A model generated the notes under the pieces. That model was not told the origin of the DNA and made no database searches. It was given only the letters and a program-made list of their open reading frames with translations. Positions 1 to 64,000 of a stretch of DNA of 64,000 nucleotides are shown one piece after another (the stretch's first letter is position 1; every line of letters begins with the position of its first letter). Both the position numbers and the translations under genes were made by a program. This DNA comes from Phycisphaeraceae bacterium D3-23 (GTDB lineage: Bacteria > Planctomycetota > Phycisphaerae > Phycisphaerales > Phycisphaeraceae): NCBI GenBank assembly GCA_039555135.1, contig CP114179.1, positions 2,046,001 through 2,110,000 of the forward strand, written 5' to 3'.

Positions 1-153
1 GGTCCCGGGCTCGCGCGGCTCGACGAGGTCTTCGGGCGCGGGCGAGCTATCCCGGGAATCCGACTCGCCGGCCTGGCCCTGGGCACAGGGCAAGAGCAGC
101 AGGCACAGGACAAGCGTCCAACGAGCGGGGTGCGCGAAGCTCAAGCGGGTCAT
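1..153 (-). CDS. exported protein, N-terminal fragment
   Basis: Only the first 51 codons are inside the window; the gene runs off the left edge. The start ATG (153-151) is preceded by AGGAAA about 8 bases upstream. The protein opens with a classic signal peptide: a short Arg/His-containing n-region, a hydrophobic stretch rich in Leu (about residues 13-24) and an Ala/Gly-rich cleavage region, followed by an acidic Ser/Asp/Glu/Pro-rich linker. It lies directly downstream of the pseudopilin gene on the same strand, so the two are probably co-transcribed. The mature part is missing, so no function can be assigned. Confidence 0.6.
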   Translation of the reverse strand, partial: MTRLSFAHPARWTLVLCLLLLPCAQGQAGESDSRDSSPAPEDLVEPREPGT

Positions 154-210
154 CGGTCGGTTTCCTGCGGGTGATGGGGCCGGCCCTGGCGGCGGGGTGT
201 CGGGCGTGGC

Positions 211-936
211 CTACCAGATCCAGATCTGGCCCGAGACGACGACGCGCTGTTCGGATTCCGAGGCGTTGGTGAGCTCGACCGAGCCGTCGCCCCGGCCAAG
301 CGGGTTGGCGCGGGAGTCCAGCGCTCCGAATGTCCCCGACCCGCCGTGCCAATCGTTGGTCGTGTTCCCGCCCCAGATGATGCTGCGGTGCGACGCGACG
401 TAGGTATCGGAAGACGATTCGTCGAGCCCTTCGGCAAAAATCTCGTCGCCGCGCGGGTCGATGTATGAGACCGGGAAGGTCGGGTTGCCCATCCACATAT
501 ACCCCGACCAGATGCGGACCGGGGTGTCGGGGTCGGATTCCGCGTAGGCCCAGTTCGCGAACGTGCCGCTGATAAACGGGGCGTAGCCGATCTCCTCGCG
601 TTGCCCCTCGGCATCGAGGACGGGGCAGACCATCATGTCCGGGCTGCCCATGTATTCACGGCCGACCAGGTCGTAGATGTTCTGGCCCGAGTCTTTCTGC
701 TGTTGGCTGTAGCGGGCGTAGCTGAAGTTGCCCGCGTCGTGCGGGGCGAACGCGCCCTTGGCGTCGGTCGCGAAGGACATGTGTGCGGTGATCTGCTGCT
801 TCATCTGGGTCACGCATTGTGATTCCCGCGCGGCGTAGCGCGCGGCGCCCAGGGCGGGCAGCAGGATCGCGATCAAGAGCGCGATGATGGAGATGACGAC
901 CAGCAATTCGATCAGGGTGAATGCTCGGTTTCGCAT
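211..936 (-). CDS. prepilin-type N-terminal cleavage/methylation domain protein (pseudopilin)
   Basis: A 241-residue protein with a textbook class III (type IV pilin-like) signal: a short basic leader, then [20 protein letters not shown], with Glu at position +5 of the mature protein. A prepilin peptidase would cleave before the Phe, and the hydrophobic helix would anchor the protein in the membrane or pack it into a pseudopilus. The C-terminal region has a Trp-His-Gly-Gly stretch and a GRGDGSVEL segment resembling the H-x9-DG ending of planctomycete pseudopilins. GAGG sits 7 bases before the ATG at 936. In this phylum such proteins are highly expanded and few have a proven role; a type II secretion-like or surface role is inferred. 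Confidence 0.85.
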
Positions 937-1031
937 GACGGGCCTCGTGAGAAAGGGGTGGGGAAGACTCGGGGAAACCGGATACCCGGCCGCTTGGCCG
1001 GATACCCGTGAAGGAGGAAATCAAGCGGGGG

Positions 1032-1790
1032 TCATCGGCGTCGGCGAAGCACGGCGAGCGAGCCCAGCGCGAGCAGCGCGAGCGAGCCGGGCTCGGGGAC
1101 CACATCGCCGTCGATGATGAGGGTGGGCCGGGCGGCTTCGCCGTCGGCGCCGACGTACTCGGACGAAGCCATGAACAGGCCGTTGCCCGCCGCGAGCCCG
1201 AGGGACTGGAATACGAAGCCGTAGTTTTCGTCGCCGTCAGCCCAGTTTTGGACGATCGCGGTGACATCAAGGTCGATGACCGTGCCCTGCGCGATCACCC
1301 CGCCGCCGTCGGCGAAGCCCGTGGAGTCGGCCGTGGCAACCGCCGCAGCCTCCACGCCGTCGAGGTCGATGTGCTGGGTCGCGCCGCCGGCCCAGGGGGC
1401 CGCGGCATAGGCGTCGGTCTCGGCCCAGTCCACGAGCATCTGATGCACCGCGTTGGCCTCGCCGTCGGAGAAGGTGATGTCGCTGGGCACCGTCAGCCGG
1501 AGGGTCGCGCTGTTGATCGTCCCGCCGGGCGTCAGCATGTTTTCAACGCCGTCAAACCGTAGCAGCGCCTGCTGGTTCGCGGAGGCCCACTGGGCGCTGC
1601 GGATGAACGAGCCCTCGGGGAACCCGTTGAGCTCCCCGCTGGTCGTGCGTTCGCTGAACCAGGTGTCTTGCGTGCCCGCGTAGCCGTCGAGCCCTTCGCG
1701 GACCGTGACGGTTGCGGCCAGTGCGGGCACTGCGCTCAGCAGCGTCGCGGCGGTCAGGGCGGTCGCGGTCGTCGTCGTAAACAGTTTCAT
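1032..1790 (-). CDS. secreted DNRLRE-type PEP-CTERM protein
   Basis: A 252-residue exported protein. The start ATG at 1790 has GGAGG upstream; the longer open frame extends into the neighbouring gene without support. Signal peptide at residues 1-28 (Thr/Ala-rich, ending ALAA). The body resembles DNRLRE-type beta domains (about residues 30-225), with a DGYxGTxDTWF motif, an NQQALLRFDG motif and an AAPWAGGATQHID segment. The C-terminus is a PEP-CTERM sorting signal: VPEPGSLALL, a hydrophobic helix, then RRRR. Exosortase should cleave at PEP and move the protein to the envelope or matrix. The same domain forms the C-terminal half of the FecR-type protein two genes upstream, so the two are probably functionally linked. 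Confidence 0.8.
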   Translation of the reverse strand: MKLFTTTTATALTAATLLSAVPALAATVTVREGLDGYAGTQDTWFSERTTSGELNGFPEGSFIRSAQWASANQQALLRFDGVENMLTPGGTINSATLRLTVPSDITFSDGEANAVHQMLVDWAETDAYAAAPWAGGATQHIDLDGVEAAAVATADSTGFADGGGVIAQGTVIDLDVTAIVQNWADGDENYGFVFQSLGLAAGNGLFMASSEYVGADGEAARPTLIIDGDVVPEPGSLALLALGSLAVLRRRR

Positions 1791-1857
1791 CTTGTAGCCT
1801 CCAAAAGAGTGGGAACAATAGGTCTGCGGGGGACACCCCCCGCACAAAAAAGTTGGG

Positions 1858-2982
1858 TTAGCGTTGCCGATGCATGAGTGCCAGTGCGCCGGGGACGAGC
1901 AGTGCGCCGACGCCGGGCTCGGGGACCGCGCCGAAGCGCTCGTCGAAGTCGATCTGGATCGTGAATGCTGCGTCGCCGTCGCCGACGGTGTCGCCCGGGC
2001 CGGTATATTCGTCGAGCAGGTTGAGCGGGTGGTTGGCGTCGGGTTCAAACTCTGCGAATTCGTCGAGCGTCGGCGAGTAGGTCTGCACGACGATCTCTCC
2101 GGCATCGACGTCGAAGGTCAGCAGCTTGAGCCAGCCGTCCCCGCCGTTGGGCCGACGCGAGTAGTCGACCTGCATCTGGAACACTTCGTTGCCTTCTTCG
2201 TTGGTCGAGACGAGCAGGCGTTCGCCGGCGTAGTGGCCGTTGAAGACCATGAAGACCTGGTCGTTGACGCTAACGAATTCCTCCCAGATGTCCTCGCCGC
2301 TGTTGCGCCCTGCGCCGCCGGTGTAGGGCCGTGTGACATGCTGCACCGTCGTTGGCGAGGCGTCGGTGAAGCCAACGTTGCGGTTGTCGTTGAGGTAGAC
2401 GTGGGTGGTCAGAATCGTGGGTAGCCCCTGGTTTTCAGGCAAATCCAGCACGGACTGGCCCCACGCGATCGCCTCGTCGGGTGCGTCGTATTCCAATGTG
2501 ATATGCAGGAAGGTGCGTCCGCCGGCATCGAAACGCTGCCAGGTACTCCGGCCGTTGTCGCTCGCCCCGCCAAACCACGCGGCGTCGCCGAACCGGCCGG
2601 GGCCGAAGTGTTCGATGTAGGCGGTGTCCCCGCCGAAGGCCTGCCCCTGGTCCCACTCGTGGTTGCCAAACGCGACGGACCACGGGACCCCGGCGTGGTC
2701 CAGGAGCGACATCGCATGATCCGCGCGGTCCCACTCGGCTGCAATGTCGTGCTCGACGATGTCGCCGACGTGCGTGACAAAGCGGATATTGCGCGCCTCG
2801 GCCTGGTCGGCGATCCACTGCGTCTGGGCCGTGAAGTTTGCGCTAAGCGTGTCGTTGACGACATAGCTCTGCGTGTCGCCCAAGACGACCAGGGAGAACG
2901 GCTCGGCGGCGGCGGGCCGGAGGGTGCCGACCGCGCCAAGCGCGGCGACGAGGCAGCATGAAAAGAGTCGTGGGTGTCGCAT
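1858..2982 (-). CDS. exported calcineurin-like metallophosphoesterase with PEP-CTERM tail
   Basis: About 374 residues. The chosen start (2982) has GAGGA 9 bases upstream; an alternative ATG at 3006 overlaps the previous stop as ATGA but has no good ribosome site. Signal peptide at residues 1-26. Metallophosphoesterase motifs occur in order: LGDTQSY, HVGDIVEHD, FGNHEWD, TTHVYLND and FNGHYAGE. The first motif has Gln where many relatives have His. The C-terminus carries VPEPGVGALL, a hydrophobic helix and a short basic end (HRQR), a weak PEP-CTERM-like signal. It follows the FecR-type gene closely and probably belongs to the ECF-controlled operon. The substrate is unknown; a secreted phosphodiesterase or phosphatase is likely. 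Confidence 0.8.
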   Translation of the reverse strand: MRHPRLFSCCLVAALGAVGTLRPAAAEPFSLVVLGDTQSYVVNDTLSANFTAQTQWIADQAEARNIRFVTHVGDIVEHDIAAEWDRADHAMSLLDHAGVPWSVAFGNHEWDQGQAFGGDTAYIEHFGPGRFGDAAWFGGASDNGRSTWQRFDAGGRTFLHITLEYDAPDEAIAWGQSVLDLPENQGLPTILTTHVYLNDNRNVGFTDASPTTVQHVTRPYTGGAGRNSGEDIWEEFVSVNDQVFMVFNGHYAGERLLVSTNEEGNEVFQMQVDYSRRPNGGDGWLKLLTFDVDAGEIVVQTYSPTLDEFAEFEPDANHPLNLLDEYTGPGDTVGDGDAAFTIQIDFDERFGAVPEPGVGALLVPGALALMHRQR

Positions 2983-3002
2983 CGGTTTCTGTCCTCGCGG
3001 GG

Positions 3003-4757
3003 TCATGGGGAGTCGGTCGTCAGGTAGGTGATCACGAGCGCTGGGCGCAGCGCCGGGTCGGACGCGTACTCGGCACTGGCCAGGAAAATCGCGTCGCCCT
3101 CGGCCTGCCCGGTGGGCGACTGTGGGTGTCCGCCCAGCGACTGCAGCAAGAAGCCGTGGTTGGGCTCGCCCGCCGCCCACGCGGCGACCGCAGGGGTCAC
3201 GTCCATCTCGATCCAGGACCCGGCGGGGACGATGTATGACGTTGCAGCGGTAGCCAAGCCCCCGCAGTCGGCAAGCGGACTTGCCTGGGCTTCCCGGTCG
3301 TCGGGGTCGATCTGTGGGGTCGCGCCGCCCGCCCATGGTGCGTCGCCGTAGCCGTCTGCCTCGCCCCACGCGACATGCAGGCGGTGAACCGCGAACGCAT
3401 CGCCCTGGGGCGAGAGCGCGCCGAACGAGTCACGGATGTCCGGTGCGTTATGCAAGACCAGTTCGGCCAAGACGACCCGCGCATCCCCCGGAACCTGCGC
3501 GTCCGACCCGCCGAAGAGCCCGTCGAAACGCAGGACCGCCTGCTGATTGACATCGTCCCACGCCCCCACCCGCAGGTAGGCCCCACGCGGGGAGCCGGCT
3601 TGCTCATCGAGCCCGGTGCGACCGCTGAACCAGGTATCGACTGTGCCCCGATAGCCATCGCTGCCCTGCCGTATCGTGACCGTGTGACGGGTCACCCGCG
3701 GCGCTAAACCCTCATCTGCGAACGCATCGAACGACGCCGGATCAAACTCGGCCCATTCGAATCGGCCCCGGACATCCACCACGCCGGCCTCCAAAGGCCC
3801 GACCCGGCCGACCGCCGCCGCAAGATTGACATCGGCGGCGTAGAGATCGACCACGCCGCGGAAGACGTTGACTTCTGTCCCGCCCGTCCCGATCGCGAGA
3901 CCGAACGTCGCCGCGCGGTCCACGACCCGGCCCGTCGGGGTCTGGATCGTGAACCCTCGGGCCGTCGAAGGCACATCCGCAACCAGTCGGCCGTGCTCAA
4001 GCCAGAGCGTGCCCGACCGGGTGAGCCTGAACGTCGCCGGCGCTTCCACCGCCACACGCACACCGTCATCCAACTCGATCTCGACCCGACCCGCTACCAG
4101 GCGGTGTGCGCCCCGCGTCAGGTCGTCCCCGACCGACGCCCCGAGCACATCACCCTCCCAATGAGCGCCGAACGTATGGACCACGGTCGCAAGCACCGGG
4201 GTATCGTCGCCCGCCGCCGGGTCAGAATGTGAGAGGGGCCGATCCGCTGTATGCGTCGGCGGCGCAGGCCGATTGAAGTAAAACACCAGTGTCGCCACCA
4301 GCCCGAGCGCCGCGGCGAGCCCAAGCCAGGCGATCGGCTTGGGGATGACCAGCGGCCGCGCGGCGTCGCCGTGCGCTAAGCGGTAGGCGCGCTCGGCCGC
4401 GCGGCGAGCGCGGCGGGACTTCTCTTTTGCGTCCAGCTCACGCCGGGCAAGCTCCTGCGTCCGGTCCACGGGCGCCGCCTGGGCCGCGCCGGCGTCCAGC
4501 GCCGCGAGCGCGTCGGCCCAGCCGTCATCCAACTCACCCGAATCGTCCAAATCTTCCAGCACATCGCCGGCCGACGCCCCGGCTCGCTGCTCGAGCGCGG
4601 CCGACAACCGGGTAAACTCCAGGTAAAAGGCGCGGGCCTCGTCCTCCGACTGGATCAAGCTATCGAGGCGCCTAAAGTCAGCCGCCGAGATCGTGCCGTC
4701 CGACAGCGCGATACAAAGACGCAGCAACTCGGGATAGGGGATGCCCGGCCCGCTCAT
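3003..4757 (-). CDS. FecR-type putative anti-sigma/signal protein fused to a DNRLRE-type domain
   Basis: 584 residues. ATG 4757 overlaps the sigma-factor stop (ATGA) and has GGAAGGGGAG just upstream, so translation is coupled. Order of parts: a cytoplasmic helical region (1-135) with the early motif LRLCIALSDGTISAADFRRL typical of planctomycete FecR proteins; one membrane helix (about 142-161); a periplasmic FecR domain (about 195-330) with GVRVAVEAPATFRL and GRVVDRAATFGLAI motifs; then a DNRLRE-type domain (about 370-580) with DGYRGTVDTWFSGRT, NQQAVLRFDG and DAPWAGGATPQID. The last domain closely matches the secreted protein at 1032-1790. Such proteins usually control the adjacent ECF sigma factor from across the membrane. 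The fusion suggests that it senses, or is titrated by, the same surface structure as the secreted paralogue; this is inference. Confidence 0.8.
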   Translation of the reverse strand: MSGPGIPYPELLRLCIALSDGTISAADFRRLDSLIQSEDEARAFYLEFTRLSAALEQRAGASAGDVLEDLDDSGELDDGWADALAALDAGAAQAAPVDRTQELARRELDAKEKSRRARRAAERAYRLAHGDAARPLVIPKPIAWLGLAAALGLVATLVFYFNRPAPPTHTADRPLSHSDPAAGDDTPVLATVVHTFGAHWEGDVLGASVGDDLTRGAHRLVAGRVEIELDDGVRVAVEAPATFRLTRSGTLWLEHGRLVADVPSTARGFTIQTPTGRVVDRAATFGLAIGTGGTEVNVFRGVVDLYAADVNLAAAVGRVGPLEAGVVDVRGRFEWAEFDPASFDAFADEGLAPRVTRHTVTIRQGSDGYRGTVDTWFSGRTGLDEQAGSPRGAYLRVGAWDDVNQQAVLRFDGLFGGSDAQVPGDARVVLAELVLHNAPDIRDSFGALSPQGDAFAVHRLHVAWGEADGYGDAPWAGGATPQIDPDDREAQASPLADCGGLATAATSYIVPAGSWIEMDVTPAVAAWAAGEPNHGFLLQSLGGHPQSPTGQAEGDAIFLASAEYASDPALRPALVITYLTTDSP

Positions 4758-5290
4758 GCCGACTCCCCTTCCGCGACACGCCGTCGGATGCACAGCAGCA
4801 GCACCGCGTACACGCGGCTCAGGTGTCGGCTGATCTTCGAGTCGGTCCAGCCCAGCTCCTGTGCGACACTACGGTTGGTTGCGCCCGGCACGTATCGCTT
4901 GCGGATCAGGTCGTTGTCACGGTCCGGCAGCTTGCCGATACACACTTCGAGTGCGGCCTGGGACTGCTCGACCTGGCGCGAAGGGTCGGCCGCGTCGCGC
5001 TCAAGCAGGTCGAGCGTTGCGCTGCTGAACCGCAGCCGGTCGCTCTTCTTGGCCCGGTAGTAGTTTCGGACGCGGTTACGCGCGATGCCGAACAACCAAA
5101 GGTCGAACGGCCGATCGGTGTCATAGTCCTCAAACCGCTTCCACGCGACCATCGCGACATCCTGAAGGATGTCGTCCGCATCGGTCGCGATGTAGACCAT
5201 GCTCCGGACGTAGGCGTACACCCGGGGCTGATGCTTCATCAGCAAGCGGGCGAACTGCTCGCCGGCGGGTTGTGCGGTGTCGTGTGGCAT
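4754..5290 (-). CDS. ECF-type RNA polymerase sigma factor
   Basis: 178 residues, normal for a sigma-70 family ECF factor. Region 2 lies at about residues 14-80, including the DADDILQDVAMVAWKRF motif and the RPFDLWLFGIARNRVRNYYR segment. Region 4 lies at about 118-170, ending in the ATNRSVAQELGWTDSKISRHL helix-turn-helix. It shares the early LLMKHQPRVYAYVRSMV style of planctomycete ECF factors. It is the first gene of a minus-strand unit with the FecR-type gene (4-base overlap), the phosphoesterase and the DNRLRE PEP-CTERM gene. A purine-rich GGGGGGAT stretch precedes the ATG. Targets and autoregulation are not visible. Confidence 0.9.
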   Translation of the reverse strand: MPHDTAQPAGEQFARLLMKHQPRVYAYVRSMVYIATDADDILQDVAMVAWKRFEDYDTDRPFDLWLFGIARNRVRNYYRAKKSDRLRFSSATLDLLERDAADPSRQVEQSQAALEVCIGKLPDRDNDLIRKRYVPGATNRSVAQELGWTDSKISRHLSRVYAVLLLCIRRRVAEGESA

Positions 5291-5773
5291 GGGCGATCCC
5301 CCCGAACACGGGGGCGTGGAAACGAGTAGGGGTTCCGTCCTTTATTGTCACAGCGGGCCGATGTTTGCACGGTTTTCAGAGAGATTCAAAAAAAACAAGC
5401 CTGGCGCGAGCTCAGAGGCGTACTTCCGCATCCCTGCGGTGCCCGTCGGCCTGGTGGGCGGACTGGCCGGGACTCTCTACGGTTTCGGATTGTCGCTAGC
5501 GCGATGTGAGTTTGCGGCCGCGCGAAGCGGGGCGAGATGTAGTGCAGGCGGTGGCTATAGGGCGCTTGCAGGGTGCGTGGGCTCAGGGAGGGGAGGGGGA
5601 TGTGCGCTGTGCAGTGAGCGATTTCGCGCTTGAGTTGGGGGGTTTCGCAAGGGGTGCTTACGACTGCCTGCTGAAGCGGGCAGTCCCGAGAAAGCAGGGG
5701 CCGGGCGGGGTTTGCCGATAGGATGGTAACGGGTTGAGGATCGGTATTGCGTTCCACGGAAGGACAGCGGGCT
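5291..5773. other. intergenic region between divergent sigma-factor and dacB genes
   Basis: About 480 bases separating two divergently transcribed genes, so it must hold both promoters. No convincing gene is present: open frames here lack ribosome sites and protein-like composition. A small hairpin (arms 5664-5671 and 5676-5683, TGAA loop) lies about 90 bases before dacB. No clear -35/-10 pair could be assigned. Confidence 0.4.
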
Positions 5774-7285
5774 ATGCGGCGAAACGGGCGGACAGACGTA
5801 CTTCTCACGGCACTGATGGGCGCACTGCTACTGGCGTCGGGTCTCGCGGCGGCGGATGTCGATTCGCGGGTCGAGAACCACCTCGGGGTGGCGGATTTGC
5901 GGGGGACGGTGGTGTCGGTGTGTGTGATCGATGTGGCGCGGGACGAGGTCCTGGCCGAGGTCGATGAAGACCGCGCGATGATCCCGGCATCGAACATGAA
6001 ACTCATCACCACGGCCACGGCGCTGGCGACCCTGGGCGGGGACTTCCGCTTCTCGACCCGGCTGTCGCTGCTCGAAGGCGTTGATGGCGGTCGGCCTTCG
6101 CTGCTGATCGTGGGCGATGGCGACCCGGCATTTGGCGACCCCGTCACGCTCGACTCGGCGGGGTATACCGTCGAAGACCTCGTGGACTGGTGGCTCGACG
6201 CGGTCGAAGCGACCGGGCACACGGAGTTTGAACGCATCGTCTTGGACGACCGCGTGTTTGCGAACGGGGCCCAGGAGCGGGTGCACCCCACCTGGCCGCG
6301 GAACCAGCTGCATAAGTGGTACTGCGCGCAGGTGATGGGGATCAACTTCTTCAACAACGTCTTTCAGGTCCGGGCCACGCCCACGCGGATGGGCGACGAC
6401 ATCGAGCTGGCGATTTATCCCTACGGCCCATTCGTGCGGACGGACCTGCGGGTGCGGACCGGGCAGATCGACCAGTGGGACATCATCACCGCAGCCGACA
6501 ACAACCAGATCACGTTCCGTGGGCAGCTGCGGCATGCCCAGCAGCAGCGCGTTGCGATGCACGACCCGGCCGACATCTTCGGGCAGCTCCTCAAGCGCGA
6601 GCTGGGGCGACGCGGCATCGGCGTCGGCGAAGTGGTCCGGCCCGACGCGGACGAGCAGCTGCCCGACGGCACACTGCTGCACCAGGTCAACACGACCCTG
6701 CAGGCGGTGCTCAACCGCACGAACCGCGACTCGATGAACCTCTACGCCGAGGCCCTGCTCAAGCGCAGCGGGTACCAGTTGACCGGCGCGCCCGGCAGCT
6801 TCGACAACGGCTCGGCCGCGGTCAGGCGGTTCCTCGCGAACCATATCGATGACCCGACCCTCGCGGCGTCGATCCAGGTGGCCGACGGCTCGGGGATGTC
6901 GCGGGAGAATCAGGTCACGACGCGGGCGCTGGCGGAAGTACTGGCGGCGATGCCGGGCACCGAGTCGTTTGGGCCCTTCCTCGAATCGCTGGGCCGGCCC
7001 GGCCAGGGCGGGACGCTCGACAGCCGGTTCGCCGACACCGATCTCACCGGCGCGGTCTACGCCAAGTCGGGCTATCTCAACGGCGTGTCGGCGCTGTCGG
7101 GCTACCTCGTCTACCCGCCCCGCCGGGCTGGCGGGTCGCCCCGGTACATCGCGTTCTCGATCGTCTGCAACGGCTTTGGCTCGGGCAACGCCCGGGAACT
7201 CAGCAACCGCGACATGAAACGGCTGCAGGAAGAGATCGTCGCGCTGATCGACGAAGAGGTCGTCAACGCCGCCCCGACGCGGTGA
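5774..7285 (+). CDS. dacB: D-alanyl-D-alanine carboxypeptidase/endopeptidase (PBP4 family, S13)
   Basis: 503 residues from ATG 5774, which has GGAAGGA about 8 bases upstream; an earlier TTG start at 5747 is less likely. Signal peptide at residues 1-27. The three active-site motifs of penicillin-binding proteins are in order: SxxK as Ser73-Asn-Met-Lys76, SxN as Ser320-Met-Asn322, and KSG at Lys431, where most relatives have KTG. Length fits the low-molecular-weight class C PBPs. The enzyme trims or cleaves peptide cross-links of peptidoglycan in the periplasm. This is consistent with evidence from other planctomycetes that the phylum has a peptidoglycan wall. The gene stands alone. Confidence 0.9.
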   Translation: MRRNGRTDVLLTALMGALLLASGLAAADVDSRVENHLGVADLRGTVVSVCVIDVARDEVLAEVDEDRAMIPASNMKLITTATALATLGGDFRFSTRLSLLEGVDGGRPSLLIVGDGDPAFGDPVTLDSAGYTVEDLVDWWLDAVEATGHTEFERIVLDDRVFANGAQERVHPTWPRNQLHKWYCAQVMGINFFNNVFQVRATPTRMGDDIELAIYPYGPFVRTDLRVRTGQIDQWDIITAADNNQITFRGQLRHAQQQRVAMHDPADIFGQLLKRELGRRGIGVGEVVRPDADEQLPDGTLLHQVNTTLQAVLNRTNRDSMNLYAEALLKRSGYQLTGAPGSFDNGSAAVRRFLANHIDDPTLAASIQVADGSGMSRENQVTTRALAEVLAAMPGTESFGPFLESLGRPGQGGTLDSRFADTDLTGAVYAKSGYLNGVSALSGYLVYPPRRAGGSPRYIAFSIVCNGFGSGNARELSNRDMKRLQEEIVALIDEEVVNAAPTR

Positions 7286-7760
7286 GTGCACGCATCGTCC
7301 TCGCCCGACCACGCCCAGCCACATCGGCGGAGGCCGTGCCGGGAGCGTTCTGGCATCGCGCCGACCCCCGAGCCGACAGTTCACAAGTAATAAACCGACT
7401 GTGCACGCGTCGTGCTGAGCGTGCAGCCACTAGGAATTGCTCCTTAGGTTGCCCACTTTGCCATCTTGGGGATGACCCGCACTTTTTCGGTTTTTCCCCT
7501 TGACACAGGCATGTCCATCGGGTTCAATGTATGAGAGTCGCGTTTGGGGCATTCTTCGGGATGACCCGCGCAAGAAAAGAAGGAGCGGGTCTTCGGACCC
7601 AGACAAAAGGTACTCGAACAATCGTCCACTCTTTCGGCTGGTGTATTCAACCAGTCGTGTCCCGAAGCGTGTCGCTTCAAAACTTACCGCTGAGTCGTGG
7701 GGACGGCTTTGCGGAATAATCTAAAATTTTCCCCATTTTTCCCTAACAGGAGCAGAGGAC
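7286..7760 (+). promoter_or_regulatory. intergenic region with candidate promoter and alternative hairpins ahead of a PEP-CTERM gene
   Basis: 475 bases without a supported gene. TTGACA at 7500-7505, a 17-base spacer and TTCAAT at 7523-7528 make a plausible housekeeping promoter reading toward the PEP-CTERM gene. Downstream, GGGTC-TTCG-GACCC (7587-7600) is a perfect 5-bp UUCG tetraloop hairpin. The segment GCGGGTC (7585-7591) could instead pair with GACCCGC at 7563-7569, which is part of a 12-base direct repeat GGGATGACCCGC found at 7469-7480 and 7558-7569. The two pairings exclude each other, as in attenuators. The last 40 bases before the RBS are T/C-rich and AT-rich. Function is inferred from structure only. 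Confidence 0.35.
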
Positions 7761-8351
7761 ATGAAGCTTTCCCTCACCACCCGTCTCAGCAAGTATGGCG
7801 CCTTGGCAGTTGCCGGTGCCGCCGCAACCGCAGGCGTTCAGACCGCTGATGCGGCCATCGTCTACAGCGGTGTGCAGAACATCGCCGTGCCCGCCGACTT
7901 CACGGGCGTGTACATCGACCTCGACGGTCTGGCGTTCAACACCACCGGCGGCAACGCTGCCAGCGACTACAACATCTGGTTCACCGGCGGTGGCTGGGAC
8001 ACGTTCCACCCCAACGGAACCACGACCCACGAAGCATCTGACGCTGTCAATGTTGATGTCCTCGCCGCAGGTGCCGCCGTCACGGGTGGCACCAGCCTGA
8101 ACCAGGACGAACTCGACCTCTTTGACTCGTCCCTCGGTGGCCCTGGCAGCGGCTTCATCGGCTTCAACAACGCCGGCAACCTGGGCTGGATCCAGCTCGC
8201 CAACGTCGATGCCTCCGCAGGCACGTTGACCGTCGTCGACTGGGCCTTCGAAGATTCGGGCGGCGCCATCAACGCCGGCCAGGTCCCCGAGCCCGGCTCG
8301 CTCGCACTGCTCGGCCTCGGTGGCCTCGCGCTGCTCCGTCGCCGCCGCTAA
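7761..8351 (+). CDS. PEP-CTERM protein
   Basis: 196 residues with GGAG upstream of the ATG. The N-terminus is an unusually long Ala/Gly-rich export signal containing KYGALAVAGAAAT. The C-terminus is a clean PEP-CTERM signal: VPEPGSLALL, a Leu/Gly-rich helix, RRRR. The middle (about 35-170) is small-residue-rich and probably all beta, with no catalytic motif and no cysteine. It is a paralogue of the protein at 13333-14004, sharing the KYxxxAxAGAAAT segment, the SGxQNI...D.DG motif and the TVVxWxxEDxGxxI segment before the PEP motif. Exosortase-dependent export is likely; the role is unknown, perhaps matrix or surface. A strong terminator follows. Confidence 0.8.
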   Translation: MKLSLTTRLSKYGALAVAGAAATAGVQTADAAIVYSGVQNIAVPADFTGVYIDLDGLAFNTTGGNAASDYNIWFTGGGWDTFHPNGTTTHEASDAVNVDVLAAGAAVTGGTSLNQDELDLFDSSLGGPGSGFIGFNNAGNLGWIQLANVDASAGTLTVVDWAFEDSGGAINAGQVPEPGSLALLGLGGLALLRRRR

Positions 8352-8438
8352 TCGCGGATGAATCACGCAGTAGACCGCCCTACGGGCAGCTCTACTGGCC
8401 CTACACGAAAGTGTGAGGCACAATACAGTTGAAACGAG

Positions 8439-8467
8439 AGGCCCGGCTAACACCGGGCCTTTCTTTT
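8439..8467 (+). terminator. Rho-independent terminator
   Basis: An 8-bp perfect stem (AGGCCCGG / CCGGGCCT) with a 6-base loop, followed by TTCTTTT. It ends the transcript of the PEP-CTERM gene at 7761-8351 and lies just before the phosphodiesterase gene. Confidence 0.9.
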
Positions 8468-8490
8468 ACCCCGACTCGATCTCCGACCCA

Positions 8491-10569
8491 ATGGCCGATA
8501 GACCTGTCAGCAGACCTGCCATCGCCCTAAGCCACACACGCACTGACGGAGCCCCTGCCTTGACCGACACCCCAAGCAAAAAGCTCGTCTTCCTGGGATG
8601 GGACGCGGCCGACTGGCAGCTGATGCGCCCGCTCATCGAGCAGGGCCGGATGCCCAACCTCAAGCGCGTGATGGACGCAGGGGCGTGGGGCAACCTCTCG
8701 ACGCTCGACCCGATCCTCTCGCCGATGCTATGGAACTCGATCGCGACGGGCAAACGGCCCCAGAAACACAACATCCTCGGGTTCATCGAGCCCAAGCCCG
8801 ACGGCTCGGGCGTCCGGCCGGTGTCGAGCACCTCGCGCACGGCCCGTGCGTTTTGGAACATCTTCCACCACGCCGGACTCCGCGGGCACGTGCTCAACTG
8901 GTTCGCCTCGCACCCGGCCGAGCCGATCAACGGCGCGGTGGTCACCAACATCTACGCCGCGCTCAAGGCCGATGGCGATAAGCTCGCCCCCCTGCCCCCC
9001 CATACCGTGTCACCCGAGACGCTCGCGGGCGACCTCTCCGGGGTCCGGGTCGGACCCACAAAGCTACGTCAGGAGGTGCTGCGGCGCTTCGTCGCCCCGG
9101 ACGTCCAACTCAAGCCCAAGCGCGATGCGCACAAGCTGGGGCACCTCTCCAAGATGGTCGCGGAGATGGCCTCGGTGCAGGCCGGGTACATGCATCTGCT
9201 CCGACATGAACCCTGGGACTACGCCGCAGTCTACTTCGGCGCCGTCGACCACTTCTGCCACCACTTCATCGAGTTCATGCCGCCCCAGATGCCCGACGTC
9301 GCCCGGCACGACATGCTCAACTTCCGAGAGGTCGTCAACGAGTGCTACGTCTACCATGACAAGATGCTCGCCGAGACGCTCAAGGAGGCCGGCGACGACG
9401 CGCTGCTGATGATCTGCTCCGACCACGGATTCCTCAACGGCCAACTCCGACCCACCAAAGAAGTCGACCCCGCCGCCTGGCACCGCTTCCACGGGATGGT
9501 CCTGCTGCATGGCCCGGGGATCGCAAAGAATGAAGAACTCATCGGCGCCACCCTCCTTGATATCACACCCACTCTGCTTACCCTCATGGGGCTGCCGGTC
9601 GGAGAGGATATGGACGGCAAGGTGCTCGAGCAGGCGTTCGAGACCCCGCCGACCATCGAGCGCATCCCGAGTTGGGAAGACGTCGAGGGCGACTTCGGCG
9701 AACACCCCGCGGACATGAAGGAAGACGCGTTCGAGGCGCAGGAGTCGCTGCGTCAACTCGTTGAGCTGGGGTACATCGATGCGCCCGACGGGGATGTCGA
9801 GGCGCAGATCGAGATCGCCCGGCGTGAGCAGCAGGTCAACCTCGCGGCGGCGTACCAGTTTGCCGGCCAGCTGGACGAGGCGGAACAGATCTGGGACGGC
9901 ATCCTGAAGGACTACCCCGACGAAGCGCGGTTTCTGCTAAAGGCGGCCGAGCTCAATATGTCACGTCGGCAATTCGACAAGGCCGAGACGCTGCTCGCGC
10001 ATTGCGAGGCTACGCACGGCCCGATGCCGCAGGTCTGCCTGTACCGGTCGCACATCGCGATCGCGACCGGCGACCTCGACGCGGCGGACCAGCAACTGGC
10101 CAAAGCCCAGCAGCTCGGCGACCAATCGTTGATGGTGCATATGAAGGTCGGCGAGGTCCACCGCAAGCGGCGCGACTACCCCCGGGCGTTGGCGGCGTAC
10201 GGCAGGATGCTCAAGCTCGACCCCGACACCCCGTTGGGCCACGCCGGACGCGCCGAGGTCCTGCTCAAGATGAAAGACTACGAGGAGGCCGCCGAGGCCG
10301 CGCTGACCGCAACCGAGCGGCTGTTCTTCCTCCCCCCCGCCCACCTGACACTTGGGCTGGCGATCGCCCGGCTCGGCGAGATCGAGCAAGCCATCCAGTG
10401 CGTCGAGGTCGCCGCGCGGCAGTCCCCCAGCTGGATCAGCCCGCACCGGCTGCTCGTCCGGCTGTACAAAATGGCCGGCAAAGATGAAGACGCCCAGGAA
10501 CAGCGCGACCTCCTGAAAACGCTATACGAACAATTGGCCCAGCAACAACCGGCCCAGAACCCGGCCTGA
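8491..10569 (+). CDS. alkaline-phosphatase-superfamily phosphodiesterase with C-terminal TPR repeats
   Basis: About 692 residues from ATG 8491. A TTG at 8560 has a better ribosome site (GGAG 8 bases upstream) and would start at the conserved core, like the paralogue at 11173-13224. The N-terminal 430 residues form a type I phosphodiesterase / nucleotide pyrophosphatase-like domain: FLGWDAADWQL metal site, SPMLWNSIATGKRPQKH nucleophile region, FGAVDHFCHHF, and SDHGF followed by RFHGM. Residues about 450-690 are TPR-like helical repeats. No signal peptide is visible, so a cytoplasmic location is likely. The sulfotransferase-like gene follows within 11 bases. The substrate is unknown; phospho- or sulfo-modified glycans or lipids are possible. 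Confidence 0.85.
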   Translation: MADRPVSRPAIALSHTRTDGAPALTDTPSKKLVFLGWDAADWQLMRPLIEQGRMPNLKRVMDAGAWGNLSTLDPILSPMLWNSIATGKRPQKHNILGFIEPKPDGSGVRPVSSTSRTARAFWNIFHHAGLRGHVLNWFASHPAEPINGAVVTNIYAALKADGDKLAPLPPHTVSPETLAGDLSGVRVGPTKLRQEVLRRFVAPDVQLKPKRDAHKLGHLSKMVAEMASVQAGYMHLLRHEPWDYAAVYFGAVDHFCHHFIEFMPPQMPDVARHDMLNFREVVNECYVYHDKMLAETLKEAGDDALLMICSDHGFLNGQLRPTKEVDPAAWHRFHGMVLLHGPGIAKNEELIGATLLDITPTLLTLMGLPVGEDMDGKVLEQAFETPPTIERIPSWEDVEGDFGEHPADMKEDAFEAQESLRQLVELGYIDAPDGDVEAQIEIARREQQVNLAAAYQFAGQLDEAEQIWDGILKDYPDEARFLLKAAELNMSRRQFDKAETLLAHCEATHGPMPQVCLYRSHIAIATGDLDAADQQLAKAQQLGDQSLMVHMKVGEVHRKRRDYPRALAAYGRMLKLDPDTPLGHAGRAEVLLKMKDYEEAAEAALTATERLFFLPPAHLTLGLAIARLGEIEQAIQCVEVAARQSPSWISPHRLLVRLYKMAGKDEDAQEQRDLLKTLYEQLAQQQPAQNPA

Positions 10570-10579
10570 GAACCGATCC

Positions 10580-11158
10580 ATGACCTCCAAAGACTTTATC
10601 ACCGTCGTCTCGGGGCTCCCGCGCTCGGGCACCTCCATGATGATGCAGGCCCTCGACGCCGGCGGCATCCCCCCACTCACGGACGGCGAGCGCGCCGCCG
10701 ACGACGACAACCCACGCGGCTACTACGAGCTCGAATGCGTCAAGCAGATCCGAAAAGACGACACGTTCCTCGATGCGGCACAAGGCAAAGCGGTGAAGCT
10801 CATCCACCTGCTGGTGGCCCGGCTGCCCGCGCGGCACGAAGCGCGCGTCGTCTTCATGCGCCGCGACATCGACGAGGTCTTAGCGTCGCAGTCGAAGATG
10901 CTCGAGCGCTCGGGCAAGCAGGGCGGCGCGGTGAAGCCCGAGGTCTTGAAAGGCATCTTCACCAAGCAACTCAACGAGACGCTGGGCTGGCTCGCCGCGC
11001 AGCCGAACATCCAGGTGATCGAGGTCGGCTTCGGCGAAATGTTTGGCGACCCGGTCGCGGAGATGGGGAAGGTCGATGCGTTCCTGGGCGGCGGGCTCGA
11101 TGTCGCCGCGATGGCCAGCGCAGTGGACCCGACGCTCTATCGCAACAAGTCGTCGTAG
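10580..11158 (+). CDS. sulfotransferase-like P-loop protein
   Basis: 192 residues. The N-terminal ITVVSGLPRSGTSMMMQAL matches the 5'-phosphosulfate-binding loop of sulfotransferases; a later ARVVFMRRDIDEVLASQ segment resembles the 3'-phosphate-binding strand and helix (R..D...AS). It is shorter than most full sulfotransferases (about 250-300 residues), so it may be a minimal member. It begins 11 bases after the phosphodiesterase-TPR gene on the same strand and converges with a second phosphodiesterase-TPR gene, implying a shared process. PAPS-dependent sulfation is the likely chemistry; a nucleoside kinase-like role cannot be excluded. Confidence 0.7.
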   Translation: MTSKDFITVVSGLPRSGTSMMMQALDAGGIPPLTDGERAADDDNPRGYYELECVKQIRKDDTFLDAAQGKAVKLIHLLVARLPARHEARVVFMRRDIDEVLASQSKMLERSGKQGGAVKPEVLKGIFTKQLNETLGWLAAQPNIQVIEVGFGEMFGDPVAEMGKVDAFLGGGLDVAAMASAVDPTLYRNKSS

Positions 11159-11172
11159 CCGAAGCATGGTCT

Positions 11173-13224
11173 CTATTCACGCTCGGCGGCGCGTTGCCGG
11201 CGTTGTTCGATCGCTTCGCCGATCGCGCGGAGCTGTCCGCGGTGGTAGTCGGCGAGGGGCTCGCTGCCGGCCAGGTGGTGGAGCCGCACGAGCAGGCGGT
11301 GGGCCGGGCGGAACTGGGGCCGCAGCGCGAGCGCGGTGTTGGCGGCGGCGATGGCCTCGGTGACGTGGCTTAGCCGGGCCAGCGCAAGCGCCAGCATCAG
11401 GTGCCCCCCGAGCAGGTGGTGCCGCAGCCCGACCGCGCTGAGCGCGTGGTCGACGGCCTGCTCATACTGACGCAGCCGCATCGCGACCCGTGCCAACCCG
11501 TAGTACGCCACGGGTTCGTTGGGGTCGATCTCCAATACCCGGTGAAACACGCGCTCGGCCTGCACATAGTCACGCTGGCCGGTGTGGGCGATCCCAACCC
11601 TCAGAAGCAACTTCGGGCTGTTGGGCGCTAAGTCCTCCGCAGTACGGAACTGTGCCATCGCCTCGGCGTAGCGGTGCTCGGCATAAAGCACCTGCGCCAG
11701 TTGCAGGTGCAGCTGCGGCGCGGGCGGCAGCTTGGTGCCCTCGGCCTCGGCCTGCGCACGGGCGGCGAAGGCCGCGTCCAGGTGCTCGCGCGCCAGCGAC
11801 GGGTCGCCGGCCTCGAGCGCGTGCTCCGCGATCGCCGCGCGGTACTTCGCTTGGTCCGGGTACTGCCGGGCCAGCTCCTCAAGCAGCGACAACGACTCGC
11901 CAAACTTCATCGCGTCGGCCAGCGCCATCGCCAGGTTGAACTTCAGCTCGCGCACCGCCAGCGCTACCGTGTCTTCCACCTTCTCGGGCATCGCATCGAC
12001 GTAGCCCAGGTCAACCATCTGCTGGATCGCCTCGGCTGCGGCGACCGGATCGACCCGCAACGCCTGGGTGTGTTCCCCGAAGCCGCCTTCGAGGTCGTCC
12101 CAGCTCGGGATCGTGCCCGTATCGGGCGGCGCATCGAACGCCGCGGCGAGGAGTTTGCCGTCCATGTCTTCGCCGACGGGCAGGCCCAGGACGCTGAGCA
12201 TCGTGGGGCAAAGGTCGAGGATCGAAGCGCCGTAGAGTTGTTCGCCGCGACGGATGCCGGGGCCTTTCATCACGACCATGCCGTGGAACCGGTGCCAGAC
12301 TGCGGGGCCCTGGGGTCCGTCGGGGATCGCCGCGGGCCGGAGGTGGTCGTTGAGGAATCCGTGGTCGGAGCAGATGATGACGGTGGTGTCGTCGTTGCAG
12401 AAGTCGAGCGCGCGGCCGAGCATCATGTCCTGGAGCTGGTACACGCCGTCGACGGTGTCTTTGAACGCTTCATAGAGCAGCGGGTCGATCTGCGGCAGCT
12501 TCGGCGGGCGGTGGTACATGAACGAGTGGCAGAAGTGGTCGATCGCGTCGAAGTAGATAAACGACGCGTCCCAGGGCTCCTGCTCCAAGACGGCGGTCGC
12601 GACCGACTGCACGGTCGCCATCTCGGCGAGCAGGCGGGCGAGCGCGGCGAGCCCCTTCGCGAGGTTCTCGTCCTCGACCTTCTGTCCCGCAAGCGACGGG
12701 ACAAAGGGTGACAGGTCGCTGTGCTGCAGATCGTCGGCGTGGATACGCAACTTGCCCAGGGGCTCGGCCAACGCGGCGGGGTGGATCGCGTGGTCGGGGA
12801 CATGCCACTTCTTGTCGCTCGGGCAGCCGCGCTGCAGCAGGTTGCTGACACAGACGCCGTGGATCGGCTCGGCGGGGTGGCTCGCGAACCAGCCGACGGT
12901 GTTGCTGTGCATGCCTCGGTGGGTGAGTATGTTCCAGATCGCGCGGGTCGTGCGCGAGGTCGAGGTGACGGGGCGGACGCCTGTACGGTCGGGCAGCGGC
13001 TCGATGAAGCCGTGGATGCCGTGCTTGTGCGGCCGCTTGCCTGTGGCGATTGTGGTCCACAGCATCGGCGAGAGCATCGGCTGTAACGACGCGAGATTGC
13101 CGCGCACGCCGCCCTCGATCAGCCCCGCAAGGTGGGGCATCTTGCCCTGCTCGAGCAGCGGGTCGATGACCTGCCAGTCCGCGGCGTCCCACCCGATCAT
13201 CAGCAGTTTGCGTGAACCCTGCAT
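11173..13224 (-). CDS. alkaline-phosphatase-superfamily phosphodiesterase with C-terminal TPR repeats (paralogue)
   Basis: 683 residues, strongly similar throughout to the protein at 8491-10569: LLMIGWDAADWQVIDPLLEQ, LSPMLWTTIATGKRPHKHG, FASHPAEPI, YFDAIDHFCHSF and ICSDHGFLNDHLRP all have direct counterparts. The phosphatase-type domain fills residues 1-400 and TPR-like repeats run from about 430 to 670. It is convergent with the sulfotransferase-like gene (14-base gap). The retained metal-site residues suggest both copies are active. A sequence divergence typical of old duplicates suggests different substrates. There is no signal peptide. Confidence 0.85.
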   Translation of the reverse strand: MQGSRKLLMIGWDAADWQVIDPLLEQGKMPHLAGLIEGGVRGNLASLQPMLSPMLWTTIATGKRPHKHGIHGFIEPLPDRTGVRPVTSTSRTTRAIWNILTHRGMHSNTVGWFASHPAEPIHGVCVSNLLQRGCPSDKKWHVPDHAIHPAALAEPLGKLRIHADDLQHSDLSPFVPSLAGQKVEDENLAKGLAALARLLAEMATVQSVATAVLEQEPWDASFIYFDAIDHFCHSFMYHRPPKLPQIDPLLYEAFKDTVDGVYQLQDMMLGRALDFCNDDTTVIICSDHGFLNDHLRPAAIPDGPQGPAVWHRFHGMVVMKGPGIRRGEQLYGASILDLCPTMLSVLGLPVGEDMDGKLLAAAFDAPPDTGTIPSWDDLEGGFGEHTQALRVDPVAAAEAIQQMVDLGYVDAMPEKVEDTVALAVRELKFNLAMALADAMKFGESLSLLEELARQYPDQAKYRAAIAEHALEAGDPSLAREHLDAAFAARAQAEAEGTKLPPAPQLHLQLAQVLYAEHRYAEAMAQFRTAEDLAPNSPKLLLRVGIAHTGQRDYVQAERVFHRVLEIDPNEPVAYYGLARVAMRLRQYEQAVDHALSAVGLRHHLLGGHLMLALALARLSHVTEAIAAANTALALRPQFRPAHRLLVRLHHLAGSEPLADYHRGQLRAIGEAIEQRRQRAAERE

Positions 13225-13269
13225 GCCGGCTCCGGCGTGGGTCTGCGTAGGCGTGTTGCGAACGCGGGA

Positions 13270-13301
13270 GAAAAAACCACGGCCGATCGGTCGGCCGTGG
13301 T
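13270..13301 (-). terminator. Rho-independent terminator
   Basis: An 11-bp perfect stem (13276-13286 with 13291-13301) and 4-base loop; read on the minus strand it is followed by a run of T. It sits just after the stop of the PEP-CTERM gene at 13333-14004 and before the start of the phosphodiesterase gene, so it separates their transcripts. Confidence 0.85.
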
Positions 13302-13332
13302 CGTTCGGTTCAAAAACTCAATACCCTCGGGA

Positions 13333-14004
13333 TCAGTTGGCGTCGCGCACGGCCTTGCGGTCGCGGCGCGACATCACACCCACCGCGCCGAGCGCGAGCA
13401 GCGCGAGCGAGCCGGGCTCGGGGACCGCGCCCGCGTCGATGCCGGTGCCGGCGTCTTCGTAGCCCCACTGGACGACGGTCATCTGGGTTGTGCTGACGTT
13501 GGCGACCTCGATCCACGCGAACACTTGGCCTACGCCGTTGCCCGCGAAGAAGGTGTAGCCGAGGTATCCGCCGGTGCTGGGCGCGGCGAAGGCGCCAAAG
13601 CTGCCGTAGACCATCGTGCCCGCACCGAGCACGGGCCCGGCGGTGGTCGACGAGCCGACGTTGAAGCTGCGCGACGCGTCGATCGTATCGCCCAAGGCGA
13701 GGTTTGAGGCGTAGGGGAAGTTGGAGGCGGAGGTGTACACCGCAGGCCCGTCACCGAGGAAGGCCGCGCCGGCGTAGAGGAACGGTGTGTTGGCCGCGCC
13801 GAAGGTCCCGACGGCGAAGTTGACGTCCGTCGCGCCGTCGCCGTCCATGTCGATGTTGAGCAAAGGGTCGCCCGTGTTGATCACGATGTTCTGAGGCCCG
13901 CTGGCGATGATCGTCGCCGAAGCGCTGAGCCCGACCGTCGCGGCGGCGCCGGCCGCGGCCATCACGGAATACTTCTCGATCCGCTCGCTGAGCAACTGCT
14001 TCAT
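13333..14004 (-). CDS. PEP-CTERM protein
   Basis: 223 residues from ATG 14004, which has GGAGA 8 bases upstream; an ATG at 14016 is also possible. The N-terminus (MKQLLSERIEKYSVMAAAGAAAT) parallels that of the PEP-CTERM protein at 7761-8351. The middle holds SGPQNIVINTGDPLLNIDMD and other small-residue beta-like segments, and a VVQWGYEDAGTGIDAG stretch before the sorting signal. The C-terminus has VPEPGSLALL and a hydrophobic helix, then SRRDRKAVRDAN, a longer polar end than usual for PEP-CTERM. Exosortase processing is expected. Function is unknown. A strong terminator follows. Confidence 0.8.
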   Translation of the reverse strand: MKQLLSERIEKYSVMAAAGAAATVGLSASATIIASGPQNIVINTGDPLLNIDMDGDGATDVNFAVGTFGAANTPFLYAGAAFLGDGPAVYTSASNFPYASNLALGDTIDASRSFNVGSSTTAGPVLGAGTMVYGSFGAFAAPSTGGYLGYTFFAGNGVGQVFAWIEVANVSTTQMTVVQWGYEDAGTGIDAGAVPEPGSLALLALGAVGVMSRRDRKAVRDAN

Positions 14005-14121
14005 CAAAATCTCCATATCCAGGCAAGAAAAAACAACCCCATTGCCCGCAGGGGTATCGATTCAGCCCCTCAGTATAGATGAAACCGCTCGCTGATCCAA
14101 CATTTTCCGCGCAGCAACCCA

Positions 14122-16380
14122 CTACCCGCCGCGGTTGATCTGCTCAAGACGGGTCAGGTCCATCAGGGCGCGGTGCGTACCCTCGGCGCCGGGGTCGCGC
14201 AGATCGGAAGGGGTCTGCTGGACATACGTGCCGTCGGGCTGCATGTCCCAGCTCTGGCGCTGGTCGGCGAACATGATCTCGAGGATCTCTTGCAGCCGAC
14301 GCTGGTGCGACGGGTCGTAGATCGGCGTGATGCACTCGACGCGGTTGTTGAGGTTGCGGTACATCCAGTCCGCGCTGCCGGTGTAGTACTCGGGCTTTCC
14401 GGCGTTGTGGAAGACGTAGATCCGAGAGTGCTCGAGGAATCGGCCGATGACACTGGTCACCGTGATGTTCTCGCTGAGCCCCGACACGCCGGGCCGAAGG
14501 CAGCAGAACCCCCGCACGATGAGATCGACTCGTACGCCGGCGGCGCTGGCCTCGTAGAGCTTGTGGCAGAGCATCTTGTCCTCCAGCGAGTTCATCTTCG
14601 CGATGATGCGCGGGCCATCGGTGGCCGTGAGCGGGTCCCCGCCCTTGGCCGTGATCGCCTTGGCGTGCTCGATCTCGCGGTCGATCATGGCCGTGAACCG
14701 CCGGCGCATATTCGTCGGCGCAATGAGCAGGTGCTTGAAGTCTTTCTGGATAGATCGGCCGGTGAGGAAGTGGAACATCTGCACGAGGTCGCCCGTGAGG
14801 CGCGGGTCGCAGGTGAACAGCCCGAGGTCGGTGTAGAGGTTCGCGGTCTTGGAGTTGTAGTTGCCGCTGCCGATGTGCGCGTAGGTGCGGAGCCCGTCGG
14901 ACTCCTGGCGGACGACGAGCGAGGTCTTGGTGTGGGTCTTGAGCCCGACGACGCCGTAGACTACATGGATGCCGGCCTTTTCGAGCCGACGCGCGAGCTC
15001 GACATTGCGCTCCTCATCGAAGCGTGCTTTGAGTTCGACAAGCACGACGACCTGCTTGCCCGACTCGGCGGCGCGGATGAGGTCGGGGATGAACGGCGAG
15101 TCCTTGGCTGTGCGGTAGAGCGTGAGCTTGATGGCGATCACGTTGGGGTCGGTGCAGGCCTCGGAGATGAAGCGTTCGACCGACTTGCTGAAGGATTCGT
15201 ACGGGTGGTGGACCATCACGTCGCCCGAGCGGATGACGCTGAAGATGCTCGCGTCCTCGTCCGCGAGGCGTGGCGGGGTGACGGGGGTCCACGACTCGTA
15301 CTTGAGCTCGGGGACGTCGGCCGTGCCGTGGACGACCCAGAGGTCGTTGTAGTCGAGTTCGCCGGGCATCTCGTAGATGTCCTGATCCTTGAGGTCCATC
15401 TCCTGGATCAGGTAGCGGTTGAGCGGACGGAACGGGTTGTCGTCGACTTCCAGCCGGACGACATCCGCGAAGCGCCGCTGGCGCAGCTCTTCATTCACGA
15501 CTTCGAGCAGGTCTTCGGCGTCCTCATCGCTCGACCCGACCGCGGCGTTGCGTGTCACGCGGAAGGGCTCGATCTCCTGAATGTCCATGCCCTCGAAGAG
15601 GTGGTGCAGGTTGTGGTGGATCAGGTCGGTGAGTGTGATAAAACGGTAGGCGGGCAAGCCATCCTCGGTCTTCTGGCCGGTAGTCAGCCGCACCCAGCCC
15701 GGCAAGACCTCGGGCACCTTCACGCGCGCAAACTGCAAACCAAAACCGCCCGACGGGTCGGTCTGCGCCGCAAACGGATCGCCCGGCGGGATCCGCAGCA
15801 TCACGCCCAGCGATGTCGACAGGTTCGAGATAAACGGGAACGGGTGGCCCGGGTCGACCGCCAACGGCGTGAGCACCGGGAACAGGTTGTCCATGAAGTG
15901 CTGCTCGGCCTCGACGCGCTCGGCGTCGGTCAGCTCGCCCCACTTGAGCAAATGAATCCCGTGCTCGGCCAACTCGGGCTTGATCTGCTTCTCAAAACAC
16001 TCGGCCTGCTGATCCAGCATCGGCACAACCATCTCGCGGATCTTCAACACCTGGTCTGCGGCCGAGAGGTTGTCGGGGCCGCGCTGCTGTGCGCTGGTCG
16101 AGACCTGACGTTTGAGCGAACCCACGCGCTTCTGGTAGTACTCGTCCAGGTTCGAGTTGAAGATCGCCAAAAACCCGACGCGTTCGAGCAGCGGCGTGCG
16201 CTCGTCGAGCGCCTCGTGCAGCACCCGCCGATTGAACTCGAGCCAGGACACCTCGCGGTTGATGAACGCCTCGGGCTCGGGGATCGGCAAAGGCCAACGC
16301 GACGCCTCGGGCAGGTCGCCGTGCAGCGGCGTCGGGGGCTTGGGGGAATCGGGCGTCGTGGTGGGATCGGTTTGGGTCAT
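14122..16380 (-). CDS. ppk1: polyphosphate kinase 1
   Basis: 752 residues from ATG 16380; an upstream frame extension is unsupported. It makes inorganic polyphosphate from ATP, reversibly. The N-terminal domain begins FINREVSWLEFNRRVLHEAL, typical of PPK1. The autophosphorylated His is His502 in YAHIGSGNYNSKTANLYTDL; the second conserved His is His658 in VFHNAGKPEYYTGSADWM. Their spacing of 156 residues matches the family. Other conserved blocks are HHPYESF, AIKLTLYRTAKDSPF and VVLVELKARFDEERNVELARRLE. Length is near the family norm of about 690-740, with a Pro/Thr-rich N-terminal tail. No exopolyphosphatase gene lies next to it. Confidence 0.95.
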   Translation of the reverse strand: MTQTDPTTTPDSPKPPTPLHGDLPEASRWPLPIPEPEAFINREVSWLEFNRRVLHEALDERTPLLERVGFLAIFNSNLDEYYQKRVGSLKRQVSTSAQQRGPDNLSAADQVLKIREMVVPMLDQQAECFEKQIKPELAEHGIHLLKWGELTDAERVEAEQHFMDNLFPVLTPLAVDPGHPFPFISNLSTSLGVMLRIPPGDPFAAQTDPSGGFGLQFARVKVPEVLPGWVRLTTGQKTEDGLPAYRFITLTDLIHHNLHHLFEGMDIQEIEPFRVTRNAAVGSSDEDAEDLLEVVNEELRQRRFADVVRLEVDDNPFRPLNRYLIQEMDLKDQDIYEMPGELDYNDLWVVHGTADVPELKYESWTPVTPPRLADEDASIFSVIRSGDVMVHHPYESFSKSVERFISEACTDPNVIAIKLTLYRTAKDSPFIPDLIRAAESGKQVVVLVELKARFDEERNVELARRLEKAGIHVVYGVVGLKTHTKTSLVVRQESDGLRTYAHIGSGNYNSKTANLYTDLGLFTCDPRLTGDLVQMFHFLTGRSIQKDFKHLLIAPTNMRRRFTAMIDREIEHAKAITAKGGDPLTATDGPRIIAKMNSLEDKMLCHKLYEASAAGVRVDLIVRGFCCLRPGVSGLSENITVTSVIGRFLEHSRIYVFHNAGKPEYYTGSADWMYRNLNNRVECITPIYDPSHQRRLQEILEIMFADQRQSWDMQPDGTYVQQTPSDLRDPGAEGTHRALMDLTRLEQINRGG

Positions 16381-16470
16381 GGCAATACGGGGTCGAGAGG
16401 GTCGGGGGAACAGCCCCACTATTGTAGAGGGTCGGGGTTCCATAGAAATCGGCATGTATAGCGGACAAGT

Positions 16471-16524
16471 AGCCCGCCCTTTTCAAGGGTGGGTGCCACC
16501 CACCGATGAAATCGGTGGGCTTCG
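16471..16524. repeat. dispersed double-hairpin repeat, family A, copy A1
   Basis: Two adjacent palindromes: an imperfect GC-rich hairpin and a perfect 9-bp hairpin CCCACCGAT-GAA-ATCGGTGGG, ending in GCTTCG. It lies between the ppk1 start and the stop of the exported protein at 16544-17896. Related copies are at 17812, 23822, 57355 and 63403. Confidence 0.8.
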
Positions 16525-16543
16525 AGTCAAACACCAAGCCCAT

Positions 16544-17896
16544 CTACTCCTCGGGGGCGACGAGCACCACCGCGTCGCGGAGCTCGATGCGGTCAAGGAT
16601 CGGGCCGTTGACGCCCTCTTCGACCGTGACGCTCAGGGCACGCGGGGCCCCGGCCGACGCCGGGCCGGGCAGCGCGACGTTGAGCACGTGCTCGGGCTGT
16701 TCGCTGTCGACCGTCACCCGCGCCAACTCATGCGCCCCCACCGCGACGACGACGACGCAGCCCGCCCAGGCGCGCCGCGCCTCGGGGACCTCGTCCCCCA
16801 GCGCGAGTACAACCGTCGCCGACAACCGTGTTGCACGCTCGGGCAGGTCGAACGCCACCGAAACCGGCGCGTGCAGCGCGACCGCGCCGCCCGCAGTCCG
16901 CCCCGCCGACACCGGCACGCCGAACGGCTCGGCCGCAGCGACCTCCTCCATGGCAAGCGACGCCAAGGGCACCAGCCGATGCCCGCCGACCTGGAAATCC
17001 AAACGTGTCACGACAGGCCAGGCCTGCACCGCGCCCGAGTCCGAGCCAGACGCGCCCAGGCGCACAGGCGACCACGTGGGCTGGGCATTGTCCGCGACAT
17101 CCTCGAGCGCCGAACGTAGCGCAACCACGGGGCCAAGACCCTCGGCCTCGACGTTGCCCAGCTCGCAGCGCCAACGCGAGCCGGACGCCAGCGTCGCAAA
17201 AATGCTCGGCCCCTCGGGCGCGGCCCACCGGTTGGACATGAAGAGCGCGCTCACCCGCGCGGGCTGGATCGTCAACGGGTCGTCCGCGTAGTCCGGCACA
17301 AACCCGATCGCGCCAACCCCGAGCGTGTCGACAAAGCCAATCAAGCGTTCGCCGTTCCCCAGCACCAGCACATCGTCCTGGGTCGGCTCACTGGGCGGCG
17401 CAACCGCGGGGTCCAGCACCACCCACGCCAAATCATCGAGCGACACCGCGATCGCCGGGAGCCCGTCGGCCCCACGCCACGCAACCGACTCCGCATCGTC
17501 GAGCACGGGTCGCAGCCGCTGACCCCGCAGGCCGACGATCCGCTGGCCGTCCGTCGTCACTAGCACCGGCAGCGCTTCGTCAACCTCAATAGATGTCGAG
17601 GGAAACGTCAGCCGAACGATCGCATCAAACCCCGCCTCGGCCCGGGCACCCTGTGCGTCGTAGTACACCACGCGCTGACGAGCAGCATCAAGCTCCAGCA
17701 GCACGATCGGCTCGGGCGCCAGCGACAGGTCATACAGCACCGCCTCGACCGCGTCCTGTGCTGCAGCGCCAAACGCGACCAGACACGAACACACACATGC
17801 AACACCTAGAAGAAGCCCACGGATTGCATCCGTGGGAAAACACCCACGCTTCAATAGCGTGGGCTTCATGCAACAACTCAACACAGCCTGCTTCAT
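16544..17896 (-). CDS. exported protein with possible NPCBM-like C-terminal domain
   Basis: 450 residues. ATG 17896 has GTGGAG just upstream and begins 12 bases after the preceding gene's stop. A long signal peptide ends about residue 47 (hydrophobic LLLGVACVCSCLVAFGAAAQ). Its n-region is encoded by a family A hairpin repeat (17812-17868). The mature protein is acidic and beta-rich, with a LVLGNGERLIGFVDTLG segment. The last 130 residues resemble an NPCBM/NEW2-type jelly roll in layout, with a GDEVPEARRAWAGCVVVVAV strand pair. It is the last gene of the MoxR/VWA/DUF4175 train. Carbohydrate or wall binding in the periplasm is a guess. Confidence 0.65.
   Translation of the reverse strand: MKQAVLSCCMKPTLLKRGCFPTDAIRGLLLGVACVCSCLVAFGAAAQDAVEAVLYDLSLAPEPIVLLELDAARQRVVYYDAQGARAEAGFDAIVRLTFPSTSIEVDEALPVLVTTDGQRIVGLRGQRLRPVLDDAESVAWRGADGLPAIAVSLDDLAWVVLDPAVAPPSEPTQDDVLVLGNGERLIGFVDTLGVGAIGFVPDYADDPLTIQPARVSALFMSNRWAAPEGPSIFATLASGSRWRCELGNVEAEGLGPVVALRSALEDVADNAQPTWSPVRLGASGSDSGAVQAWPVVTRLDFQVGGHRLVPLASLAMEEVAAAEPFGVPVSAGRTAGGAVALHAPVSVAFDLPERATRLSATVVLALGDEVPEARRAWAGCVVVVAVGAHELARVTVDSEQPEHVLNVALPGPASAGAPRALSVTVEEGVNGPILDRIELRDAVVLVAPEE
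17812..17868. repeat. dispersed double-hairpin repeat, family A, copy A2 (inside a coding region)
   Basis: Two hairpins: CCCACGGAT-TGC-ATCCGTGGG and CCCACGC-TTCAATA-GCGTGGG, flanked by GAAGC and GCTTC. It lies within the signal-peptide coding part of the gene at 16544-17896 and keeps its reading frame. Confidence 0.8.
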
Positions 17897-17908
17897 ACGA
17901 CTCCACTT

Positions 17909-19030
17909 CTATCGCTGGAAGATCGGCAACAGCCGGTAGGGCATCTGCAGCACGATCAGCGCCATGCCCGTGGCGTAGGGCCCGCCGTGGGGCGATTCCC
18001 ATCGGCCGTCGCGCTGCTGCCGCTCGATCAGCCGTTCGCGGATGTAGGGGAAGTAGCTGGCCCAGTGCTCGCCGCCGGCGATGAACATCGCCTGCGAACA
18101 GTAGTAGTGGCCGTAGTACTCGTGCCCGCCGCGGTCGTTGCCCGACTCGATCTGGCTGTGCAGGTAGGCGAGCCCGTCCTCGATCGCGTCGCCCTCGTAC
18201 ACCCCGGCGTAGTAGAGCGACGCGACGCCCGCCGCGCTGCGCGGGAAGGCGGAGCTGCCGCCGGAGGTCATGTACTGGAACCCGCCGTCGCGTGTGTTCT
18301 GGCAGTTCTTCACGTAGCCGATCGCGTCTTCGATCGTCTCATCGGGCACGCTGATGCCCACCATGCGCGCCGCGCGCAGCGCCTTGATCTGGCAGATCGT
18401 CACCGACAGGTCCGCATCAAACGGGATGGGCTGGTAGCGCCAGCCGCCCTCGTGGTTCTGGCACTTGACGATCAGGCGGACCGCCTTGACCAGCGCGTCG
18501 CGCACCTGCTCGTCGTCGGTCATGCCGTAGATCTCGGCGAGGAAGAGTGTCGCGAAACCATGCCCATACATCGGGCCGTGCGACACGTGGGGCGACGCGA
18601 TGAGCCCGGAGGCCTGCGCGTGGCTGAGCATGTAGGCGAGCCCCTTCTCGACGACGGGGCCGTAGTCGCCCCGGCCCGGCAGCTCGCCGTTGGCCATGAA
18701 CGCGAGGCAGCAGATCGCCGTCACCCCCGCGTGCCCCCCGCCGTAGCGTTCGGCGGTAAAACTCCCGTCCTCGTTCTGCTGCTCGGCAAGATACGCAAGC
18801 CCGCGCGCGACCGCCTCCTCCATCTCGTCGGTGACCTCGACAAAATCAACGGCGTCCTCGCGCGGCGCAGCCTCTCCACCCTCGGCCCCGGCAGAGGTCG
18901 CTTCTGCGGCCGTGTCTTCAACCACCAGCGCTTCCACATCCTGCGCAGTAATCGGCAGCGCCACGAGACACAACGCCAAGACGCCGAGACATGAAGTCGT
19001 CAAGCCAAAACACTTAGGCAAAAAAAACAT
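17909..19030 (-). CDS. exported prenyltransferase/squalene-oxidase repeat protein
   Basis: 373 residues. ATG 19030 overlaps the upstream stop (TGATG) and has GGAGGAGGAG 3 bases before it, so it is translationally coupled. Signal peptide at residues 1-30, then an acidic Ala/Glu linker (about 31-65). The rest is an alpha/alpha toroid of repeats with the signature QQNEDGSF, CQNHEGGWRYQP, CQNTRDGGFQY and QQRDGRWESPHG, as in squalene cyclases and prenyltransferases. The Asp-rich DxDD cyclase motif is not evident (FDADLSV occurs), and the protein is exported, so terpene cyclization is unlikely. In planctomycetes such proteins often accompany MoxR/DUF58 clusters. A binding or scaffold role in the periplasm is more plausible. 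Confidence 0.8.
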   Translation of the reverse strand: MFFLPKCFGLTTSCLGVLALCLVALPITAQDVEALVVEDTAAEATSAGAEGGEAAPREDAVDFVEVTDEMEEAVARGLAYLAEQQNEDGSFTAERYGGGHAGVTAICCLAFMANGELPGRGDYGPVVEKGLAYMLSHAQASGLIASPHVSHGPMYGHGFATLFLAEIYGMTDDEQVRDALVKAVRLIVKCQNHEGGWRYQPIPFDADLSVTICQIKALRAARMVGISVPDETIEDAIGYVKNCQNTRDGGFQYMTSGGSSAFPRSAAGVASLYYAGVYEGDAIEDGLAYLHSQIESGNDRGGHEYYGHYYCSQAMFIAGGEHWASYFPYIRERLIERQQRDGRWESPHGGPYATGMALIVLQMPYRLLPIFQR

Positions 19031-19851
19031 CACTCCTCCTCCGCCTGCTGTCGGCTCAGCTCCGCGATCCGACGGTAGTACGCCTCGGTCACCGCGCGGT
19101 ACACCGGATTAAACGTCTCGCCCAAGCTCTCCGCCAGCTCATCGCGCAGACGCGGCGGCAGGTTCCCCCACTCGCCTTCGCGCAGCTCCTCCATCGACAG
19201 GTCCGTGTTGCGCACATCGCCCCGCTGCGATTCGCCGTTGCCGGGTTGGCCGCCCTGCTGTTCGCCTTCGCCGGGCTGCTCACCTTCCTGCTCACCCTCA
19301 CCTTCGCCTTGTGGTTGGGCGGGTTGTTCGCCCTCGCCTTGTTGCTCGCCTTGTTGTTCACCCTGCTGCTGGCCGCCACGGTCGGCCTGTCGCGCCTCCT
19401 GCGATGGCTGCTGGCTCGAAGAACTCGGGCTCTCGGACTCCGACTTCTGCGCCGAGGCGATGATCTGTTCGAGCTTCAAAATAATCTCGTCCTGCAGCCG
19501 CTGCGTATCGATCCCCGCGTCCTGGTCTTCGCCGATGCGCGCCGCCGCGAGCCCCATATCCTGCACCGCCTGCGCGAACTGATCCGCCGCCTGCTCACCA
19601 TTCAAACGCTGCTCCAGCTCACGATCGATGTCCGGCGTGTCGTCAGCGGGTTCATCACCGGGTTCGATCGGCTCGTCCGGTTCGTCGCCGTTGTCATCAC
19701 CCGTGCCGAGCAGGTCGTCCAGCGATGGCTCGCTGTCGGCCGCGACGTCATCGTTCTCGGCGGCGTCCTGCGCGAGCGCGGGGGCACCGCCCCACAACAG
19801 CGTGGCCGACAGCATCGCAGCGAGCAGCATGTTGGTTTTCATCGGTTCCAT
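19030..19851 (-). CDS. exported Gln/Glu/Gly-rich low-complexity protein
   Basis: 273 residues from ATG 19851, with GGGAG upstream. Signal peptide at residues 1-28. The mature protein is acidic: a DD/EP-rich linker (30-75), a helical region (76-135), a low-complexity stretch of QQGEQQGEGEQ-type repeats (about 150-205), and a C-terminal block (about 215-273) ending in LSRQQAEEE. The end block (WGNLPPRLRDELAESLGETF and YYRRIAELSR) looks folded and is recognisable in similar planctomycete proteins. It lies between the DUF4175-like gene and the toroid gene with close spacing, and its Gln/Glu composition matches the upstream DUF4175-like protein. It probably works with that protein in the periplasm; function unknown. 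Confidence 0.7.
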   Translation of the reverse strand: MEPMKTNMLLAAMLSATLLWGGAPALAQDAAENDDVAADSEPSLDDLLGTGDDNGDEPDEPIEPGDEPADDTPDIDRELEQRLNGEQAADQFAQAVQDMGLAAARIGEDQDAGIDTQRLQDEIILKLEQIIASAQKSESESPSSSSQQPSQEARQADRGGQQQGEQQGEQQGEGEQPAQPQGEGEGEQEGEQPGEGEQQGGQPGNGESQRGDVRNTDLSMEELREGEWGNLPPRLRDELAESLGETFNPVYRAVTEAYYRRIAELSRQQAEEE

Positions 19852-19891
19852 CAGGTCTCCCTTGGCGCACCTCGACTTCTTGGCGTAAATC

Positions 19892-22800
19892 TTACTCCGG
19901 CACTTCCGGCGTCGGCGGCTGAGGCGAACCGCCCCCTCCCATCATCGCTTCGAGCTTCTCAATCAGCTGCGCCCCGAGCTCGCCCAGCTCGCGCTGCTGT
20001 GCGGACAGTTCCTGCAAACGCTGGGCCCGCTCGGCCGGCGTCAGCTGATCGCCCAGCCGGTCGAGCATCTCCGTCTGACGACGCAGGTCGATCTGCACCT
20101 CACGCAGCAGTTTCACCTGCGCCAGGTCCGGCACCAGCGGCGGCGGCGATTCACCGCCTTCGCCTTCGCCGGTTTGCTGTTCTTGCTCCTGCTGCTCGCG
20201 CTCGAACTTGTCGGGGTCGCCCGTATCCTCGAGCGCCTCCGCCATCGCACGCAGCAGCGCCGCTACCCGCGCCTGCTCGGCCAAGACCAAGCCGTCCGCC
20301 CGACGCTCACGCAGGCGCACATACGCCCGGCCCGACGCCTGGTCGATCCGGCGGTGCATCGACTGGTACACCATCGCCTCGCCCGCCTGCTCCGACAGTT
20401 GCTCGGCCTCGACGCGGATCGCCTCCTGCGCCGCGTCAAACGTCGCACCCTCCAACGCTTCTTCGTGCAGCGCATTGACCTGACGCCAGTCGCGTCGGCC
20501 ATACGCTTCGCCACGCTCGTGCTGCGCGACGAGGTCGTGCAGCGCCTGCTGACGCTCGGCCAGCTCCGTATACGCCTGCTTCAGCGCCGCGCGTTCCTGG
20601 CGCTGCTGCTCCTGTTCCTGCTCCTGCTGTTCTTCGTTGAGCAGACGCAGCGCTTCTCGCAGGTGCGCGAGCGCCTCGGTCTCGGCCTGCTCGGCCGCGC
20701 CCTTGTCGTTGGCACGCAGGCCGCGCACCGCCTGGGCCTGAGCCGATACGGCCTGGCCCAGCGCCTTGCTCGCCGCGTCGGTCTCGGGCGTCGCCGCGGC
20801 CTCCTGCTCGACCAGCATCGTCCGCCGACGAAGCTGCATCAGCGGCGCTTCGAGGATCGCCACCGCGCCGGGCTGCGCCTGCGCGGCGTTGGCCAACTGT
20901 GCTTCCTGCTCGTCGACCAGCTTTTGTACCTTTTCGGCGAGTTCCTGAAGCAGCCGGCGAAGCTCCTCCTGCTGGCGCTGCTGCTGCCGGCCCATCTCGG
21001 CGAGCATCTGCTCGAGCGTCGCCTGGGCCTGCTGCTGCCGCGTCGCCGCGTCGGTGATCTGGTTTTCTTCGAGCTCCTGCGCGGCCTGCTCGGTGTTCTC
21101 TTCGAGCCCCTGGCGCTCGCCGACCTCGGCCGCCTCCTGCATCGTCCGCGCTGCGGCACGCTGCTGCGGGGTCGCCTGCTGCTCGCCCTGTTCAGCGATC
21201 TGCCCCGCGGTCGATCGCATCTTGTCCAGGAGCGCCGCCGCACGCTCCGCGATCTCCTGCTGGTTGCGCGCATTGCGATCCAGCTGTTCCTGCAAGTCCT
21301 CCGGCAACTCCTCACGCTCCTGACCCACCGTCTGCGGCAACAGCTCGCGGGTGTCGTCGGCGACGCGCTCGGCGTCCTGCTGCAACTGCGACAGCTCCGA
21401 CTCGACCTCGCCGATCGACTCGCCTACATCCAACGCCGCGACCAGCGCCGCCAGCTCGCGCTGCACCTGCTCCTGCGATTCGCCGGCCTCCTGCTGGGCC
21501 TGCTGCTGCTGCCGTTCGGCGTCCTCGGCCTTCTGCGTCTGTGCTTGCTGCTGCGCCTCCTCGCCTTGCTGCTCGGCCTGCTGTGCTTGCTGCCTCGCTT
21601 CGTTACCGCGCTGCTGTTCCTGACTCGATCGATCAAGCGACCGCTGGGCCTGTTCACTGGCTTCCTGCGCGGCGTCGAGCATGCCGTCCGCCTGATCGAT
21701 CAGTTCTTCGAGCGGGTCGAGCCCGGTCGCACCGTTGCGTTCGAGGCGCTCGCGCAGCGCATCGACCTGCTCGCGCTGCGCGGCGACACGGCGTGAGACC
21801 TCGCCCTGCTGCGCGGCCGTCTCGGCCGGGTCCATGCCGTCCTCGTTACGCTGGCGGAGGATGCGCTGGGTGCGTTCAAGCGACTGGGCCGTGTCCCGCA
21901 CGCCGCGCAGGACCCGGCGGGCCTGGTCGGCGAGTTCCTGCTCGGTAATGATGCGCAGCCGGCGGGTCTGCGATTGAACGAGGTCGTGCCGCTGCGTTCG
22001 ATCGCTGCCGTCGATCGCGATCTCGAAGATGTCCTGTCCGACGGCCGTCACAAATACCTCGTCGCCGGGCAGGAGGTCGAGCGTCGAGAGGTCGAGCGTG
22101 TGTTCGAGTTCGAGCGTACCCGATCGGCCTGTGGTGAATAAGGCCGGGTCTTCAATCACTTGCGTGCCCGTTTCCTCCGCGTCCTCGGGTGTGTTCGCGC
22201 GGTCGGGCGCGACGACGGCCAGCGCGAGCGACTCCATCGCGATGTCGTCCTCGCCCATCGCCTTGAGCAGCACCCGCGCGGTGGGCAACACGGTCTCATC
22301 CGTCATCGGTTCGAGCAGGACGACGGTGGGCGCTTCGTCTTGTAGCACTTGCAGGCGGTAGAGCCGGTCGCTGTCCGTGGAGGTGAGCCCATGCGCATCG
22401 GTGAGCGCGATCGAGAAGTCGGCGTTACTAAGGAGTTCCGTAATCTGGAGAGTAAAGCCAATGACATCCCCGGCTTGGTTTCTAAACAACTCGGCGTCGG
22501 CAGACACCCAGCGGCTAGCGACACGGCCGGTTCCATTCCGGGGTAGATGCAACAAATCTTCAGTGAGTCGGTAGGCATTGATCGTCGGGATTGACTTGTT
22601 GAACTCTACTCGCAGCGTCACATCGGAATGCATGTACGCCGACGCCGTGGCGATGCGGTCCTGCTGCTCGTGCATCGGGATCGTCTGCTCGCGGAGGAGC
22701 CCCTGCGCGTAGCCGGGCGGTGTGATCGTCGCGACGACGGAGACGACCTCGGGCCGGGCCGCGAGGGTGAGCTCGGCGGGTTCGGTGGTGAAATCGCCTG

Positions 22801-23686
22801 CGGTGAAGGTGTATTCGAGTACCGCGCTGTCGCGCTCCCCGGCCATGAGCGACCGCGCGACCTGCGGCGGGACCTCGACCAGGGTCTCGAACACCCCGGC
22901 GTTCCCGGCCGCGTGTTCGGCGCGCTGCTCGGCCACACGCACCCGCATCCACTCGCCCGCCTCGCCATCGCCCTCGGCATCGACGACGCGGTAGGCGATC
23001 TCCATCTTCATGCCCGGCGCGAGCCCCTGCGTGACCTTCGCCCGCAGCCGAACCATGCCGTCGACGGGGCGCACCGCGTCGTCGGTGAGCGACTCGATGG
23101 CGTTGCGCTTGGGCCACTGCGCCTCGCCCAGCGGCATGAGCCAGCGCTGCGCCGCCGTCGATGCGGCGGCGGGCGCGCTGCCGGCGATGGTACCCATCAC
23201 TGTGAGCGCCAGCAGCGCCAACAGCGCGGCCTTGAGTGTTGGCTTGGGTTTGATGAGCTTGTTGAGATCGACATCGTCGAGCTTGGACGCGGCCTCGTCG
23301 ACGGCGCGCTTGGCCATCGTCGCCGTCGTCGCGCGGGCCCGGGGCTCCTCGTATTCGCCGCCGCCGGTCGAGAATGCTACGGCCGAGGCGAGCGAGCCCG
23401 AGAGCTGCGGGTACAGACGCTCGGCCCGCAGCGCAAGCTCCGCGATCGTCGGCCAAAACCTGTACGCCTGGGCCACGCGCGTCAGCAGCCAGACCCCGGC
23501 GAGCCCGAGCACGATGAGCCCGAGCCCGAGGCGGATCACCCCGGGCAGCCGGAGCGCGTAGTCGATCAGCCCGAGCACGATCGCGACGGCGACGAGCACC
23601 GCGACCCACTGCGCGACCCGCCGAAAGATCAGCAGCAGCCGGCTGGTGCGGCGGACGTGTTCGAGTTGGCGGGCGACGTGCTGCAT
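19892..23686 (-). CDS. large DUF4175-like membrane protein with Gln/Glu-rich coiled coil
   Basis: 1264 residues. Two membrane helices at about 24-45 and 50-72 and a third at about 155-178 anchor the N-terminus. Residues about 180-590 form a mixed, probably periplasmic beta region with repeated PPGYA/ITELL-type segments. From about 600 to 1230 it is a very long Gln/Glu/Ala/Arg-rich helical region (QQAQQAEQQGEEAQQQAQTQ-style), expected to be coiled coil. The C-terminus is Gly/Pro-rich. The arrangement resembles DUF4175-family proteins. It sits in the MoxR/DUF58/VWA operon, downstream of the VWA/amidotransferase-like gene. An envelope scaffold role is inferred from architecture only. Confidence 0.75.
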   Translation of the reverse strand: MQHVARQLEHVRRTSRLLLIFRRVAQWVAVLVAVAIVLGLIDYALRLPGVIRLGLGLIVLGLAGVWLLTRVAQAYRFWPTIAELALRAERLYPQLSGSLASAVAFSTGGGEYEEPRARATTATMAKRAVDEAASKLDDVDLNKLIKPKPTLKAALLALLALTVMGTIAGSAPAAASTAAQRWLMPLGEAQWPKRNAIESLTDDAVRPVDGMVRLRAKVTQGLAPGMKMEIAYRVVDAEGDGEAGEWMRVRVAEQRAEHAAGNAGVFETLVEVPPQVARSLMAGERDSAVLEYTFTAGDFTTEPAELTLAARPEVVSVVATITPPGYAQGLLREQTIPMHEQQDRIATASAYMHSDVTLRVEFNKSIPTINAYRLTEDLLHLPRNGTGRVASRWVSADAELFRNQAGDVIGFTLQITELLSNADFSIALTDAHGLTSTDSDRLYRLQVLQDEAPTVVLLEPMTDETVLPTARVLLKAMGEDDIAMESLALAVVAPDRANTPEDAEETGTQVIEDPALFTTGRSGTLELEHTLDLSTLDLLPGDEVFVTAVGQDIFEIAIDGSDRTQRHDLVQSQTRRLRIITEQELADQARRVLRGVRDTAQSLERTQRILRQRNEDGMDPAETAAQQGEVSRRVAAQREQVDALRERLERNGATGLDPLEELIDQADGMLDAAQEASEQAQRSLDRSSQEQQRGNEARQQAQQAEQQGEEAQQQAQTQKAEDAERQQQQAQQEAGESQEQVQRELAALVAALDVGESIGEVESELSQLQQDAERVADDTRELLPQTVGQEREELPEDLQEQLDRNARNQQEIAERAAALLDKMRSTAGQIAEQGEQQATPQQRAAARTMQEAAEVGERQGLEENTEQAAQELEENQITDAATRQQQAQATLEQMLAEMGRQQQRQQEELRRLLQELAEKVQKLVDEQEAQLANAAQAQPGAVAILEAPLMQLRRRTMLVEQEAAATPETDAASKALGQAVSAQAQAVRGLRANDKGAAEQAETEALAHLREALRLLNEEQQEQEQEQQRQERAALKQAYTELAERQQALHDLVAQHERGEAYGRRDWRQVNALHEEALEGATFDAAQEAIRVEAEQLSEQAGEAMVYQSMHRRIDQASGRAYVRLRERRADGLVLAEQARVAALLRAMAEALEDTGDPDKFEREQQEQEQQTGEGEGGESPPPLVPDLAQVKLLREVQIDLRRQTEMLDRLGDQLTPAERAQRLQELSAQQRELGELGAQLIEKLEAMMGGGGSPQPPTPEVPE

Positions 23687-23821
23687 AAGAGGATCTACCG
23701 CGGAGAGGGGCGGGCCGACTGGATTCAGACGCTCGGCAAGGCCAGGGGGTTCCGTTGGTGCGAAGATAGGCGGGGTTACTCCATCATATCGGCGAAAAAC
23801 CGGGAAAAACAGAACGAATCT

Positions 23822-23876
23822 CGAAGCCCACGGATTTCATCCGTGGGAGACCCACCCTTAGAAAGGGTGGGCTTCA
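23822..23876. repeat. dispersed double-hairpin repeat, family A, copy A3
   Basis: A perfect 9-bp hairpin CCCACGGAT-TTC-ATCCGTGGG followed by a second hairpin CCCACCCTT-AGA-AAGGGTGGG, bounded by GAAGC and GCTTC. It lies 15 bases after the stop of the gene at 23892-26408 and before the DUF4175-like gene, so it could act as a transcript 3' end or processing site within the operon. Confidence 0.85.
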
Positions 23877-23891
23877 AAACAGTCTGCCGCC

Positions 23892-26408
23892 TCACACCAG
23901 CTTCACCACGCGGCGCAGGACCCATTCCAGCGTCAGCAGCACGAGGATCAGCCCCAGCGCGAGCATCGTGTTGGTCAGCGGCTTGCGGGTCTCGTGCGTG
24001 ATCTCGCGGGAGAGGTCGGCGACGAGGGTTTCGAGCCGGCCCAGGTCATTGAGCGCGATGACCGCGCCGCCCGTGCCGTTGGCCAGGCGGACCAGCCGGT
24101 CGTGGTCGGTCTCGGCGTGCGCCATCTCCTCGGCCGGGTCACGCACCTCGGCGCTGGCCTCCAGCCCGATGGGCTCCAGCAGCGGCTCGGTCACACGCAG
24201 CACGAACTGGCCCGACCGGTCCGACCGCCAGACCGCGCGGTAGGTCGATTGGGTTGGCGTACCCGTGCCCGTCGGCGTGGAGACGGGGCGCAGATCCAGC
24301 TCGCCGACCTGTTCGCCGACCGGCTCGGTACCACCCTCTTCTTCGTTTGACCTTTCGGCCGACGTGTCCTGATAGACGGTGACGGCGATGGTGGGCGGCG
24401 CGATGCGCATCAGCGCGGGGTCGTCGATGACGAGTTCGACGAGCTGCGCCGCGCCGAGGTCGACGACGGGTGGGCCGACGGTGAAGTTCGCGCGGTCGTC
24501 CTGTTGTTGGACGCGTGCGGTGCCGAGCTTGCGGATGAGCTGGATCCAGAACTGCTCGAAGAAGACCTCGCCGCCGACGCGTCGCCAGCGCCAGGTCTCG
24601 TCGGTGCCGACGTAGAGGGTCTCGCCCGCGCCGTAGCGGTAGAGCACGACCAGGGGCTGGGGCTGGCCGGATTCGGCGTCAACCATGCCGATGGCGTTGG
24701 CGAGGGGTTTCGCGCCGGGGCGCAGCGGGCCGAGGTCCTGCGCCCAGCGGAACGCGGGCAGGTTGTCGGGCCACTCGGGCTGGGCCTGTCCGTCGCCGGT
24801 GTCGCGCCCCAGCGAGAGCTGCAACAGGTTGAGCAGCCGCGCGGCGGGTGTGGGCTCCATCGGCACGTCGCGCCCGGTCGCGGGCACGAGTCGGCCGACC
24901 GACCCCGGGCGGGTCATCGGCAGCAGCAGCTCAAGGTCCGTGCCCGCGTAGAAGTTGGGCGTGTACCGCTCGCCGCCGATCCACAAGAGCCCCGCGCCGC
25001 GCTGCGCGACGTGGTCACGGATCAGCGCGAGCTGGTCGTCGGAAAAGTAGCGCGGCCGAACATCGCCGATCATGATCACGTCGTAGGGCCGGAGTTCCTC
25101 GGCCGTCTGCGGGAAGTGGGTGATGGGCGAGTCGCCGTCCTGCACAAACGAGCGGTCCGAATCGATCAGCAGCATCGACGAGTCGATCGAGTCTTCCCGC
25201 GTCAGCATCGACACCAGGAACTGGTACTCCCACCGCGCGGTGCCTTCGACGTAGAGCACCTTGATCGGCCGATCGATGAGTTCGACGCTGGCGAGGCGCG
25301 TGTTGTTGCTGAGCGAGATCTCGCCGCCAGTTTCAAGGGTGTCGCCGCCCGCATCGTCGCCTGGCGTGTAGGCGGCTTCGACGCGCAGATTCAGGTCGCC
25401 CTGCGTATCGTTCTGGGTCTGCAGGCGCACGGGGCTGCCGAGCCCGACGTCTTCAAGAGTTTGGGTGTCGAGTACCTCGCCGGTATCGGCGTTGATGAGC
25501 TTGACCACGACGTCGGCGGGGTCGAGGTTGCCACCATCGACCACGCCGGGCCCGAGGTCGAGCCGACGCACCGTGACGGAGACGGGCAGGAGGTCGCCGA
25601 CGAACGCGGTGGCGGGCAGGTCGATCCGGTCGATGGCGAGGTCGAGCCGCTGCTCGTCGGAGCCCAGCGGCACGGCATAGACCGGGGCCTGCAGCGCGGC
25701 GAGCTTGTCGATGAACGGCTGGCCGGTCGGCTGGGGCGACTGCGCGTCGGTGATGAGCACGATGCCCGAGATGGCCCTGCCTGCGGCGAGCTGGAGCGCC
25801 TGGTCCACCGCGGTCCGCAGGTTGGTCGCCTGCTGCTGCGCGGGCGGCAAGAGGGCGGCGAGCGCCTCGGCGTCGGCCGGGTCGACCGCGGTCGGCGGGT
25901 CGATCGGGTACGCATCGCGGTCAAAGCCCAGCCAGACGATGTGCCGGTTCGCGCCCAGACGGTCGTCGCCAAAGACGCCGGCCTGGTTCGCGAGCGCTTC
26001 ACGCAGCGCGGCGTCGCGGCTGACGACGCCCGCGCCTTCCCCCGCGCCCAGCGCGATATCCTCAAACCCCAGCGACGCGCTGCGGTCCACCATCACCAGC
26101 AGCCAGTCCGGGTCCGGCGTCGTGTCGGTCCGCACCAGCGTCGGCCCGGCCAGGAGCACCGCGATCAACACCAGCAGCACCGCACGCAGCAACGCCAGCC
26201 CGATCCGCAGCGGCCGCGCACCGAGCAGACGGTGGTAGCTCCAACCGGCCAGCGCCAGGGCCGCGAGCACAATCAGCACCCACGCCCAGCCCGGCAGCGG
26301 GTGGTCCCAGCCCAGCGCGGTGTTCTCCGCGCTAAGCGACATCGAGTCGTCTAGCCCCAGCGCCCGGTCGAGCCACGACGCGGCAAGTGTGAACGGGAGT
26401 GACACCAT
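23892..26408 (-). CDS. VWA / glutamine-amidotransferase-like membrane protein
   Basis: 838 residues. ATG 26408 overlaps the upstream stop as TAATG, with GGGAGG upstream. Membrane helices at about 38-58 and 68-90; a VWA-like domain follows with a MIDAS-type DRSAS motif (about residue 108) and a GIVLITDAQSPQPTG strand. Next come beta domains, then a glutamine-amidotransferase class I-like fold (about 395-560; VLYVEGTARWEYQFL, YDVIMIGDVRPRYFS, GAGLLWIGGERY). The usual catalytic Cys is not visible, so this domain is probably binding-only. A final membrane helix (NTMLALGLILVLLTLEWVL) ends the protein. Close homologues occur next to BatA-like genes. Likely role: periplasm-facing, metal-dependent protein interaction. 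Confidence 0.8.
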   Translation of the reverse strand: MVSLPFTLAASWLDRALGLDDSMSLSAENTALGWDHPLPGWAWVLIVLAALALAGWSYHRLLGARPLRIGLALLRAVLLVLIAVLLAGPTLVRTDTTPDPDWLLVMVDRSASLGFEDIALGAGEGAGVVSRDAALREALANQAGVFGDDRLGANRHIVWLGFDRDAYPIDPPTAVDPADAEALAALLPPAQQQATNLRTAVDQALQLAAGRAISGIVLITDAQSPQPTGQPFIDKLAALQAPVYAVPLGSDEQRLDLAIDRIDLPATAFVGDLLPVSVTVRRLDLGPGVVDGGNLDPADVVVKLINADTGEVLDTQTLEDVGLGSPVRLQTQNDTQGDLNLRVEAAYTPGDDAGGDTLETGGEISLSNNTRLASVELIDRPIKVLYVEGTARWEYQFLVSMLTREDSIDSSMLLIDSDRSFVQDGDSPITHFPQTAEELRPYDVIMIGDVRPRYFSDDQLALIRDHVAQRGAGLLWIGGERYTPNFYAGTDLELLLPMTRPGSVGRLVPATGRDVPMEPTPAARLLNLLQLSLGRDTGDGQAQPEWPDNLPAFRWAQDLGPLRPGAKPLANAIGMVDAESGQPQPLVVLYRYGAGETLYVGTDETWRWRRVGGEVFFEQFWIQLIRKLGTARVQQQDDRANFTVGPPVVDLGAAQLVELVIDDPALMRIAPPTIAVTVYQDTSAERSNEEEGGTEPVGEQVGELDLRPVSTPTGTGTPTQSTYRAVWRSDRSGQFVLRVTEPLLEPIGLEASAEVRDPAEEMAHAETDHDRLVRLANGTGGAVIALNDLGRLETLVADLSREITHETRKPLTNTMLALGLILVLLTLEWVLRRVVKLV

Positions 26409-28846
26409 TACGCCGCCCTCCCGCGCGTTTCGTTTTGTGATGCGGTACTTGCGCCCGATGCGCCGCGGCCCGACAGCGCGCTCAGTGCCCGCCCCACCAC
26501 CGTCGGCCGATCACGGTCGGTCGCGTGGCTGAACACACGCGCCAGCCAAGTCTCCAGCAGCAGCAGACCCAGCACCCCCCAAAGCAGCGGCCAGGTCAGG
26601 TCACGCAGACGCGAGCCCGTCGCGAGCACGCCGCCCGCGTTGCGTTTGTCTTCGAGGTACGACCAACCGCCGAGCTTGTCGAGCCACTGCTCAAGCCGGG
26701 GCTGCGCGGGATAGGTGTCGCCGGCCGAGGCGTCGGCGTTGACCGCGAGCAGCTGCGGCTTCCCGGCCGAGGCGCCGGCGGTGTAGATGCCCGGGCGGAC
26801 AAGCGCGTGGCCGGCCGTGGCGTGGTCGCCGTCCGTCAGGACCATTACGGCGCTGGGTGGGTCTTCGTTTGATTCGTTGGCGTTGGCGTTGGCGTCAAAC
26901 ACGGGCGACCACACGAGCTCGCCGGCGTTGCGCCACCCGCGCCCGAGGTCGGGCCGATCCCCCGCGACGACCGGCGTCAGCCGGCCCGCATCGCCCAGCA
27001 CCCCGCGCAGCGCGTCGTGGACCAGCGGCGCAAAGAGCGGCCGTACCACCAAGTTCGTAAACCGCGTGTCCGGCGCAGTGCCCATCAAGAGCAATGTCCC
27101 CGAGCCCACCGCCCGACTCGCCATCAGCACCGGGCGGTCCGCGACTGCCAGCCCCGCGCGGCTTGTATCCAGCGCGATCCAGCGGTCCTCGTCCGGCGTC
27201 GCGAGCGGCAGCCGACGCGACACGCTCACCCAGCCCAGCTTCTCGCGCCAGTCGGCCGCGAGGTATTGCAGCACCGCCGGCGCACGCACCGACGCGTCCA
27301 GCGTTGCGGGCTCACGATCCGTTTCGTCTTCATCGCCCGGCGTCTCCACCAGCGCATCGCCGACCTCCCAGGGCAACTCGAACACACGCACCAAGCTCTG
27401 CGGCCAACGCGCCTGGTCCTCCACCGCCGGCGTAAACACCCACACCAATCCGCCCTGCTCCGCGAAGGTATGCAGCGCCTCCCAACCACCGGGCGTCAAC
27501 TGGTCAGGACGCAGCACCACCGCCGCATCGACCGACGATAACGACGACTCGCTCACCGCCGTCGGCGTCAGCGCCGTCACCTCGAACGGCCCGGCCCCCG
27601 ACCCCCCGCCGCCCATCGGCGACAGCGCGGCCCGCGCCCACTGCCACGGCTGCAACGCCCCAGGCGCTTCGTTCACCCGCGAGCCATCGTCGATCAACGC
27701 CACCTGCAAACGCTCACGCAGACGCACCACCGCCACCGCGCGGTCGTCGGCCGGCAGCGCATCGACCCCCGCCTCGGCGTTCGCCGCAGTGAGCTGCGCG
27801 ACCACCACCAGCTCGCGCCCGCCGCGCGTCGCCTCGGCGTCGAGCGCGGCCGGGAGGTCGAGATTCACCACCGTCTCGCGTTGACCGGCCAGCCACCGCG
27901 CGGTCCGCGTCGCCTCGGCCAGCGTGTTGCCCTGCGCATCATGAAGTGCAACGTTGAGCGTGACCGATCGGCCAAGCGTCTCGCCGCCGAACCGCCGCAG
28001 CCGGACCTCCGTGCTGATCGACGTCGCGCCATCGCCCGACGCGACGACCATCCGGCGGCGCGGCGTGACCGAGACGACCTGCACGTTGTCCGTGCCCTGC
28101 GCGGGCAGTGCCGTGACGATCTCCGCGCGGTCGCCGAGCCCCGCGAGCTCGGGCGGCAGGGCCTCGTCGAGGTACGCCGCCGAGCGGGCGAAGTCGCTGA
28201 GCAGCACGACGACCGCCTGGCCGTCGCGCACACCCTGCTCGTCCATCGCGTCGTTGACCCGGACGAGCGCCGCGACGAGGTCGCTGCGCCCGTAGCGCGG
28301 CGTGATCTTATTGATCGTCTCGCGCAGCGCGTCCCGGTCCGACGTCGGCGTGTCCGTCAGCATCACCGGCGGCCGCCCCATCCGCAGCACCACCGCGCGG
28401 TCGCCCTCTTCGAGCGCATCGACCACGGTGATCGCTTCTAGTTTCAGCCGATCCAGCCGGGTCCCCCCGGCCTCGCGCGTCTGCGTCGAGAGCGCATCGT
28501 CGACCACGATGTACACCACCCGCCCGCTCGACTGCCCCGTCAACAAGCCGCCAAGCCCGCCGGCCGCGCCGCAGCCCGACAGCACGGGCCCCGCAAGCGC
28601 GAGCCCCGCGACCAACACGGCTAGGCAACGCACCAGCAGCAGCAGCAGCCGTTCAACCTGCAGGCGTTTGCGCTGCTTCTTGTACGCCTCCAATAAGAAC
28701 CGCATCGCGCCCCACGGCTCGGGCCGCCGCCGAAACCGACTCATCAGGTGGATCACGATCGGCACCGACACCGCCAACGCCCCGACCGCCGCGATCGCGG
28801 GGACGGTGAACAGGCCGCCAGCGGCTTGGGCGAGCGCAGCGATCAA
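26408..28846 (-). CDS. BatA-like VWA membrane protein (aerotolerance regulator N-terminal type)
   Basis: About 812 residues from a TTG at 28846 with GGGGGT upstream. A longer ATG start at 28897 lies inside the dispersed repeat D1 and gives a Cys-rich, repeat-encoded leader, so it was not chosen. The N-terminus has a helix ending in VPIVIHLMSRFRRRPEPWGA, the hallmark of the BatA N-terminal domain, followed by KKQRKRLQVERLLLLLVRCLA and a second helix. A VWA-type domain follows, with the MIDAS Ser replaced (VVDDALSTQT) and an FARSAAYLDE strand. The rest is periplasmic, with a final helix (WPLLWGVLGLLLLETWLARV). It follows the DUF58 gene and precedes the VWA/GATase-like gene with translational overlap. 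Confidence 0.8.
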   Translation of the reverse strand: MIAALAQAAGGLFTVPAIAAVGALAVSVPIVIHLMSRFRRRPEPWGAMRFLLEAYKKQRKRLQVERLLLLLVRCLAVLVAGLALAGPVLSGCGAAGGLGGLLTGQSSGRVVYIVVDDALSTQTREAGGTRLDRLKLEAITVVDALEEGDRAVVLRMGRPPVMLTDTPTSDRDALRETINKITPRYGRSDLVAALVRVNDAMDEQGVRDGQAVVVLLSDFARSAAYLDEALPPELAGLGDRAEIVTALPAQGTDNVQVVSVTPRRRMVVASGDGATSISTEVRLRRFGGETLGRSVTLNVALHDAQGNTLAEATRTARWLAGQRETVVNLDLPAALDAEATRGGRELVVVAQLTAANAEAGVDALPADDRAVAVVRLRERLQVALIDDGSRVNEAPGALQPWQWARAALSPMGGGGSGAGPFEVTALTPTAVSESSLSSVDAAVVLRPDQLTPGGWEALHTFAEQGGLVWVFTPAVEDQARWPQSLVRVFELPWEVGDALVETPGDEDETDREPATLDASVRAPAVLQYLAADWREKLGWVSVSRRLPLATPDEDRWIALDTSRAGLAVADRPVLMASRAVGSGTLLLMGTAPDTRFTNLVVRPLFAPLVHDALRGVLGDAGRLTPVVAGDRPDLGRGWRNAGELVWSPVFDANANANESNEDPPSAVMVLTDGDHATAGHALVRPGIYTAGASAGKPQLLAVNADASAGDTYPAQPRLEQWLDKLGGWSYLEDKRNAGGVLATGSRLRDLTWPLLWGVLGLLLLETWLARVFSHATDRDRPTVVGRALSALSGRGASGASTASQNETRGRAA

Positions 28847-28869
28847 CAGATACCCCCGGCAACAGAAAC

Positions 28870-29040
28870 ATGAAACCACCGATGCACACCGATACACACC
28901 GATCGAAACGGAGAAGCATCACGCAAAGGCGCAAAGGCGCAGAGTAAAAAAATCAGCTCCTCACTTAGCGCCTTTGCGCCTTTACGTGAGGTCACGTCGC
29001 CTTGATATCCATGTGCATCGGTGTGCATCGGTGGTTTCAT
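28870..29040. repeat. nested inverted repeats, family D copy D1
   Basis: The outer arms 28870-28893 and 29017-29040 are a perfect 24-bp inverted repeat with core ACCACCGATGCACACCGAT. Inside it, 28920-28940 and 28968-28988 form a second inverted repeat of 21 bp with one mismatch, built on CGCAAAGGCGCAAAGGCGC. The element ends 3 bases from the DUF58 stop codon and reaches within about 25 bases of the BatA-like start. Confidence 0.9.
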
Positions 29041-29042
29041 GA

Positions 29043-30113
29043 CTACGACCCCCGCGCGATCATCGCCGCACGCCGCGCCAGGAACATGCTCAGCGGCGCG
29101 CCCAGCGGCGCGCTCGTGTCGAGCAGCAGGTGGTCAAAGTGGAACTTCTGGCACGCATCCTCCACCGCGTCGCGGTGCTCGGCCACGACCTCCAGGTACG
29201 CCTTCTGGATCGCCTGCGCATCCAGCGGCAGCCGGCCCTCGCCTTCCATCCCCATGAACTCGCTTACGCTGCGGAACGGAAACGAAAGCTCGGCAGGGTC
29301 CATCACGCGCAGCACGATCGCATCGTGCCCCCGGTGGCGCAGCTTCGCCAAGCCCTGCTCGATGGCGTCCACATCGTCGAACAAATCACTAATCAGCACC
29401 ACCAAGGACCGCTGCTTGAGCCCCGCGATCATCGGGTCGAACATCGCGGCCAGATTCGTCCGCCCACGGATCGTGTCCGCAGTGGGCTTCGCTTTCAGCG
29501 ATGAAGCATTTTCCGTGGGGCCCACCAGGTCCGCCTCGACCAGCGCCTGCGTAATGTTGCGCCAGTGGTGCTTGTTGTTGCTCAGCCGGGTCGAACGCTG
29601 CACCGTGTCCGCAAACACCGTCAGCCCAACACGGTCCGCCTGCATGAGCGCGAGGTGCGCCACCGCAACCGCCAGCGCCGCCGCGTGATCGATTTTGCGC
29701 CAGCCGGCCGGCGCTTTGCCTTTGAGGTCGCGCCCCGCGCCTTCCGGGGGCTTGCCTTCGTTCATCAGTTCGCCGCGCGGCTTGCCGGCGGTAAACCGTG
29801 TGCCCGAGGTGTACCCCATCGACGCCGAGACATCGACCAGGATCATCAGGTCCAGGTTCGTCTCGCGGACGTACTGCTTGAGGTACAGCTTGTCCGTCTT
29901 GGCCATCACCTTCCAGTCGAGGAAGCGCAGGTCGTCGCCGGGCACATACTGCCGGTGCTGCGCAAACTCGACCGAGAACCCCTGCATCGGCGAGCGGTGC
30001 TGCCCGGACATGAGCCCCTCAACAATCATCCGCGCCCGCATCTCCAACGACCCCACACGCGCGAGCGTGTGCGGGTCGAGGTAGCTGGTGAAGGAGGCGG
30101 TGGAGGTGGGCAT
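29043..30113 (-). CDS. DUF58 domain protein (VWA-like)
   Basis: 356 residues from ATG 30113, six bases after the preceding stop; an ATG at 30161 would overlap the upstream gene. The early SSxL motif region (LDPHTLARVGSLEMRARMIVEGLMSGQHRSP) and the FSVEFAQHRQYVPGDDLRFLDWKVMAKTDKLYLKQY block are the DUF58 signature. The VWA-type MIDAS is intact as LVDVSASMGY. DUF58 proteins pair with MoxR ATPases, which remodel or load metal-ion-dependent partners. It sits between moxR and the BatA-like gene, interrupted upstream by a low-GC orphan. Confidence 0.9.
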   Translation of the reverse strand: MPTSTASFTSYLDPHTLARVGSLEMRARMIVEGLMSGQHRSPMQGFSVEFAQHRQYVPGDDLRFLDWKVMAKTDKLYLKQYVRETNLDLMILVDVSASMGYTSGTRFTAGKPRGELMNEGKPPEGAGRDLKGKAPAGWRKIDHAAALAVAVAHLALMQADRVGLTVFADTVQRSTRLSNNKHHWRNITQALVEADLVGPTENASSLKAKPTADTIRGRTNLAAMFDPMIAGLKQRSLVVLISDLFDDVDAIEQGLAKLRHRGHDAIVLRVMDPAELSFPFRSVSEFMGMEGEGRLPLDAQAIQKAYLEVVAEHRDAVEDACQKFHFDHLLLDTSAPLGAPLSMFLARRAAMIARGS

Positions 30114-30118
30114 GCGAA

Positions 30119-30757
30119 TCAAAACTCGATCAGGAGAAAAAGACAAAGCTCGTTGCGCCACCCATCTGTGGATATGGCCTTCAACGGTTCAAGAACGGAA
30201 CTCGCGAACTCTGGTGCCCATCCCTCAGCTATCTGCTTACCATCCCTATTGCAGGTGTATTCAGGTGATGACATCGCTTCAGCCCATTTAAACGCGATGT
30301 CCGATGTCCGATCGTCATCTATCTCTGCCAGCGTTTGTCTGAAGGGATCATTGAAAACCAAGACAATCGCACCCGCAGAAGGCGGCGCATAGAAAGCCGG
30401 CTCTAGTAACGGTTCTATGCCGAGTAGGCTAGACAGTGGTTCGTACTCTATGTGCGTAAAACCTTTCGAACAGATGTGTGGCCTCTCTCGCATACTATCT
30501 GGAATTCGTTGCTCTAAAAACCGCAGGTAATCACCTTCGATCCCTACCACATCGTGCTTGGACAGCACGATGTTTTCTTCCTCTTTCCACTCCGGCTCTG
30601 TGCTGGTGGTTCTTTTTTCTTCGCCTGTGAATGGATTGCGAACCACAAGGTCTCGTGGAGTAGAAAGCGGTGCTTTCCAGTCCGGAAACATCTGCAATAA
30701 GTCATCCGATGTAGCCAAAAACAAGGTTGAATAGATCGCCAAACCAAAGACTCCCAT
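30119..30757 (-). CDS. hypothetical protein, low-GC insert in the MoxR operon
   Basis: 212 residues, no family recognised. By eye the DNA is clearly richer in A/T than either neighbour and codon use differs (many AAA, GAA, TCT codons). It lies between moxR and the DUF58 gene, which are normally adjacent. The protein is soluble-looking with a hydrophobic start (GVFGLAIYSTLFLATSDDLL), mixed charge, and aromatic-rich segments. Composition and size recall small immunity- or effector-type proteins, but no motif proves it. Likely acquired by transfer and inserted with no break of the operon. Confidence 0.55.
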   Translation of the reverse strand: MGVFGLAIYSTLFLATSDDLLQMFPDWKAPLSTPRDLVVRNPFTGEEKRTTSTEPEWKEEENIVLSKHDVVGIEGDYLRFLEQRIPDSMRERPHICSKGFTHIEYEPLSSLLGIEPLLEPAFYAPPSAGAIVLVFNDPFRQTLAEIDDDRTSDIAFKWAEAMSSPEYTCNRDGKQIAEGWAPEFASSVLEPLKAISTDGWRNELCLFLLIEF

Positions 30758-30773
30758 TTAGTTTTCACACGAC

Positions 30774-31834
<1,061 letters not shown>

Positions 31835-32492
31835 GGTGGGCTCGGGGAGGGGCGGGGGAGGGGACGGGCGAGTATAGCCCGCCGGACCAGCGGGGACCGG
31901 GCCCCGGGTTAGACGACGGGAGAGCCCGTGGGGTTCCTGTCGCGTGGCGCGATCGCGGTCTTGTGCCGAAGATTTCCCCACGGCAGTGAGTCGGTCAGGG
32001 CCAAGCCCCAAGTCCCGGCCCGATGGGGGCCGGGCTCGGCTTCCTACGAGAGAGAGAATAATTCTTAAATCTCTTCTTCATCGTAGTATTGGTGGCGCAA
32101 GCTGGGATAAACCGGGGCATTGCGATGTAAATTGAACCGGTTGCGTGGCTTACCGGCTGCGATTCTCCTGAACAAGTTAACGGTATTTTCCCCGGCGCTG
32201 TCTGGCTAACGGCCCAGTGTGGCACGGGCCAGCCGGTTTGCGAACCTGTGCGAGCGTTCGGGTGGATTTGGGAGCACGTTGGGCATGTACTACGCTCACA
32301 CTCCGCCGGTCTATCCCGACCTTTTCCACATCGCTGCGCGGCGGTTTGGGGGCTGTGGCGCGGGGCGTTGTTCGTACACAATCACCGTTGTTTGCGGCGA
32401 CGCGCCGCCGCTCGCGGCTTTAGCGCAGATGGGCTGACCGCGCCAAGCCGCAAGCGGCTCGCTGAGGGGACGCTGGGGAATGAGGGGCGCTA
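31835..32492. other. intergenic region downstream of dnaA; candidate DnaA box
   Basis: About 660 bases between the start of moxR and the stop of dnaA. No supported gene. It holds an A/T-rich stretch near 32055-32090, a TTTTCCACA at 32322-32330 that matches the DnaA box pattern TTWTNCACA, and a purine-rich segment near the moxR start. One good box is too few for an origin claim. Confidence 0.3.
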
Positions 32493-33860
32493 CTACTGCC
32501 GGGCGATCTGGTCGTTGAGCTGCCGGACCTGGCTGCCGTACTGGGCATCGTCTTCGCAGCGCTGCTTGACGGTCTTGATCGAGTGCATGACGGTTGTGTG
32601 GTCCCGGCCGCCGAAGTACCCGCCGATCTCTTCGAGGGAGAACCGGGTGTGCTCTCGGGCGAGGAACATGCAGACCTGCCGGGGCTCGGTGACGGACTTG
32701 TGCCGGCGTCGTGACTGCAGGTCGGAGAGCTTGACGTTGTAGAACACGGTGACGGCGTCGATGATGTGCTGGAGCGTGACCTGGTTGGTGCGTGGCGCGG
32801 CCTGCTCGCCGAGGACCTCGCGCGCGAGGTCCATGTCGATGGGCTGCTTGTTGAGTGTGGACAGCCCTTGGAGCTTGAGGACGGCGCCTTCGAGTTCGCG
32901 GGCGTTGGTATCGATGCGTTGCGCGATGTGGTCGATGACTTCGTCGGGGACGACCATTCCGCGCATCTGGGCCTTGGCCTTGAGGATCGCGGCGCGGGTC
33001 TCGAAGCACGGCGGGCCGACGTGGGCGACCAGGCCCCAGCTGAATCGGCTGACCAGGCGCTCTTCGAGCTGGGGGATCTCGGCGGGCGCGGCGTCGGAGC
33101 TGAGCACGATCTGGCGGTTGTTCTGATACAGCTCGTTGAAGGTATGGAACAGCTCTTCCTGGCTGCGGTCCTTCTGGGTGAGGCAGTGGATGTCGTCGAT
33201 GACGAGCATGTCGACATGGCGGTAGCGGTGGCGGAACTCGCTCATCTTGCCGCTCCTCACGCACTCGATGAACTGGTTCATGAACGCGTCGCACGAGACG
33301 TACAGGATCTTGTGGTCGGGGTGGACCTCAAGGATTTTTTGGCAGATGGCCTGGAGCAGGTGGGTCTTGCCCAGCCCGACCCCGCCGTGGATGAACAGCG
33401 GGTTGTAGGCCGTGCCCGGTTGCTCGGCGACGGCGGCCGCGGCCGCGGCGGCGAGGCGGTTGTTGGGCCCGGAGATAAAGTTGTCGAACGAGTAGTCGGG
33501 CGACAAGACCATCTGGTCGTCGTCGAACTCCCGGCCGGGGTGGCCCGGGCGCGGCGTGGGCGGAGGCATCGTCGGCGCGTGGCCGTTGCTTGCGGCGGGC
33601 GGCTTGGGGGTCGTCGGCTCGCTGACAAAGCGCACACCGACGAGGTTGCCGGTCACGGCCTGTGCGGCCTCGATGAATGGGTCGAGGCAGCGCTTCTGCA
33701 AGTAGTTCTGCTGGACCCCGGTTGAGGTCTGGATCTCGAGCAGACCCGCGTCCATGCGGACGGGCTCGAGTTCTTCGAACCACTGCCGGCAGATTGTGCC
33801 GTGGTGATCCTTGAGGTAGGACATCATGTCACGCCACTGGGTCGTGTCCGGACGGCTCAT
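32493..33860 (-). CDS. dnaA: chromosomal replication initiator protein DnaA
   Basis: 455 residues from ATG 33860. Domain I (about 1-85) is followed by a Pro-rich linker (about 82-110). Domain III starts with the conserved DNFISGPNNRLAAAAA region; the Walker A is HGGVGLGKTHL (159-168), then VIDDIHCL (Walker B), and SSDAAPAEIPQLEERLVSRF. The C-terminal helix-turn-helix has RRRHKSVTEPRQVCMFLARE and GGYFGGRDHTTVMHSI, the DnaA box-binding signature. DnaA binds origin boxes and opens the duplex. Neither dnaN nor recF is beside it, so the common dnaA-dnaN-recF order is broken here. Confidence 0.95.
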   Translation of the reverse strand: MSRPDTTQWRDMMSYLKDHHGTICRQWFEELEPVRMDAGLLEIQTSTGVQQNYLQKRCLDPFIEAAQAVTGNLVGVRFVSEPTTPKPPAASNGHAPTMPPPTPRPGHPGREFDDDQMVLSPDYSFDNFISGPNNRLAAAAAAAVAEQPGTAYNPLFIHGGVGLGKTHLLQAICQKILEVHPDHKILYVSCDAFMNQFIECVRSGKMSEFRHRYRHVDMLVIDDIHCLTQKDRSQEELFHTFNELYQNNRQIVLSSDAAPAEIPQLEERLVSRFSWGLVAHVGPPCFETRAAILKAKAQMRGMVVPDEVIDHIAQRIDTNARELEGAVLKLQGLSTLNKQPIDMDLAREVLGEQAAPRTNQVTLQHIIDAVTVFYNVKLSDLQSRRRHKSVTEPRQVCMFLAREHTRFSLEEIGGYFGGRDHTTVMHSIKTVKQRCEDDAQYGSQVRQLNDQIARQ

Positions 33861-34354
33861 CTGCACTTCTCGTGTGGCGGCGGGTCTATTGGGTCGCGCC
33901 GACCGCCGACTCTGCCTAGTGGGCTTGCCGAGCAGGCCCGACCGAGTGTGACGCGGCGCTGGAAAATCAAACGCGATGCGGAAAGTAACGCGCCGACCCA
34001 CCGCCTGTCAACGCAGTTGTTCCACATCGCCCGGCTTGACAAACCGCAAGCGTGTCCACTAAGCGCCAGCCCGGTTTCGTAGCGGGTTTCAATAGCTACC
34101 CCTACCCCTACCGACCTACCACGCCAACAGACGACAGCTTATTCTGGCGATTTCAACAACAGTTGTTCAGGTCGGATCATGACATCCCACGTCTTTGAGT
34201 AAGCAGAGCCCGAACCCAAGCCCGAGCGCACCGCCGTGTCGAGTGGCATATCCGATAGACAGACAGGTGCTGCTGGCGGACGCTGGCGCGGCTTCGAGCA
34301 TCCCTTGGCCTCCATTTACTTCCTTCCCTGCGGAACGTGGCTTAGAATAGGGGG
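33861..34354. other. intergenic region upstream of dnaA
   Basis: About 490 bases between divergently oriented dnaA and the coiled-coil gene; it must contain the dnaA promoter. It has an ACCCCT-type C-rich stretch (around 34095-34120), a 13-base palindrome AACAAC-A-GTTGTT at 34155-34167 that could be an operator, and a weak DnaA-box-like TGTTCCACA near 34018. No gene or clear promoter could be supported. Confidence 0.3.
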
Positions 34355-35395
34355 ATGCGAGGGACTCAGCGATGTTTAGCGATCGGGCTGGCCGGGCTAT
34401 GGCCTGCGCTCGTGGCTTGGCCGGCGATGGCACAGCCGGCCCCGCCCGCCGAGGGGGTCGATGCACCGCAGGGCCAGGATCAAGACGTTGAGGACGATGC
34501 CAAGGCCGCTTGGCGGGCCGAGGTGGATCGGCTGACCGGCGCGTGCCTGGCGCTCCAGGCCGAGCAACGCGGGCTGCGCGAGGCGGTGCGTTCGTCGGTC
34601 GCGGGGTTGAACAGCACGCTGCTGGCGCTCATGGAGGCCGCGAAGGTTTTGGCCGATCCGTTGGCTGCGCCGGAGGAGGCGACCCCGGTCACCGAGCGGG
34701 TTGCGTCGCTGTCCAGCGAAGAGGCGCAGATCGAGCGTTGGCTCTGGGGCGAGGAGCTGCCCGACCAGCCGGGCGTGACGCGCGCGTCCTTGCGGGCCCG
34801 GCTGGTCGCGCTGCGTCAGGAACGGCAAAACGCGGCGCTGCTGATCGAGGCCCACACCCTGGTCGGCGCGTTCGACCGCGAGCAGATGCGCTCGCGCATG
34901 CTGGAGCAGGCCGAGGCGCTCCGCGAAGAGATCGGCGAGGCGACGCTGCCGATGCGAGACCGGCTGTCGGCACTGGAGGTCGAGGCCGCGCGCGAAGGTG
35001 AGGCGTTTGAAGAGGTCATGGCGGGGTTCGGCCGGATCACAGACCAACTCCCCATCGCGGTCGAGGCGGTCACGGCCGACGGATGGTTTCAGCACGGGCT
35101 CACGTCACTGCGCTGGTACGACCGTCGCGGCCGACTGGTCGCTACCGCGCGGGTTCGTCTGCGCCCGAGCGTCGATCGCGATATGCCGCCGCCTCTGGTA
35201 CTCGACCGCTTCGCCATCATCAGCCAGACCGACCAAGAGGCCACCGTCAGTGTCGGCTACTTCACGGTCGAGTTCCGCGCCGCGATGCCCGAGGTCGCGG
35301 GCGAGCAGCAGGTGCTCGACACGCTGGTGCGCCTGCTCGACCTCGAAGGGCTCGGCGATGTGCGGCCGGCCGCGAAATCCACCGCGCAGAACTAA
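34355..35395 (+). CDS. exported coiled-coil protein
   Basis: 346 residues, no family recognised. Signal peptide at residues 1-26 (hydrophobic LAIGLAGLWPALVAW, cleavage AMA). The mature part starts with an acidic Gln/Asp linker, then a long Ala/Glu/Arg/Leu-rich helical region (about 50-230) with coiled-coil spacing, and a compact C-terminal domain (about 232-340; GWFQHGLTSLRWYDRRGRLV, ISQTDQEATVSVGYFTVEF). AGGGGG lies directly before the ATG, and TAGAAT at 34343-34348 could be a -10 box, which would make the mRNA nearly leaderless. It stands alone upstream of the pseudopilin gene. Confidence 0.65.
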   Translation: MRGTQRCLAIGLAGLWPALVAWPAMAQPAPPAEGVDAPQGQDQDVEDDAKAAWRAEVDRLTGACLALQAEQRGLREAVRSSVAGLNSTLLALMEAAKVLADPLAAPEEATPVTERVASLSSEEAQIERWLWGEELPDQPGVTRASLRARLVALRQERQNAALLIEAHTLVGAFDREQMRSRMLEQAEALREEIGEATLPMRDRLSALEVEAAREGEAFEEVMAGFGRITDQLPIAVEAVTADGWFQHGLTSLRWYDRRGRLVATARVRLRPSVDRDMPPPLVLDRFAIISQTDQEATVSVGYFTVEFRAAMPEVAGEQQVLDTLVRLLDLEGLGDVRPAAKSTAQN

Positions 35396-35562
35396 CTGTG
35401 TAGCCAACCGCCCATCGGGCAGCGCGTTGGCACCACACCACCCGGCGCGCCGTCCGTTGGGCGAGGGCTAAACGGTTTCTCGTTTGCGATGGGTCCCCCA
35501 TCAAAAACCCTGCGGCGCGGCGCGGGGTGTCGGTGGGTCTGCTTGTCTGACCCGAGCGCCGC

Positions 35563-36105
35563 CTAAACGTCTTGGTGACAGCAAGCATGCGCTTCGGGTT
35601 CATCTTCTCGTACATCTTCCGCGATCACCTTGTCCTCTGTCTCTTCCCCATCCGATGCCTCAGCTTCGTCGTTGCCCGTACATGACTTTTCCGCGTCGGG
35701 GGTCTCGGGCTTTTCGACACTCGGGAGGATGACGATCACGCTGGGCGATGCGCTGGGCGGGAGCGTATCGACCAGGCCATCGACCTGTTCGTCCGTCGTC
35801 AGCGGGCGGTGCTGCCGCAGCACGCGGGCCAGCAGCGGGCCGCGGTCGCGGTCCAAGGGCTTGATCGGCAGCACGACCGCTGCCGTGGCCTCTTCCACCT
35901 CGGGGAAGGCAGGGAGCGCGTGCGGGAACTTCTCCAGCTTGGACATGTACGGTCCGTGGTACTTGTAGGACGCGGCGTCGTGGTTCGTGTGCCGCGCGTC
36001 CGAGCCGTCGCCGACATGGAACACGATGCGGATGAACACCGCCATCACAAACACCGCAAGGATCAACTGCACCAAGGTAAATGCTTTTCGGCGCGCACGA
36101 GTCAT
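35563..36105 (-). CDS. pseudopilin-like membrane-anchored protein with Gln at +5
   Basis: 180 residues; AGGAAGGA lies upstream of the ATG. The start RRKAFTLVQLILAVFVMAVF looks like a prepilin signal with an Ala-Phe cleavage site and hydrophobic helix, but the mature +5 position is Gln instead of the Glu that most pilins need for assembly. The remainder is polar and acidic, with a Pro-rich middle (residues about 60-130) and a C-terminus rich in Glu and ending HACCHQDV. No pilin fold is recognisable, so this may be a membrane-anchored protein using a pilin-like signal. Function unknown. Confidence 0.6.
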   Translation of the reverse strand: MTRARRKAFTLVQLILAVFVMAVFIRIVFHVGDGSDARHTNHDAASYKYHGPYMSKLEKFPHALPAFPEVEEATAAVVLPIKPLDRDRGPLLARVLRQHRPLTTDEQVDGLVDTLPPSASPSVIVILPSVEKPETPDAEKSCTGNDEAEASDGEETEDKVIAEDVREDEPEAHACCHQDV

Positions 36106-36491
36106 GGTGATTCCTTCCTAAGACATTGCATGGCATCCCTGCGGCCCCGGGCGTTGCGCCCTCGGCGGGCGGTCGCATCCTGCGATCCACCGTTTGGCAC
36201 GACTAGCGTAACGGGTACGCTCCAAGTCCCGCAAGGGTTTCTTCGTCAATTCTTCCAGGTCGGGGACAGCGGGTGAAACGATTCTCGGTGTTGCGGCCGA
36301 TCACTACTAGGCAGACGTTTGCCAGCCCTGTTTTTCCAGCGGAAAACGGAAATTTTTGAATCACAGGGCTTCCCCTTAGTTCATGTGCATTGTTTTGAGA
36401 ACTCATTGCGTTTTGAACGACGGCACATGAAACAAGGTCGTTTGAGGCAGCTCGACTTCATACGGGGTTGCCCTGACGCTACGATGCGGGG
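36106..36491. other. intergenic region, no supported feature
   Basis: About 385 bases between the pseudopilin-like gene and slyX; composition is mixed, more A/T-rich near 36330-36440. The only open frames here are short and do not look protein-like. Promoters for two divergent genes should lie inside. Confidence 0.4.
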
Positions 36492-36722
36492 ATGGACCCG
36501 ACACCTCGTATCATCGCGCTCGAAGAAAAACTCGCGCACCTCGAAAAGTACCTCGGCGACCTGGACGAAGTCGTTCGCGACCTCGCTGCCCGGCTCGACA
36601 CGCAGACCAAAGGCGTGCAGCAGATGCGCTCCGTCCTGGAACAACACCTCGCCGGTGGCGACGATACCAAGGGCTCCGACCCAGACCCAGACCCCGAGTC
36701 CGACCGCCCGCCGCATTGGTAG
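36492..36722 (+). CDS. slyX: SlyX family protein
   Basis: 76 residues. The heptad-rich helix (IIALEEKLAHLEKYLGDLDE and VVRDLAARLDTQTKGV) and the C-terminal PPHW, like the PPHY of SlyX proteins, support the family. SlyX is a small coiled-coil protein of unknown function. The DPDPDP linker is typical of the variable region before the end. It has no obvious partner gene; the GAF-SpoIIE gene begins 155 bases downstream. The fit rests on helix pattern and end motif. Confidence 0.7.
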   Translation: MDPTPRIIALEEKLAHLEKYLGDLDEVVRDLAARLDTQTKGVQQMRSVLEQHLAGGDDTKGSDPDPDPESDRPPHW

Positions 36723-36876
36723 ACGCCGAACCCCGAATTCGATGATTCCACGGCAGACTCGCTTTGTTTCTGTGAAGCCCACCCGCCCACAACCGCAGGG
36801 CAGGCCTAAGCTCTTTTGGGTGCGGACCAAGGTCTAACCGAACCACAAGTACGCTGGGGATGGAGCACGCGACGCG

Positions 36877-38169
36877 ATGATTACCCCGACCCTCCCGACC
36901 GACGAGGCCGAGCGGCTGACTTCCCTCTATGCCCTGGAGGTGCTGGACACGCCGGGCGAAGCGCGGTTCGACCGGATCGTCAAGCTGGCCCGGCATGTAC
37001 TGGGGGTGCCGATCGCCTACATCGCGATGATCGATTCGGACCGGCAGTGGTTCAAAGCGAAGACGGGCCTGTGCGACTTGCTCACCGAGACGTCGCGTGC
37101 CGATTCATTCTGCGGCCATGCGATCCTGACCGACGATCCGCTGATCGTGCCCGACGCGTTGGAGGACGAGCGTTTCTTTGACAACCCGATGGTCGTCGGC
37201 GAGCCGTACATCCGCTTCTATGCCGGCTACCCGCTCAAGAGCGCACAGGGCCACAACGTCGCCACGCTCTGTATCGCGGACATCAATCCGCGGCCCTTCG
37301 ACGCAGCGCAGGTCCGGACGCTGGGCCACCTGGCCGAGCTCGCCGAGCAGGAGCTGAACATGGTCGGCGTGATCGCGGCGCAGAAAGACCTGCTGGAAAC
37401 GCGCAATGCGCTGATCGCTTCGCAGAAACAATTGTCGCGCGAGCTTGCCGAGGCCGCAGTCTATGTCCGGTCGTTCCTGCCTGATCGGCTGGTCGGCCTC
37501 GACGACGCGATCCGAGTGGACTACCAGTTTCTCGAGTCGTCTCAGCTCGGGGGCGACCTGCTGGGCTACGACACCATCGACGACGACCACCTCGCGATCT
37601 GGCTGCTCGACGTGACGGGGCACGGCGTGGGCGCGACCCTGCTCTCCATCTCCGTGGGCAATACGCTACGCAACGGCACGCTACGCGCCGACCCGCGCGA
37701 ACCGGCCGAGGTCCTGGAAGAACTCAACCACGCCTTCCCGATGGAACGCAACAACAACAAGTTCTTTACGATCTGGTACGGCGTTTACCAGAAGTCGACC
37801 CGCACCCTTCGATACACCGCCGGCGGGCACCACCCCGCGCTGCTGCTGATGCCCCAGGGCCCGGCCCGGAAGCTCGGTTCGCCGGGGCTCATGGTCGGCG
37901 CGGTCCAAGGCGCGACCTACGAAACCGAATCGGTGCAGGTCCCCGAAACGGGCCGGCTCTACCTCTTCTCCGACGGGCTCTACGAGGTCCGCGGCGGCGA
38001 CGAAGACAAGCTGCTCGGCCTCGACGACGTCTATCAACTCATCGCCCAACCACACCCCGACCCGACCACACGCATCCAGCATGTCGTCGATACCGTCCGC
38101 CAATACCAAGGCCCTGGCCGCAGCTTCTTCGACGATGTCTCGATCCTCGAAGTCGAGTTTGCTACGTAG
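36877..38169 (+). CDS. GAF domain PP2C-type serine phosphatase (SpoIIE family)
   Basis: 430 residues, cytoplasmic. The N-terminal GAF domain (about 20-165) has DRIVKLARHVLGVPIAYIAM and FYAGYPLKSAQGHNVATLCI. A short helical linker (about 170-195) leads to a PP2C/SpoIIE phosphatase domain (about 200-428): GGDLLGYDTIDDDHLAIWLL, DVTGHGVGATLLSISV, RYTAGGHHPALLL, LYLFSDGLYEVRG and FFDDVSILEVEF. Metal-binding Asp residues are in place. Such proteins usually reverse phosphorylation of an anti-sigma antagonist in partner-switching systems in response to a GAF ligand; no anti-sigma or STAS gene is nearby. Confidence 0.9.
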   Translation: MITPTLPTDEAERLTSLYALEVLDTPGEARFDRIVKLARHVLGVPIAYIAMIDSDRQWFKAKTGLCDLLTETSRADSFCGHAILTDDPLIVPDALEDERFFDNPMVVGEPYIRFYAGYPLKSAQGHNVATLCIADINPRPFDAAQVRTLGHLAELAEQELNMVGVIAAQKDLLETRNALIASQKQLSRELAEAAVYVRSFLPDRLVGLDDAIRVDYQFLESSQLGGDLLGYDTIDDDHLAIWLLDVTGHGVGATLLSISVGNTLRNGTLRADPREPAEVLEELNHAFPMERNNNKFFTIWYGVYQKSTRTLRYTAGGHHPALLLMPQGPARKLGSPGLMVGAVQGATYETESVQVPETGRLYLFSDGLYEVRGGDEDKLLGLDDVYQLIAQPHPDPTTRIQHVVDTVRQYQGPGRSFFDDVSILEVEFAT

Positions 38170-38186
38170 AACAGGCCAGGCCCGCC

Positions 38187-39251
38187 CTACTCGCCTTCGC
38201 CCATCAGCTCCAGCATCGCATCCGCGAACGCCTCGCCGATGCGGTTGAACCAGATCGCGCTGCCCAGGTAGTGGTAGCCGTGGTCCGAGCCCACACGCTC
38301 CCACGCCTCGACGTTGTCGCGCCAGGTCGGGTACAGCTCCTCGGCCGCGGTATCGACCAGCACATCCGTCAGCACCGTCTTGACGTTGCCCTCAAACGCG
38401 GGCACATCATTCATCGCGAGCTGCGCGTTGCGCACAACCAGCATGTTGCCCGCCGGCTCCTTCGAGCCGTTCTGCCCCATTGCGCCGATGACGAACGGCA
38501 GGTCGGGCGCTTCAAGGTCGCTGCGCACGTCGTTGATGAAGTGCTCCATGTTGGACTCGTACTCGCCCGGCGCGAGCTCGCCGTACTGGTCGTTCCACCC
38601 CTGGAACCACACGAACCCGCACAGCTCGACCTCGCGCCCCGCAAGCTCGGGGAAGCGCTCATCGAGCTCGGCCAGAGTCGTGCGCACCTCGTCGAGCATG
38701 TTGCGGTACGACGAGCCGTACTCCGCGACGATGTCGTCCATCGTCGGCAGCGGGTTGTTGCGGCTGTGGCGTTCGTTATCGTTACGCACGCGCTCCTGCC
38801 GCTGGGCAAGCTCGGCTTCCAGGAACTCGTCGCTGGGCATCCCCGCCGAGGGCGAGCGGAACAGCTTGTACAGCGAGTGCCCGCCCCACGCCGCCTTGAT
38901 CAATAGCACCGGCTCGTCGAAGTGGTCCCCCATCGCCCATCCAAACGCCAGCTCACACCCTGTCCGGTCGCGCGACCCGTACCCGATCGTCAGCCCGCCG
39001 CGTCGGTTCAAGTAGTTGATCCACACATCGGTGCGCGTGACCCATTCATCCCCCTCGCGGTACTGCGTAAACAGCTCCGCCGTCGCGGGGTCGTTGGCCT
39101 GGAACTCGAGCAGCTTGTTCTGCGCCTTACCCTCCATGTTCGACTGCCCGGCCATGATGAAGACGCGGACCGGCGTGTCGTCGGCTTGGGCGGTGGCGTG
39201 GCCGAAGTTGCATAGCAGGACGACGGAAAACAGGATCAGAGCAATGCGCAT
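38187..39251 (-). CDS. exported sialate O-acetylesterase-like SGNH esterase
   Basis: 354 residues from ATG 39251, GGAG 9 bases upstream. Signal peptide at residues 1-24. Motifs of the carbohydrate esterase/sialate O-acetylesterase type: FIMAGQSNMEG (block I Ser), IKAAWGGHSL, GFVWFQGWNDQY and, near the end, DHGYHYLGSA carrying the catalytic Asp/His pair. The enzyme should remove acyl groups from surface or dissolved polysaccharides in the periplasm or outside. Planctomycetes carry many such enzymes for algal glycans. Convergent with the GAF-SpoIIE gene, 17 bases apart. Confidence 0.85.
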   Translation of the reverse strand: MRIALILFSVVLLCNFGHATAQADDTPVRVFIMAGQSNMEGKAQNKLLEFQANDPATAELFTQYREGDEWVTRTDVWINYLNRRGGLTIGYGSRDRTGCELAFGWAMGDHFDEPVLLIKAAWGGHSLYKLFRSPSAGMPSDEFLEAELAQRQERVRNDNERHSRNNPLPTMDDIVAEYGSSYRNMLDEVRTTLAELDERFPELAGREVELCGFVWFQGWNDQYGELAPGEYESNMEHFINDVRSDLEAPDLPFVIGAMGQNGSKEPAGNMLVVRNAQLAMNDVPAFEGNVKTVLTDVLVDTAAEELYPTWRDNVEAWERVGSDHGYHYLGSAIWFNRIGEAFADAMLELMGEGE

Positions 39252-39402
39252 CGGGGTCTCCATTGTGAAATGTGCGGCGGCCCAATCATAGAAGGAGGCC
39301 GGGGCAGTCACATTACAGAGCGATCGCTATGCGTGTACTAAATCGCGCGACAGTGCCGATTTGAGGGCTGAAAAGAACGTTTTTCGTGATGCTTGACGAG
39401 CC

Positions 39403-41313
39403 CTACACCCGGTCCAGCGCCATCTCGTGGGCCTCGTGGTAGAGCTTGGCGAGGTGGCCCCAGTCGAAGCGTTCGCTGTAGGCCTCGACCTGGTTGCGTT
39501 GATCGATGCGTTCGCGGCGGGTCTGCTGGCAGAATTTGAACATCGTGTCGGCCAACTGGTCGGCGGCGTGGTTGAAGTCGTGGTGGCGGCGGTGGACGCA
39601 GAACAGGCCGGCGGAGCCCTTGCCCTCGGCGGCGGAGACCTGGTCGAGGTAGGAGCCAAAGCCCGAGAGGTCACTGGTGACGGCGGGGACGCCCAGCGCG
39701 ATCGACTCGAGCGGGGTGTAGCCCCAGGGCTCGTAGTAGCTGGGGAAGACGCCCAGGTGGCAGCCGCGGACAAACTCGTCGTACTCCATCCCCCAGAGCG
39801 GGTTGGTCGGGGTGATGAAGTCGGGGTGGAAGATGAACTTGACGGGGTCGCCCGGGTGGTTGAGCAGGTTGCAGCTGCGCAGCGCGTTGAGGACGTCGTC
39901 GTTGGCGTCGTCGACCAGGTCGTGCGTCACGATTGATGGGAGCCAGTCGCGCTTCCACGCGTGGATCGAGCGGCGCAGGCGGAGCATCCAGTACTCGTCG
40001 ACCATCTTGTTAAGGTCGGGGACATTTCCGAGCGCGGCCTGCTCGACGATCTTCGTGCCCAGCTGCTCCATCATGTGGTCGGCGATGTTGCGGAACTCGT
40101 CGAGCATCGCGGTCGATTGCAGCTCGCCGACGCTGAGTGATTTGATAGGGGCTTTGGTGATGCAGAAGAAGACGACATTTACGGGGACCTCTGCGACGCG
40201 CAGCCGGTGGTTGAGCCGGGCGAGCGCCTCGATGGTGAGGTCCATGCCTTTGTTTCGGTACTCGTATCGGCCGGAGGTGTAGAAGTAGAGGGTCTTGTCG
40301 AGGTCGAAGGTGTAGGACGGGAAGAAGTGGGACATCGTGAATTCGTGCAGGCGCTGCTTGGACTTCTGGTGCAGGTTCTGGAATTCGTGGAGCGCGGCGA
40401 AGCGTTGGATGTTGAGCCCGTTGGGCAGGAGGACATTGGGCTCGCGTCCCAGGAGGTGCTTGCACTCGAGGCCGGTGATATCGCTGACGGTGGTGAAGAC
40501 GTGGCTGCCGTGTGCGGCGGCGCGTTCGATGCCGTGCTGGCAGGCGATATTGAAGTGCTCGGCTTCTTTATGTGGGTCGAAGTAGGCGAGGTGGTCGTAG
40601 AAGGCCGGGTTACTCATCGCGAGGTATCGGCCCAGCAGGGTGGCGTGGGTCGTGAAGACCGTTGAGCCGGGCCACTGCTCTTTGCGAAGCATGGGGATGG
40701 CGACGCCGGCCATCCACTCGTGGAAGTGTGCGACGAGGGGGGTGCGGGGTGTTTCACGTTGGCCGAGGTTGGAAAGTAGCAGCCGGACCATCTCGCCAAA
40801 CGCGACGACGTCGTCGATGAGCCCGTCGCCGTCGGGCACGGGGATCTGGTGGTCGGCCCAGAGGCGGTACTTGATGTCGCCGAGGTAGCGCTTGACGTCG
40901 TTGACGTGGAGCAGCACGGCTTGGGGCCGACCCATGACGAGCCAGCGGCCGTACTCCGCGCCGAAGCCCATGTCGCGCATCTGCTGCACGGCCTGGCCGA
41001 TGGGGGTGTCCATCTCGTCGGGCTCGGCGGGCTCGAACTCGACCTGCGCGGTGTCGTGGTTGTAGGGTCCGACGAGGCAGTAGCGCTGGCCCCAGCGCGC
41101 CATCATGGCGGGGACTTTGGTGCGCAGGACGGTATAGATCCCGCCGAGCTTGTTGCAGACCTCCCAGCCGACCTCGAGCAGCATGGGCTGGGCCTGGGGC
41201 ATCGCGCCGTCGTGGGGTGTGTTGTCCGGTGCGTCTGCCGGCCCCGGGGGGTCGCTCGCCCGGCGGTTTCGGGGGGGGCGCGTGGTTTTACCTGTCTTGT
41301 TTTTCTTTGCCAT
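39403..41313 (-). CDS. glycogen synthase, eukaryote-like GT3 type
   Basis: 636 residues from ATG 41313, with a Lys/Pro-rich N-terminal tail. MLLEVGWEVCNKLGGIYTVL matches the N-terminus of eukaryotic glycogen synthases (GT3), not the KTGGLADV form of bacterial GlgA (GT5). Other GT3 features: VAHFHEWMAGVAIPML, FTTHATLLGRYLA, TVSDITGLECKHLLGREPNVLLPNGLN, and FPSYYEPWGYTPLESIALGV with a catalytic Glu. GT3 enzymes use UDP-glucose. No branching or phosphorylase gene is nearby. The start has no strong RBS. Confidence 0.85.
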   Translation of the reverse strand: MAKKNKTGKTTRPPRNRRASDPPGPADAPDNTPHDGAMPQAQPMLLEVGWEVCNKLGGIYTVLRTKVPAMMARWGQRYCLVGPYNHDTAQVEFEPAEPDEMDTPIGQAVQQMRDMGFGAEYGRWLVMGRPQAVLLHVNDVKRYLGDIKYRLWADHQIPVPDGDGLIDDVVAFGEMVRLLLSNLGQRETPRTPLVAHFHEWMAGVAIPMLRKEQWPGSTVFTTHATLLGRYLAMSNPAFYDHLAYFDPHKEAEHFNIACQHGIERAAAHGSHVFTTVSDITGLECKHLLGREPNVLLPNGLNIQRFAALHEFQNLHQKSKQRLHEFTMSHFFPSYTFDLDKTLYFYTSGRYEYRNKGMDLTIEALARLNHRLRVAEVPVNVVFFCITKAPIKSLSVGELQSTAMLDEFRNIADHMMEQLGTKIVEQAALGNVPDLNKMVDEYWMLRLRRSIHAWKRDWLPSIVTHDLVDDANDDVLNALRSCNLLNHPGDPVKFIFHPDFITPTNPLWGMEYDEFVRGCHLGVFPSYYEPWGYTPLESIALGVPAVTSDLSGFGSYLDQVSAAEGKGSAGLFCVHRRHHDFNHAADQLADTMFKFCQQTRRERIDQRNQVEAYSERFDWGHLAKLYHEAHEMALDRV

Positions 41314-41383
41314 CGCGGTGGATTGTACCGGGGCGTATCGTTCGCGCGGTTGGGGGCGGGGTCGTGGGGTATAGTGATTTGCG

Positions 41384-42198
41384 ATGCGTGTGTCCCCGGC
41401 CGAGCAACTGCGTGATGTTTTGCTGCACCAGCACCTGGATGCGGTGGATGCGTTGCTGTCGCAAGAGCCGGGCGTGCTCACGCGTTTCTTGCCGGAGAAG
41501 CGTGCCTGGGGCGAGGAGCAGTGGTTGCCTCTGCATTACGCGGCTTGGATCGGGGACGCGTCGGCGATGCGGCTGTTGATCAAGCACGGCGCAGCGGCCG
41601 ACAGCCGGACACGCTTTGCGACGCCGCTGCATGCGCGGGAGACGGCGCTGTCGATTGCGTCGCGCAGCGGGCACACGCTCGCCGCGGCGGTGCTGATCGC
41701 CCATGGGGCCGAGCCCGAGGTGCGCGACGCGAATAACCTCAGCCCGCTCGCCCACGCCGCGCGGGGCGGGTACATCGAGCTGGTCGATCTGTTGATCCAG
41801 CACGCGGTGATGGTCGACCCGATCTGCGACCAGCAGCGCACCCCACTGCACCTGGCGATCTATGGCAGCGACCCGTCGCACGCGATGCGCGCCGATCCGC
41901 ACGCACACGACGCGACGCGTCCGACTTCCGCCATCGACCGCGCAGCCTGCGCGCGCAGGCGCTCATTGAAGCGCAGGCTAACGTCAACCACTTCTGCTCC
42001 AAGGAGCCCGACGGCTACACCCCGCTGCACCGCTGCGTGGCTGTAGGCGACGAGCACCTGCCGACCGCGAAGCTGCTGCTCGAGCACGGTGCCGAGCCGC
42101 ACCACCCCGACCCGCGCTTCGGGCACACCGCGCTCGACCTCGCTCGCGATCTGCATCGCCCGGCGTTTGTAGCGCTGCTCGAACAGTACACGACGTAG
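41384..42198 (+). pseudogene. ankyrin repeat protein, frameshifted
   Basis: ATG 41384 opens an ankyrin-type reading frame (EEQWLPLHYAAWIGDASAMRLL, NNLSPLAHAARGGYIELVDLL, QQRTPLHLAIYGSDPSHAM). Near 41910-41925 the frame loses ankyrin character. From about 41923 the other frame continues it: LRAQALIEAQANVNHFC, GYTPLHRCVAVGDEHLPTAK, LLLEHGAEPHHPDPRFGHTA and LDLARDLHRPAFVALLEQ, ending at TAG 42198. A one-base change would rejoin them to about 270 residues with about 5-6 repeats. No signal peptide. Either a real inactivation or a sequence error. Confidence 0.75.
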
Positions 42199-42335
42199 CA
42201 GCCCGAGCGCGGGTGCCGCAGTTGATCCGCTGCTCGGAGCGGTCGGCAGTGCGTACTTACAAACACGTTTGTCTCACGTGCAATCGCGAAACGAAGCAAC
42301 CGTGGCACGTCACCTGTCGTTGGACGCAGCCCGGT

Positions 42336-43085
42336 TCACACCATCGGCCCAACGATCGACGTCAACGCCAGCACCACCAGCAGCCCGATCATCGCCCAGC
42401 GCAGCTCGCGTCTCGGGATCCGATGGCCAAGCCAGAGACCGCCAGCCGTGCCCAGCATCACCGCAGGGACGAGCACGAGCCCCCAGCCCATCGCGATCCA
42501 CACCGGCCGGCCGTAGATCAAGCCCAGCGCCAGCATCGCCACCGGCATCAGCACAAAAAAGTTCGCCCACAGAAACACCCGCGCGCGTAACGCTGGCCAG
42601 TCGTGCGACACGACCCACAACACTACCGGCGGCCCGCCCATCCCCACCGCCCCCGCGAACAGGCCGCTGGCAAAACCCGCGACCCACGTCCACCCCCGCG
42701 CGACATGGGCCCTCGGCTTGGTCCGCATCAGCACCTGCAGCGACAGCGCGAGCAAGATAAATCCGCCGATCACCGGCTTGACCACCTGCTTGCCCGCGCC
42801 CGACAACCAGTACAGCGCGACAAAGCCCGGCCCATACCCCGCCAGACGCGCCCATACCATCGGCCAGACAAAACCCCAGGGCACCTCCCGCCGGTAGTGC
42901 CAGGTCTTGTACCCGCCTTGTACCAACACCCCTGACGATAACACCCCGATCGCCTCAGGCAGTGACAACCCAAGAAGTAACATCAACGGCGTCGCAAACA
43001 TCCCCGCGCCAAACCCCACCGCCGCCTGAACCGCCCCCGCCGTCAACATGATGAGCGCCAGCCAACAGAGGGTCGTCAGGTCCAT
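42336..43085 (-). CDS. sulfite exporter TauE/SafE family protein
   Basis: 249 residues, about 8 membrane helices. The N-terminus (LIMLTAGAVQAAVGFGAGMFATPLMLLLGL) carries the GxGxG-rich first half of the TauE/SafE repeat, and a second repeat is near GFASGLFAGAVGMGGPPVVLWV. The family transports organosulfonate- or sulfite-type anions across the inner membrane, but substrates differ and cannot be assigned here. ATG 43085 was chosen over a TTG two codons upstream. A hairpin lies just before it. Confidence 0.85.
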   Translation of the reverse strand: MDLTTLCWLALIMLTAGAVQAAVGFGAGMFATPLMLLLGLSLPEAIGVLSSGVLVQGGYKTWHYRREVPWGFVWPMVWARLAGYGPGFVALYWLSGAGKQVVKPVIGGFILLALSLQVLMRTKPRAHVARGWTWVAGFASGLFAGAVGMGGPPVVLWVVSHDWPALRARVFLWANFFVLMPVAMLALGLIYGRPVWIAMGWGLVLVPAVMLGTAGGLWLGHRIPRRELRWAMIGLLVVLALTSIVGPMV

Positions 43086-43123
43086 AAGCAAACACCAGGC
43101 GTCTCTAGAAAAACATCATCACG

Positions 43124-43147
43124 GCCTGGTTGCTTCAGCAACCAGGC
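43124..43147 (-). terminator. hairpin, likely terminator of the thioredoxin-fold gene
   Basis: A perfect 10-bp stem GCCTGGTTGC / GCAACCAGGC with a TTCA loop. Read on the minus strand it follows the stop of the gene at 43200 and a weak T-rich stretch follows. Lies between that gene and the TauE/SafE gene. Confidence 0.55.
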
Positions 43148-43199
43148 GGCGCTCCCCCCACGGTCTCAAGAAAAACAGGTAAGGAACGAAAGCCCGCCG

Positions 43200-43781
43200 C
43201 TACGACCCCTCGCGCCACTTGATGTTGCACCCCATCGAAGGCACCTGCTCTTGGGGTACCTGCTCCCGATTGACGACTGCGTCCAGCGCCGCGCGGAGGT
43301 CTGCGCCGTGCGCCTCGCCGTCACGCGCGTCGTAGTTGCCCGAAGAAATCCGGTGCGGGCGGGTGTCATCAAGCTGCCCGCGGTAGACGAGCTTGTGGTA
43401 GCGGTTGAACAGGAAGAAGTCCGGTGTGCACGCCGCGGTGTAGGCCTTCGCCACCGACTGGTCGGCGTCGAGGACGTAGGGGAACGTATAGCCGCGCTCG
43501 GCGGCCTCTTCGCGCATCTTGTCCGGCCCGTCGTCGGGGTAGGCCTCGATATCGTTGCTCTGGATCGCGACGAGGCCGACCGTCGCGCCGTAGTCCCGCC
43601 CGATGCGTGCCAGCTCGGGCGCGACGTGTTTCACATATGGGCAGTGGTTGCAGATGAACATGACCAGCAGCGGCCGGCCGGCGTAGTCGCCAAGCGAGAC
43701 GGTGTTGCCAGCGGTGTCGGGCAGCGCGAAGTCCGGCGCGGGTGTGCCCAGCGCGAGCATGTTCGAGGGGGTGAGTGCCAT
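43200..43781 (-). CDS. thioredoxin-like (AhpC/TSA-type) redoxin
   Basis: 193 residues from ATG 43781 with AAAGGAAA upstream; a longer frame is unlikely. Start ALGTPAPDFALPDTAGNTVS is typical of the AhpC/TSA/redoxin fold. The active-site-like CNHCPYVKHV has a CxxC motif but lacks the WCGPC of thioredoxin; related bacterial redoxins use this CNHCPYV form. The C-terminus extends about 25 residues with Arg/Gln and a Cys (GCNIKW). No signal peptide. Likely a cytoplasmic thiol redox or peroxidase-type protein; substrate not known. Confidence 0.85.
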   Translation of the reverse strand: MALTPSNMLALGTPAPDFALPDTAGNTVSLGDYAGRPLLVMFICNHCPYVKHVAPELARIGRDYGATVGLVAIQSNDIEAYPDDGPDKMREEAAERGYTFPYVLDADQSVAKAYTAACTPDFFLFNRYHKLVYRGQLDDTRPHRISSGNYDARDGEAHGADLRAALDAVVNREQVPQEQVPSMGCNIKWREGS

Positions 43782-43894
43782 CGTGTTTCCTTTCGTGGGC
43801 GGGCAAGCCATCATAGCGGCCGTGTGTCGGCCACCGCGCTGCACCGCTGCGGTTAGGATAGGCGGGTTCGGCCGTACATTTCGAGGCGAGACCC

Positions 43895-45664
43895 GTGGAA
43901 CTCTGGCAAATCCTGTTCGAGCTGATCGTCCTCCTGTCGGTGGCGATGGTGCTCGGCGTGATCGCGGAACGGCTCAAGCAGTCGGCCGTGGTCGGCTACA
44001 TGCTCGCCGGCGTGATCGTCGCCAGCACGCAGGGCCTCATCGAAGATACCGACAAGATCAACACCCTCTCGCAGCTGGGCGTGACGCTGCTGATGTTCAC
44101 GATCGGGCTCGAGTTCAACTGGTCGCGGCTTAAACGCCTGGGCGTCTCGGCGCTTATCTCCGGGTCGCTGCAGATCGCCGTGACGATGGGCATCGCGTTT
44201 GTCTTGGCGTCGGCGTTCGGTTTCTCGTGGCGGGCGGGCGTCGCGCTGGGCGCGGCGATCGCGCTGTCGTCGACAGCCGTGGTCTTGCCGGTGCTTCAAC
44301 GCCGGGCCGAGGCGGACTCGGTCCACGGCCGATTCGCGCTGGGGGTCTTGCTCGTGCAGGATGTCGCGGTCGTCCCGCTCGTGCTGATCGTCGGTGCGCT
44401 CGCGACCCCCGAGGGCCAGGACGCGGCGGGCCCGGGCGCGATCGTCCTGGGGACGCTCAAGGGCTTCGGCGTCGTCGGCGCGTTCGTGCTGCTGTTCTTC
44501 TTGTTCAGCAAGTACGCCCTGCCGCCGCTGGTCCGGCTGGCCGCGCCCACCCGCAACCGCGAGGTCTTCACCCTCTTCGCGTTCCTCATGGCGATGGGCT
44601 CGGCCTGGCTCGCCAACTTCGTCGGGCTCTCGCCCGCGCTGGGCGCGTTCCTCGCCGCCATCTTCCTGGGCGAGTCCGTCATCGCCACCCAGCTCCGCGG
44701 CGATGTCGGTGCGCTTAAGACCGTCTTCGTCACGCTGTTCTTCTCCGCCATCGGCATGTACATCAACCCGATGGAGCTGCTCGCGACGTGGTGGCAGGTG
44801 CTCGTCCTTACCGCGCTGATCGTCGTGCTCAAGCCGATGGTCGTCGCGGGGGTCGCGCTGGTCATGAAGCTCACCGTGCGCAGCGCCGTCGCCGCGGGCT
44901 GTTCGATGGCGCAGGTCGGGCTGTTCTCCTTTGTCCTTGCGCAGACCGCGCTCGACGGCGCGATCATTGAGCCCGAGACGTTCAAGCTGCTCGTCTCGGC
45001 TACGGTCGCGACGCTGTTTCTGACGCCCTACACCGTCGCGATGGGCCGGCCGCTGGGCGAAAAGGCCGACCGCTTCCTCCGCAAACGCGGCTGGGTCAAG
45101 TCACGCATCGGCCAGGACCAGGCCGCCGGCGCGATGACCGGCGGGCACCTCGTCGTCGTCGGCTACGGCCCCGCGGGCCGGGAGGTCGTCGCCAGCGCAC
45201 GCGACAAAGGCCTCCCCGTCATCGTCATCGACCTCAACCCCACCTCCGTCATCGAGGCCCGCAAACTCGGCATCGAGGCCTACGTCGGCGACTCGACCCA
45301 GCCCGCCATCCTCCACCTCGCCCGGCTCAAGTCCGCCAGCGCTTTGGTCATCACCCTGCCCGACCACCGACTCACCACCGCCATCATCGTCGAGGCCAAG
45401 TCGCTCGTCGACGACCTCCGCATCATCGCCCGCGCCCGCTATCACCGCTACTTCGGCCTGCTCGAAGGCGCCGGCGCGACGACGGTGATCGACGAAGAAA
45501 CCCAGGTCGGCCGACGCATGGCCGACTACCTCGCCGCCGCGCACACCGAGAGCGAGACCCCGATCACCGACCGCGAGCAAGAGAAGAGCAAGGACAAAGA
45601 GAAAGAGAAGGACAAAGAGAAAGACGTCGAAGCCAACGCCCCGCCGGATTTGTTCGCGGATTGA
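43895..45664 (+). CDS. CPA2 family cation/proton antiporter with TrkA-N domain
   Basis: 589 residues, GTG start 43895 with GAGG upstream. About 12-13 membrane helices (residues 5-395), with LLMFTIGLEFNWSRL and the VALGAAIALSSTAVVLPVLQ block typical of KefB/KefC-like antiporters. A cytoplasmic TrkA-N Rossmann domain follows (about 412-530: GHLVVVGYGPAGREVVASAR, VIVIDLNPTSVIEAR and GDSTQPAIL). The C-terminus ends in a low-complexity KEKEKDKEKDVE tail of Lys/Asp/Glu. Such proteins exchange K+ or Na+ for H+, gated by NAD(H) or nucleotide binding. Stands alone; repeats F1 and B1 follow within 5 bases of the stop. Confidence 0.9.
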   Translation: MELWQILFELIVLLSVAMVLGVIAERLKQSAVVGYMLAGVIVASTQGLIEDTDKINTLSQLGVTLLMFTIGLEFNWSRLKRLGVSALISGSLQIAVTMGIAFVLASAFGFSWRAGVALGAAIALSSTAVVLPVLQRRAEADSVHGRFALGVLLVQDVAVVPLVLIVGALATPEGQDAAGPGAIVLGTLKGFGVVGAFVLLFFLFSKYALPPLVRLAAPTRNREVFTLFAFLMAMGSAWLANFVGLSPALGAFLAAIFLGESVIATQLRGDVGALKTVFVTLFFSAIGMYINPMELLATWWQVLVLTALIVVLKPMVVAGVALVMKLTVRSAVAAGCSMAQVGLFSFVLAQTALDGAIIEPETFKLLVSATVATLFLTPYTVAMGRPLGEKADRFLRKRGWVKSRIGQDQAAGAMTGGHLVVVGYGPAGREVVASARDKGLPVIVIDLNPTSVIEARKLGIEAYVGDSTQPAILHLARLKSASALVITLPDHRLTTAIIVEAKSLVDDLRIIARARYHRYFGLLEGAGATTVIDEETQVGRRMADYLAAAHTESETPITDREQEKSKDKEKEKDKEKDVEANAPPDLFAD

Positions 45665-45668
45665 TGTT

Positions 45669-45696
45669 CCTCGTGGGGCAGACATTCCTGTCTGCC
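45669..45696. repeat. dispersed palindromic repeat, family F, copy F1
   Basis: A 28-base element with core GTGGGGCAGACATTCCTGTC, containing the palindrome GGCAGACA...TGTCTGCC. It lies 5 bases after the antiporter stop and is followed closely by B1. A diverged inverted copy is at 61836-61863. Confidence 0.7.
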
Positions 45697-45702
45697 ATCG
45701 GG

Positions 45703-45742
45703 CGTAGGGTGGGTGGAGCGAGTCCGCGAGCGATGCCCACCA
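45703..45742. repeat. dispersed palindromic repeat, family B, copy B1
   Basis: A 40-base element with core GGGTGGGTGGAGCGAGTCCG, ending CCCACC. It abuts the stop of the membrane-protein gene at 45751-46332. Copy B2 (46383-46420) is its inverted match with one mismatch, so the pair flanks the gene. Confidence 0.85.
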
Positions 45743-45750
45743 CGTCTGAG

Positions 45751-46332
45751 TCAATCCACCCCGTCATACCAATACCACGCCTCGCCCCTGTTGGGGTGGT
45801 AGATCAGTCGGGCCTCTTCCGAATGGAACCGCTGGTTTGGCGAGCCGCCGGTGTAGATCACCAACTGCGCCCACGGGATCGGCCCCGAACCATTCGGCGG
45901 GATGAACGCAGAGAGTTGCTGTGTGCCGTAGTTTGGATCGAGTGTCAGCCCCCGCGAGGTGATCGCCGTAATGTCGGCGGGTGTCGCACTGAAATGTAGG
46001 TAGGTGTCCTCATAGTCTCCCCAGCCGCTGACTTCGGCCTCATGGATCTGGACGGTGGGCGGGACCGGCATATCGAAGGCATAGGTGAAATGGTCGCGGT
46101 CATCGGGCCAGGCCGCCCAAGCCAGAACGGCGGCTGTGACGAGATATGCTGGAATGAAGAGCGGGATGGTGGCGACCAGCCAAGGCCAGCGTTTGCCTTT
46201 GGGCCTGAGCCAGCACACCGTTCCGGCGCAGAGCGCCGACCAAATCGCCATGCCCACCACAAACACGGCCGCCGCGAGGATCAGCACCACGACGACGATG
46301 ATGACCAGCACGACCAGACTGAGCAGGTGCAT
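45751..46332 (-). CDS. small membrane protein flanked by inverted repeats
   Basis: 193 residues from ATG 46332; an upstream frame is less likely. Two or three helices near the N-terminus (LLSLVVLVIIVVVVLILAAA, FVVGMAIWSALCAGTVCWL, WLVATIPLFIPAYLVTAAVL), then a soluble region (about 90-193) with several Tyr/Trp and a WYWYDGVD end. No family recognised. It sits alone between copies B1 and B2, which form a near-perfect inverted pair. A cassette-like origin is possible. The gene's role is unknown. Confidence 0.55.
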   Translation of the reverse strand: MHLLSLVVLVIIVVVVLILAAAVFVVGMAIWSALCAGTVCWLRPKGKRWPWLVATIPLFIPAYLVTAAVLAWAAWPDDRDHFTYAFDMPVPPTVQIHEAEVSGWGDYEDTYLHFSATPADITAITSRGLTLDPNYGTQQLSAFIPPNGSGPIPWAQLVIYTGGSPNQRFHSEEARLIYHPNRGEAWYWYDGVD

Positions 46333-46382
46333 TGACGAGGTCCCCAAACAGCAATGTGGCAACCGAGGTGACGGCAGCCCCC

Positions 46383-46420
46383 GGTGGGTATCGCTCGCGG
46401 ACTCGCTCCACCCACCCTAC
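46383..46420. repeat. dispersed palindromic repeat, family B, copy B2 (inverted relative to B1)
   Basis: Reverse complement matches B1 over 38 bases with one mismatch. It lies about 50 bases upstream of the ATG of the small membrane-protein gene. Confidence 0.85.
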
Positions 46421-46432
46421 GGCCGATAGGTC

Positions 46433-46513
46433 GGGTGCCACATAGCGTTAGCTATGTGCTGGTTTGGACGACGCCTATCGTGGCATCGCACATAGCTTCG
46501 CTATGTGGCACCC
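46433..46513. repeat. inverted-repeat element, family C, copy C1
   Basis: The outer arms GGGTGCCACATAG (46433-46445) and CTATGTGGCACCC (46501-46513) are a perfect 13-bp inverted repeat. Each end also has a small hairpin of its own (CATAGC-GTTA-GCTATG and CATAG-CTTCG-CTATG). It ends 7 bases from the stop of the isomerase-like gene. A related element is at 55028-55130. Confidence 0.85.
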
Positions 46514-46520
46514 AATTCAC

Positions 46521-47516
46521 CTACGCGCTCATCTCGTCCCGGCAGGCCTCGAGCAGCCGCTGCGTCAGCCGCACGCCCTCGACCTTGCCGTGGCTCGAGC
46601 CCTCGTACTCGATGCCGACGTACCCGCGGTAGCCGGCGGCGAGGACGATCCGCATGATGCGGCGGAAGTCGAAGGCCTCGTGCGCGCCGTCGCCGGTGAA
46701 GTTCCACGACTTCGCGCTGACCGCCTTGGCATAGCGCATGAGTTCGTACATGCCTTTGTACTTGTCGTACTCGTCGTTGTTGCCGATGCGGAAGTTGCCG
46801 AAGTCCGGCAGCGTGCCGACCTCGGGGAGCGCGACCTGGTCCATGACTTCGCTGAGCCATTGGCCGTTGGACGACAGCCCGCCGTGGTTCTCGACGATGA
46901 CGTTGATGCCGACCCCGCGGGCGAACTCGGTGAGCCGGTGCAGGCCGTCGGCCGCGCGGTCGCGCTGCTCGTCCCAGCTCCCGCCGCTGCCGGCGTTGAC
47001 GCGGATCGAGTGCCCGCCCAGCAGCTTGCTCGCGACGACCCACTTGTAGTGGTTCTCGATCGCCTGGGTGCGCTTGGCCTCGTCCGGGTCGCCCAGCGCG
47101 CCTTCGCCGTCGACCATGATGAGCAGGGTCTTCACGCCCGCGTCGTCGCAGCGCTGCTTCATCTCGCGGAGGTAGGCGAAGTCGGTGCCTTTATCTTTGA
47201 AGAAGCCGTTGACCCACTCGACGGCGTCGAGGCCGAAGGTCTCCTTGACGAACTTGCCGTAGTCGCGGTTGTCGACGTCGCCGTCCCAGAAGAGCTGGTT
47301 GAGCGACCACTGCGCGACGCTAATCTTGAACAGCGGCTCGCCGTAGGGCGCACCGAAGGTCGTGCCCTCGGCCGGCTCGGGGAAGGCGGGGGCATCACCG
47401 TCTTGTAGTTTCATGGTGTCGGCCTTGGTGTTTGCGGCGGCGGCGATCCCGGGGGTGGCCGCGGCGGCGGTCGCGGCGGAGGCGGCCAAAAATTGTCGGC
47501 GGGTCGGGGTTTTCAT
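46521..47516 (-). CDS. Tat-exported sugar phosphate isomerase/epimerase-like TIM barrel protein
   Basis: 331 residues from ATG 47516 with GGAGA upstream. The N-terminus TRRQFLAASAATAAAATPG is a twin-arginine signal; the protein is probably exported folded. The body is a xylose-isomerase-like TIM barrel with EWVNGFFKDKG, VKTLLIMVDGEGALG, INVIVENHGGLSSNG and YVGIEYEG motifs, where conserved Glu/His/Asp residues would bind metal. Hydroxypyruvate isomerase-like or sugar epimerase-like activity is possible; the substrate is unknown. In this phylum such exported enzymes often serve sugar catabolism. Confidence 0.8.
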   Translation of the reverse strand: MKTPTRRQFLAASAATAAAATPGIAAAANTKADTMKLQDGDAPAFPEPAEGTTFGAPYGEPLFKISVAQWSLNQLFWDGDVDNRDYGKFVKETFGLDAVEWVNGFFKDKGTDFAYLREMKQRCDDAGVKTLLIMVDGEGALGDPDEAKRTQAIENHYKWVVASKLLGGHSIRVNAGSGGSWDEQRDRAADGLHRLTEFARGVGINVIVENHGGLSSNGQWLSEVMDQVALPEVGTLPDFGNFRIGNNDEYDKYKGMYELMRYAKAVSAKSWNFTGDGAHEAFDFRRIMRIVLAAGYRGYVGIEYEGSSHGKVEGVRLTQRLLEACRDEMSA

Positions 47517-47619
47517 CTTGGGTCTCTCCGGGAGTCGGGGTAGGATCAAAGAACGACGCGGCGGGGCCCGGCCATGTTACGGCAACAGGGCCCGGGCCGT
47601 CACCCACCGGGAGCCCGCG

Positions 47620-49638
47620 ATGCCGACACGGACCCAGGCCTGCTTGTCGATCCGCCGAGTGCTTTTGCTCGCAGTGCTGCCCGTCGCCGCGTGCTCGGCG
47701 GCGGCGCAGGCGTTTGTCCAGCCCCCGCCAGCCACACCGCCCGCCGTCGAGCCGCCCAACGCCGATGTGCGGGGCTACACGCCGATCTCTTTCGACGTCG
47801 ATGCCGCCGCGGTGCGCGGGCTCCGCGCGATCGAAACGGGCGTCGAGCTGTTCGACCGTGCATCGGGCCAGGCCCTGCGCCGCTTCGAGCCGGGACGCAC
47901 GGCCACGTGCTGGGCGCACCTCTCGGGCGACCGCTGGTACGTCGCGTTCGAAGGCGGCGAGGTCCTCGAAGTCGATTTTGAATCCCAGCGCACGCGCGAA
48001 GGTGCGCAGTTCGATGGCGATGTGCTCTGGTTCTCGATCAAGATGGTGGGGCTTCAGCCGACCATCCACAGCGCGATCGCGGAGCACACCGTCGAGGGCG
48101 TCGGCCGGCTGACGCTGCTGTACACGACCGACGCCGAGACCTATGGGTGCAGCGCGGTATCGCTGGGCGATGACCTGTCGAGCGTATACCCCGACGAGCA
48201 CGGCCGGGTGTGGCTGCTGCCCGAGCCCGGCAGCCGGGTGCGGCGGCTGCGCTATGTCGCGGCGGCGTCGGGCGCGCTCGCGTCGGTCGAGGTTCCGAGG
48301 CTGGGCGAGCAGGTCGGCCGCAACTTCGGCGGGGTCGTCACGATCCCGGATGGCCCGGTGCTGGTCTGGGGCCCGCCGGAGAGCGGCTTCGGCCCGGCCA
48401 TCGGCTGGGCGGCGGAGCTCGTGCCGCCGATGTTTGACGACGGCGCGTGGCAGGAGGTCGAGACGTTTGATAACCGCCAGCTCCCGTTCGCCGCGACGGG
48501 CGAGAACGAGATGCGTTTCAAGCTGCGCCGGGGCCAGGTGACGCTGGCCTACGACACGGAGCTGGAGCTGCTGGTGCTGAGTGAGAACGGGCGCGAAGAA
48601 GGTTGGGTCGCTCAGCCGACGATGGAAGCCTGGGTCCGGGAGCGGGAGTGGTACCTCTTCTTCTTGTTCGACCCGGCCGAGTCCATCATCGAGATCACGC
48701 CCGGCTCGCGCGACGTGCAGAGATTTGACCCCGACCCATCCCTGCCCGACGGCTGGGCGGATGCGCACATGCACCGCTTGCTGGGCGAGCCGAAGTTGCG
48801 GGCCGGCCGCCTCGACCCCGAGCGGAGGACCGACGCGCTGCTTGAAGCAAGCCTCTCTATCGATGTCCGGATCGGCGGGCATGGATTCGACAGGGAATTC
48901 CACGTCAGCGCGGGCTGTGACTCGGCCTGGGTCTTGGGGCTGACGAACGGCATCATCGTTGCGTACGACCGCATGGGCGGGAAGTTCAAGCCGATCGCGG
49001 AGGTCTTCGGCATCCCGATTGACATCAAGATGCGGGAGCGCGAAGGCCGTCGGCAGATGTGGGTGGACTACTGGCCGATCCTCGGCCAAGACGATTCGCT
49101 ACATCGAGCGGTCTTTGCATATCGACGCGCCCCCGGCGGCGAGGCGTGGCACGAAATCTCGGACGCCCCGACCGTAGACCGTCGGCCGCACATCTGGACC
49201 GACCGGCGCGTGGCCGAGCTTTGGCCGTTGCCGGGGCGGGGCGGATCGGTGCAGTGGCAGGACCTCGCGACGCGGGAGCGGCTCCGGACGATCGAACGCG
49301 CCGACGGCCTCGACCTCGCGGGCCTGCTCGAGATGCCCGACGGCCGGGTCGTGGGCTACGGCACGGACCGGCAGCGCGGCAACGATGCGCCGGTGCTGGT
49401 CGATGTCGTGCGCGGGCGCAAGGGCATCCTCTGGCACCGCGACTTCGGGTTCTATGCGCACAACGCCGCGATGCCGACACAGAGCATCACGCACGCCGTG
49501 TACATCCCCGAGACCCGGCGGGTGCTGATGATTGCGGGCGACACGGTGTGGAGTACGAACCGGTGGTTCAGCGATTGGCGCGAAGAGGGGCCGATCGTAC
49601 GTGCGGATGAAGACGAGGCCGGTGTGGACGAGCAGTAG
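47620..49638 (+). CDS. exported protein of unknown function
   Basis: 672 residues; the ATG at 47620 has GGGAG 7 bases upstream, and a longer frame overlaps the divergent gene. Signal peptide at residues 1-31. The mature protein is Val/Leu/Arg/Glu-rich with repeated short beta segments (GVELFDRASGQALRRFEPG, VRRLRYVAAASGALASVEVP, VLVWGPPESGFG), which suggests a beta-propeller or repeated blades. No enzyme motif was recognised. It stands alone between the isomerase-like gene (divergent) and the dioxygenase gene (convergent). A surface or periplasmic binding role is a guess. Confidence 0.6.
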   Translation: MPTRTQACLSIRRVLLLAVLPVAACSAAAQAFVQPPPATPPAVEPPNADVRGYTPISFDVDAAAVRGLRAIETGVELFDRASGQALRRFEPGRTATCWAHLSGDRWYVAFEGGEVLEVDFESQRTREGAQFDGDVLWFSIKMVGLQPTIHSAIAEHTVEGVGRLTLLYTTDAETYGCSAVSLGDDLSSVYPDEHGRVWLLPEPGSRVRRLRYVAAASGALASVEVPRLGEQVGRNFGGVVTIPDGPVLVWGPPESGFGPAIGWAAELVPPMFDDGAWQEVETFDNRQLPFAATGENEMRFKLRRGQVTLAYDTELELLVLSENGREEGWVAQPTMEAWVREREWYLFFLFDPAESIIEITPGSRDVQRFDPDPSLPDGWADAHMHRLLGEPKLRAGRLDPERRTDALLEASLSIDVRIGGHGFDREFHVSAGCDSAWVLGLTNGIIVAYDRMGGKFKPIAEVFGIPIDIKMREREGRRQMWVDYWPILGQDDSLHRAVFAYRRAPGGEAWHEISDAPTVDRRPHIWTDRRVAELWPLPGRGGSVQWQDLATRERLRTIERADGLDLAGLLEMPDGRVVGYGTDRQRGNDAPVLVDVVRGRKGILWHRDFGFYAHNAAMPTQSITHAVYIPETRRVLMIAGDTVWSTNRWFSDWREEGPIVRADEDEAGVDEQ

Positions 49639-49672
49639 GCGTGCCGCGGCGCTGCCTTGTCGTTGGCAGGTG

Positions 49673-50479
49673 CTAAACAGTCGGTGTGCCCGCCTGTTTC
49701 GCGCACACGCCATCCGCCGACAGCGCCCGGCGTTCGTGCCAGTCCAGCGGGTTGGGCAGCTCGCAGTTGGCAAACTCGATGTGCATGACCCGGCGGTGGC
49801 TGGGCGATGTCGCGGGGCTGGAGGCGTGCAGGCACAGCGGGCGCATCAGCAGTGCGCCGCCACGGCCGACGGTGCAGGTCGTTTCGCCGCAGCGCTTGAG
49901 CGTGCGGAGGGAGTCGGCGGGGTCGAGCCGGCCCAGCGTATGGCTTCCGGGGGCGCAGCGCAGCGGGCCGTCGTCTTCGCCGCAGTCGTCGAGGTGGAGG
50001 CGCACGGCGAGCATGTGTTGCAAGATTTCCGCCGAGGCGCGGGTGTGCGGGACGCCGTTCTTGATCGACGCCGGGCCGAACCCGGGCACCGCGCCGGGCA
50101 TGCCCTGTGGCGGGTGCTTGTGGTTGATCGCGATGGCCTGGTCCTGGTGCCAACCCACATGCCAGTTCGCGCCGTCGATCTTGTCGAACAGCAGCCCGCG
50201 CACGGCGAAGGCCCCGGGGCCCAGCACCTGCGTCACAAGCCGTACCACATGGGGCTCTTGCAGAAGCTGCCGCGTCTCGGGCACGGCATCGAACAGGTCG
50301 CGGAACCCGTAGCCCGTCTTGTCGCCTTGGGCCGCCGCCTGCGCCGCGGCGCGCTCGACGCCGGCGGTGAGTGCATCGACCCGCGTCGGCATCAGGACAT
50401 CTTCAACGACCGCGAACCCGTAGCGCTCGACTTGTTGCGTGGCGTCTTCGATCGCGGGGATTGGTGGTGGTGTTGGCAT
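49673..50479 (-). CDS. phytanoyl-CoA dioxygenase family protein
   Basis: 268 residues from ATG 50479. Fe(II)/2-oxoglutarate oxygenase of the PhyH type: HVGWHQDQAIAI holds the iron-binding His-x-Asp, and the distal His lies in PSHRRVMHIEF with the 2-oxoglutarate-binding Arg nearby. The double-stranded beta-helix core is around residues 70-255. Substrate is not predictable from sequence. It overlaps nothing; it lies 34 bases after the exported protein (convergent) and 38 bases after the UbiB-family gene on the same strand. Confidence 0.85.
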   Translation of the reverse strand: MPTPPPIPAIEDATQQVERYGFAVVEDVLMPTRVDALTAGVERAAAQAAAQGDKTGYGFRDLFDAVPETRQLLQEPHVVRLVTQVLGPGAFAVRGLLFDKIDGANWHVGWHQDQAIAINHKHPPQGMPGAVPGFGPASIKNGVPHTRASAEILQHMLAVRLHLDDCGEDDGPLRCAPGSHTLGRLDPADSLRTLKRCGETTCTVGRGGALLMRPLCLHASSPATSPSHRRVMHIEFANCELPNPLDWHERRALSADGVCAKQAGTPTV

Positions 50480-50516
50480 CGGAGGGTGACAGCTGGATGC
50501 GCTAAGCCGCAAGCGG

Positions 50517-52208
<1,692 letters not shown>

Positions 52209-52271
52209 GGCGGGATTGTAGTTGTTCGGTTCAACATCGAAACCTAACGCCAAGACGCCAAGAAGATGAAA

Positions 52272-52378
52272 CATAGGGTGGGTGGAGTGAGTCCGCGATC
52301 GCAACCCACCGCGCTCTAGCAACAAATCGCGCGACTCGTGGTGGGTTTCATTCGCGGACTCACTCTACCCACCCTACG
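52272..52378. repeat. paired family B copies B3 and B4, inverted
   Basis: B3 (52272-52310) and B4 (52340-52378) are diverged copies of the B element in opposite orientation, 29 bases apart, giving a large imperfect hairpin. It fills the space between the UbiB-family start and the lpd stop; B4 ends 2 bases before lpd's stop codon. A half-copy of family E (AACGCCAAGACGCCAAG, 52246-52262) lies beside it. Confidence 0.8.
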
Positions 52379-52380
52379 TT

Positions 52381-53847
52381 TTAGAAGTGGATCATCCGCC
52401 CGTCGGTGCCCAGGGCGGCTTCGTGGACGGCTTCGCTGAGGGTGGGGTGGGCGTGCATGGTGGCGATGATTTCTTCGGCCGTCGCTTCGAGCCGGCGCGC
52501 CAGGCCCATCTCGGCGATGAGTTCGGTGACGTTTTCGCCGACCATGTGGCAGCCGAGGATCTCGCCGTGCTTGGCGTCTTTGATGATCTTGACGAACCCG
52601 GCGGTCTCGCCGAGGGCCTGGGCTTTGCCGGAGGCCTGGAAGGGGAACGAGCCGACTTCGTAATCGAGCCCGTCGTCTTTGCACTGCTGTTCGGTGAGAC
52701 CGATGGAGGCGACCTGGGGGTGGCAGTAGGTGCAGCCCGGGACGGAGGCGTAGTCGATATCGGGGACATCGTGCCCATCTTCCGGGGGGAACATGCGTTC
52801 GACGGCGACGATGGCTTCTTCGCTGGCGACGTGGGCGAGCCATGGCGGGCCGATGACATCGCCGACGGCGTAGATGCCTTTGACGCTGGTGGCGTAGTCG
52901 CTGCCTTCTGCGCGGTAGTCGACTTTGATGTGGTCTTTGAAGAGTTCGACGCCGAGAGAGTCGTCGAACAGCCCGTCGTACCGGCCCCGGACGCCGATGG
53001 CGACGAGGACTTTGTCGGCTTCGATCGTCTCGGGTTTGTCGTCGCTGTCCACCTTGCCGATCTGTGCCTTGATGCCTTTTTTGGTGACCTCGATCGATTT
53101 GGTGATGTGGCCGGTCAAAATCTTGATGCCCTGTTTTTTGAAGGCCTTCTGCACCTGCTTGGAGCTGTCGGCGTCTTCGATAGGCATGACGCGGTCGAGC
53201 ATCTCGACGACGGTGCATTCGGTGCCAAAGGCGTTGTAGAAGTAGGCGAACTCCATGCCGATCGCGCCGCTGCCGACGATGAGGAGTTTCTTGGGCTGGT
53301 CCTTGAGCGACATCGCTTCCTTCGCGGCGATGACCTTGTCGCCGTCGAAGGGCGTGCCCGGCAGCTCACGCGGCACCGCGCCCGTGGCGATCAAAATCTT
53401 CTCGGCGGTGAGCTCCTGCTTGATGCCGCCCTTGTGTTCGGTGTCATTTTTATCGAAGACCTGGACCTTGCCGGCGGCGGGGATAAACGCGTGGCCGTCG
53501 AAGTGGGTGATCTTGTTTTTCTTAAAGAGGAAGCCGATGCCTTTGGAGAGGTTGCCGGCGACGCCGCGTGAGCGGGCGATGACTTTTTCCCAGTTGTGGC
53601 CGACGTTTTCGGCGTTGATGCCCCAGTCGTCGGCGTCGTGTCGGAGCTTGCTGTAGAACTCGGCGCCGGCGAGCAGGGCCTTGGTCGGGATGCAGCCCCA
53701 GTTGAGGCAGACGCCGCCGAGCGCATCGCGTTCGACACAGGCGACAGACTTGCCGAGCTGCGCCGCGCGGATCGCGCCGACGTAGCCCGCCGGGCCGCCG
53801 CCGATGACGATGAGGTCGAAGTGGGTCTTGGATTGCTTGTCGGCCAT
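52381..53847 (-). CDS. lpd: dihydrolipoyl dehydrogenase
   Basis: 488 residues. FAD-binding GGGPAGYVGAIRAAQLG, redox-active Cys47 and Cys52 in GGVCLNWGCIPTKAL, an NAD-binding GSGAIGMEFAYFYNAFGTEC, and the dimer-interface MHAHPTLSEAVHEAALGTDG with catalytic His and Glu near the end all match the E3 component. It reoxidizes dihydrolipoamide in pyruvate or 2-oxoglutarate dehydrogenase or the glycine cleavage system. It is not next to other complex genes, so which complex it serves is open. Length is slightly above the E. coli enzyme (474 residues). Confidence 0.95.
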   Translation of the reverse strand: MADKQSKTHFDLIVIGGGPAGYVGAIRAAQLGKSVACVERDALGGVCLNWGCIPTKALLAGAEFYSKLRHDADDWGINAENVGHNWEKVIARSRGVAGNLSKGIGFLFKKNKITHFDGHAFIPAAGKVQVFDKNDTEHKGGIKQELTAEKILIATGAVPRELPGTPFDGDKVIAAKEAMSLKDQPKKLLIVGSGAIGMEFAYFYNAFGTECTVVEMLDRVMPIEDADSSKQVQKAFKKQGIKILTGHITKSIEVTKKGIKAQIGKVDSDDKPETIEADKVLVAIGVRGRYDGLFDDSLGVELFKDHIKVDYRAEGSDYATSVKGIYAVGDVIGPPWLAHVASEEAIVAVERMFPPEDGHDVPDIDYASVPGCTYCHPQVASIGLTEQQCKDDGLDYEVGSFPFQASGKAQALGETAGFVKIIKDAKHGEILGCHMVGENVTELIAEMGLARRLEATAEEIIATMHAHPTLSEAVHEAALGTDGRMIHF

Positions 53848-54088
53848 CGTTTGAGTCCTGCGTGCTTGGAAAAGTGGAACGCGGGATTGTAGTCGATGGG
53901 GCAGTGTCCGGGCCGGCCGTGTGAGTATCGTGCGAATCCCGGCACGCCGTCCTTGGTCGGCGTAGGCCAGCGCGTTATACTCATGCCCGAGCGCGGTCGC
54001 GTTCGACTTGCGTACGTCATGCCGCTGGGCCGGTCGGCGAAGGCGAGAGACTTTTTATTCTGGTTCCGTTTACACAAGGAGTATTTCG

Positions 54089-54883
54089 ATGAAGCTTTTG
54101 GTTGCAATGTTGGCGATGGGTGTGCTCAGTTCGGGTGCGGCGGTCGGCACGGCGTTTGCGTGCGATGGCGACGAGGGCGTGCCCGAGACCACGGTGGTGG
54201 TGGCGACCGAGGCGGCTGGGGAGTGCGGCGGCTGTGACAGTACTGTCGAGGTGGTCGAGAAGGCCGGCGATTGCGGGGGCTGCGATAGCGCGACCGAAGT
54301 TGTGGTCGCCGAGGGCGACTGCGAAGGTTGTGACAGCGCGACCGAGGTTGTTGTTGCCGAGGGTGACTGCGAAGGTTGCGACAGCGCGACCGAGGTTGTT
54401 GTTGCCGAGGGCGACTGCGAAGGTTGCGACAGCGCGACCGAGGTTGTTGTTGCCGAGGGCGACTGCGAAGGTTGTGACAGCGCGACCGAGGTTGTTGTTG
54501 CCGAGGGCGACTGCGAAGGTTGTGACAGCGCGACCGAGGCAGTTGTTGCCGAAGGTGGCTGCGAGGGTTGCGAGACGGAATGTGATACGTGCGAGGTGAT
54601 GACTGCTTTGGAGGGCGTTGAACTGAGCGACCACGGCAAGGCCGTCCTCGCGTTGGGCCAGGCCGGCGTGCCCGTATGGATCGACGACGCGGGCTTCGGG
54701 ATGGTCGATGGCAAGAAGGTCGCCTGCCCCGTGGCGTTCTCGCGTGCGGCGACTCAGTTCATTGCAACGATGGGTGCCGAGGCCGGCTGCGAGGTCTGCC
54801 AGGACGTGCTGGCGACCGCGGACAGCGAAGCGTCGGTCGAAGAAACTGCCGCGAAGCAGGCCCCGGTCGATGCCGGGGAGTAA
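54089..54883 (+). CDS. exported CxxC tandem-repeat protein
   Basis: 264 residues from ATG 54089 with GGAG 8 bases upstream. Signal peptide at residues 1-24 (ends GTAFA). Residues about 45-156 are seven 16-residue repeats with the core DCEGCDSATEVVVAEG, plus a partial eighth; each has one CxxC. Two more CxxC pairs follow (CDTC, CEVC), for ten in all. The C-terminal 100 residues are a separate domain (GKAVLALGQAGVPVWIDDAG, FSRAATQFIATMGAEAGCEV). The repeats are acidic, so metal binding (zinc, copper or iron) or redox chemistry in the periplasm is plausible. No family recognised. A strong terminator follows. Confidence 0.7.
   Translation: MKLLVAMLAMGVLSSGAAVGTAFACDGDEGVPETTVVVATEAAGECGGCDSTVEVVEKAGDCGGCDSATEVVVAEGDCEGCDSATEVVVAEGDCEGCDSATEVVVAEGDCEGCDSATEVVVAEGDCEGCDSATEVVVAEGDCEGCDSATEAVVAEGGCEGCETECDTCEVMTALEGVELSDHGKAVLALGQAGVPVWIDDAGFGMVDGKKVACPVAFSRAATQFIATMGAEAGCEVCQDVLATADSEASVEETAAKQAPVDAGE
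54221..54556 (+). repeat. tandem 48-bp coding repeats
   Basis: Seven tandem 48-bp units (54221-54556), each one 16-residue CxxC repeat, plus a partial eighth. The middle five (54317-54556) are almost identical at the DNA level while the first two are diverged, suggesting recent expansion by replication slippage or recombination. Confidence 0.9.
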
Positions 54884-54922
54884 GCCGACACGCGGCGGGA
54901 TGCCGCTGATTTTGTTTTGATT

Positions 54923-54956
54923 CAAGGGCATGCCCGCGCGGCATGCCCTTGTTTTA
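54923..54956 (+). terminator. Rho-independent terminator
   Basis: A 12-bp perfect stem (54923-54934 with 54940-54951; AAGGGCATGCC arms) and a 5-base loop, followed by TTTTA. It ends the CxxC repeat gene transcript. Confidence 0.85.
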
Positions 54957-54982
54957 TAGGGACGTCGAGGCCGAGGATGTTT

Positions 54983-55173
54983 GGATGCTTAGACGCGGCC
55001 CAGTTGATTCGCGCGCGCTTCTTCCGGGGTGCCACACAACTGCCCGTAGGGCTGCTGTGTGCGACAACCCGTTGCCATTTTTTGTCCCGGCACACAGCAG
55101 GCCTGCGGACAGGCCAGTTGTGTGGCACCCAGGATCGCGTGTTCTTTCTGGGATGCGTATTAGACGCGGCCAG
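54983..55173. repeat. inverted-repeat element C2 with flanking direct repeats (intergenic)
   Basis: The intergenic stretch 54884-55205 holds no gene. Its core is C2 (55028-55130): outer arms GGGTGCCACACAACTG and CAGTTGTGTGGCACCC, a perfect 16-bp inverted repeat, plus inner GCTGTGTGC / GCACACAGC pairing. It is flanked by near-identical direct repeats, GGATGCTTAGACGCGGCC at 54983-55000 and GGATGCGTATTAGACGCGGC at 55151-55170, which could be a duplicated target site or a remnant of rearrangement. It ends about 75 bases from the GGDEF stop. Confidence 0.75.
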
Positions 55174-55205
55174 TGGTGGCGTCTGGTGCCGCGCGGCAGG
55201 CGTAG

Positions 55206-56210
55206 CTACTTTGCGACGGTCCGGCCCTTGCCCGCGCGTTTCGCGGCGTAGAGGCGTTGGTCGGCGAGCTTGAGCATGGACTCGCCGTTGTCGCAGGGGT
55301 CGGCGTTGATCGACGCGACGCCGATGGAGAGGTCGGTGTAGGGCCCTTGGGGCAGGGTCGCGCGGGTCTGCTGTTTGAAGAGCGAGCGGATGGAGTCGGC
55401 GACGGCGATCGCGCGGTCGGTGTCGCACCCGGGCATGAGGATGATGAACTCGTCCCCGCCGACGCGGATGCACAAGTCGTCGTGCCGGGTGCAGGCCTTG
55501 AGCAGCCCGGCGAGCAGGACGAGCAACTCGTCGCCCGCGTCGTGGCCGCGCGTGTCGTTGACCTGCTTGAAGCCGTCGAGGTCGATGGCGACGGCGGTGA
55601 GGTCACTGCCGGCCGTGTCGGTGGCATCGACGATGCGCGGGAGCTGCTGGTCGAGGAACCGTCGGTTGCCCAGGTCGGTCAGCGGGTCGCGAAGCGTCAG
55701 GCGTTTGAGCTCGACGGTGGCCTGCTGGGTGGCCTTCTGGACGCGAAGGTCGAGGGTCTTGCGCAGCTGTCGCGCATCGCGGCCGTCGCGGATCGCGATC
55801 GTGGTGACGCGGTGCATCGCGCGGGCGATCCGGCCCGCCTCGTCGCGGCGGGTCAGTGGGAGCGACGAGAGGTCGTCCATCTTGCGGCGCTCGGCGACGC
55901 GGTCGATCTGCTCAACTAATCGGTCGTAGGGCGAGGCGATCCACCACTGGCCCAGCATGATGAGGACCGATGCGGACAACAGAAAACCCAGCACACCAAA
56001 CAACGCGGCGGGGATTTCACGGTTCGCGATCGTGAGTTGTCCGAGGTAGTCGGCGGCGAGGTCGACGCCGATGCCGACCATGACGCCGGCGATGACCATG
56101 AGCGCGACCTTCGAGCGCAGCGGCGCGTCGTCCAGCCGGTGCGGCCGGGGGCGCACGCCCTCCGACGGCTCATGCGACAGCGATTCATCTTGTGCCCTGG
56201 CTTGATCCAT
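55206..56210 (-). CDS. GGDEF domain protein (putative diguanylate cyclase)
   Basis: 334 residues from ATG 56210 with AAGGAAGAG upstream; a longer frame runs into repeat D2. Two membrane helices at about 30-50 and 62-84. The HAMP-like and helical region (about 85-165) leads to the GGDEF domain (about 170-330) with the active-site RVGGDEFIIL motif intact and, five residues before it, RHDD, which fits an allosteric inhibitory (RxxD) site. It should make cyclic di-GMP in response to an envelope signal. No EAL domain is present. Confidence 0.9.
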   Translation of the reverse strand: MDQARAQDESLSHEPSEGVRPRPHRLDDAPLRSKVALMVIAGVMVGIGVDLAADYLGQLTIANREIPAALFGVLGFLLSASVLIMLGQWWIASPYDRLVEQIDRVAERRKMDDLSSLPLTRRDEAGRIARAMHRVTTIAIRDGRDARQLRKTLDLRVQKATQQATVELKRLTLRDPLTDLGNRRFLDQQLPRIVDATDTAGSDLTAVAIDLDGFKQVNDTRGHDAGDELLVLLAGLLKACTRHDDLCIRVGGDEFIILMPGCDTDRAIAVADSIRSLFKQQTRATLPQGPYTDLSIGVASINADPCDNGESMLKLADQRLYAAKRAGKGRTVAK

Positions 56211-56380
56211 CTCTTCCTTCACCCAGACCCCTTGCGGGGATTCGCCTCTCGTCGGCCAAAACAAACGGCCGGCCCGTTGAGAAGCTTGCGGTTCAAGGAC
56301 GCCGGGGGCCAAGGGAACATACACCCCGTTTTGTGAAGGCGGTGGGGTTGTAGCGGTGGTGCGGGTTGTATCGGCAAGGT

Positions 56381-56459
56381 TGAGACCACCGATGCACACC
56401 GAACAACACCGATCGATGCAGTACCTATCTGTGTGAATCCGTGTGCATCGGTGGTCTCA
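56381..56459. repeat. inverted repeat, family D copy D2
   Basis: Arms 56381-56402 and 56438-56459 are a 22-bp inverted repeat with one mismatch, core ACCACCGATGCACACCGA. The right arm contains the stop codon of the YmdB-type gene (56457-56459, TGA read on the minus strand). Related to D1. Confidence 0.85.
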
Positions 56460-57317
56460 TTGGCTGGGGATGGTCACCGATTCAACACCCACCGCCAACC
56501 CGCTCGCGGGGTCGACTTCGACGATGACACCGCGGGCCGTGCCTTGACCCTCGGCAACGTCGAAGGCGGCGGGCAGACTGGTGGTCATGTGTTTGACGAC
56601 GCGGTCGGCGCGGCGGCCGAGGACCGAGTCGTACGGGCCGGTCATGCCGAGGTCGGTGATGTAGGCGGTGCGTCCGATGCCGAGCCAGGGCTTGCCGGGG
56701 ATGGATTCGTCGTCCTGCGGGGTGGGCAGGAGGCGGGCGTCGGCGGTGGGGATGTGCGTGTGCGTGCCGAAGACGCAGGCGGCCCGGCCGTTCAAGTGCC
56801 AGCCCATCGCGACTTTTTCGCTGGTCGCCTCGGCGTGGATCTCGGCGATGACGATCGCGTTTGGGTCTTTGGATTTGAGGTCGCTGACGACGCGGTCGGC
56901 GGCGGCGTAGGGGTCGCTGCCTCGCATGGTGCTCATGAAGAGCTGGCCGATGAGGGTGACGACGTGGACGCGGTGGGTCCTGCCGTCGTCGTCGGTTGCG
57001 TCGAGTGTCATGACACCCCTGCCGCGCGCTTTGGCGGGCAGGTTGACCGGGCGGATGATGTTGGGCTCGGCGTCGAGGGTGGGGTAGATCTGCTGCTTGC
57101 GGAAGGCGTGGTCGCCGAGCGTGAAGCCGTCGATGCCGGCGGCGCAGAGCTTGCGGTAGAGCTCGGGCGTGAGCCCGCTGCCGTTGGCGGCGTTCTCGGC
57201 GTTGGCGAGGACGAGGTGGACGCCGTGCTGCTCGCGGAGGTCGGGCACGGCCGCGGCGGCGGCCTGCCTTCCCGGGACGCCGACGATGTCGCCGAGGATC
57301 GCGATCTTGAGGGTCAT
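56457..57317 (-). CDS. YmdB-type (TIGR00282) metallophosphoesterase
   Basis: 286 residues from ATG 57317. Motifs: KIAILGDIVGVPGRQ, ANAENAANGSG, TLGDHAFRKQQIY, IAEIHAEATSEKVAMGWHLN and GTHTHIPTADARLLP, matching the YmdB family with its dinuclear metal site. YmdB from Bacillus hydrolyses cyclic nucleotide-type substrates and affects biofilm switching. The stop codon lies within repeat D2. No SD is visible. A family A repeat follows its start on the upstream side. Confidence 0.9.
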   Translation of the reverse strand: MTLKIAILGDIVGVPGRQAAAAAVPDLREQHGVHLVLANAENAANGSGLTPELYRKLCAAGIDGFTLGDHAFRKQQIYPTLDAEPNIIRPVNLPAKARGRGVMTLDATDDDGRTHRVHVVTLIGQLFMSTMRGSDPYAAADRVVSDLKSKDPNAIVIAEIHAEATSEKVAMGWHLNGRAACVFGTHTHIPTADARLLPTPQDDESIPGKPWLGIGRTAYITDLGMTGPYDSVLGRRADRVVKHMTTSLPAAFDVAEGQGTARGVIVEVDPASGLAVGVESVTIPSQ

Positions 57318-57354
57318 GCGCGACAGGGTAGGGGATTGGCACGGTGGTTGCCCT

Positions 57355-57405
57355 TCGAAGCCCACGGATTTCATCCGTGGGGCACCCAGCCATGCAATGG
57401 CGGGG
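57355..57405. repeat. dispersed double-hairpin repeat, family A, copy A4
   Basis: CCCACGGAT-TTC-ATCCGTGGG (57361-57381) followed by a degenerate second hairpin. It lies between the divergent starts of the YmdB-type gene and nrdR, so here it is in a promoter-containing region rather than at a 3' end. Confidence 0.8.
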
Positions 57406-57481
57406 CATTGGGCAGGCGCAGTCTGCGCTTCCCTGCTATCTTTCCCCAAGTCCAAATCCCCAACGCCCAGCCCCCACCCCC

Positions 57482-57976
57482 ATGCGCTGCCCCTTCTGCG
57501 ATGTTGATGATGACAAGGTGATCGACTCCCGCGCGACCGACGGGGGCCGATCGATCCGTCGTCGGCGACAGTGCCTGGCGTGCGAGAAACGCTTCACGAC
57601 CTACGAAAAGGTCGAGGAGAAGGTCTCGCTGCTCGTCGTCAAGAAGGACGGCAGCCGGGTCCCCTACCAGCGCGACAAGGTCGTCAAAGGCATCGGGTCG
57701 GCCGCGTACAAACGCCCGATCTCGGCGCAGACGCTGACAACCCTGGCCGACGAGATCGAGGAGACGCTTTACCGGCAGGGCGAGAAGGAGGTGTCGTCCA
57801 AAGACATCGGCCTGCTGGTGCTCGAGAAGCTGCGCGCGACCGACCACGTCGCGTATATGCGTTTTGCGAGTGTGTATATGGATGTCGAAAAGGTCGACGA
57901 CCTGCTCGACGAGATGCAGCAGGTCAAGGAAGACGAAGAAGCCCGCCCGCCCCGGGACCAGGGCAAGCTGTTTTAG
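57482..57976 (+). CDS. nrdR: transcriptional repressor NrdR
   Basis: 164 residues, standard length. The N-terminal zinc ribbon has Cys3, Cys6, Cys31 and Cys34 (MRCPFC and QCLAC). The ATP-cone domain (about 46-136) has VVKKDGSRVPYQRDKVVKGI and ISAQTLTTLADEIEETLYRQ, and the end RATDHVAYMRFASVYMDVE is conserved. It represses ribonucleotide reductase genes when dATP is bound. No nrd genes are nearby, and the C-terminal acidic tail (EDEEARPPRDQ) is extra. The ATG lacks an obvious SD. Confidence 0.95.
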   Translation: MRCPFCDVDDDKVIDSRATDGGRSIRRRRQCLACEKRFTTYEKVEEKVSLLVVKKDGSRVPYQRDKVVKGIGSAAYKRPISAQTLTTLADEIEETLYRQGEKEVSSKDIGLLVLEKLRATDHVAYMRFASVYMDVEKVDDLLDEMQQVKEDEEARPPRDQGKLF

Positions 57977-57987
57977 GGCGGGTATTT

Positions 57988-58122
57988 AACGCCAAGAAGC
58001 CAAGGGGTGGGAGAGAGAGCCAAGCGGGGATTGGGTTGATGGCGTTGCGGGTTTGGACAGGTTTTTGCATTCATTGTTTTTTCTTGCTTGGCTTGCTTGG
58101 TCATCCTTGGCTTCTTGGCGTT
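57988..58122. repeat. inverted repeat, family E copy E1
   Basis: Arms AACGCCAAGAAGCCAAGG (57988-58005) and its exact reverse complement (58105-58122), 18 bp perfect. It starts 12 bases after the nrdR stop and ends 37 bases before the DUF389 gene. A half-copy is at 52246-52262. Confidence 0.85.
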
Positions 58123-58158
58123 GAAAATTGTATTGAAGTAACCCGCTAAGCTGTGCGG

Positions 58159-60093
58159 ATGTCTGTCGCTGTGGTGGTCGAGACCGAGTCGGAGGTGCCT
58201 GCGCTGCTGGGTTGGGCGTGGCAGGTCGCGCGGGCGCGGCGGTCGGATGTGAAGGTGCTGTTTGCCGGCGGGCGCGACGCGACGGAGCAAGACCCGCCGG
58301 CCGTTGCGGTGAAGTCGGCGGTGAGCGACTTGGTCGATACGCACGCCCGGCTCAGCGCGACGCAGGCGGAGTCCGAGGCGCAAACGGGAACCGGCACGAA
58401 GCCGACCGACCCCGAGCGATGCCCGCAGTTTGAGTTGGTGGTGCTCAAGCAGCAGGACCCCGCGGCGGCGGTGCTGGAAGCGCTCCAGGAGCACGGCGTC
58501 AAGCTGCTGATCGTCGCCAAGCACCGCATCGACCGCACGAAAGACTCGCTGCCCGCGATCCTGTTCCGCGAGGCGCGCTGCATGGTGCTGCTGCTACGCC
58601 CGGGCAATACGGATGGCCAGCGGTGTCGGCGGATCCTCGTGCCCACGTCCGGCGGGCCGCATGCGACCGAGGCGCTCAGGCTCGCGGACGTGTTGGCGGC
58701 GCTGCCGGATACGAGCTGCTCGATCGACCAGCAGCAGCCCGGCGGAGTCGATGCGCTCTATGTCGAGCCCAACGTCGGGCCCGAGGCCGAGGCCGTGGGC
58801 GCGAAGCTGGCCGACAAGGCGATCCGCAAAGCGCTGGGCGACCCGGCCGGTCACCCGCTGGTGTCGGCTCAGGTGCGCATTGCAAAAGACTTCCGCGAAG
58901 GGATCGCTCTCGCGGCCGAGGGCGGCGCGTACGACCTGGTCCTGCTCGGTGCGACCAACCACTGGCACGCGCGGCGGGCGCTGTTTGGCTCGGTGCCCGA
59001 CAAGCTGCTGTCGGACGCGTCGAGCGGGCTGACGGTGGGCGTGGTGCGGCAGCAAGTGCCGTTTGTCGAGGCGGCGACCCAGGCCCTTCGGCTCTTCCTC
59101 GAACGCATCGTCCCGCAACTCGAGCGCGAGGACCGCATCGCGCTGGTCGAGCGGGTGCAGGGGGCCAGCCGGTGGAACTTCGATTTCGTGGCCTTGATCT
59201 GCCTATCGACGCTGATCGCGACGCTCGGGCTGATGCAGAACTCGGTCGCGGTGGTGATCGGCGCGATGCTCGTTGCGCCGCTGATGACGCCGCTGGTCGG
59301 CTGCGGGCTGTCGGTCGTGCAGGGCAACGGCCGGCTCATCCGCGAGGCGATCCACGCGGTGGTGCTGGGCTTTTTGCTCGCGTTCTCGATCGCGGTGGCG
59401 ATGGGGTACCTCATCCCCCACGCCGGGCTCACGCCGCAGATGCTCGCGCGCGGCCAACCGAATATGCTCGACCTCGGCGTCGCGTTCGTCTCGGGCATGG
59501 CCGCCGCCTACGCCACCGCCCGGCCCAACCTGTCGGGCGCGCTGCCCGGCGTCGCGATCGCCGCCGCGCTCGTCCCACCGATCTCCACCTCAGGCGTCGC
59601 GCTCGCGCACGGCGACTACATCACCAGCGCTGGCGCATCCCTGCTGTTCGTCACCAACATCGTCGCGATTGTTCTGGGCGCAGCGATCTCGCTCTACGCC
59701 GTGGGCATGCAGCCCGCGCACTTGCACACGAGCAAGAAGCGCTGGACCCGGCACGCCGCGATGTCGCTCATCATGGGGGTCGTCCTGCTGAGTGTCCCGC
59801 TGGGTTACTGGCTGTACGACTCGCTGCCGCGCTATCAGGTGCCGGAGACGCTGCGCGAGCGGATCGCCGAGCGGGTTGAGCAGGAGCCCGGCGCGAGTTT
59901 TGAAAGCATGGAGACGCGGGGTGTCGTGGACGATGAACTGCAGGTCGAGTTCGTGATCCAGTCCCCACAGGCATCGGGCCGTGCGCTGGTCGATGACCTC
60001 GACGCGATCGCCGAGGATTACTTCGGGCGCAACTGCCATGTGCGCGTGGTGACGCATTTGGTAAAGGAGAGTGGGGGGAATGAAAATGAGTGA
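58159..60093 (+). CDS. DUF389 membrane protein with universal-stress-like N-terminal half
   Basis: 644 residues from ATG 58159; a GTG two codons upstream is possible. The N-terminal 310 residues resemble two UspA-like nucleotide-binding domains (VAVVVETESEVPALLGWAWQ, RRILVPTSGGPHATEALRLA, and YDLVLLGATNHWHARRALFG). From about 340 it is the DUF389/TIGR00341 membrane core, with about 6-7 helices: FDFVALICLSTLIATLGLMQ, VVIGAMLVAPLMTPLVG and GVAIAAALVPPISTSGVAL. The last 100 residues are soluble. DUF389 proteins are uncharacterised transport-like proteins; the stress-domain fusion hints at regulation by nucleotide. Confidence 0.85.
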   Translation: MSVAVVVETESEVPALLGWAWQVARARRSDVKVLFAGGRDATEQDPPAVAVKSAVSDLVDTHARLSATQAESEAQTGTGTKPTDPERCPQFELVVLKQQDPAAAVLEALQEHGVKLLIVAKHRIDRTKDSLPAILFREARCMVLLLRPGNTDGQRCRRILVPTSGGPHATEALRLADVLAALPDTSCSIDQQQPGGVDALYVEPNVGPEAEAVGAKLADKAIRKALGDPAGHPLVSAQVRIAKDFREGIALAAEGGAYDLVLLGATNHWHARRALFGSVPDKLLSDASSGLTVGVVRQQVPFVEAATQALRLFLERIVPQLEREDRIALVERVQGASRWNFDFVALICLSTLIATLGLMQNSVAVVIGAMLVAPLMTPLVGCGLSVVQGNGRLIREAIHAVVLGFLLAFSIAVAMGYLIPHAGLTPQMLARGQPNMLDLGVAFVSGMAAAYATARPNLSGALPGVAIAAALVPPISTSGVALAHGDYITSAGASLLFVTNIVAIVLGAAISLYAVGMQPAHLHTSKKRWTRHAAMSLIMGVVLLSVPLGYWLYDSLPRYQVPETLRERIAERVEQEPGASFESMETRGVVDDELQVEFVIQSPQASGRALVDDLDAIAEDYFGRNCHVRVVTHLVKESGGNENE

Positions 60094-60688
60094 GTATCTC
60101 CCGCCTCTTGTAAGGGATGGTCGGCGGGTTACGCCTTGCTGCTTCTTTCTGAAAACTCGGGGTGAGCTAACAGAAACAGCACTGCTCAGCGAGTTGGGCC
60201 TAACGGACTTCAAATCCGAACAAAACCGTGCTCAGTTCGATGAGTACATCGTGTTGGCAGATGATGGTGAGTGGATCCATCTATCGGATGATTGGTTCTA
60301 TACGCTCTGGCATGACACGACAATGCTGAGGCGTTTTAGAGCTATGGGGCGACGATACGATCTCTTTGCTTTTTCGATAGGCGATACGGATTGTTCGTTT
60401 GATTTGGAGTATTGGGCTCTGGGTGATATCCAGCGACGCTTCGTATGGGACGAATCTGTATCTGAAACTGGCAAAGTGACTTGTGATGTTGGTCAGGCAT
60501 TCCCAAAGGAGCAACAGATCATTCACGGCAAGGAGCCTAAGGATGCGCTATGGGACATAGCAAGTTCACTTGGAATCCAAACAGACTATGAATCGCTAGA
60601 GATGCTGGTTTACACTCGGCCTCACCTCAGAAACCGAAAAGATGCCGGGAAAGGCATCTGTGGTGGCACGCGACCAGGGCCAACGTGA
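60080..60688 (+). CDS. hypothetical protein, low-GC orphan
   Basis: 202 residues, no family recognised. AGGAG lies 10 bases upstream of the ATG at 60080 within the DUF389 gene's end, so it overlaps that gene by 14 bases. By eye the DNA is clearly lower in GC and its codon use differs from the surrounding genes. The protein is mixed alpha/beta and aromatic-rich (DDWFYTLWHDTTMLRRF, DLFAFSIGDTDCSFDLEYWA). It resembles the other orphan at 30119-30757 only in composition and size. Probably a horizontally acquired gene; possibly an immunity-type protein. Confidence 0.55.
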   Translation: MKMSEYLPPLVRDGRRVTPCCFFLKTRGELTETALLSELGLTDFKSEQNRAQFDEYIVLADDGEWIHLSDDWFYTLWHDTTMLRRFRAMGRRYDLFAFSIGDTDCSFDLEYWALGDIQRRFVWDESVSETGKVTCDVGQAFPKEQQIIHGKEPKDALWDIASSLGIQTDYESLEMLVYTRPHLRNRKDAGKGICGGTRPGPT

Positions 60689-60695
60689 CGTTGTC

Positions 60696-61799
60696 CTACC
60701 CAATCGCCTTGATCACCATGTCCCCGATCGCGCTGGTCGTGTACCCGCTGCGGTCCAGGCGTTTGCCGGTGAAGTTCGGGGTCACGGCTTGCACCGCCTG
60801 CGCAACCTTGTCGCCCGCGTCGATAAGCTTCGCTCGGCCCTTCGCCCGGCCGGTCTCGCGCAGGAGCATCGCCAGCGAGTCGATCGCGGCGAGCGGGTTG
60901 GCCTTGCCCTGGCCCGCGATGTCGGGCGAGCTGCCGTGGACGGGCTCGAACATGCTCACGCTGCCCGCTGCGGGGTCGGGGTTCAGGTTGCCCGACGCGG
61001 CGATGCCCATGCCGCCGGCGATCGCGGCGCCCAAGTCCGTGATGATGTCGCCAAACATATTGGGCACGACGATCGTGTCGTAGACTTCGGGCCTGGTCGC
61101 CATGTACATGCAGCACGCATCGACGTGGTGGTAGTCGGTCTCGATGTCGGGGTACTCGGCCGCGATTTCGCGGAAGGCCTCCATCCACGTCGCGCCGCAG
61201 TGCGTGAGCACATTCGTCTTATGCACGAGTGTGAGGTGTCCGCGGTAGCCCTGCCGCTTACGGCTTAGCGCCGTCTCAAACGCGAATCGCACGCAACGTT
61301 CGACGCCGTACCGCGTCGCGATCATCTCCTGGGTGCTGACCTCGTGCGGCGTGCCGACGCGGATGCGCCCGCCCGTCCCGCCGTAGAGCCCCTCGGTGTT
61401 CTCGCGGATGCAGACAAAGTCGATGTCTTCGGGGCCCTTGTCCTTGAGCGGCGTCTCGACGCCCGGCAGGAGTTTGACCGGCCGAAGGTTGATGTACTGG
61501 TCGAGCTGGAACCGCAGCTTGAGCAGCAGCCCCTTCTCGATCACGCCCGGCGTCACGTCCGGGTGCCCCACCGCCCCGAGGAGGACCGCGTCGAACGTGC
61601 GCAGCTCATCGACCTCGTCGTCGGTGATGACGGTGCCGGTCGCCTGGTAGTGCGCCGCGCCGTAGTCGAAGTGCGTGGTCTGGACGTCGAGCCCCTCGCC
61701 GGCGCGCGCGACGGCTTCGAGCACGCGCAGCGCCTCGGCGACGACCTCGGGCCCGGTGCCGTCGCCGCCGATCACGGCGAGGTTGAGTGGAGTAGACAA
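60696..61799 (-). CDS. leuB: 3-isopropylmalate dehydrogenase family protein
   Basis: 367 residues from a TTG start at 61799 with AAAGGA 7 bases upstream; a longer ATG frame is encoded partly by repeat F2. Motifs of beta-decarboxylating dehydrogenases: LAVIGGDGTGPEVV, VCIRENTEGLYGG, VHKTNVLTHCGATWMEAFRE, VDACCMYMATRPEVYDTIVV-type metal/substrate region and MFEPVHGSSPDIAGQGKANP. The Arg-rich substrate loop (QYINLRPVKLLPGV) fits isopropylmalate dehydrogenase. It converts 3-isopropylmalate to 2-oxoisocaproate in leucine synthesis, using NAD. No other leucine genes are beside it; isocitrate or tartrate dehydrogenase is the main alternative. Confidence 0.85.
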   Translation of the reverse strand: MSTPLNLAVIGGDGTGPEVVAEALRVLEAVARAGEGLDVQTTHFDYGAAHYQATGTVITDDEVDELRTFDAVLLGAVGHPDVTPGVIEKGLLLKLRFQLDQYINLRPVKLLPGVETPLKDKGPEDIDFVCIRENTEGLYGGTGGRIRVGTPHEVSTQEMIATRYGVERCVRFAFETALSRKRQGYRGHLTLVHKTNVLTHCGATWMEAFREIAAEYPDIETDYHHVDACCMYMATRPEVYDTIVVPNMFGDIITDLGAAIAGGMGIAASGNLNPDPAAGSVSMFEPVHGSSPDIAGQGKANPLAAIDSLAMLLRETGRAKGRAKLIDAGDKVAQAVQAVTPNFTGKRLDRSGYTTSAIGDMVIKAIG

Positions 61800-61835
61800 G
61801 ACAGTTTCCTTTGACAAAACGACGGCACAACCAGC

Positions 61836-61863
61836 GGCAGACAGGAAAGTCCGCCCCACGAGG
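61836..61863. repeat. dispersed palindromic repeat, family F, copy F2 (inverted relative to F1)
   Basis: 28 bases, reverse complement close to F1 (core GGCAGACAGGAAAGTCCGCC on this strand), between the leuB start and the metalloprotease stop. Its reverse strand reads in frame with the longer leuB frame, which is why a later TTG start was chosen. Confidence 0.7.
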
Positions 61864-61895
61864 ATCGGCAATCTTAGGGTGTTCGGTCGGCCGTG

Positions 61896-63287
61896 TCAGT
61901 CTTGATGAATGCCCGCGCAGTGCGGGCACGGCTCGGGCATCGCATCCTCCACCGGCTGGGTGCCGTAGAACGCGTCTTCGCCGAGCGGCTTGGGCAGTGC
62001 GCCGCGTCGGCCGCCCCGGCGTTCGGGCAAGCGGACTTCCACTTGGCCGGCACCATTGCGGCGGTACTCAAGGTGGAAGTCTTCGCTGAAGTTCGCCCAG
62101 CCGTTGGCGTAGACGGCGACGATCCGCACCTGGCCCCGCTCGCCGGCAAACGCGGTACAGTCGAACGCGATATTGCCCTCGTCATCGGGCACCGCCACAT
62201 GCGTCGTCGCGTTGTAGTCGCTGCCGCCCTCGGGGTCGAGGTAGGCGATCACGGCATGCACGGGGATGTCGCTCTCGATCTGCCCGGTGAGGCGGACACC
62301 CTTGTTGTCGTCGATGGGCTCGAAGTCGAAGGCGGCGAACCCGCCGCGCGGTCGGCGGTTCATGTCGCGCACCGAGCCGGAGAAGCTGGGGTGGACGGCG
62401 AGCTTCATGGCGTGGGCGAGGGTGAGGAACGAGCCGGGCCCTTCGCCGCGGAGCTCTTCGCCGTAGGTGCGGTTGCCCGAGCCCATGAGCGCGGTGCCCC
62501 AGAGCGCCCGTTCGTCGGCGCGTTCCTTGTTGTGCGGGAGCCCGAACGCATGGCCCAGCTCGTGGCACGTCCCGCCGACGAAGATGGACTGGTACCGGCC
62601 CAGGGAGATCCGGCCGTACTGCCCGTCGCGGAGGTACTGGTCGCGGTCGGTGTTTTCGAGCTCGGCCGCATCGAGCAGCGCCGAGTCGAGCTGCCAGGCG
62701 ATCCCCTCGCGCGACGAGCCGATCGCGTAGTAGGGGCTGTGGTGGCGCATGGTGCGGCGCTCGGGGTCCCAGACGGTGAGGTTGCAGAAGATGACGACGG
62801 TGCGCTGGACGCCGTTGATCTCTTCCTCGGCGAGCGCACGGTTGACGATGCCGCGGATCTCCCGGCCGTGGTCGCCGTTGTACTCGGCGTTGGGCCGGTC
62901 CCCGCGCACGACGCGGACCTTGATGAGCCCGTCGTCTTCGGTTTCGAGGCCGAACGTCAGCGGGCCAAAGCCGTGGCGTTCCATCTCGTCGGCGTAGAAC
63001 TGCTGGATGTGGTGCATGGTCCGCGTGAGGCGCTCGCGGTATTCGGGGGCGGGGTCGGTGTCGCTGCCGGTGAAGAGCGTGACGATGAGCGGGCGGTCGC
63101 CCTGGACATCGCCTTCGCCGGAGGCGCGCCAGGATTCGATGATCGCGCGGGCGGCTGCGGCCTGCCCGTGCTGCTGGGCGACGAGCGCAGGGGGCGCGGC
63201 CTCCTCGGCTTGCCGAGGGGGCTGTGCCAAGGCCGGGGAAAATGTTGCGGCGATCATCAACACAGAGAGCGGGAGGGCGTACATCAT
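61896..63287 (-). CDS. secreted zinc metalloprotease (metzincin-like)
   Basis: About 463 residues from ATG 63287 (or 63284). Signal peptide at residues 1-22. The zinc site HELGHAFGLPH matches the extended HExxHxxGxxH metzincin motif (about residue 235). Upstream segments RPLIVTLFTGSD and RALAEEEINGVQRTVVIFCN belong to the catalytic domain. A conserved Met for the Met-turn may be in GTALMGSGNRTYG. A beta-rich C-terminal domain (about 300-440) follows and the end has a CPHC pair. It should digest extracellular or surface protein. No inhibitor or activator gene is near. Confidence 0.85.
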   Translation of the reverse strand: MMYALPLSVLMIAATFSPALAQPPRQAEEAAPPALVAQQHGQAAAARAIIESWRASGEGDVQGDRPLIVTLFTGSDTDPAPEYRERLTRTMHHIQQFYADEMERHGFGPLTFGLETEDDGLIKVRVVRGDRPNAEYNGDHGREIRGIVNRALAEEEINGVQRTVVIFCNLTVWDPERRTMRHHSPYYAIGSSREGIAWQLDSALLDAAELENTDRDQYLRDGQYGRISLGRYQSIFVGGTCHELGHAFGLPHNKERADERALWGTALMGSGNRTYGEELRGEGPGSFLTLAHAMKLAVHPSFSGSVRDMNRRPRGGFAAFDFEPIDDNKGVRLTGQIESDIPVHAVIAYLDPEGGSDYNATTHVAVPDDEGNIAFDCTAFAGERGQVRIVAVYANGWANFSEDFHLEYRRNGAGQVEVRLPERRGGRRGALPKPLGEDAFYGTQPVEDAMPEPCPHCAGIHQD

Positions 63288-63402
63288 GGTGGGGCTGCTC
63301 GGGGGCGAAGCGGGAAAACATAGGGCGACACAACGTTGAGGTCGCCGATACGGATGGGGCATGTTAGCGACGCGGGATAGGCCCCAGTGTTTCAGGGTCA
63401 GT

Positions 63403-63433
63403 GGCACCCACGGATGAAATCCGCGGGCTTCGC
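63403..63433. repeat. dispersed hairpin repeat, family A, copy A5
   Basis: One hairpin, CCCACGGAT-GAA-ATCCGCGGG (one mismatch), ending in GCTTCG, with a degenerate second part before it. It lies between the protease start and the ABC ATPase start. Confidence 0.75.
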
Positions 63434-63508
63434 CTGGCTACCCGTACGAACCCGCCCCACCCCACGGACGTTAGGATATGCCCTTGCCGTCCCTGTTCTG
63501 GAGCCCGT

Positions 63509-64000
63509 ATGTCTGCTAACGGTTTGGTGATCGATCTCAAAGGCGTCGAGAAGCGCTACGGCCGCAAGGTCCACGCGCTCCAGGGCGTCGATATCCAGGT
63601 CCACCCCGGCGAGGTGTTCGGCCTGCTCGGGCCCAACGGCGCGGGCAAGAGCACACTGGTCAAGTGCATGCTCACCGTCGTCCGCCCGACCGCCGCGACG
63701 GGCACCGTGCTGGGCGAGCCGCTTGGCCACAAGCCCGCGCTTCAGCGGGTGGGCTACCTGCCCGAGCACGCGCGGTTCCCGAGGCACCTGACGGGCCGGC
63801 AGGTCGTCGAGTTCTTCGGCGCGATGGCGAATATGCCGCGCGACGAGCGCAAGAAAAAGGCCCAGGAGCTGATCGACCTCGTGGGTGCGCACGACTACGC
63901 GGACCGCAAGGTCGGGGGCTACTCCAAGGGCATGCAGCAGCGCATCGGCATCGCGCAGGCGCTGGTCAACGACCCCGACCTCGTCGTGCTCGACGAGCCC
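63509..64000 (+). CDS. ABC transporter ATP-binding protein, N-terminal part
   Basis: 164 codons to the window end; the gene continues beyond. ATG 63509 has GGAG 5 bases upstream. Walker A is LGPNGAGKSTLVKCM (about residues 43-57). The Q-loop (VGYLPEHARF) and the ABC signature YSKGMQQRIGIAQAL are present, and Walker B begins at the edge (LVVLDEP). The fold and YLPE/YSKGM motifs fit ATPases of the drug/antibiotic and Na+ export class that pair with a separate permease. Cytoplasmic face of the membrane; transported molecule unknown. Confidence 0.9.
   Translation, partial: MSANGLVIDLKGVEKRYGRKVHALQGVDIQVHPGEVFGLLGPNGAGKSTLVKCMLTVVRPTAATGTVLGEPLGHKPALQRVGYLPEHARFPRHLTGRQVVEFFGAMANMPRDERKKKAQELIDLVGAHDYADRKVGGYSKGMQQRIGIAQALVNDPDLVVLDEP

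Follow-up and report, generated by a model that had tools for sequence, protein, structure and literature searches.

A planctomycete gene joins a variable array of CxxC units to a domain apparently related to an undescribed cysteine ribbon

The window, the 64,000-nucleotide stretch of Phycisphaeraceae bacterium D3-23 analysed here, contains a solitary gene for an acidic protein in which a tandem array of 16-residue units, each with one CxxC, precedes a C-terminal domain that, judged by profile comparison, is a degenerate relative of a cysteine-ribbon domain so far undescribed. An acidic, exported-looking array whose thiol pairs are conserved, attached to a ribbon-derived domain, points to thiolate chemistry outside the cytoplasm. 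We tentatively favor a reading, to which we give somewhat less than an even chance, in which the protein is exported and its cysteine thiolates hold soft metal ions such as Zn, Cu or Cd, with a core from the cysteine ribbon and its capacity in the N-terminal arm. The comparisons establish the array, its conservation and change in length, and the origin of the C-terminal domain; we infer that the protein is exported, that it binds metal, that it is kept reduced as binding would require, and what its role is. We place metal binding ahead of redox buffering, then a structural rod, then neutral expansion.

The gene, its repeat array and its close relatives

54089–54883, forward strand: cysteine-repeat protein gene, 264 residues, stop included (ORF call; relatives in G019 at L004 and in G016)
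54089–54160, forward strand: putative signal peptide, residues 1–24 (by eye from the sequence)
54218–54553, forward strand: seven 48-bp units, w1 to w7, each with one CxxC (unit comparison, TRF, selection analysis)
54554–54592, forward strand: partial eighth unit (CEGC) and CDTC (unit comparison)
54593–54820, forward strand: C-terminal domain, apparent degenerate cysteine-ribbon relative, with a ribbon-like core at about 54638–54748 (profile, alignment, hhalign)
54821–54880, forward strand: acidic tail, not conserved (dN/dS 1.14 against L004)
54923–54951, forward strand: terminator-like hairpin with a T run (sequence)

The open reading frame starts at an ATG with AAGGAG close upstream, and its putative signal peptide, MKLLVAMLAMGVLSSGAAVGTAFA, is followed by a cysteine. 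The protein has 22 cysteines, all in the mature part of 240 residues, where 58 D and E stand against 6 K and R (computed pI 4.05), in keeping with the acidic protein with evenly spaced CxxC of a preliminary description of this DNA. That description had also assigned ten CxxC to the repeats; the protein does have ten, of which eight lie inside the array and two, starting at residues 165 and 234, behind it. After w7 come the partial eighth unit with its CxxC, the CDTC, and the C-terminal domain with one lone cysteine and CEVC. On one side of the gene lies a dihydrolipoyl dehydrogenase gene (TIGR01350) and on the other a GGDEF-like gene.

Open reading frames on the opposite strand across the array (e.g. 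54017–54931) are attributed to the repeat. Directly behind the gene, at 55023–55134, lies a palindromic element whose arms carry the 15-mer GGTGCCACACAACTG at 55028–55042 (forward) and 55115–55129 (reverse). In its own genome this 15-mer has 68 forward and 66 reverse copies, against 0 for the reversed control, and they are often paired about 85–90 bases apart. The element resembles a REP or MITE family.

TRF reported a 48-bp array at 54266–54573 (6.4 copies, 92% matches), whose score of 490 was the highest among the 13 rows for the window. A direct count gives seven full units at residues 44–155. Units w3 to w7 share 43–48 of 48 bases, bearing out the earlier count of seven units with five nearly identical; one silent change separates each of w3, w4 and w6 from w5, and w7 differs from it by three silent changes and one other. 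The first two have drifted, w2 matching w3 to w7 at 36–40 of 48 bases and w1 matching w2 to w7 at 28–29.

The C-terminal domain was matched in three of the 51 genomes of the family: the source genome (G000), G019 (85% identity) and G016 (58%). The nearest relative, at L004 of G019 (a Phycisphaerae MAG, JAUHZU010000002.1), has five units, is flanked by the same neighbors as the window gene, and encodes a protein 32 residues, or two units, shorter. The array is thus present at the same locus with a different length in a separate assembly, and the source genome is itself a single contig. Array length varies between species, and the recent expansion and size variation proposed earlier are upheld at that level, with seven units in the window and five in L004.

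Comparison of the two arrays shows that the units are conserved as protein. Every unit of both retains its cysteine pair. Over five unit pairs dN ranged from 0 to 0.09 and dS exceeded 1 or was saturated; where changes on both sides allow computation, unit-pair dN/dS was 0.05–0.06, a figure that rests on about 11 silent sites per unit and a cross-species pairing that is partly arbitrary. Outside the units, dN/dS reached 0.146 in the C-terminal core, 0.21 in the N-terminal part and 1.14 in the tail. Because the units are short and their pairing partly arbitrary, the contrast between array and tail is the safer statement. As the amino acids of the units are conserved and the silent sites have diverged, the array is maintained by selection; it has recently been copied or homogenized with its amino acids retained.

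Within the genus, G017 (100% complete) and G018 (70%) gave no match to the C-terminal domain. The third genome of the genus with a match, G016, has the domain without an array, at a different genomic place than in the window and G019, and one unit-like stretch, DDCQSCKKSTVATAAEG, before it that may resemble the ancestor of the unit. The array itself was found in two of the 151 sampled genomes of the order. The dihydrolipoyl dehydrogenase neighbor was considered as a partner and rejected: the order is the same in G019, yet the dehydrogenase gene stands beside another gene in G016 and G017, with the cysteine gene elsewhere in the former and not found in the latter. By eye, the dehydrogenase gene of these two genomes (L080, L081) adjoins a leuB-like frame, and in the window (52381–61871) the corresponding two lie about 7 kb apart, with the cysteine-repeat gene and others between.

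A cysteine-ribbon domain of planctomycetes

No Pfam or NCBIfam model matched the window protein above its cut-off, and the best hit of a single-sequence search among PDB sequences had an E value of 0.32. To this extent the earlier statement that no known family fits still stands. It gives way for the C-terminal domain, which is no orphan and has relatives in an undescribed family. At E 0.01, a profile of three sequences from the genus matched 12 of the 392 genomes sampled from the phylum, including G000 and G019, and among these matches L007, L008, L011 and L016 are small exported-looking proteins with the pattern GKxGExVWCxxCxxGYVxGxKVxCxxC. A profile of these four, with the genus excluded, matched 29 of the 392 genomes at E 0.01; it recovered the domain at a single place in G000 (E 6.1e-7), in G019 (6.7e-6) and, in the family search, in G016 (3.9e-5), a test that is partly circular because the window's profile had picked those four.

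In a second profile, A9, seven of the nine rows come from loci outside the selection made with the window's profile. With hhalign, the window domain scored a probability of 94.8 with A9 and 95.7 with the first profile, and 200 column shuffles each gave maxima of 18.6 and 19.8 against real scores of 40.0 and 43.2, respectively. The best-matching part of the window domain has no cysteine, reading VWIDDAG where the ribbon has VWCxxCG; cysteine content is therefore not the driver of the match. The core profile matches, but the WCxxC pair is lost (VWIDDAG), and the domain keeps the final CxxC and one cysteine of the pair that precedes it (CPVA for CxxC). At the ribbon's first cysteine pair MAFFT aligns the window's CDTC across about 19 extra residues, and hhalign puts other residues. 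Since WCxxC and half of the next pair are absent, we label the domain a degenerate relative rather than a full member.

The family motif is GKxGxxVWCxxC-GYVxGK-CxxC-CxxC. The weakest of the 29 genomes, G073 and G327 (E near 0.008), are close to the limit, and the locus in G073, L049, does show the motif. By pattern we read 22 distinct ribbon ORFs from 22 genomes, plus one in G390, leaving out L030, L032, L036 and L048, which had no ORF under the pattern used. Loci L010, L012, L014 and L015 of the 12-genome search, and L017 to L020, showed no ribbon motif in the ORFs read and were taken as chance matches. Of the 22 ORFs, 17 show a lipobox-like pattern, which in at least two of them is wrongly placed. 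Some proteins have one ribbon and others two to six.

Cysteine-rich stretches, by eye unrelated to the window's, precede the ribbon at L007, L009, L011, L016, L037, L038 and L049; at L016 (1286–1470, G291) a 30-bp tandem repeat of 5.9 copies encodes a CC-rich arm (ACCKKEGAEG-like). Several lineages have placed cysteine-rich arms of unrelated sequence before a ribbon. At L029 of G390 (1459–3114, reverse strand) a multihaem cytochrome (PF13447, E 1.5e-83) carries a fused ribbon at its C-terminus, and nearby, at L067, lie another protein matching PF13447 and one with an HMA domain. An HMA-like stretch (E 6.6e-4; 20.5 bits, cut-off 24.8) closes the six-ribbon protein of L042; a similar protein, that of L047, gave no HMA match.

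Against Pfam DZR_2, ribbon relatives gave E values of 0.0062 to 2.9, short of the cut-off. PRDM9 was rejected as a solved relative, its ribbon-profile match (E 0.0052 over 17 positions; the other best, 0.34) being taken as a chance match of cysteines. One ribbon relative had no match in 72,556 plasmid records. No description of the window protein or the ribbon domain appeared in the titles and abstract openings of the matches listed from open-licence PMC literature. The search thus brings to light an undescribed, probably exported cysteine-ribbon domain of planctomycetes.

Metal binding and competing readings

In the mechanism that we tentatively prefer, the core of the protein derives from a small, probably exported cysteine-ribbon domain of many planctomycetes. 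In this genus the ribbon would have lost some of its own cysteine pairs, with thiol capacity shifting to an N-terminal arm of DCEGCDSATEVVVAEG units; 48-bp duplication would alter the number of units, as tandem modules set capacity in long fungal metallothioneins; and the thiolates of the array would take up soft metal ions outside the cytoplasm. The cysteine pairs kept in all units, whose amino acids are conserved, may be read in favor of metal binding. So may the kinship of the domain to a ribbon whose zinc-knuckle-like CxxC pairs resemble Pfam double zinc ribbons, below cut-offs, and the sub-threshold HMA-like end of the L042 protein. Other ribbon proteins apparently acquired front arms rich in cysteine but unrelated in sequence, in one case as a 30-bp tandem repeat, and these point the same way.

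Several considerations count against it. Paired cysteines outside the cytoplasm tend toward disulphide oxidation, and classical metallothioneins are richer in cysteine than the mature part of the window protein. By eye, the neighbors of the window gene include no metal-transport gene and no thioredoxin-type gene. A heavy-metal efflux link was tried and rejected: the RND pump genes near three relatives (L065, L073, L075) scored 356–413 bits to TIGR00914, whose cut-off is 701, and by that cut-off are not of the heavy-metal subfamily.

The gene neighborhoods of the ribbon family speak for redox chemistry at least equally. The comparison covered 20 neighborhoods: that of G016, and those of 19 ribbon genomes out of the 27 that remain when G000 and G019 are set aside. 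Three of them (L073, at 4472–12001, L075 and L078) contain a full-length DsbH-type thioredoxin gene; the 20 genomes have 22 copies above 200 bits, from which 0.05 would be expected (P about 2e-5, the test having been chosen once the data were known). At L078 there is in addition a thioredoxin-reductase-like gene (TIGR01292, 313 bits; cut-off 343). RND pumps occur at L065, L073 and L075, in the last two together with an ECF-type sigma factor, and a zf-HC2 protein at L072 and L073, associations that carry no computed background rate; the L073, L075 and L078 clusters are possibly an envelope thiol-stress operon. The protein might then be a thiol/disulphide buffer or relay, its CxxC pairs, a motif familiar from redox proteins, cycling outside the cytoplasm and being recharged by an exported thioredoxin-type protein, with more units giving more capacity. 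If so, the ribbon family would offer a candidate partner for DsbH-type thioredoxins. However, the ribbon proteins beside the three DsbH-type genes carry two or more ribbons, unlike the window's kind; the window gene has no such partner beside it; and the protein itself has no indicated thioredoxin fold, with no thioredoxin model in Pfam or NCBIfam matching up to E 10. We consider this account the most serious competitor, with perhaps a one-in-four prospect of being right. A haem wire or c-type cytochrome was rejected, as not one of the ten CxxC extends to CxxCH, which weakens the earlier proposal of an electron carrier for the haem c type and leaves room for other redox sites. The other two functions proposed there, a metal sponge and a thiol buffer, are still candidates.

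The units could instead make up a structural repeat fold in the cell envelope, closed by disulphides and without metal or redox turnover. AlphaFold2, run on a two-row alignment (mean pLDDT 48.7), drew the array as a beta-solenoid with block means of 65–79 over residues 61–150; it left the C-terminal domain unresolved, and a separate model of that domain (pLDDT 50) was set aside. Cysteine-rich YTV proteins are described, in part of PMC8567305, from cell-wall preparations of other planctomycetes. However, AlphaFold2 is reported to make confident false solenoids from perfect repeats (PMC11795689, in part), so the window's solenoid carries little weight and may be an artefact. A fold search of the full-length model gave 23 matches up to E 10, the best at 2.9 and none under 1, and the YTV domain had no match in the protein in Pfam up to E 10. 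On balance we regard such a rod as unlikely. Still less likely, and something of a long shot, is a true beta-solenoid of one coil per unit, which would stack the CxxC in a straight ladder of identical extracellular thiolate sites, its coil number changed by 48-bp duplication, on a ribbon protein short of some of its own cysteine pairs. Neutral expansion without a function of its own would fit an array confined to so few genomes of the order and a domain that occurs without it in G016, but is very improbable given a unit-pair dN/dS of about 0.05 between species against the higher values of core and tail.

Comparison with known systems

The planctomycete cysteine-ribbon domain shares with the window protein the GxAGxxVW...G...GK.V.C core, the final CxxC, probable export and, in some members, a cysteine-rich front arm. 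It differs in that the window domain is without WCxxC and one cysteine of the next pair and has extra residues, and the window's arm is unrelated in sequence to those of the other ribbon proteins. The YTV cell-wall proteins of Planctomycetales (PMC8567305, in part) are likewise cysteine-rich envelope proteins of the same phylum, with a domain that the window protein does not match. Double zinc ribbons (DZR_2, Zn_ribbon_6) have in common with the window's relatives CxxC pairs at ribbon-like spacing; the window protein itself matched Zn_ribbon_6 at E 0.5 (10.8 bits against 25), on the repeats and not the domain.

Pfam and NCBIfam gave no match to a metallothionein family model up to E 10. The long tandem metallothioneins of the fungi Cryptococcus and Tremella resemble the window protein in having tandem cysteine-rich modules whose number changes. 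The Tremella protein, of 257 residues, is described in part of PMC4755600 as having repeated blocks of seven cysteines with CxC and binding much copper, whereas the window protein has two cysteines per unit and no CxC, and is bacterial and probably exported. Should the arm bind metal, its unit count would be a natural capacity dial in a bacterium, as in these fungal proteins. A member of no named family among those compared, the window protein would, by analogy, work most like a tandem metallothionein.
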